Shown piece after piece: positions 1-35,000 of a stretch of DNA of 35,000 nucleotides (the first letter of the stretch is position 1; each line of letters opens with the position of its first letter). Below the pieces are notes generated by a model. The model saw only the letters and a list, made by a program, of their open reading frames with translations, was not told the DNA's origin and did not search any database. A program made the position numbers and the translations under genes. This stretch comes from Chromera velia (Eukaryota; Sar; Chromeraceae): the NCBI GenBank assembly GCA_018398765.1, contig JAHBMJ010000581.1, positions 7,501 to 42,500 on the forward strand. The letters run 5' to 3'.

Positions 1-371
1 AAGTAGGCCCGACCCTCCACTGCCACCCTCACACAGATTTCCGCAGTGTAAAGTGGCAAGAACACCATGAAGTCGAACCTGCCGTCAAACGGTTTCTTGT
101 AATGCATCTCTGCAGAGATACTGACAGTGACTATGTTGGCGACAACAATCGCAGACATACACAGCTCCCAGTATCGGGAGTGGAACATCTCTCTCAATCG
201 CGCAGAGAGGGGTTTTTTCATGTTGGAAGTCATAAAGCCGTCTCCACTGAGTCTGCCCTCTTCCACTTGTCCAAGCGGAAGGGAGTCTGTCTCTTTCCGC
301 TGGATATGTGCCCCCACTCTGCCCCTGGCCTCTGCAGGCGCCCCCTTCATCTGACGAAACTTCCAGGGCAT
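1..371 (-). CDS. Voltage-gated-type cation channel, N-terminal part (runs off the left edge)
   Basis: One open frame reads leftward from an ATG at 371 to the window edge, about 123 codons. The first 65 residues are polar and probably cytosolic. They are followed by a basic stretch and then a segment with the hallmarks of S1 of the ion-transport fold: FHSRYWELCMSAIVVANIVT. A short extracellular-type loop and an S2-like helix follow, with acidic YTAEICVR, the position where voltage-sensor S2 helices carry a conserved Glu followed by a basic residue. This spacing (aromatic-Trp at the start of S1, Asn near its end, Glu in S2) is typical of voltage-gated Ca, Na or related cation channels. S3 to S6 and the pore lie outside the window, so ion selectivity cannot be said. 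The true start could lie in an upstream exon, because an acceptor-like CAG sits just before this region at about 381-383. The family call is inference from pattern, without a search. Confidence 0.6.
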   Translation of the reverse strand, partial: MPWKFRQMKGAPAEARGRVGAHIQRKETDSLPLGQVEEGRLSGDGFMTSNMKKPLSARLREMFHSRYWELCMSAIVVANIVTVSISAEMHYKKPFDGRFDFMVFLPLYTAEICVRVAVEGRAY

Positions 372-1086
372 CCTTCCTACTGTCGGGTGAGAAAGCACCT
401 CTAGGTCAACGTAGCTGTCTCAGAGACTCAGTCTGGTGGTTCGCAAGCTGCGCGTTCCCAAGACTGGGATGCCAGGAAGGCTTCTAATAAAGTTCATCCA
501 TGTGATGTAAAGTTGCACAGAGAGGACGCCGCAGTATATGGCTAAAGGGTGCTGTTGATGCGCAGCAATGTGCAGAATTAAGATACCCAGAAGAGTCGGA
601 CGCACAAGAGATCAAGCAGATCACTGCATGCGGTGGCGCGCACGGGTAACGCCACGGCGCCGCGCGCGCGTTGCTTCAGAGGCCCCGGAAAGTGCAATTG
701 GGGCATGCATGCGGCTTTCGCTTTTACGGGCCGCTCTGAGGCCCCATGCGTGCGTCAAGATGCTTCAAGTTGAAGCGCAGACATAGCGCAGACACAAAAT
801 TCGAACGGAGCATGCTCCCCGTTACACTGTTGTTGCTGCTCCTTCTAAGAAACTCTATATCCGATAGAATGCTGTACCATCTAGCTCTCCAGGGCAGAAA
901 CTCCATCCTAGAGGAATTGCGTGTTGGTGCGAGAGTCCTATGCAACTTCCATGGCTGACTGGCTTTTGTGGAGCCAGTCGTGGGCTTCTTGGAGTATTTG
1001 ATTTGATGCCTCTTTTTTGAGTTTTCCCAAGTCATTCATTTCAGTCCAACTGCATGTGTTTTCGCTTGCGTGCTTGAGGAAAGAAC
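372..1086. other. Intergenic region between divergent genes
   Basis: No convincing gene lies here. The left channel gene reads away to the left and the giant gene to the right, so this stretch should hold both promoters. A very CpG-rich patch lies at about 630-675. On the minus strand a short open frame (605-420) encodes a hydrophobic peptide containing QLYITWMNFIRSL, which could be an upstream exon or chance. The rest shows nothing I can name. Confidence 0.5.
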
Positions 1087-1556
1087 ATGTTGGCGTCTAA
1101 TCAGAACTCAGGCCTTCTGCGTGGTCTGAGATGTGAGAACCGTTCGAACTCGACGGTCCCACAGAAGGGCTCTGATGCTACAGGATCAGAAAGTGAGAAG
1201 TCAACTCGCGATTTGATGCAGCAGTCTCGTCATCGAGTGAAAGAAGGGAATCCACTTCTCGGCGTCGCCATGGGACTGAACCAGACGATGAGAAAGAAGG
1301 GCACAAACTCGGTCATGGCCGAGGCTGGTTCGTGTCACTCTCTTTCTCCCTCTCCTTCTCCCGAAGCTCCCAAGTACCCTCTGAATGGGGTGAATGGTGA
1401 GGGAGGGGGAAGGGGGGCGTCTTCGCCCTCTGGTCCTTCGGATTTTGCCAAGTGGAGGGACAGAGAGAGGGCACAGAGAGAGAACGGGGCAGCTTCCCAT
1501 CCGAGGTCAGGTGCCATGAAGGAAGGAAGGAAGGGATGAGTGAGTGAGTGAGTGAC

Positions 1557-1591
<35 letters not shown>

Positions 1592-2242
1592 TGGCTCTCC
1601 GTGTGTGTGCGCGTGTATGAACGAAAGTGAATTTGTGCGATGTTGCAGCCGCGAGATGTTGAACGAACTGCCTTCTGCATTACTGGAGGAAAGGGATGCG
1701 CCGGATGGTGAGCCTGTGGCCTTTCCCTTCGGCTGCCCTGCCCCGGCATCTAGGTGCAGATCCTCCAACCCGACTTTCTGCCAGGGTGCGATCTGTCTGT
1801 ATCTGCGGTGTACGTTTTGTTTCACAGCGTCCGGATGGTTTCTTGGAAGTTGCTGGTCGCTCTGCATCTTTCCATTCCGGTTTTGTGTCCCTCAATCTGT
1901 CCCAGATTCGGTTTTTTTGTCGCACTTGCTTCCTTTTTTCACCTAGCTTCTGCTGAGCGTGTTTGTGCAGGTCTCCGTAGTGGGATGAATGACTGGGCGA
2001 TGGCACGACTGCTGAGCGAAGCGGAGAGGGAACGGGACCGAGACAAGGAAGGTGCATGGGCATCGCAACACCCACTGTCAGTCTTCATTTCGCCGAAGTT
2101 CTAGGCAGAAAGTAAAGTGAGTTGCGGCAGGTCAGAAGACTGGCGAGGGCTGGTCAGACAAAAAGAAAGACCGCCCGCAAGAGAGAATCGGAAACGGGAA
2201 ATCGACAAGAATTCAATAACAGTCAGAGTGGAAAGCAAGCAG
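1087..2242 (+). other. 5' exons of the giant gene
   Basis: The ATG at 1087 (MLASNQNSGLL) opens exon 1, which ends at 1505 if the donor is GAG|GTCAGG. That choice leaves two bases, which join in frame to the exon at 1649 (REMLNELPSALLEERDAPD). That exon ends at 1707 before GTGAGC and joins in frame to 1971-2051 (GMNDWAMARLLSEAERERD). A further candidate exon, 2109-2242, would end at a very strong donor (CAG|GTAAGAG) and be open in the right phase, but it needs an intron of only 57 bases before it. Without it the protein could instead terminate at the TAG at 2102. The intron at 1506-1648 carries a TG microsatellite. Confidence 0.5.
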
Positions 2243-2647
2243 GTAAGAGACCCACGCGCAACTTGAGGGGTGATCAGTGATGGTTGCAAGAGGGCCATCA
2301 AATTCAAAAATGGAAGACTCTCGAACTTGCTGACCGTGGCAAGAAATGTATGAGGTTCTCTTCCCACCCCCCACCCCCGCCTCCTATCCGTCCTCCTTTC
2401 ATTGTGTATGTGTTTCAGTACGGGGAACAGCGAAAGCGACGTTTCTGTCCTCCGATACCAGAACCAGGAGCTTCGGCGGCTTGTCGATCAGAAGGATGCT
2501 CAACTTTCGGCACTCATGAGACTTCTCGGTTGGTGGTTTCTCTGGCTGGTTGTCTCTTTCTTTTCTTCTCTTCTCTTTGCTTCTCTCTCTGCCTCTTTGT
2601 TTCTTTCTTTCTTTCTTCCTTCCTTCCTTCCTTCCTCCCTTTCTTTT

Positions 2648-2685
<38 letters not shown>

Positions 2686-5287
2686 CTTCGATAGGCCCGT
2701 CTTCCCATCCCTCCCTTCTTCCTGGCTGGACTTTCTCTTCCGATGTTCTTCCTTTGCCCTTCCGCCTGCTTCCGTTGCGACGTGCTGTCCTAGAATTTCT
2801 ACTTGTCTTTACAACCCTTTGCCTGTTCCGGGACTTGTCCCTCCTTCCTGGTTGTTTGACGCAGCCGAAAATTGTGTCATGTCTGAAGATGGCCGTGCAA
2901 AGCTGTTGGCAGCAAGTATGGGTGGCCCTCTGTCTGCGTCCGTGGGGGGGGTTCACAACCCCCCTCGTGGGCGTGCGTCTGGGGGAAACGGCCAATTTGT
3001 TCGCGATCGGGAGAGGGAGAGAGGGTCGCCAGACAGGAGAGGGGGGGGCATGCCGACGGCAAACGGCTACCCATCTTTCGTGCCTGCGGCCTCTTCCTCC
3101 CGCCCCCATGCGCACGGGCACATCCCCGGTACTGAAGACGTTGAGAGAGAAGTCCCGGAGGGTGCCGAGCATATTAACGGGGGGACTGCAGGGGTTGCCT
3201 CACCCCTAGGGCATCACCTGAGATCTCCAGGTCGTTGGGGGGGGAGGGATGAGGAGGGAGAAGATGGAGTTGTTGGAAGTGGTTCTCCCGGGGGTGCGGG
3301 TCCTGTATCGGGGATCCCCAAACTTCCCCCTCCAGCCGCAATGTCTCTTCAAACGCACCCTGCAGCAGCAGCCGCTTCAGGATCTGCAGCTGTTCGGGGA
3401 CAGCCCCCGATGTCATTTCACAGCGGGGGTCCCGTTGCGGGAAAACAAAAAAGCACAATTGGGGGGGGCGCTGTAAAGGGGGGGACGCAGCCTGTGGAGG
3501 CAGAGACCCTTCAGTCGTCCCCTACACGCGGTGGTGTGGCGACAGGGGGCGCAGGTGGTGCATCAGTCGCCCCCCAGCAACGTTCGGGTCGCGGGGGAGA
3601 TATGGGGGGAAGGGAGGACGAAATTGATAGAGAGAGAGAACACAACGAATTTATTGGTATGGGAAGTCCGGCACTGTCCATCACCAGTGCCGCAGCCACT
3701 GCAGGCGACCGTGATCTGATTCGTGGATCCGCGGGTGTGGCTGGTAGGGGGATGATGGGCGGGTCGAGTGAGTGGGAGAATGAGCATGAGGAGGAGGAGG
3801 AGGAGGAAGAGGACCTCGACGAAGAGGGGCCTCCACATACACATGCAGTCAGGGCATCCAACGGGGAGCCCGTGCAGGTGCAGCAACTCCACACACACGC
3901 ACACACACACGGGTCTCTGCCTGCGAGTGGGGGGGTGGATAGGCCGTTTGCAGGGACAGACACAGGGCCGCATGTGGCTGTGAAGACCAATCGGGTGGAC
4001 AGTGGAGAGGCGGTTGCAAGTGGTGACAGTGAGAGGGGCTTAAGTGAGGGAAGTCAGGGTGGGGAAGCCGAAGACGGGCTCGGGCTTGATAGAGCAGAAG
4101 CAGACGACGGTGAGTGTGGGTCGAGAGGTGTCACGTTGAACGATGTGTTGAAAGTCCGGGGCGTGTCAGTATCTGCGACTGCTGCGTCGAACTCTTCTGA
4201 TTCGGACGTTGCCTCCGCCTCTGCGTCTGCCTCCAAACGCCCAGTAGGGGGCGTGGCGGGGGGGCGTGTACGTCGCAGCATCAGTGGGAGTTTTACTCCA
4301 GAGCGCGTGACTGTGAATGCGCTCCATGCCCACTCTTCGTTCTATCGGATGGCTGAGGATTCATCTGTGGGTGCAGCAGGAGAAGGCAGTCACGCTCTGA
4401 ACGGTTTCAGAGGCCCTGAACAAGAGAGGTCTGCATTTGCTGCGGCTGCAGCTGCTGCGTCCTCTTTGTCCACAGGTGCTGGTCCTTCCCGGGCCTTCCA
4501 GCAGCAGCAGTTGCAGCAGCAGATCTCGGCTCGACACGCCGCCATTAGAGAAGGCACAAATGGCCCAGACGAGTTCCTTCCCTTCGGTCAGCAAGCCCCG
4601 AAGACTTCGGCCGTGGGGGGTTGGAAAGGATACACAGTAGATGCCTCTGGCAGGAATGGGCCCAGTGGTGCCGTCTCGTCTGCCTTTGCGACTGCAGAAG
4701 TTCTTGCACGCACAGGAGGGCTGGCTCGCGGTCTCACATCTTTGCAAAATGACAGGGGTGCAGAAGGAGACGGCAGGGGTGCTACCTCGGCGGCTTCGGT
4801 CGCTTCAACCCGTGGAGGCAGCTCCACTCATCTCTCCCTTCCCTCTCAGGCACAACACGTGAGAGGCAAAGCTCCTTCTGAGCTGCGCTCTCTGCCTCTG
4901 GGTGGATGTGCAAAGGGGGGAGGTGGCACCGAACAGACAGCCCCTTTCGCTGGACCTTTCGCTCGAAACTTTGGCTCATCGGCTGCCCCCACAGGTAGTA
5001 ACGGGGCCGGAGGGGAGAGGGAGAGGAGCTCTCCATCCGTTATCCCCCATACCACCTCAGTGACAGCCCCCCACGGCCTCGGCCTGCCCTCTTCGGATGT
5101 CGTCCCACCGGCAGCCTCTCAGCAGCCTGTGGATGAAAACCCGGTTGCAGATTCACTCCACTCACCCTCACTCTCTCTGAGACCCCCCCCGCGTCTCGGA
5201 CAGGCTCAACAGCAACAGGGTCAAGTCTCTGTTCCGGCAACTAGAGACACATCCACAGGTCTGTCTCGCCGCTTGCGTGTCTGCCTG

Positions 5288-5319
<32 letters not shown>

Positions 5320-6880
5320 TTTTTTCTTTCTTTTCTTTCTTTCTTTCTTTCTCTCCTTCTGAGTCTGTCCACCTTTCTTGACCGCCTTTCCTCGTTCTTA
5401 AACCTCTGGCAGGCAGACGGGCACCTAGACCGTCTCTGTGTTGTCTTCTTCCTTTTTCCGGTGTTGCAGCAAAAGGCTTTTTCTTCATTGCGTCATTCTC
5501 TCTGGTGGTTTGGTGCGTTGACATCTGCTGATCTTCGATTTCCATTCACAACCTCCACCGGTCCCCGAAAACAGTCTCCTTCCCTTCTTTCTCTGATACT
5601 CATTGACTCCTGACTGATGCAGGAGCCGTGGAGGTGTCTGCAGAGGCCCCTGCCCTCTCTCAGCAAGCTCACCAGTCCCAGCAGCCGTCCCTCAACGCCG
5701 CCACAGCCACACAAACCCACCAACACCAGCATCTGCTGCAGACTCAAACCGACTCTGCAGACTCGACACGCAGACCTGTAGGGGGCCATGCACAGCAGCA
5801 GCAGCAGGCACAGCTGTCTGCTTCTGTTCCACAGCAAGCCAGCGCATCTCATACCTCAATTCCACAGCTGCACACTGGCCGAGAGAGGGAGAGAGACAGA
5901 GATTTTGGAGATTCTTTCCAGCAGCATCTCCCCCCTCAGACTCAAACGCGCATCAACGCGTCTGATGACTACGCACGTCATGTTGAGTCTGTTCAAGAGC
6001 AGCTCCTTGCGACAATCCGCCGTGAGAAAGAGCAGAGAGATCGCATGAAGGAGAGAGGACTCTTGATAGAACGCGAAAAAGAGCGCGAAAGAGAAAGGGA
6101 GAAAGAGATGGAGCGCGAGATGATAGCAGCTGTGGGTGGACGTGCCCCTCACGCCTCTAAGACACAGCACCCGGCGGCGGAAAATCCCACCGCCGACGAA
6201 GAACTTTCTGATCCCCATCAGCAACCCAACAACCGCCCTGCCCAAAGTGCAGACTCTGTCGGTGCTGTCAATGGCGACCGAGACCCGACAGGTAGTTGCG
6301 GGGCTTCAGACATTCGCAGCCACATCGCCAGAGAGAGGGGGCGGGTTGACAGGGTGGGTTTTGGGGACGAGGAGAGGGAAAGAGAAAGAGATCGGGCCGC
6401 TGCGACTGGGAGCGGCAACGTGGGTACCCGCCCTCCTCGAGCCACACCAGGCGGCGCCCCTTCCCTTCAGAGAGATAACTCAGCAGCTTCCGATGCCGCT
6501 GTTGCATCCGAAAAGGAAAATGAGAGTCTGGGGGGACAGGAGGAGGAAGAAGAAGAGCCCCTGATGCCGTTGCAATCAAGGCGTCTGCTTCAAGGCGACA
6601 ATCTCTCTTCAGCATCAAAGGACGCCAAGCACGGATCTGCCGAGATGCTCATGTCCTTCATGGACAGAGAGGGCGGGAGGGGGCGACCGCGGAGAAGCAG
6701 AGACGATTCGAGCTTGCGTGCAGCGAAGGTTGGTTGCATGTTCTCTTACTCACTCACTTACTCACCCCTAATATGAACTCTCCCTTTCACATGAATGTCT
6801 GCGTGAATCCACCGACTGGCCGACCGACCGACCGACCACCCCCCAGGATCTCTCTTGTTCGTCTGCTCGTTCTATTTGCA

Positions 6881-6915
<35 letters not shown>

Positions 6916-9900
6916 GTCGTTTCATGATTCCTCTTTTCGAACAAATCTCCCTGCTGTATTTCGCTTCGACACGTCCGTTTCCCTGCTCATCAGTGTGTGC
7001 TCCTCATTTTCTGTAATTCACTGTTGTTTACCCTCTCTTCATTTATTCACTTCTCCTGTCGCGACGACTTGCTTGCAGGGTTCTGTTCAGAGCGAGGGGG
7101 CGTGCGGGCAGGAGCGGGACTGCCTCTCGATCTCCGGCTCTGAGACTCTTTTCTCGGAGACGGCCGCGGGTCGCTTGGCCAGATACGAGAGGAAAGAGCG
7201 GGGGGGCGGTCGGGGGGGGTCTGGGGATCTTCCTTTGACCCTCCCGCTCTCTGCTCTGAAGCAGACCCGTCAGCCCTTTCTTCCCTTGTCGATTGGAGGG
7301 TCTGGAGGGCAGCAACGGGAAAGAGAGAGGAAGACAGGGCCTGGCGGCGGTGTCGGGAGCATGGGGGCACCCCCCAGCGGGGGAGCAGCGCAAGGCCAAG
7401 GAGGTCACGGAGAGCTCCGCGGAACAAATAGCGCAGAGGTGAGTGAGTTGGGGGCATCGAAGACGGTAGTGTGTCAACTTTTTTGTTTGTTTTCCTGCTG
7501 TGTTTGTGTTGTACGATTCATCCGACTTTTACGAATGCTCTGGTAATCGGTTGATCCGTCCGCGTCTCTGGCAGATTTGATCGGACTGCTCTGCCATTTT
7601 TTCTCTGGAACAGATGGTGCAGTGAGAATTACAGGAGAAGAGAAAAGTGACCGCCCCAGCCCATGAAGATTCGACTCCTGATTGAAGTCGACCGACCCAA
7701 TGACTGCATGTGTGTGTGTGTTTGTATCTCTGCAGGACATTGACCGAGCTATGGCGCAGCTCGATTCCCTGTCGTCCTTTCTGGACTCTCTCGTTGCAAA
7801 TGATGGGGGGGGCAAAGGGAAACAACAACAACAGGGGGGAGGGGCAAAGGAGAGGGAAAGAGAAAGAGAAAGACGGGGTGAGGCCACCGGAGTTGCAGCG
7901 GCTGCAGGTGTCGGTCCGCCTGTGCACTCTTCAACAGCTCCCTCGAGCCTCCCTTGGGTCAGTCCCCCCCACACTTCTCGAGGGTCGCGGCCTTCTTCCC
8001 CTGCCGAATCCCGCTCTGGCCCCATGAGGGCGAGACAACAGCAGCAGCAGGGGAATGAAGACAGAGAGAGGGCTCCTGCTGACCACCACACGAGCAACGG
8101 TCATGCAGGAGCAGGACGAGAGAGAGAGAAGGAAATGATGGGAGACAACGCCCTTCAACCGCAGGCACCCAAATCTGATGCGGCCACAGACGGCGGCTAT
8201 TCCTCTTCGGCCTCCGCAATAGACCGGCGAGGTACGCCAGGCGTCCGCCCGCCTTCGTCTTTCCAGCTTCCCCGCGGTAGTTCTTCAGGTCACCCTCAAG
8301 CATCGTCTTCTGCCGCTCGCGGGAGACCTCAGGGCTCCTCTCTGCAACACACCCTCCCACCGCACCTAACGTCTGCTCCTGAAGGCCAACAACAGTCCCA
8401 GACCCATGATCCCTCCCGCCATGGAGGTTCTCTCTCCCACCCCTCCAGCAGCCAGATGCTAAAGGCTCCTCCTCCTCCGCCTCAGGGCATAGCTCTACAG
8501 CTTCTGCACAGCCAGCACCATCCACACGCGCAGCAGAGGAGACTCAGCCTCTCGGTGTCAGGGGGGGAAGGGTCAGAGGCCCCCGGAGGGGGTGCAGCTA
8601 CAGCGGCAGCAGCAGTGGCTACGGCAGCAGCAGTGGCTGCGGCAGCAGCAGCGGCACGGCAGCAGAGGCAGACACGGGATCAGGCAGCAATCCCTGTGTC
8701 GGTCTACGCCACCATCGACTCCCTCGGCACAGCAACTTCCGTCAGGTCTCCATCCGTTCTATCAGCCCACTGGGAAAGGGACAGGAACACTACGGCACCT
8801 ACGGGTGCTGTGTTGGGCGGGCTTGCTCAACTTAACGGGGGGGGGCCTATCGGGCTTGGTCGTGTGGGTGCAGGCCCACTCGGAGCAAACGTGAGCACGA
8901 CCACCGGCTTTACGGGGCCAACCCATGAAGTGGAAGCGGACGCGGACGCGCTCGCGCCTTCGCTAACAGCCTCCGCTGCAGCGACAGTGACGGTGCCCCG
9001 AGGCCACCCGCCCCCAACTCAGCCGCAGCAGCGCCTTGGAGCTGCCACTCTCATGGCACAACAAGCTCAGCAGCAACAACAGCAACAGCAGCAGAATGAA
9101 AGCGGGAGCGAACGAGAAAGAGAGAGGGAGCGAAGATCACCTCTTGCTACGTTCCCTCAAGGGGGCCGGATGCGAGAAAGAGAAAGAGAGAGGGATGAGC
9201 TTGCCGAAGTGGCAGATGGCAGCAGCATCAGGTCTCACCAAGCGACTGTCACGACCCCTTGTGCCGGCCGTTCAACTGACGAACTGCGGCAGTTGGAGGA
9301 ACGCGATGGGCCCTCGAGGGCCCAGCCGGGGCCCTCTGCTCCTGGTGGGGGCCCCGGCGCTTCTACGGGGGCCCAGTTCGGATCCCCGTCATTGCATGCG
9401 CTCGTGCACTCAGTCCAGCAGCAGATTGAGGACAACTTGGACTCCTCTCTCCTGTCCCAGTTAGGGTCCGGGTCCGACCGTGACCTTTCTGCGTTGATTG
9501 GAAGCGATCTAGAGGCCCTCGGAATTCGGGGAAAACTTCAACATCTCCGGGGGGTGTTGAACAGATACAGCGAGCTTGCTCGAATGCTCGCACCGCCTGA
9601 TAGCAGCCCGCCCCCCCAGCAGATGCCTTCCTCGTCATCCGGTGCTGCCGGTGCCCATTCTAGGTTTCCTTCTTCTTATCCTCTTCCTGCTGGCACAGTT
9701 CCCGAACAGCCCGCGCAGACAGGAGGAGGAGGTGGGGGGCAGGGGCAGCGACAAACCAACATCGACCTCTCAGATCCGGCAGTGGCACGGTTGGCACGGT
9801 TAAATATGTGGGGTGGAGGTGGGGGGACGACAGGGGTGCACAGAGAGCAGCAGCCTGCCCCCTCACAGACCAACAGGTTCCCTCTGCAGCAGCCGTCCAA

Positions 9901-12890
9901 CGGGGGGAATGGGGGAACGGGCAACAGATCCAGGCAGCCACAGCTGAATGGACAGGGGGGACGGGGGGACAGCAGATCCGAAGACGCACAGCAGCTCCCA
10001 GCCGCTGACAGCAGCCCTTCGAATGACAGAGAGGCTGCAGTGGCTTCTGCGGCTCTTTCCCGTCTCGGCTTGACGGAAGATTTCTTCATTTCGTCTTCTC
10101 GAGGAGAAGGACGGGGGGGATTCGCGAGTGCTCACCTGTTACCTTTCCTTAACGGAATGCGGCGCCCCTCAGCTGCAGTGTCGTCAGCTGCCGCAACAGC
10201 GGGTGACGGTGAGGTGAAGGACGACAGGGATGATGACGAGGAGGACGATTCTCGTGGGGGGTTTCGGGGAAGTGAGGGGGCAGGGGGGGATGAAAACAGA
10301 GAGCCCATGACAGTAGAAGAACGTCTGCTTGCACATGTGCAGATGAGAGGAAATGGGGGTGCAGGGAGGGGGGCGTTCCTCGGGGAGAGTGGACGGCAAA
10401 TGGGGTCATCTGAAAGGAGCACTAGCGGCTCCGCCCAAGCAGCAGTGCCTGCAGCAAGCCTCTTCCGTCTCTCCGAGCTGTCCTCCTCTCTCCAAGAACT
10501 TCTGCGACTGCGGGGGGACTTGGACCATTTGAGTTCCAGTCTCCAACACGGCCCCTTCGGTATTGGAGGCCGCGACCGCGACCGTCATTCGATCGAGGGC
10601 TTCCCCCCCTCCTCCGTCGGTGCACGTGCCGACGGGACTGATAAGACGCCTTCTGTTTCCCTGTCCTCTTTTTCGATCGGTGTGTGCCCCCTGGGGGACT
10701 CCTCTGCGTCCCCCCCTCCCGCAGGACTTCACAGCAGCACCGCAGCAGCAGCAGGCAAACTCCAACACAGAGAGTCCCCAGGAGCTGCCGTTGCTGCTGC
10801 AATGACATCACTCCCCGGGGAGGCGCATGTGAGGGGAGAGATGGATGCTGCCGCAGGTCCCCCTCGCGCTGCTGTGGCTGCTGCAGTCTCTGCAGCTGCA
10901 GCTGCTGCCCGTCTCCAGTCACAGCAGCAGAGAGGGGTGGGTGGGGGTACAGTGGGACATCCCCAGAAGCACGCCCCCCTGCCTGTGCGCATTTCCCCTC
11001 AGCTGGCACGAGATGAGCCCGTCAGCGCTGCAGCAGCAGCAGGGGCGGCAGCCAATGGAGGGAACATTGAGCACGACTGTGCCACTGCCTCCAGACGGTC
11101 GGGCCAAGACCGAGATAGGGACAGCTGTGGGGGGCCTGCTGCCTCCTCGAGGCAGAGGGACAGAGAGGGGTCAGGCACAGAAAGAGACAGAGAGCTGTCT
11201 GCGCAGGGTGGGGGAGAGAGAGGGGCTCCTCCGGGAGGGGTGTTGATTCTAGCACCCCACAGCGCTGCCGTGGGGGGAACGGGAAGTTATCCTGCTTTTC
11301 CCTCGCCTTCGGGTCAGACGATGCTTCATTACAAGAGTGGCTTTTCCACTCTCCCGTCCGGTGCAGACAGAGAAAGAGACAGAGATAGAGAACAAGAGAC
11401 TGAGGACGCACAGCGTGTTGATAGAGAGAGGGAAAGAGACCGGGACAGGGTCGGACGAGAGAAGAGAGAGAACGCGGGGGTGTCAGCTACAGCTCCGTTC
11501 CCTCCACCCCCCCTGGACCCCCCAGCATGTCGGAGTGCGAGTTGGTCTCCCGCCTCAAGTCCGCTCTCCCCCCAACTCGTGCACCCTCCTTTCTCTTCCC
11601 CACAGACGAAGCACGCCATCCCAGTACTTGGTGTACAGCCTGTAGACACAGACAAAGACATCAAAGTGCGCGGGGCCTATGCAGACCCCCCCATGAACGT
11701 CAAAGAAAGCGATAGGCAGTCCGATGCCTCGCGAGACGCTGAGGCTGTCCGCAGAGCCATGCAGGCGATTCCTAGTTCCCTGGGGGGCGTTGCAGCCGCG
11801 TTGTCTCAGGGCCCTGGACGGGCTGCGCGTGCGGAGAATTTTTCCCAAGACGGGGAGAAGGGAAGTGCCAGTCCCCACAGCGCTACCGAGCCTGGGGCGG
11901 CTTGTCTGTCTCTCTCAGGTAACCACCTGCAGGATGCCGGTGCAAGGGGATCCAGCAACCCCCGCGGGCTGCTCGGTTCCGTTGCTGAGGCTACGGGGGG
12001 TGTCGGTGAGCCTGACGGAGAGACCGACGGTGTGGGTGGTCTAGAAAAACACACAAGCGGTTTTGCGTCAGCAATGTCTGTTGCTGCGACAGGCGGTGGG
12101 TCAGAGGGGGGTGACTTCGATCTGCAGGAGCTTGCCCGCGTTGTTCATGGAGGAACCCAGTTGAACGAAGATGCCTACATTGCGCGTGCACGGGCCGCAG
12201 GTGTTCGGATTTTTGGAGCTACCGCGGAGGCTCCCAAATCTGGCGGCAGTTACCCCCTTCTCTCTCCCGCTATGTCGGCAGGAGACAACCCTGAGGGTCC
12301 GGGGGCTGCTGATCGTGGGGAGGTGGATGATGAGCGAGAGGAGGACGGGGAAGAGACAGAGGACAATGTAGCAAGTCTGGTGTGCGAGGATGGAGATGGA
12401 GAGGGAGATGGAGACGGTAACTTGTCCGAGAAGGACAAGACGGAACGCGAGGTGGAAGAGGAAGAAGAGGAGGAAAGGGAAAGAGAGGACGACCGAACCG
12501 CTGCTCAACCAGGAGCAGAGAGGAGTGTCAGTGTGACGCCTCCTGTCGTTCCAGGTTCGGGTGCTCTCTTTGACGGTATCCACACGTTAGAGACTCTGAA
12601 AGTGCAGGGGGAAGAGGTCATCAGAAAAGTCAGTCAGTCAGTCAGTCATTTCGCTTCTGCTGCAATCTGCAGTACGCTGCGCATTTTTGTTCTAATGGTG
12701 ACTACGTGTCTTTGCTTGCATGGCTTTCTGTCTGAATTCCATTCCTTCCCTGTCGCAGCTGTGTCGTGATGGAGTGAGTCGCTCTTTGTTCTTTCTTGCC
12801 TGCTTCCTCCCAGCTGCATGACCCTCCTTTCTCTCCTATGACCTCACTCACTTTCGACACGGCTGCTTTCGTCTCCTTCTGTGTATCGCC

Positions 12891-12923
<33 letters not shown>

Positions 12924-15817
12924 TTCCTTCCTTTCTTTCTTTCTTTCTTTCTTTCTTTTCTTTCTTTCTTTCTTTCTTTCTTTCTTGCCTTCCTCAGGCT
13001 TTGATGGATCCTCTGCGAGTCGGTCAACAGGGAGGGCCGTTTCTCCAAGGGGGTCTGCACCAGCACCAGCACTCTCACACCCACTCCCACTCAGCAGCTC
13101 ACGGGCACTCACTCGGGGGGCCCCGGGGAGCCCTTGGAGCGGGGGGAGGGCATCTGGAGGCGGATGCCGCAGCCCCTCCCTTCACGCGCACACCCTCTGC
13201 CCAGGCTGTTCCTGTCTCCGTTTCTGCCCCGATGCAGGCCGCTTTGCCGACCGAGTCCACCCTGTCCGCCCTCGGAGCAATCACTTCTTCCGTCGGCAGG
13301 CTGAGTGCCAAGCAGCCCCCGCACGGCCTTGCTGCTTCGGGTCGGGCAGGAGCGTCTATGTGGCAGCAAGCCATGCAGCAGGAGCAGCAAGCTAAGCAGA
13401 ATCAGAACGCAGTTGACGAAGAGACCGAAAGGGCAACGATAGAAAAGTTTGTCCGTCAGAATAGAGAGACGGGAGGTGAAGAAGAGTCGGCGGGCCGCTC
13501 TGTGTCGGCTGCGTCAGTGGGTGGAGGAGAGAGAGACTCGGCCAGCGATGCCTCTCGAAGGCGCCTGGTCGCAGAGGCCGAGGGGTCCCTGGGTGCTGAT
13601 GGGGGGGCGGGCCGGAGACAGGCTAGTGGGGAGAGTGATGGGGGGGGGCGGCCATCACCCGCCGGCGGCTCTGCCTCAGCAGCGGGGGCCTCGGTGGCTG
13701 CGAATGTCGCCACCTCAGCTTCCCTTTCTGCGTCTCTTTCCTCCCACACCCTGGCGGCCAGAATGGAGAATTTGCCCTCATCCCCGGCAGGCGAGGCCGA
13801 AGGAGCGGGGGCCGGAGTGGGGCACGTCATGCCCCTCAGTCGTCAGCGCCTCTCTCGGGCACCGTCCCACAACAGCAGCAGAGACAGAGGCAGTGAAAGG
13901 GGGAAGGAGATTCCCCCCCACAGCGATGCGGGGGCCTCCCAGGGGAGAGGGCAACCCCCCCGAGGTCTAAGCGAAGGGCTGTCAGAGAGATCCAATCGTT
14001 CGAGTGAGGCAGGGAGGGCCGGCCTTCCAGACACCCCCCCTCTCGGCCCTCACCCCCACGCTCTCTCTACCAGTCTCCAACCCCCCCCTGCCAGCTCTGG
14101 GGTTCATGGTGTGATCATGAGTCTCGCAGAATTCTCCTCTCAGGAGAAAAACGGAGGGGGAAAGGGCGGCGCCAGTGGGCAAGGACAAAGACAGGCACCT
14201 CCAGCCAGCGGTGTCCAAACAGTCTCTGTCCCTCCCTCCATCGCTGGAGGAGCAGGAGCAGGAGCATGCCCCAGCCTCCAGCAACTGCAAGCGCAGGCAC
14301 ACACAGGGGAAGACCCCCCTCCACTGACGCACGCAGTCTCTTCGTCACACAAGAGAAGACAGCAGTCCGGAGGGAACAACAGCGGGGGGGGGGACGCTGG
14401 TGGCGGCGCGTCCGCGTCTCCTCGTGCCAGCATTCCCCCCGGCATGGTGATGCCTGTGGCAGTGCCGCACCCTGACATGAGTGGGGGGGGGGGGCCTCCA
14501 GAGGAAGAGAGGGAGAGGGAAAGGGGCGATAGATGTCGTCTAGCTACTTCTTCATCTTGTGCGGATGCAGACGCGTGTGCCGCGGCTGTCGGTTCTTCAG
14601 GTCTCTCGACCATCACCCGTGGAGCCCTAGACCCCCTCCGCCCCCCGATGGACTCCTCATCAGGCTGTGTGCCTGCTGGATCTGAAGATCCAACAACAGC
14701 ACCGGCACCGTCTGCCTCAGGCCGCAATCTGCCTTCTTCCTCTTCTTCTACGCCCCCATATCCTTCTGGTGAAGGTCCCGAAAAGACAGTCGACGACCTT
14801 GGAGGGAGGGAGGGAGCAGTCAGAAGCGAGAGGGAGACATTCCCCCTTCCTCCGACCATGATTCACAACCACCTCCAGCAGCACAAGCAACAGCAACAGC
14901 AGCACCCCCACCCGGAGGTTGGTGGGAGAGAAAGTGACCGAGAACGTGAGGCAGAGACGGAACAGATCCTCAACCGTGTTCATCATCATCATCACGTCCC
15001 TCCCCCTCCCACCCACCCGCACAGAGGATCAACAGGGGTCCCCCTCCCCCTCCCCCCGCTGCCTGCAAGGTCCTCCTCACACCTTCAGCCGATCGTTTCC
15101 TCTTCTCTCAGAGGTCTCCCTACAGATCTCAGAGGGCTGGGGGACAGACTGAGTGAGGAGGCCACTGACACGCATGAATCCTCCTCATATGACGTCACAG
15201 CGCCAAGCAGTTCTTCTCTCCACCCTCCCACGGCAACCTCTTCCATGACGCCAGTCGCATCACTCACCCCCCACCCGGGGCAGCCTCCTTCCCCTTCCCC
15301 CCCGTCTGCAGGTGCAGACTCGTCCCTTCAGCAGGCTGACACAGAGACAGAGAGGGACGACGACGGTCTTGCGACTGTGCGTGCAGTGAGAGGAAGCCCC
15401 GCTGCCGGGGCTGACGACGACGAAGAGGACACCGACGCCGGATGGCCTGAAGGCCCCTCTCCACCACACGGAGAGAGGGAGGATCCGGGTGAGGATGGCA
15501 GGCTTTCCAGCAGTGTGCTTCAGTCGTCCAGACACAGAGGCATGAGCGCGTATCTACCTGAGGGCCAAGTGACTGCAGTGCAGACAGGCTCTCAGAACAG
15601 GTACACAGCCGAGACGGCCATTGTGGAGGAGGAAATGGAAAGTCATCAAAGGGAGGGGTCAGGAGGAGGAGGAGAGGGTCTGCTCAGAGGTTCCTCTCAG
15701 CAGCAGCAGGTGTGCGCGGAAGGAGAGACCCCCGAGGAAGAAGAGGAGGAAATTTCTAGAGGAGGGGGCGGGGGGGCAGCTGACAGTTCTGGGGCTGCTT
15801 TCGTTCGAAGCTTTTGA
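1087..15817 (+). CDS. Giant low-complexity protein, multi-exon, function unknown
   Basis: I do not recognise this protein. My exon model is 1087-1505, 1649-1707, 1971-2051, 2109-2242 (tentative), 2419-2528, 2865-5258, 5623-6728, 7079-7438, 7736-12628, 12759-12773 and 12998-15817, ending in TGA. That is about 4,100 codons. From 2419 onward every junction is GT-AG and keeps the frame, as do the joins 1505/1649 and 1707/1971. The join between 2242 and 2419 does not keep phase, so an exon or splice site there is wrong or missing. The product is rich in Ser, Gly, Ala, Gln, Pro and Arg. It has homopolymer runs of Gln, Ala, Glu and Gly, and arginine-glutamate and arginine-aspartate repeats. No signal peptide or membrane segment is visible in the coding exons. 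More ordered islands are listed separately. The one-way open frames of 2.4, 4.9 and 2.8 kb, with matching splice phases, make a real gene likely. Confidence 0.75.
1559..1588 (+). repeat. TG microsatellite in intron 1 of the giant gene
   Basis: About 14 TG units follow a short run of GTGA units, inside the intron at 1506-1648. Confidence 0.9.
2419..2528 (+). other. Exon encoding a short coiled-coil segment
   Basis: Flanked by TTTCAG and GTTGG, this exon encodes SDVSVLRYQNQELRRLVDQ followed by KDAQLSALMRLL. It is a heptad-like amphipathic helix of about 35 residues and one of few non-repetitive parts of the protein. It joins in frame (G plus CC gives Ala) to the exon at 2865. The opening resembles coiled-coil starts seen in Bre1/HUB-type proteins, but no RING finger is visible anywhere in the gene, so I do not assign it to that family. 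Confidence 0.6.
2599..2680 (+). repeat. Pyrimidine microsatellite (TTTC, TTCC, CT) in an intron of the giant gene
   Basis: An almost pure pyrimidine tract of about 80 bases changes from TTTC to TTCC to CT units within the intron 2529-2864. Confidence 0.9.
2865..5258 (+). other. Large exon of the giant gene
   Basis: This exon is an open frame of about 800 codons after an acceptor GACGCAG and before a donor CAG|GTCTGT. The product is Ser/Gly/Ala rich, with an acidic Glu run near 3788-3815, a histidine-threonine patch near 3835-3910, and polyAla and polyGln near 4435-4525. Runs of five to eight G residues on the coding strand are frequent and encode glycine. The last base pairs with the first two bases of the exon at 5623 to make a Gly codon. 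Confidence 0.7.
5287..5354 (+). repeat. CTTT microsatellite in an intron of the giant gene
   Basis: About 65 bases of CTTT repeats, interrupted by a T run, begin about 30 bases after the donor at 5259. Confidence 0.9.
5623..6728 (+). other. Exon of the giant gene with Gln-rich and Arg/Glu-rich parts
   Basis: After the acceptor GATGCAG the frame is Gln/His-rich. From about 5985 to 6130 it becomes a strongly charged helix-like stretch with repeated RERE patterns (HVESVQEQLLATIRREKEQR), which looks like a single long helix or coiled coil of about 50 residues. The exon ends in phase 0 at AAG|GTTGG. Together with 7079-7438 it forms a continuous frame. Confidence 0.65.
6884..6912 (+). repeat. CT microsatellite in an intron of the giant gene
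   Basis: About 14 CT units lie within the intron 6729-7078. They are followed by CGCAG, which could act as a secondary acceptor. Confidence 0.85.
7079..7438 (+). other. Exon of the giant gene
   Basis: This exon is exactly 120 codons between GCTTGCAG and GAG|GTGAGTGAG, phase 0 at both ends. It contains a small ordered-looking part, SETLFSETAAGRLARYERKE, followed by Gly-rich and Arg-rich low complexity. Confidence 0.65.
7736..12628 (+). other. 4.9-kb exon of the giant gene
   Basis: This is a single open frame of 1,631 codons, from the acceptor CTCTGCAG to the donor AAAA|GTCAGT. It begins with a helix-like DIDRAMAQLDSLSSFLDSL. PolyAla and polyGln tracts lie near 8600-8665 and 9060-9095. Ordered islands are a SAM-like segment (about 9379-9594), a Leu-rich helix pair near 10450-10560 (LFRLSELSSSLQELLRLRGD), and a segment at about 12112-12225 (DFDLQELARVVHGGTQLNED). 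An acidic Glu/Asp-rich region lies at about 12320-12490. Large exons with low-complexity coding are frequent in alveolate genomes. Confidence 0.7.
9379..9594 (+). other. Possible SAM-like helical segment within the giant protein
   Basis: The translated stretch contains SLLSQLGSGSDRDLSALIGS directly followed by DLEALGIRGKLQHLRGVLNR. The pattern 'acidic-Leu-x-x-Leu-Gly-Ile ... Leu ... Leu' matches helices 4 and 5 of SAM domains, where a typical form is DL-x-x-LGI followed by a basic helix ending in I-x-x-L. The first half of a SAM fold is not clear. It may be a diverged SAM domain or only a helical hairpin. If real, it would suggest self-association or scaffolding. Confidence 0.35.
12759..12773 (+). 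other. Candidate 15-base micro-exon
   Basis: Fifteen bases lie between an acceptor CCTGTCGCAG and a donor GTGAGTC. They encode Leu-Cys-Arg-Asp-Gly in phase 0. Both neighbouring exons (ending 12628 and starting 12998) are also phase 0 here, so inclusion or skipping both keep the frame. The joined peptide is EVIRK-LCRDG-ALMDPLRV. Confidence 0.45.
12891..12986 (+). repeat. CTTT microsatellite upstream of the last exon of the giant gene
   Basis: About 95 bases of CTTT repeats with an internal CCTT block act as a very long polypyrimidine tract just before the acceptor at 12996-12997. Confidence 0.9.
12998..15817 (+). other. Last large exon of the giant gene
   Basis: The acceptor TTCCTCAG follows a long CTTT intron tract, and the frame opens with ALMDPLRVGQQGG. 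About 940 codons of Ser/Gly/Pro/His-rich sequence follow, including polyHis near 14980 (HHHHH) and Gln runs near 14875. A helix-like part, ERATIEKFVRQNRETGG, lies at about 13426-13476. The TGA at 15815-15817 closes the frame. A donor-like CAG|GTGTGC at 15710 would allow splicing to downstream micro-exons instead. Confidence 0.65.
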
Positions 15818-16630
15818 CTCTGCCTGTTGGGGGCGATTCTTTGCCGTTGCTTGTCGAGCTCCTTTCAAACTTCTCTGCCGTTTCCTCACCTCTCTTTCGC
15901 CCCCTTCCTCTCCCTGTCTTTCTCCGCCTCTTGTTGTCTTCTCTTTTTTCGCCCGCACGTGAACACACACAGACACACACACGCATACACACACACACAG
16001 AGAGAGAGAGAGAGAAAGAGAGTTCCCTATCCTGCAGAAAGAAGGAAGGACTCCAGTGAGGCAGCTGGGTGGGTGAGTAGTGCGGGAGAGATCTTGCGTG
16101 TATCATATGGGTCTCCCGACCGACTGACCGTCTGTCTCGACAGAATGCCATACAGGCAGGTACGAACGTTTTGAATGTGTGGCACGACGTAAGCCGAAGG
16201 AAACTGCGAAGGGGGTCTCTGTCGTCTCTGGTCGCGCGGCCCTGGTCCTGGAATGAAGGAGGCACATAGGAGGATTGTCAGAGTCTCTCCACAACCGAGA
16301 TGTTGCTTGTCCTTCCTTTTATTTCTCTTTCTCTCAACCTGTCCTGCAATCAATCCATCCGTCCGTCGGACTCGATTTATCTAGGTCTCTTGGCGGGCAG
16401 GGGTATAGATGGAGCAGGGGGGGTTGGGGAGAGGGACGGGGACTCGAGAGAGGAAGGGAAAAGAAATAGAGAGAGAGAGAGTTTGCCTGGCTGCATAAGG
16501 TACCTTTCGATTGACTTTTTCTGTGTGCGGGGGGGGCTGCCCGGTTGGCTTTGCTGGTCTGGTCGTTAGTCCGTCAGTCGCTTGTGAGATTACTGCCTGC
16601 CGCAGCCGCTTTCTTTGTTGCTCGTTTGCT

Positions 16631-16636
<6 letters not shown>

Positions 16637-16662
<26 letters not shown>
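16637..16662 (+). repeat. TG microsatellite
   Basis: About 13 TG units in the 3' flank of the giant gene. Confidence 0.9.
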
Positions 16663-16664
<2 letters not shown>

Positions 16665-16870
16665 CGTTTCAATTGTGGTGCATCGTGTTCGCCATGTTTC
16701 ATGGTGCCTTCTCCAATTCACCCTTTCCCTTCGATCCGTCAAATCTTGATTCCATCGGTCCAGTCCCTCATTTTCTTTTCAACGACTGCTTTCTTTCTCC
16801 CTTCGCTCTTTGAATATTTAATGCAAGGCCGGTCTGTCTGTCTGTCTGTCTGTGCTCTTTCGATCAACGA

Positions 16871-16876
16871 AATAAA
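16871..16876 (+). terminator. Possible polyadenylation signal
   Basis: An AATAAA hexamer lies about 1.05 kb after the stop codon of the giant gene, or about 700 bases after the possible extra micro-exons. Use of the canonical hexamer in this organism is not established, so this is only a candidate. Confidence 0.25.
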
Positions 16877-18081
16877 ACAGAGGGGTAGGGGTCTCGATGT
16901 ATGGATGCGTGAATGTTAACTCATGAGTGCGAAGTGCTCCTTCTTGAACATGTGTCTTCTGTCTGTGCTTTTTCACCCTGCTTCCCCTCCGTCTCTCTCT
17001 GTCTTTTGAAAGTCATTTTCTTTTATTGTTTTCAAGCCATGCAAGCGGTGCAATAGAGCGTTTGCCCTGTCGTGCATGTCTGGGCTTTCTTCCCTTCTGT
17101 ATCGGTGAGCGGACTTACCGACTGACTGTTGGCCTGAAGGGTTGCATGGATGGGGAATTGATTGGTTGGGGGATCAATCATGTAGTCAATCAGTCGATCA
17201 GCCAGCCTCATACGTTGGTGGAAGGAATTGGCGAGTAGAAGGGGGCTGGAGGCTGAAGGGGATTTGTCTGTCTCTCAACCTCTGTACCCTATGCAGCTTG
17301 CGAGCTCGCAGTAGCTCCACTCACTCACCGTTCTTCATTCCAGTTGTGTCGTATCTTCATCTCCCTCTTCACTGGGACAAAAACTGAACGGTCGTGCGGT
17401 CTGTCTCTCATTTTGGAGGTCAATGGATCAGAAAGAGGGGGGGGGCTCAGAAGGTGGAAGTGAAAAAATTGACGTGAGTTTGAGAATCGGGCTCTCTCAC
17501 GCGCAGAATGCACGGCTTGGTGCATTAAAAAAAGAAGATATCATTTCACTCTGACAGAATTTAAGGGGCTTTTGTTCAACTTTCTTTCATCTGGCGTTCA
17601 GGTCGAATGCAGAGAGAGAGCCGGCCTGATTATCTGACTCCGCTCTGTATGGAGTTAGTGAGTTTTGCTACTGAGCTGTGTTGCACCAGCTGATCGAGCA
17701 ATATCAGTGGCATCGATTCATGTCCGACAACACTCGCACTCACCAAGATGCATCTGCACGTGTCAGTTACACACTTTGCATGTCTGTGTCCAGCGCACAT
17801 AAATGAATTGTATATGATTGACTTGGATGAAGTTGGATCTTGGGAGCATCGACCCAAGGATGCGTATCCTTGCCCGAGTAATTTTCCAATCCCTGTACGG
17901 CAGCGTATTGCAGGAACATGACTCAAGCTGTTGCTATTGGAATTCCACATGAGGACGGTTTTAAGCACCGATCTGTTTACTGAGCATTTCCCTCGGGTAT
18001 ATGCTAGGGTATATGCCTATCGATGATCGATGGTTTTAAATCATTTTTAGATTTTGCTAGAAAATTTGATAAACTATGGTG

Positions 18082-18155
18082 CAGTTTGCATGATTATACT
18101 TTATCATCATCATAAAGTGTATAGGTTTCAAACTCTTCATTTTAATAGTTCTATA
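18082..18155 (+). repeat. Partial, internally deleted copy of the LINE 3' tail
   Basis: This segment matches the LINE tail from CAGTTTGCATGATTATAC to TAGTTCTATA but lacks about 24 internal bases (the block around GTGTAGGCTTTCAG). It ends in a short run of GGATA units rather than the full tail end. It is the first of three head-to-tail copies. Confidence 0.8.
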
Positions 18156-18207
18156 GGATAGGATAGGATTAATGTCTGGAAGATTGGCCTCCTGCCCCAA
18201 TACCGGG

Positions 18208-18460
18208 CTCGGGTTGTCCTCAAAGCCTTGTTAGTGGCTTGGGATTTGGCGTCGCTAAATCTAGGATTTAACCCTCAATCATCATCATCATCAGTTTGCA
18301 TGATTATACTTTATTATCATCATAAAGTGTATAGTGTAGGCTTTCAGTTTCAAACTATAGGTTTCAAACTCTTCATTTTAATAGTTCTATATCTGATGTC
18401 TAAAGCTAGTTCATTAAGTTTTAAAAATAAAGTCCGGCCTTAAATTTAATAATTAATTAA
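18208..18460 (+). mobile_element. 5'-truncated LINE copy (3' tail only)
   Basis: About 250 bases nearly identical to 24691-24937, the 3' end of the full LINE downstream. They begin at GGGTTGTCC-like sequence, contain an AATAAA, and end in AATTAATTAA. The next bases are the 5' start of the full element, so two elements abut head-to-tail. This is what target-primed reverse transcription would leave if a new copy inserted at the tail of an old, 5'-truncated one. Confidence 0.8.
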
Positions 18461-18549
18461 ATTATGATAGACGTTCTTCCTCTTCTCCTTCTCGCCATGA
18501 GTGTGCGAATCTTCTCGGCAAGACAGCTCCACTCTTTGACCCTCTTGAC

Positions 18550-20640
18550 ATGCCAATCCCTTCAGCCCCTCCTCTTTCCTCCCTTTTGCATCACTCCCTT
18601 TCTTCACAATCTCCTGACGCTTGCTTGTCCACCTTGACTCCTTCGAAAACCCCTCCGCTCACTTCTTCCTTCCTCACTTTCTCTGATAACCTAACCACTC
18701 ATACGTCTACTCCCTGTGCTAGGCTTACGGCCCCTTTGCTCCCTTCGCTTGCAGGCATGTCTCTGCCCGCTGGGGTGGTATGCAGAAACAGATGGTCTAT
18801 GCTGGGGGAGGAAGAAGAGGAAGATAAGAGCACCAACGTGAGTAGCCAGTCTACTCAGTCTTCTCCTCACATTTTTCTCCATCCATCGTCTCTCCCCCCA
18901 CTTAGCTCCTGCCCTCCCGCATGGGGCTCTTGTCCGGTTTGGGATGGTTTGCCTTCTCTCCTTTTCTCTCCTCTTCCTCATTCTCCAGTTAAGGAATGCA
19001 TTCCGCTTTCCTCTGTGATTCCTCCCCCTGGCTTCATCCCGATGAGTGGGTGGGACGGTCTGGGGTTCAAAAGTGAGATGACAAGGAAAAAGGCAGCGAG
19101 GAGGAATAGATGGGCAAAAGATAGAAAAAAAGAAGCAAGAAGAGAATTAAGAAGGGCAAAGGGACAAGTGATTTCTAACGGTGCACTGAATACAGAATGT
19201 TTAGCTTCCCCCTCCCCTTCTTCCTCCCTTTCTCTCTCTCAATCTTGCCCGGGTCCTTTCCTTGCCGTCTCTTGTTCGTCTTCAGATTCATGTTCTTTTC
19301 CTTCCCCCACCACACCCTCTCCAGCTCGCTCTCTCCCGCTTCTTCCCCCCTCCCCTATGAACTGTACGTGTTTGCTGAATGATACGTCCTTTCCATGTGT
19401 TCCTCCGTGTCTCTCTCTCCCTGTTGCCTCTCAGTCCGACTTTGCTGTTCCTGCTCCTCTTCCACCTGCCTCCCTTCCATTTCCCCTCACTCCACCTCCA
19501 TTGGCACCCCCTCCTTTTTGCTTCTCCCTGTCCTCTCTGCCTGTTGTTCAAGCGGCCTGCGGACCAAGCTACGATGTTCCTCTTGGACCAGGTGCTTCTT
19601 TCTTCTCCTCAGCTTCCTCTCTCCCTCTCCCTCGGAGTCCGCCTATCTGTTCTTGTTCTGCTTTTTCCTTCCTACCCCCCCCGTAGAGAGAATATGGAAA
19701 GGGGGAGCAGCAGTCGAACAGTCAGGCCTCAGGTAGCAAATTGGGGGATGGGGAGAAAAGTAAACGAAGAAAGAGATATGATGCAAAGGAGAGAAATAAA
19801 AAGGGAGAGAAAGGCAAGGAAAAGCCCGACAAGCAGGGCCGCAACAGACGGGGGGGGGATGAAGAGAGATGTTGTAACTGCAAGGCCTCTGCAGGCGGAT
19901 GTTGCCTGTTATCCAGATGCTCATGCGCTAGAGGGTCGGAATCTTTCCCAGCAAGACCCTGCGTCAATTGCGACTGTTTTAAAAAGGGGTGCTGCAATAA
20001 CCCCCTAAATGGAAAGAGTCTCAAATCTGCCCCTCGATGGGAGCTGCGTGAAGATAGACAACAAGAAAGAGAACGCCGTAGGAGGAGACATGAGCGTGAT
20101 TTTCTGTCCTCGCCTTCCCTCTCTTCCTCTTCTTCTGTCTCTGATTCTTCCTTCTCTTCTTCTAGATCTTCTGATGATAGGGATAAGGAGGACCAAGCCC
20201 TCATTCATAGAGGCTCACGCTCTCCTACAAGAATTCGTGCAATGAGGGGCGGAAAAGGAAAGAGAAGAGAATATAATTTCTGGAGGAGGGGCACTTCCGA
20301 CTTCGCATGGATAAGCGCAGATCAACTAAAGAAAGACGAGAAACGTCTGGTGTGTGTCTTTTGGGCCGGTCGCAGGGAAGTATGCAGACTCAAAAAGTGT
20401 GAAGACCGACAAAAGCGTCATGCAGATTCTCTTTCCAACCTTCTTCCCCCTCCAGTTGCAGTGTCATCGTCCTCCTCCTCCTCCTCCTCTTCTCCTTCTT
20501 CCTCATCCTCCTCCTCTTCTTCTTCTTCTTCTTTTTCTGCTTCTGCTTCTTTTTCTTCTTCCTCTTCTGCTTCGGCTTTTGCATATGCTTCTGCTTCTGC
20601 CCTACCGGTGCGCCCCTCTGCAACCTCTTCAATCCCTTAA
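18550..20640 (+). pseudogene. LINE ORF1 (low-complexity plus CXC-like cysteine-rich region), one internal stop
   Basis: One frame runs from the ATG at 18550 (open further upstream to the tail junction) to a TAA at 20638-20640, broken only by a TAG at 19684-19686. The first 380 residues are Ser/Pro-rich, with a basic KKAARRNRWAKDRKKEARRE stretch near 19084-19155. After the internal stop comes a second basic region, then a cluster of cysteines at about 19865-20012 (RCCNCKASAGGCC ... RCSCARG ... CVNCDCFKKGCCNNP). A charged region and a long Ser run (about 20465-20590) follow. ORF1 proteins of LINEs bind element RNA, and the basic and cysteine-rich parts fit that role, though the function here is inference. 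Confidence 0.7.
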
Positions 20641-20719
20641 TGGGTCTTTCCTCTTTCCTTCTACATCCTCATCCTCCCACAATGTTTTCTCTCCTTCTTA
20701 CGACGTGAGGTCTGGTCTT

Positions 20720-23700
20720 ATGGCTTCAAAAAGAAGGAAACTCACAATAAAAATGGTAAATGTGGGGGGACTGGGGTCACGCATATGAAATAAGACTCTC
20801 GAGCGGTGGCTGGCCGCTTGCCAGGCAGACATTGTGGTGTTGACTAAAACGAAGTGCCCCTCCATGCCCGTAAGAACATCTACTCACACAGGGCATAATT
20901 TCGATCACTTTGAGTGGTTGAGAAGGAAAATCAAAGCGAAAGGGTCGAGAAGGAAAGCTGCAACCATCGGGGAAGCAAGGACAGGGGGTGTATGCATCCT
21001 AGTCAGGAATTCCTTAGTTCATGAACTGCAGCCAAGGTGGGAGCTGGTGGGTCAAAATCTGGTCTGTCTGTCAGTGAATGTGCCTTCTCCCTCAGAAGGG
21101 GGGGAGTCAGCCACGAGAGTCCTCCATGACTTCGGTGTGTACTTTCTACCTAGAGGGTCTGACCTGAGACAGAGAGACAGGGAGCTAAGAGACAGAGAGA
21201 GAGAGGGTGTGATCGATGCACTGTGTCAGGTACCTCTCGAGGATTTGCGCATCCTAGTTGGGGACATGAACGGCAAGCTGGGAACTCAGGTGCCGGAAGG
21301 GCTAACTTGGGAAAGAATGCTATGTCCCACTGATGAAAGCAGAGAAGAGAACGAAGTTGATGCTTGTAAGCCCTCTTAATTGTCAGCCTGCAGCCATGGC
21401 AGTCAACCTGACGAGCAAGGAAATTGGTTGATCCGTCTTTATGAACGCTCTAACTTAATTCCTCTCCACGGCCTGTCCTTGAAATGTGAGAGGCTGGGTG
21501 TTGATGTCTCCTTTCCAGGCCCGTGCACCTTTTTTAAAGCAGGAGAAGAGCATTGATCACTTTTTTGTAGATCCTTTTCTTTTGATAGCCTGGTCCTCTG
21601 CCACTTCAAACCTGGAAGCGGACTTCGTCCCTCAACATGTTGTTCTTTCTCTTTCTTTTTTTCTTGATTCATCTCCTCCCCCTATGTCTTCTGATCCTCC
21701 GCATGCCTCCACGGGCGAAAAGAATTTCTCTTTTCTCCCCCTTCTCCTCATTGTTAATAGAACTTCCTCGGTGACTGATGATGAAATGATTCCTTTCACC
21801 AGAGCGGTCCTACCGTTTTCTGAGACAGTTTTTCCCAGCCTGTTCGACAGAGGGGTAAACGAACTGCGTGAAGGAGGTCAAGTTGTTTCCCCTATCCTAC
21901 CTCCCTCTGACCTACCACCCTTTCCCCCACAACCACCTCCCCCTCAGAATGCTCCCCCCCCCAACTCTCTCAGCAAGGCTTCTTATCTTGACCAATTGGA
22001 ACGGTTGAGTCTTTCTTGGGAAGAAAGGCTGGCAGACAGCAAAGTGGGTGCAGTGGTAGACGGGGGAAAGGCATTCAAGAAAAGAAGACAGTCTGGGAGA
22101 AAGCAGAGCACCTGTCAGGCTTGGTGGGACCCTCAATGCTGCCTGATTCATTTGAAGGTGAAGGAGACAGAGGAAAAGGCAAGACATGTCCCGAACCCTT
22201 CTCACCTTCTGTAAAAAGAATGTGTCAAACTGAAAAGGGAAAGAGCTCGACTGTTTGTAGCAAAAAGGAGTAAGCTTGAGCAACAGACAGCAGAGAGACT
22301 AGCTAGAGAAGCAGCAGTTGACCCCTCGAAAGTTTGGCAATGGAACAGGAAAATCAAAACACAGAGGGGAAGGGATAATAAACCCGCTGCATCTTCCTTC
22401 ACTCAGTTCTGGGCTGGGGTCTTCGATGGTCCTAGTCTTCCGCCTGCACCTGTTAGTCTGGCCTTCCCCCCTCCTTCTCAGCCCACCTTCTTCATACATA
22501 TGATTGAGGAAACAATAAAAAGAATTGACCTAAAGAAGGCGTTAGATTTGGATAGGGTTAGCCCCTGTCACCTCTCGTTATATTTTAGTTTTTCTCCTCT
22601 CTCCCGCTTGCTGCTCTTTGTCTTTTTTAGTTTGTTTCACCTTTTTTCTTTTTGGCCTGAACGCTGGAATGTGTTGCGCATTGTTCCCATCCCTAAGGGC
22701 CCGCCGAGTCTCGACTGTAACAAATGGCGCCCGGTCCATATTGTGGGGCTTCTAGGTAAGATTTTTGCTTTATTAATGGACTTAAAGATCAGGAGAGAGG
22801 TGAAAATTGACGAAAGGCAACTCGGCTTCAGACAGGGGGTAGGGACAAGGGAGGCCTTCGCTGCTCTGTCTTCGTTAATTTTTAGCTCCAAAAAGAAGAA
22901 GAGCCCTCTGATTGCCGCGTTTATTGATTTCAGCAAGGCGTTTAATACAGTTCCTCGGGTCAAAATGTTAGAGAGGCTCAGGGAGGAAGGAGTAAGCCAA
23001 GCCGATGTTTGGATAATTCATTCGATGTATAGTCAGGTGAAGGCTTGGGTGGATGGGGCAACAGAATGCTTTCCAGAAGGCGGAGGAGTAAAACAAGGCG
23101 ATCCTCTCTCTCCTCTCTTCTTTCTTCTTTTCATCAACAATTTGCATAAGTCTGTCACCTCCGATAATGAAAACAGGAATCAAAGCTCGGCTGGGAATAC
23201 TGATAGAGAGACTCCTGTCAGACTGTCTGACATTTTAATCAAAAGCATCAGGTATGCTGACGACCTTGTTCTGTTTGCCCACAGTGCTTCAGACTTGCAG
23301 AAACGTCTGTCTCGCTTCGAGGACTATTGTAAGGAGCACGGCCTGAAGGTGAATTTAAAAAAGACAAAAGTTATGCATCTCTCCTCCTCCCACCCCGACC
23401 TAGTGCCCCGGACCCCTTTTTTTTATGAAGGCAGACCAGTGGAAGCGGTGAGTAAACATAAGTATTTGGGCAACTGGGTTTTTGAGGGCGGGGACCTTAG
23501 TAAGACAGTCGAAGCCCGCATTGAGGCGGCAGAGAAGGTACTGGGGGCTGTGTTTGGTACTCTCTCTTCTTTAGACTTTGTTTCTTCCTTTTCTAAAATT
23601 ACTTTGTTTAAGGCCCTCTGGCTGTCAGTCGTGCTGTATGGACTAGAAACGATCCCACTGAGAAAGACAGATATTGCTTGCCTCGATGCTTTACAATTAC

Positions 23701-24628
23701 GTTTTGTTCGATGTTGTTTTGGTCTCTCTTATCACTCCTTTGTTTCGCCTTCCCTTCTCTCTCTCTCTCTCTTGAGCCATTCAATTCTCTACTTGGTAAG
23801 CTGAGTGAGGGCTTCATCTAATGCATCAAATTGATCGACCGTGCTCTACCCCGGGCAGTGTGGAATGAGTGCTTGGCTAGCTCGTGCAAACCCTTCGTTA
23901 AGACAGTAAAATGGCTGGCCGTTCCATTAGATTGCTCCCTTTTATGGCCTCCATTGCCAAGCACGGTGGGGGATAAGTTTAAAAGGAAGGGCAAGGGCAG
24001 AAGGAAAAGGGCGGCAAAAAAGATGGTAGAGGGTGCCTGGCTGTCCGACTGGTTGAAAAAAGAAACTGGGAACGTTAGAGACAGAGACGGAATTTTCCCC
24101 CGCCTTGCAGATCTCTTCCCTTTCCAGTCAGAAAATCCGACCAGAGAACGTTTGGCCATGCACCTTCTGTGTGAAAGGAAATGGCGTCCGAGAAGTGAAA
24201 TGATAGAGTGCAGTGTTGAACCTCTGCTAAAGAGTCTGCTGCAGTCCTCCGCAAGCTTCCGTATGCTTTTCAGGGCTCTCACAGAGGAGGATATAGATAG
24301 AACTCAACCAGAACGGCTGTGCAATAAATGTTTGTCCCCCTCGCGTATGATTAAAGATGAGGTTCATGTCCTGACAGAGTGTAAAAATACAGAAAGGGAA
24401 CGGAACAGGCTGAAAGAACTGTACGAAATTGCGAAGCAGAGAGCGCCCATTAACATAAGAATACAGATTGCACAACGCATTGCAGGTGCAACCGGGAGGG
24501 GCACTTCTGATAATAAGAAGAAAATGAAGGATATGGTGTTGCTGTTGTGTACAATCCTGCCTAGAAGCGGTTCCAAAGCTATAGCTGACTGTCTCAAGAA
24601 GGTGCATTCTGTCGATAAGGCAAGTTGA
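20720..24628 (+). pseudogene. LINE ORF2: endonuclease and reverse transcriptase, broken by stops and frameshifts
   Basis: The likely start is the ATG at 20720, 79 bases after the ORF1 stop. The endonuclease part includes KMVNVGGLGSRI, then after a TGA at 20786 ADIVVLTKTK, GGVCILVRNSL, FGVYFLPRGS, RILVGDMNGKLG and KSIDHFFVDP. The reverse transcriptase (about 22500-23700) shows RIVPIPKGPP, WRPVHIVGLLGKIF, RQLGFRQGVGTREA, AAFIDFSKAFNTVPR, GVKQGDPLSPLFFLLFINNL, SIRYADDLVLF with the YADD active site, and KKTKVMHL. The C-terminal part ends with a zinc knuckle. Lesions are TGA 20786-20788, TAA 21377-21379, a frameshift in the T/A run near 21532, TAA 22212-22214, a frameshift near the CT run at 23757, and TAA 23819-23821. 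Apart from these, the frames connect cleanly. Confidence 0.85.
24319..24384 (+). other. C-terminal zinc-knuckle motif of LINE ORF2
   Basis: The translation CNKCLSPSRM...DEVHVLTEC has the spacing C-x2-C-x11-H-x4-C. This is the usual form of the C-terminal CCHC motif found after the reverse transcriptase in many LINE ORF2 proteins. All four metal-binding residues are intact in this copy. Confidence 0.7.
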
Positions 24629-24690
24629 GGCGAATCAATCCAACTGGCATGCAGGTTTGAAATTCTTTACCCCCCCCCCATGAATGTATG

Positions 24691-24937
24691 CTCTGGGTTG
24701 TCCCCAAAGCCTTGTTATTGGCTTAGGATTTGGCGTCGCTAAATCTACCCCTCAATCATCATTATCATCAGTTTGCATGATTATACTTTATCATCATCAT
24801 AAAGTGTATAGTGTAGGCTTTCAGTTTCAAACTATAGGTTTCAAACTCTTCATTTTAATAGTTCTATATCTGATGTCTAAAGCTAGTTCATTAAGTTTTA
24901 AAAATAAAGTCCGGCCTTAAATTTAATAATTAATTAA
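24691..24937 (+). repeat. 3' untranslated tail of the LINE
   Basis: This is the tail shared with 18208-18460 (nearly full) and 18082-18155 (partial). It contains runs of ATCATC, an internal duplication (TTTCAAACT twice), an AATAAA at about 24903, and the AT-rich end AATTAATTAA. The high identity of the two longer copies suggests recent activity of the family even though this copy's ORFs are broken. Confidence 0.85.
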
Positions 24938-26229
24938 CTTTTATAATTTGATACAGAAATTTAACTTAATGACTTTAAATTTGAAAAACTCTAAACCAAA
25001 AGCCTGGCCAAAAGCTTTTTTTTTAACCTTCTTTCATCTGAAAAAACATACAAAAATATATAATGCTGATAATGAATCATTAATGATTGGAATAAACCTA
25101 TATAGCCGCTATTATAGCGCTCAACTTAAATGTCAGAGCCTTATGTATAATAGCTTCCTAGCCTAGTTCTGAGCATACTGCCTAGCATACTGTAGGCACG
25201 GATAATACGTCAGATATATATAGTACCAACATACTGAAAAGTCGGGGGGACATTGACTTAAAGTTTGTTCCTAGCGTCTGGCCTATACGTCTTTCATCTC
25301 TTCCTTCTGTGCTGGTTACTGCTATCGCTGCTAGCTTCCTCTCTCATGTGACCTCATACTTGACGCTCCTCCGTCCGAATGCCTGAAAAGTCAGACTGAA
25401 AGTAAACTTTAATTTTGTGATTAGGATTGGGATTAGGATTAATATTCGGAGGCTAAATTTGGAGGATGGTTTTCCCGCCTCAATATGCCGAATGTCCGAC
25501 GTGCCCTAGTAGGATATAGTAGGGCGTGCCGCTTCTACTTAGAATCTACTAAAGTTGCACCCCTTATTTCTACATTTTTCTGGACTCAAAAAAAAGAAGC
25601 CAAATCCTAGCCTTCCTAGGCCAGATCATAATTTCATAGTCCCAGTTCATGTAAGTTCTATAAAAATTATAAAGAAAATCCTCTATTTTATCAAATAGTG
25701 AGTCTTTGCGAAGCCTGAATATAGGACAAAAATGTACCAAAAGACCTGTTCATTCCGCGTCACTTCAAATTACTGAAGTTGACTTGAAAAGGCACCGCTC
25801 TCAATATGCTTGAAGAAAGGTTGATAAAGCAATCCTCGAATTTCAATTTTTGAGGTGAGCCAACTTAGAGAAATCAACCCACCCCGGCCCCACCCGCAGC
25901 ATTCTTTCCACCCTTTTCGTGAATCTCCGCACATTGATCCACCCTTGTACGTCCCGTCCCACCTCACCAGCCCATGTCTGATCGACAAGTAAGCACCTCG
26001 ATCGATCTGCTCAGCGCACCACTGATGGATGAACCTTCGAAAGGTCGATCGATCTGCTCACATACACGGCTTGAGCATTAATCTCCATATGTGCAGCATG
26101 AAGACACATGGGCTCCGCCTCACAGGATGCATGCTTCGGTCTTTCTTTTAGTATCACTTCAATGTGTGTGTCCCACAGTCTCTTTTGATTGTCTCCTTTT
26201 CCTTTTCCCTATGGGAATGAAGCGAACAT
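24938..26229. other. AT-rich non-coding stretch with diverged repeat remnants
   Basis: Composition is AT-rich to about 25770 and unlike the gene-bearing parts. At 25420-25500 a run of GGATTAGGATT units is followed by sequence resembling 18155-18205 next to the first LINE tails, so it may be an old repeat remnant. The rest, to 26229, shows no supported gene. Short open frames here have no recognisable features. Confidence 0.5.
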
Positions 26230-27436
26230 ATGAACGAAGCCGGAAAGCATGACTTCAATCAGCGAGTGATGAATGAAGTAAAACTGCGTGAAACAAAAAA
26301 ACTGCCGTTTGATGTAGAATCACGATCGGAAGAGGACTCGAGAGAGACATTGAAGAAAGAGTTTTTGACTCGACTGAAGAAAGAAATTGAGAGAAGAAGG
26401 AAAGATATTAAGAAAAATGTCAGGATGGCACATGCTTTCTATAAAAAGAAACAAACCAACCAACAAACACCTGTTACGTCTTTTGGCACTCGTTGATTTT
26501 CCCTCCGAGCGATCCCGGAACCCGAGACCCTTGCCGCCTGGTTATTCACCCTGAATTACATGCATCCCGCCGCCAGTGTTTTCAAGCACAGAAGAGAACA
26601 ATATTCACGCCACGATTCCGAATATACCCCCGAGGCTAGTTCAGCCGCCTACAATGAATATCCCTCCCTCCGGCCATTCCCTGATCGACACATCATGCAT
26701 CAGACATGCAGGAGACAAAAAGAAATGGATGTATGTTGACGATCGAACGATCTCTGCGGACCGCAAAAAATTGGTTTCTTTTGAATCAATTAGAGATGTG
26801 TCCAAAGTCACAGTGATGGTACAGATCGCAGGCGTTTTTTTTTTTCAGTAAGAAAGCCGGACATGGGTGGACCATCAGCCAGTCAATCAGACATGCGGCG
26901 GTGGATTCGCCTGAATTGCCTCCCCGCCTTCGAGAGGTGCTTTCTGTCTCCATAAAGCGAAGGAGCATTCCCTGACAATATTCATTCGAGGGTTTGTAAA
27001 GCAACCGATCTCAGACAACGAGTCGGAGCTCATGCTCAGGACGTACAGAGAGACCAACTCAAAGCTGTCCTCCCTTCCACCCGGCTGCGTGTGTTGGTTT
27101 AACTGGACAGCAACAGAGCTTTCGGAGTCCCCCTCCCTGAATCCACCAGAAATTTGTCGAACGCTGCCTTCCCTGGGCCTTTTCTGATTTGTGTGAGATG
27201 AAGAATGCATAGATCGATTGGTTGAAATTACGGCGAAATTGGAAATGAAGAACATCGAGGTAGAATTAAGCCTGAGGGAAGGCGAAAGCAAAGGTTTACA
27301 AGAAAGAAAAGGAACTTGGGAGAGACTGAAAACGCTGACGTGTCAAAAATGCAACGGCATGCAGTTGATTGAATTCACTCACTTGGCAACAGACGTATGC
27401 CGAGAAATATCACTAACAGGACTGAAACGAAAATGA
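26230..27436 (+). CDS. Possible small gene of unknown function, exon structure unresolved
   Basis: Three stretches look coding but are not joined with confidence. The first (26230-26496) encodes a Lys/Glu-rich helical peptide (FLTRLKKEIERRRKDIKKN). A middle part near 26995-27180 is open and contains SDNESELMLRTYRETNSKL and a Cys/Trp-containing stretch. The last (about 27197-27436) encodes EECIDRLVEITAKLEMKNIE and later TCQKCNGMQLIEFTHLATDV, closing with TGA. An acceptor-like CCGCCAG lies at 26575, and the part after it is open in two frames. The gene would be convergent with the phosphodiesterase gene, whose stop is only 160 bases away. I recognise no family. It could be a real small gene, or part of it could be chance open frames. 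Confidence 0.3.
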
Positions 27437-27566
27437 AAGAAGAGGCAGCGACACACATAAAATCACTTTACTGAAAGAGGTCCAAAATCTGACGAAAACA
27501 GCTGCGAAATGCCTCTTCTCTTTCCTTGCGTTAGGTTCCCTAGCGAAGCTGAGCAATTCAATCTGC

Positions 27567-27600
27567 CTGCCTGCCTGCCTGCCTGTCTGCCTGTCTGTCA
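27567..27600 (+). repeat. Short CTGC/CTGT tandem repeat between convergent genes
   Basis: About eight CTGC or CTGT units immediately after the phosphodiesterase stop codon on its downstream side. Confidence 0.8.
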
Positions 27601-30227
27601 CTCTGCCGCTTCACCAGAAATAGGAAATTTGTCCTTTGCGGAATTGCTTGAGGTCATCGGAAGGAACCCTGGACTTTTCTTCAACGAGGCGAAGCTCAAC
27701 AAGGCAGTTCCTGACCGCCCAAAGGGGCTTCTCCGACTCTCCGGCGATACGGAACGGGATTCCGGCGAGGAGAGAGTAACTGCGCTCTCAGGGGACGTAG
27801 GTTGCCGTGGAGTGGTCTCGAAAAGAGAAAGGGGAATCAGACCAGCAGTCTCTGGTCGCTGCCACTGTTCCACGTTGGAGTCCAGATTGAAGAGGCAAAC
27901 AGACTCGATTCTGCTCGGGGGCACATCCACTGCGGGACTTCGCTGTCTGGAATCCAGAAGAGATGACCGACAGCTCAGGGAGGCAAAAGCGTCGGACAAT
28001 GTGGGGGGTTGCATCCCCGTGCCGAGCTTCTGAGTAGATTTCAGCCTCCGAGTCGGCAGCTCCACCTTCCCTTTTTCCTCCTCGTTGTGTTTCTCCTGAC
28101 GATCGCGTTGAAAGGCTGCTTGTTTTTCTGCCGCCCCCTTGATGCTTCCGGCTTTCGAGTGGTATCGCCGCACCTCCACTGCTCTCTCCGCGGAAATTTG
28201 TTCAATCGTTGCAAGCTCAGCGAAAAGTTCCCTGGTTCAAGTAAGGACAGAGGGGAGGGACAGCAATACAAAGAAAATAAACAAAATGCATTCGGAGATA
28301 CCTGAGTTCACATTCGAACTTTGCAAGCACTCTCAGGACACACGAAAAAAAAGGAGATGCGAAAACAAGAAAAAAATGAAAAGACCACGACTTCGTCAAC
28401 GGACCTGCTGACGAATTTGAGAAAACCGATCTGCGACTTGCAGAGAGCAACGGGATTCGAGTCTTTCCTGTTGCAGAGGGGGGAGATCGGGAGGCCGAGG
28501 CTTTGTTCCTTTTCGCCTTGAAGGAAGAACTCCTCCGTCACACAAAGGGAACGCGCAAAGTGAACGTCCCAGGGCTTCGCGCTGTGACCTGCGCGCATTC
28601 GTGATGAGGGAAGGAACGAGACTGACTGAGAGAGACTGAGAGAGAGACTGACTAAGTGAGCGAACCGAGGCAGGCAATGATAAGGGGCAAGTGAAGCATT
28701 TCAAACACTTGGTGTTCCTGCAGTGTAGTTATTTCTTCTGTTGTATCCAGCCTGACACGAATTTGAATACGAATGAGAACGGAAACATCGAATAGCCTCA
28801 TCCACCCACCCACCTAGATCAGCAGCCTTCATGCACGCCCTGGTGACCATCCAGATATCTCTCTCCATTTCCTGTATTTTCTTCTCTGACTGAGCGGCCT
28901 TCCACCCCTCTGTGCTCAGACTGGACGCAAACTCGGTCGTCGCTCTCCTCAGCTTCATAGTGGAGAGAAACTCAAAGTGCTGCAGTCAGGCATTGCAGAG
29001 ATGATCGAGTGAAACAGGATTCATCAGAAAATGTTATTTACTCTTCTGCATTTCCAATCTAGCTGCACACCAAGAAAATATATCTGCATGGTTTTGCAGC
29101 AATAAAGATATGCCATGAACCGGCACCCCCAAACACGGCCACACGCTAATACTTGATGACTAGATGACCGAGCGTTACTTGCTGACTGACCAGCTTCATG
29201 TCGGTGTCAAGGATCAGGTCAATGATTGCAGATCCTGCCACCCGACGCGATTCTGTGTCCAGCTTTTCCTGCAGGCATGCATGCCGGGGTATGTGGTGAA
29301 GACGTACGCACAAAAGGAGAAGAAAGAGTTCTCAGGCCACCTTCAATCGTCAGCCACCAGCCAGACTGAAAGATAAGGGGACTCACTGATTGACTCCCCA
29401 AATGCATGAGTGACTGACTAGCAGTTGGCACCCAGTGGTCTGAAGAATTCGGAATGTCTGAGCTGCGTGGAAATTCTCAAGCACGCTCCGATCGTTGTAG
29501 GTCACGGCGAGCTCACTCCATCTGCAGAGAGCAACCAGTGCTTCATCCAAAGAAAGGGAGAAGGCGGGAAACTAGGGTGAGAATTTTCGTTCAGTTGACA
29601 CCCTTCCTCTTTTTCTTTCAAACCTCTGGGGCCAACCCAAACACATTTGATGACAACGGATGCAGTCATTCACCCTTCCGTTGGCGCCGTGCTGCCAGAA
29701 TGTTACAACAAGCTCCCACGCAGACGTCTTCATACACCCCCCCCAATGAAGCGCTGACTTGTTGACATGGAACATGTTGTTCACTCCCTCGTGTCCGACG
29801 TCATGGCACAGAGCCGCGATGATCACGCACAAGTTCCGGACAGGACTCAGAAACTGCCGCACCCCCGCGTGCTCTGTCAGCCAGACGCACATCAAGGCGA
29901 CCTGCAATCAAGCAAAGAAAGCGCCGGGTGTGCGCACTTCACATGCACGGACGGCAGGTTTTGATCTTTCAACCTTTGCAAGCCGCGTGAAAAGATCGCT
30001 AAAAAAAAAAGCTTTGATCCCTTTTCTCCTTGCGCTCTAGCTTGACCGGCGGTAGTGGGCTCGTGGTGCATGTTCGATTCACCCAAATAGACGGAAAGAG
30101 TGAGACGCGGACTTACGTCTGCCCCGTGCAGCGCATTGTGGTACTTTGGTTTGGTCGAGTACGAAGCCTCCACCTGCATTCGTTTCAGCACGGGTGAGTG
30201 TGCATGTGTGTTTGCGTGTGTGCGTGT

Positions 30228-30268
<41 letters not shown>

Positions 30269-33200
30269 ATGGGTCTCGTACCTCTCGAGAACCCGTGTCA
30301 CAAAAGGGGGTGCATGCAAAAATCAAGGAGTGGAAAGGGACAGATGATAGCAGCAAAAGCAAGAAGTGGACACTGATGAGAGAAAAAGTGGCTACCGTGT
30401 CCACATACAGAGGCTTTTGAGCTCTTCTCCCTTTACACATACACTCAAGCTTGCACGGACAGACGGAGAGACGGACCAAGTTGAGAAAATTGAGGACTCG
30501 AGTGATTCCAGTCAGGTTGAGGGGAGCTGTGAGGAACGGACAGAGCAGGTGCAGTCCGATGATAGGGAGTGCATTGGCGATCTCGACTGGCACGGTCACC
30601 TTCGCATTCGGGCTGATTGAGATTGTGCTTGCTCTTCGCATGGTGCTGCTATTTGAAGCGCCTTCCAGTTGTTTGAGGTCCGCATTCCACTCATCTGCGT
30701 ACGGATCCTTCAGAGCTTTTGCGGAGGAGTTCAAGTCTTCTGCAGGCACTTTCACACCCGTCGGGGGTCCGTCCTGAGTTTGGTTTCTGCTCTTCGTTGC
30801 AGCCTCTGCTTCGTCTGTTTTCGCGCGGGGGGCACCTCCTTCTCTTTCGTTTTTTTCTTCTTCTTTGTGAGGGGCACCTCCAAGAGACTTGGGGAGAAGG
30901 TGTTCAAATGCTTTCAGGAGACAAGCCGTCTCGTCAGCGATGCGGTCCTTGATGGAGCGGGAGCGAACCAAGGGGGAAGCTGAAGGGGACACAGGAGGGG
31001 AAGTCGAAGCGAAAATGCGGGGCCTGAGTCTGCCCGTCGCCACCATCTCCATCTGATTCGAGTTCCTCACAAAGTTCGCATTCAGAAATCCAACAATCGC
31101 GGTGGCTCCGGGGCTGCTCTCACCCTCACTGACAGACACGGGGTTCAATCCGTCCACTGCAGAGTCATGAGAGTTTTCTCGTTGCCGTTCGGCAGCCGAT
31201 CGCCTCGCCGAATTTTTAACTCTCTTCATCAACTGGAGAAGCAACAAGACAAGAAGAAAGAAAAGCAGAAAGCGGAAATGGGAATGAAGAAACGATTCCA
31301 ACTATTTCAGCACTACTTCACACTTTCTGCTAGCTCTCAGGAGATCGTCGGCGTCTTCGTCAATTCGGTTCTTCATGGGTTGTGTGGAGGGGGAGGGGGA
31401 GTCGGACACAAGAGGGGAGACGGAGTCGGACATGCGGGGCCTGAGCCTGCCCGTCGCCACCATCTCCATCTGATTCGAGTTCCTCACAAAGTTCGCATTC
31501 AGAAATCCAACAATCGCGGTGGCTCCGGGGCTGCTCTCACCCTCACTGACAGGCGCGGGGTTCAATCCGTCCACTGCAGAGTCATGAGAGTTTTCTCGTT
31601 GCCGTTCGGCAGCCGATCGCCTCGCCGAATTTTGAACTCTCTGAATCAACTGAACAAGCAACAAGACAAGAAGAAAGAAAAGCAGAAAGCAGAAAGGGGA
31701 AAGGGGGACGAAGAAACAACTCAGACTATTTCAGAACCTCTGCCAACAGAATGTGTTGCGCAGCCTTGAGATGGCAAAGAAGTTTGTGGAAGGAAGGAAG
31801 AGGGGAAAAAATCAGAAGCACACAGGAAAAAGTGGGTGAGCCAACTTGGGGCAAACACATCAAGCGGGGACTGAATTTGAGGAGAAAGAAACACTCACTG
31901 CTTGACCGCCTCACTGGCATTCCAAGCAACCGCACCACACGTAAACCACAACAAATAACCTCATATGTCGCCGCCGCACTTCCACCAACCTGCGAGATGT
32001 CGATGTCAAAGAGTTGTTCTGCATTCGACGCAAGAGCAGCGGCCTCGGTGAGTTCTTTGATCAGTCTCCTGTTTGCAAACGAGACTCTTCTGGCTGTCAC
32101 CGGGTCCATTCCTGTGTCCTGCACAGAACAACAAGGGGAGCGACAAGGGGAGGACGGAGACAGAAGGGCAGGGAATTCATGATGAGGAAACAGACGGGGC
32201 TGGCGGCAACGCAAGAAGAGAGCAAGATGGAGAAATAGAAAGAAGACTCTACGAAATAAATTAGTCCACTAGTGGCCTAGCAATCGCAACAAAGCGGGTA
32301 AGAAAACAAAGTTGATTGCTACTGCTGGTATTGAACAACGGACCTACCCGAGATGTGAACAGATTCTCCTGCCACCTCAGTTCCTCAATCGCCCCCTTCA
32401 AGAGTTCCACCAGTCGTTCCACAGACGACACAGAGGACTTCACCTTCAGCAGATCGTCCACCTCCTCCAACAGGTGAGAGATCCTGGTCTTCTGGTGCTT
32501 GATCTTCACGTGCAGACACCGCGTGGAGTACTGCATTCATGCACTCTATCCACTTCATGCATTCGATCGGTGGGTGCATGGGGAAAAGGCGGATTTTGGT
32601 AGAAAAGTTATAATGGACAATGAACAACTGAGAAAGAGAAGAAACCAGAAGCAGTCCAATCAAGCGGATCATTCAATCGCACTGACACCCTCCCCAGAAG
32701 CACGTTTTCCCGACTTTCCTCGACGTCTCATCTTTTCATTCGTTCGCTCCCGTTCTCGCCCCGTCAACAGTTCACACGTCAGGCAGAAAAAGGCACTCAC
32801 CTCTTCCTGAGCGAAAGCCCTTGTCACAGCAAAGAGGGCCAACCCGGAGCCCAACAGACCGTAGAGGGCGACCATCATCAGTTGATCCTCCAGCTCGTGC
32901 CTGACAATGAAAAAGATCCCAGCAGAAAGCTCCAGAAGAAACGCACAACTCGTAGAAATGAAGAGCGCCGGTCGCCTCAGAGGTATCACCAGGATCAGGC
33001 AAACCACAAAGATCGTATCGAGTGCAACCATCGTCATCTCGGCATAGAGAACGTCCTGCGCAGAATCTGCGGGACGGTAAATCTCTTCCCTCAACCAAGA
33101 CATGGAAAACACCCAGAGCAGCATTGCACTGGCGACAACCTTTTCAAAATCCTGAGGCTGTCCAGGATACCACACGGCAATCCCGGCAAGGAAAGCGCAA

Positions 33201-33541
33201 ACACTGATTGTGCATGTCTTTCGAACAACGTTGACCGGGTTGTCGAGGCTGTAGGTGGACAGGTACTCTGTCTCGAGTGCAAGGTCCAGAATGTCCAGCA
33301 CGAAGAAGAGGGACGTCAAGAGAAGCAGCCACCCTCTCTGTGTGCCCTGTCTTTCTACAACAAAGCTTTCTTCCAAGGCATCATCCATAAAGTACCCAGA
33401 GCATTTATGGGTAGGGATGCGCACCACTTTCGGTCCGGGCGTTCTGTACCCACCACCACTGGAATCATCCAATTTCTCCCCCATTGTTCTTCCCATAATG
33501 CCCCCCAATACCCCCCCCATTGCGTCTTGCCAAAAGACCAT
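27598..33541 (-). CDS. Membrane-anchored class I 3',5'-cyclic nucleotide phosphodiesterase, 13 exons
   Basis: Exons on the minus strand are 33541-32801, 32530-32348, 32118-31990, 31649-31317, 31232-30878, 30739-30477, 30173-30117, 29901-29738, 29521-29419, 29268-29191, 28979-28814, 28588-28405 and 28231-27598. All junctions are GT-AG and in phase, giving 1,129 residues. Six hydrophobic segments lie at residues 71-89, 106-125, 132-150, 170-188, 191-213 and 221-243, then a coiled-coil linker. The catalytic domain spans about 600-960. It shows the catalytic His and first metal His in YHNALHGAD (680, 684), the His-Asp pair in CHDVGHEGVNN (720, 721), YNDRSVLENFH, LILDTDMKLHFEF, the metal Asp in AADLGH (856), EEFFLQGEKE, LPISPLCNR, and the nucleotide-binding Gln in SQIGF (910). 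It should hydrolyse cAMP and/or cGMP at a membrane; which of the two cannot be told. The architecture matches apicomplexan PDEs. A 170-residue polar tail ends the protein. Confidence 0.9.
30190..30264 (+). repeat. TG/CA microsatellite in a phosphodiesterase intron
   Basis: This run of TG and TGCG units on the plus strand reads as a CA-rich tract on the gene's own strand. It lies just upstream of the acceptor of the exon that carries the catalytic YHN motif. Confidence 0.9.
30878..31232 (-). other. Duplicated linker exon, copy B
   Basis: The acceptor is TTCTCCAG and the donor GGAG|GTGCCCC. It encodes RVKNSARRSAAERQRENSHD and continues with a segment almost the same as copy A up to VATGRLRPR. 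The second half differs (IKDRIADETACLLKAFEHLL). Its end phase fits the next exon, which carries the start of the catalytic region (DPYADEWNADLKQLEG). Confidence 0.7.
31015..31309. repeat. Tandem exon-intron duplication, unit 1
   Basis: About 295 bases match 31432-31731 with only a handful of differences. The unit includes the first two thirds of linker exon B and about 75 bases of its upstream intron. The neighbouring sequence (exon 3' parts) has diverged strongly. Confidence 0.9.
31317..31649 (-). other. Duplicated linker exon, copy A
   Basis: A long pyrimidine tract ends in TTGTTCAG, and the exon begins in phase 0. With the donor GAA|GTAGTG it holds 111 codons and joins in phase to copy B. 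With the nearby donor AAA|GTGTGA it does not. It may therefore be used in series with B or skipped; both keep the frame. Confidence 0.6.
31432..31731. repeat. Tandem exon-intron duplication, unit 2
   Basis: The partner of 31015-31309, in direct orientation and offset by about 420 bases. It includes the first two thirds of linker exon A and the end of its upstream intron, up to the shared CTATTTCAG. Confidence 0.9.
32801..33541 (-). other. Exon 1 of the phosphodiesterase gene: six-helix membrane domain
   Basis: The exon starts at ATG MVFWQDAMGG, and the same frame is open a further 36 bases upstream to a TTG. It holds 247 codons and ends at GAAGAG|GTGAGT. A Gly-rich N-terminus is followed by six hydrophobic helices separated by short loops, the first being WLLLLTSLFFVLDILDLAL. 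One membrane domain encoded by one exon, followed by twelve small exons, suggests that it was joined to the catalytic part as a unit. Confidence 0.8.
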
Positions 33542-35000
33542 CGTCACTGATCTCGTCAATCTCTTAAGGTAAAACAAAGTTGCTGAAGAGCAGTCTCAGT
33601 TACTACTATTAACATAATACAGTGTTTGTTAAATCCTGCCTCCACATGTCCGTCTTCACCCACCAATATCCGTGCGAGCCCGTCTATTACTTCGACCCGA
33701 TTCAACTGCTTTTCTGCCGTTGATATCCAAAGCCTTTCGAGCCGTGCCTGTTCTGTTGAGCTTGTGAAGCAATTAAGTTGTGATCGCCATGCATGCATGC
33801 AGCCACTGAGTGTCTGACCTTTTGTCTGACTTTTAGCTGCACGTATGCACGCGGCGGCCGGCGTATACCGCGTGCGGCACAGCGCCGCTTTTCGGGTCGG
33901 TCCCACATGGTCCCACGAAGTTCTCGGAGCGAGTCCGTTATATAGTCCGTTCAGGGGGCGCTTTCTCGAGCAGCAAGAGTCCAAGTAAGTCTAAGACAGT
34001 AAGGTCGGTAGCAAAAGCAATGGAGAAAGTAGGAGAAAGTCAAGAACGGCTGAAGAATGATAGGTATTTATGGGGACATATAGGAAGATTTGTTATAAGA
34101 TTGGGTTTGATTTTTTGTTATTTATCTTTAAGACATACAAGAAACCAGAAGTTTTAAGAATGATTTCTAACTCTAAGAAACTATTCGGTTTTTCAAGGTA
34201 TTTAGGGAAACAACCGTTCTAGCAACCGTTATAAAGTTGAGAACAGCCGTTATAAAGTTGATGTGGGGAGTGATCCACGTGAAGCCTTTCACCGTGATGC
34301 TAGGTTGATCGACGAGTGTATATCATAAACTCTTTTTTTGATACCCCTACACTTTGCAGCACTTTATTGCAGCAAATCTCTTCTTCTTAATTCACAGTAA
34401 AAAAAATATAAAGAGCGGTTTCTCATCAAAATCTCTGCTTAAAAGCATTTAAAAGTGAAATAACCGTGTTTTTAAATATTTTAAATATTTTTATTCTATC
34501 ATAATTCTAAATTTTTCTACTCAAAAAACGTATTGCAAAACAAAATTACTGTCAGACGCTAGATTGGAAGTAAATATATTAAATGCTAGACGCCTTTTTA
34601 TATAGTATAGGCAAATAATAATTTGATAAATTAATAATAAAATCTGACAGTAATAGACTAATAGTTAACAAGGAAATGAAAGATTTTGGATCTACTTTTG
34701 GCCCGAGTTCAAGTTCTTAATTTGTAGAGGAGGGCACCGCTATTAGTTTGGATGGAAGACCCTCACCTGGGTATCAGCAGCTTTGATGAAAAATCATGTT
34801 TAAGAATGATGTCTCTCGAGAGATTGAAGCTTTTGATTTAAAGTGTTAATTAAGGTAGTACGTGTAGCATCATATCCTAGAAAATAATATAACTTTTCTC
34901 TGCCTAATATTATAGAAGACTTATTAGAAATATCTAGCTGTCAGTGGCTCTGGATATGGATGACGATGGCGCATCATAGTCATGGTTATATCAAATAATG
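33542..35000. other. Upstream region of the phosphodiesterase gene and AT-rich right flank
   Basis: From 33542 to about 33990 the sequence is GC-balanced and should hold the 5' untranslated region and promoter. A TATATAA-like word lies on the minus strand at about 33937-33945, roughly 400 bases before the ATG, but I cannot show that it is used. From about 34000 to the end the DNA is AT-rich, similar in composition to the region beside the LINE. It holds a short direct repeat (CCGTTATAAAGTTGA at about 34226 and 34247) and no gene I can support. Confidence 0.45.

Follow-up and report, generated by a model that had tools for sequence, protein, structure and literature searches.

The window analysed here, a stretch of 35,000 nucleotides, comprises bases 7501–42500 of a 42,500-base contig of the Chromera velia genome (177.8 Mb, 4,040 contigs). 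Within this window, a nine-exon gene model was assembled on the forward strand between positions 1087 and 15817 (Table 1), and splicing yields a single open frame of 4,088 codons with one terminal stop, in agreement with the start, end, and approximate length given in the original prediction and with its four open frames of 2.4, 1.1, 4.9, and 2.8 kb. All eight introns (143–369 nt) are of the GT-AG type; their donors have G at position 5 and their acceptors read CAG, the splice sites having been selected partly by eye with this consensus in mind. Matching splice phases had been put forward earlier as an argument against chance; however, phase agreement is weak evidence, because enumeration of open GT-AG pairs gave 12 to 146 that are in phase at each junction, and 1 to 24 with the G5/CAG consensus. 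In addition, four earlier donors in exon 1 also keep the frame, giving five possible ends for this exon and a product of 4,030 to 4,088 residues. The exact exon ends are thus uncertain.

Table 1. Exons and sequence features of the nine-exon gene model (positions in the window).
Feature	Position	Strand	Remarks
Exon 1	1087..1505	+	starts with ATG at 1087, closely preceded by an in-frame stop; donor GTCAGG
Exon 2	1649..1707	+	small; frame dependent on the join
Exon 3	1971..2076	+	ERERDRD run at 2024-2044
Exon 4	2419..2528	+	leucines in heptad-like spacing, probably a short coiled coil (by eye, from translation)
Exon 5	2865..5258	+	2,394 nt
Exon 6	5623..6728	+	1,106 nt; probable helix, highly charged, around 5946-6120 (by eye)
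RERERDRD run	5880..5903	+	belongs to the set of 11 runs (at least six residues) that alternate Arg with Glu/Asp
Other ten Arg-acid runs	beginning 2024, 3002, 6081, 6372, 7850, 9110, 9173, 11366, 11420, 14507	+
Exon 7	7079..7438	+
Exon 8	7736..12628	+	4,893 nt
Ordered island 1, exon 8	9386..9595	+	leucine-bearing; predicted all-helical, low confidence
Ordered island 2, exon 8	10391..10621	+	leucine-bearing
Ordered island 3, exon 8	12026..12280	+	leucine-bearing
(CTTT)24 array	12891..12986	.	inside inferred intron 8
Other four long di/tetranucleotide arrays	1559-1588, 2553-2680, 5288-5360, 6885-6912		in inferred introns
Exon 9	12998..15817	+	2,820 nt; stop TGA at 15815-15817
His-rich stretches, exon 9	beginning 13025, 14852, 14936	+

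The claim that these frames are unlikely to be open by chance stands on other grounds, namely simulations, repeat placement, codon usage, and the frame-specific variation described below. When 200 first-order Markov simulations were run per large exon and the longest ORF in six frames was recorded, the observed frames of exons 5 (798 aa), 6 (368 aa), 8 (1,631 aa), and 9 (940 aa) were found to be 1.1–3.2 times the longest simulated ORF (398, 322, 507, and 492 aa, respectively). The coding frame stays open despite 42 G-runs and 25 C-runs, each of six or more. Furthermore, the gene contains five long arrays of di- or tetranucleotides, and all of them are located in inferred introns. These introns make up 2,464 of the 14,731 bases of the gene, and position alone would give such a placement with a probability of about 1 in 7,600. 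In the exons, two arrays were seen, one with a period of 6, 12, or 18 and the other with a period of 22 (1.9 copies). With eight kinases from the same genome as the codon-usage reference, the correlation over the whole coding sequence was 0.86 in the model frame versus 0.58–0.77 in the other five. The model frame also ranked top of the three forward frames in five of the six exons longer than 300 nt, barely so in exon 6 (0.66 versus 0.65), with exon 1 not favouring it (0.36 versus 0.51 in another frame). Overall, the interval 1087–15817 is supported as a single putative protein-coding gene.

The predicted protein is rich in Gly (13.2%), Ala (12.4%), and Ser (12.0%), with Arg at 8.1% and Lys at 1.6%, and contains only 12 Trp, 20 Tyr, and 21 Cys in 4,088 residues. 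Entropy falls below 3.5 bits in 72.8% of its 40-residue windows, and islands of apparent order lie in exons 4, 6, and 8; low complexity with scattered ordered islands had been described from the sequence beforehand. For comparison, 23 non-overlapping ORFs of at least 300 aa were drawn from sampled genome stretches (20 contig starts, 200,000 bases including 50,774 N); their median was 39.4% low-entropy windows, and 2 of the 23 had a complexity equal to or below that of the protein. From its composition, the protein is inferred to be mostly disordered. Perfect simple repeat accounts for only 6.6% of the coding sequence, and homopolymer runs are still built from several codons, the codons being somewhat less mixed inside such runs than outside in five of seven residue types. 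Single-sequence structure prediction of 9344–9643, which spans the first exon 8 island, returned helices with a mean pLDDT of 62.6 and a pTM of 0.33. With respect to hydropathy over the whole protein, the N-terminus is polar rather than hydrophobic, and no secretory or membrane-like segment was found besides a polyalanine run, the sole stretch of high hydropathy.

Searches for relatives agreed with the original assignment to no known family. Exons 1–9, scanned in pieces, gave no significant Pfam match, and no significant match was obtained in NCBIfam or among sequences of solved structures; a separate profile search of the three exon 8 islands likewise gave no Pfam match. The PDB sequence comparison, which covered the exons other than exon 7, gave no match for exons 5 and 6 or for the 9386–9595 island. 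Weak Pfam lines for IL23 (E 0.067) and DM9 (E 0.14), as well as PDB sequence lines at E 1.1, 0.94, and 0.29 (the best, in exon 8), were attributed to chance or to similar composition. The E 0.29 line aligns an Arg-acid-rich stretch with the splicing helicase DHX15, and no weight is placed on it. By eye, the 9386–9595 island has a SAM-like look, for which no SAM_1 or SAM_2 profile match was obtained, and its locus is absent from the genome's eight SAM_1 and nine SAM_2 matches (E up to 10). A scan of viral contigs with this island returned no relative. Within the genome of C. velia itself, self-matches alone were returned for exon 9, the N-terminus, and two segments of exon 8; exon 8 DNA matched itself and, through one Arg-acid stretch, five short segments at 73–79% identity. 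Exon 6 matched itself and three weak segments (E 2.8e-4 to 7.2e-4; 27–42% identity over 64–156 residues), two of which carry internal stops, and these were taken as low-complexity matches rather than second copies. The gene is thus apparently single-copy in the 177.8-Mb genome, judging from the parts searched (the N-terminus and exons 6, 8, and 9), and it can be termed an orphan within Pfam, NCBIfam, PDB sequences, viral contigs, and its own genome. No title or abstract on this gene was found among the listed C. velia literature on low complexity, nuclear speckles, or intrinsic disorder.

The chain carries a set of alternating Arg-Glu/Asp runs of at least six residues: the model frame encodes 11, and each of the remaining five frames of the coding sequence encodes none. 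Each is 6–10 residues long, with acids that are mostly Glu, and together they amount to 86 of the 4,088 residues. In the sampled long ORFs, four such runs were counted in 13,454 codons, overlapping shadow ORFs being retained in that count. The runs are found in exons 3, 5, 6, 8, and 9, and the sharing of one signature by five exons therefore favours a single gene. Arg-acid dipeptides are 2.6-fold more frequent than expected (211 versus 82), Lys-acid dipeptides number 34 versus 16 expected, and RS/SR dipeptides lie below expectation over the whole chain (54 versus 80). Mixed-charge stretches, at the threshold set here, cover 5.4% of the chain and occur in 7 of the 23 control ORFs.

The raw material of these runs is ordinary, because GA-type patterns are very common genome-wide (47,086 forward and 48,563 reverse matches, a reversed control pattern scoring alike). 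The runs are not pure GA, since 9 of the 11 include a CGN or GAY codon, compared with 35 of 126 runs in the genome sample. A pure GA repeat encodes Arg-Glu in every one of the three forward frames, so that drift would give no preferred frame. Deviations from the period-2 GA repeat were therefore scored in each frame of nine GA-like coding tracts. Arg or Asp/Glu is retained at 41 of the 55 deviating codons of the model frame; the corresponding counts are 2 of 58 and 7 of 53 for the two alternative frames and 578 of 2,323 for the genome control (105 sampled tracts, three frames pooled). Fisher tests on these codon counts gave P values of 3e-18 and 4e-14, to be read with the fact that codons within one tract are not independent. 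The model frame was highest at all seven thresholds and in all nine tracts. Both the run and tract tests were devised post hoc, with the sequence already seen. This result shows that selection on the protein acts in the GA-like tracts, as a coding constraint, although frame constraint does not by itself establish alternation as the function.

Tentatively, the protein is proposed to be a lineage-specific, intracellular, disordered scaffold with Arg-acid stickers, its localisation and function being deduced from sequence. Specific contacts would come from several helical islands and from the probable short coil close to the N-terminus. Weak multivalent sticking would be supplied by the 11 Arg-acid runs, which are distributed along the chain with spacers rich in Gln, His, Gly/Ser, or Ala. 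Genomic GA repeats probably supplied the runs, and selection on the protein would have kept them since. A nuclear RNA-processing condensate is the most likely candidate site of action, because similar Arg-rich mixed-charge stretches send human proteins to nuclear speckles: RBM25 is described as reaching speckles via an RE/RD-rich domain (PMC7671692), and alternating (DR)50 is reported to localise there (PMC9324279). The latter source also describes Asp with Arg as effective, and Glu and Lys as having limited effect, and reports no phase separation for an alternating (DR)12 peptide, alternation being argued to neutralise charge (PMC9324279). Polyhistidine, too, is reported to be capable of speckle targeting (PMC2644819); this is not relied on here, because the protein contains a single run of five His. 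A narrower version—a giant nuclear RNA-processing-body scaffold unrelated by descent to SON/SRRM2, with GA-derived stickers fixed by selection, in a free-living relative of apicomplexans—is considered unlikely.

Several observations run counter to the proposed condensate scaffold. The runs span 6–10 residues, against 100 in (DR)50, their acids are mostly Glu, and they sit in a chain where RS is scarce. The limited effect reported for Glu and the lack of phase separation by (DR)12 also count against it. Moreover, the mixed-charge fraction of this protein is exceeded in 5 of the 23 control ORFs.

Among the other explanations, a somewhat unlikely one is that the gene is real and translated but owes its length mostly to neutral repeat growth, the chain serving as a disordered spacer or tether for helical islands without any condensate role. 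The abundance of GA-type patterns genome-wide, the low complexity of other long ORFs, the many G- and C-runs of the coding sequence, and the reduced mixing of codons inside homopolymers, as slippage would give, are all in keeping with such growth, and neutral mechanisms have been described for highly repetitive regions in Apicomplexa (PMC4770516). Against this stand the Arg-acid runs, kept in frame with mixed codons, the small share of perfect simple repeat, and the use of several codons in homopolymers. That the interval instead holds several separate genes, or frames kept open through base composition, would fit the many ways in which phases can be matched and the codon usage of exon 1. Such a composite is nevertheless very unlikely given frames exceeding all 200 simulations each, the confinement of the non-triplet arrays (periods 2 and 4) to inferred introns, the in-frame Arg-acid signature common to five exons, and the best overall codon usage in the model frame.

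Two further proposals concern the place of action. A cytoskeletal, pellicle, or apical scaffold working through coils and helical islands would be compatible with the probable N-terminal coil and the charged helix of exon 6, both recognised by eye, and low complexity is common among alveolate pellicle scaffolds; since neither exons nor islands gave a Pfam match, and the coil-like pieces are short relative to 4,088 residues, this assignment is improbable. The original prediction had left open a scaffold, a condensate-forming protein, or an extracellular or surface protein, and the first two are compatible with the sequence. The abundance of Ser, Pro, Gly, and Ala would suit a surface location, which is nonetheless highly improbable, because the hydropathy profile suggests neither secretion nor insertion into a membrane; the small number of cysteines also speaks against it.

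If the intracellular scaffold proposal is true, the gene would illustrate how GA repeats of a repeat-laden genome become sticker motifs that are then maintained in a large scaffold. It would also provide a candidate organiser of nuclear bodies for chromerid-like algae. The within-genome frame test is, in addition, a simple way to separate constrained low-complexity coding sequence from drifting repeat, with no relative needed. The gene is not a new kind of system, and it is not assigned to the SR, SRRM2/SON, or SAM families, because a tested feature of each was not found. SON and SRRM2 are described as giant, largely disordered speckle scaffolds whose length varies between species (PMC7671692). 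The C. velia protein resembles them in being a very long chain that is, by composition, largely disordered, and differs from them in having no Cwc21-type or other Pfam match (exons 1–9 in pieces) and in its RS/SR dipeptides, which are below expectation; by the same whole-chain count, the RS-rich domain of SR-related proteins was not found. It may resemble proteins bearing Arg-enriched mixed-charge domains in its alternating Arg-acid runs and in an Arg content well above that of Lys, but each run is far shorter than (DR)50, the runs are scattered and mostly Glu, and no RNA-binding domain was found. Like the low-complexity orphans of alveolates, it is repeat-rich and gave no homologue in the present searches; unlike them, it combines unusual length with a clear frame-specific constraint in its repeat-like tracts.

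In the nine-exon gene, purines make up 35% of the pooled inferred introns, which are pyrimidine-rich, versus 54% of the purine-rich exons, with single introns ranging from 19 to 60%. At the left end of the contig (L009, about 973–2200) lies a further low-complexity reading frame, which runs in the minus direction and adjoins an N run. A Pfam search of the minus-strand frame at the left edge of the window returned no match.

Features of the window outside the nine-exon gene
Feature	Window position	Strand	Remarks
Neighbour frame, divergent orientation	3–419	-	Membrane helices possible, read by eye
LINE-like retroelement	18457–24628	+	Reverse transcriptase frame and weak endonuclease-like frame
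Cyclic-nucleotide phosphodiesterase exon	29572–29907	-	PDEase_I, E 2e-12
Direct repeat, 300 nt	30971–31270 and 31388–31687		92% identity; copies 417 nt apart

The reverse transcriptase frame of the retroelement was matched by RVT_1 (E 1.7e-30), and the endonuclease-like match fell short of the cut-off (E 0.0024). These two parts lie in different open frames, with stops interrupting, and the element looks decayed.
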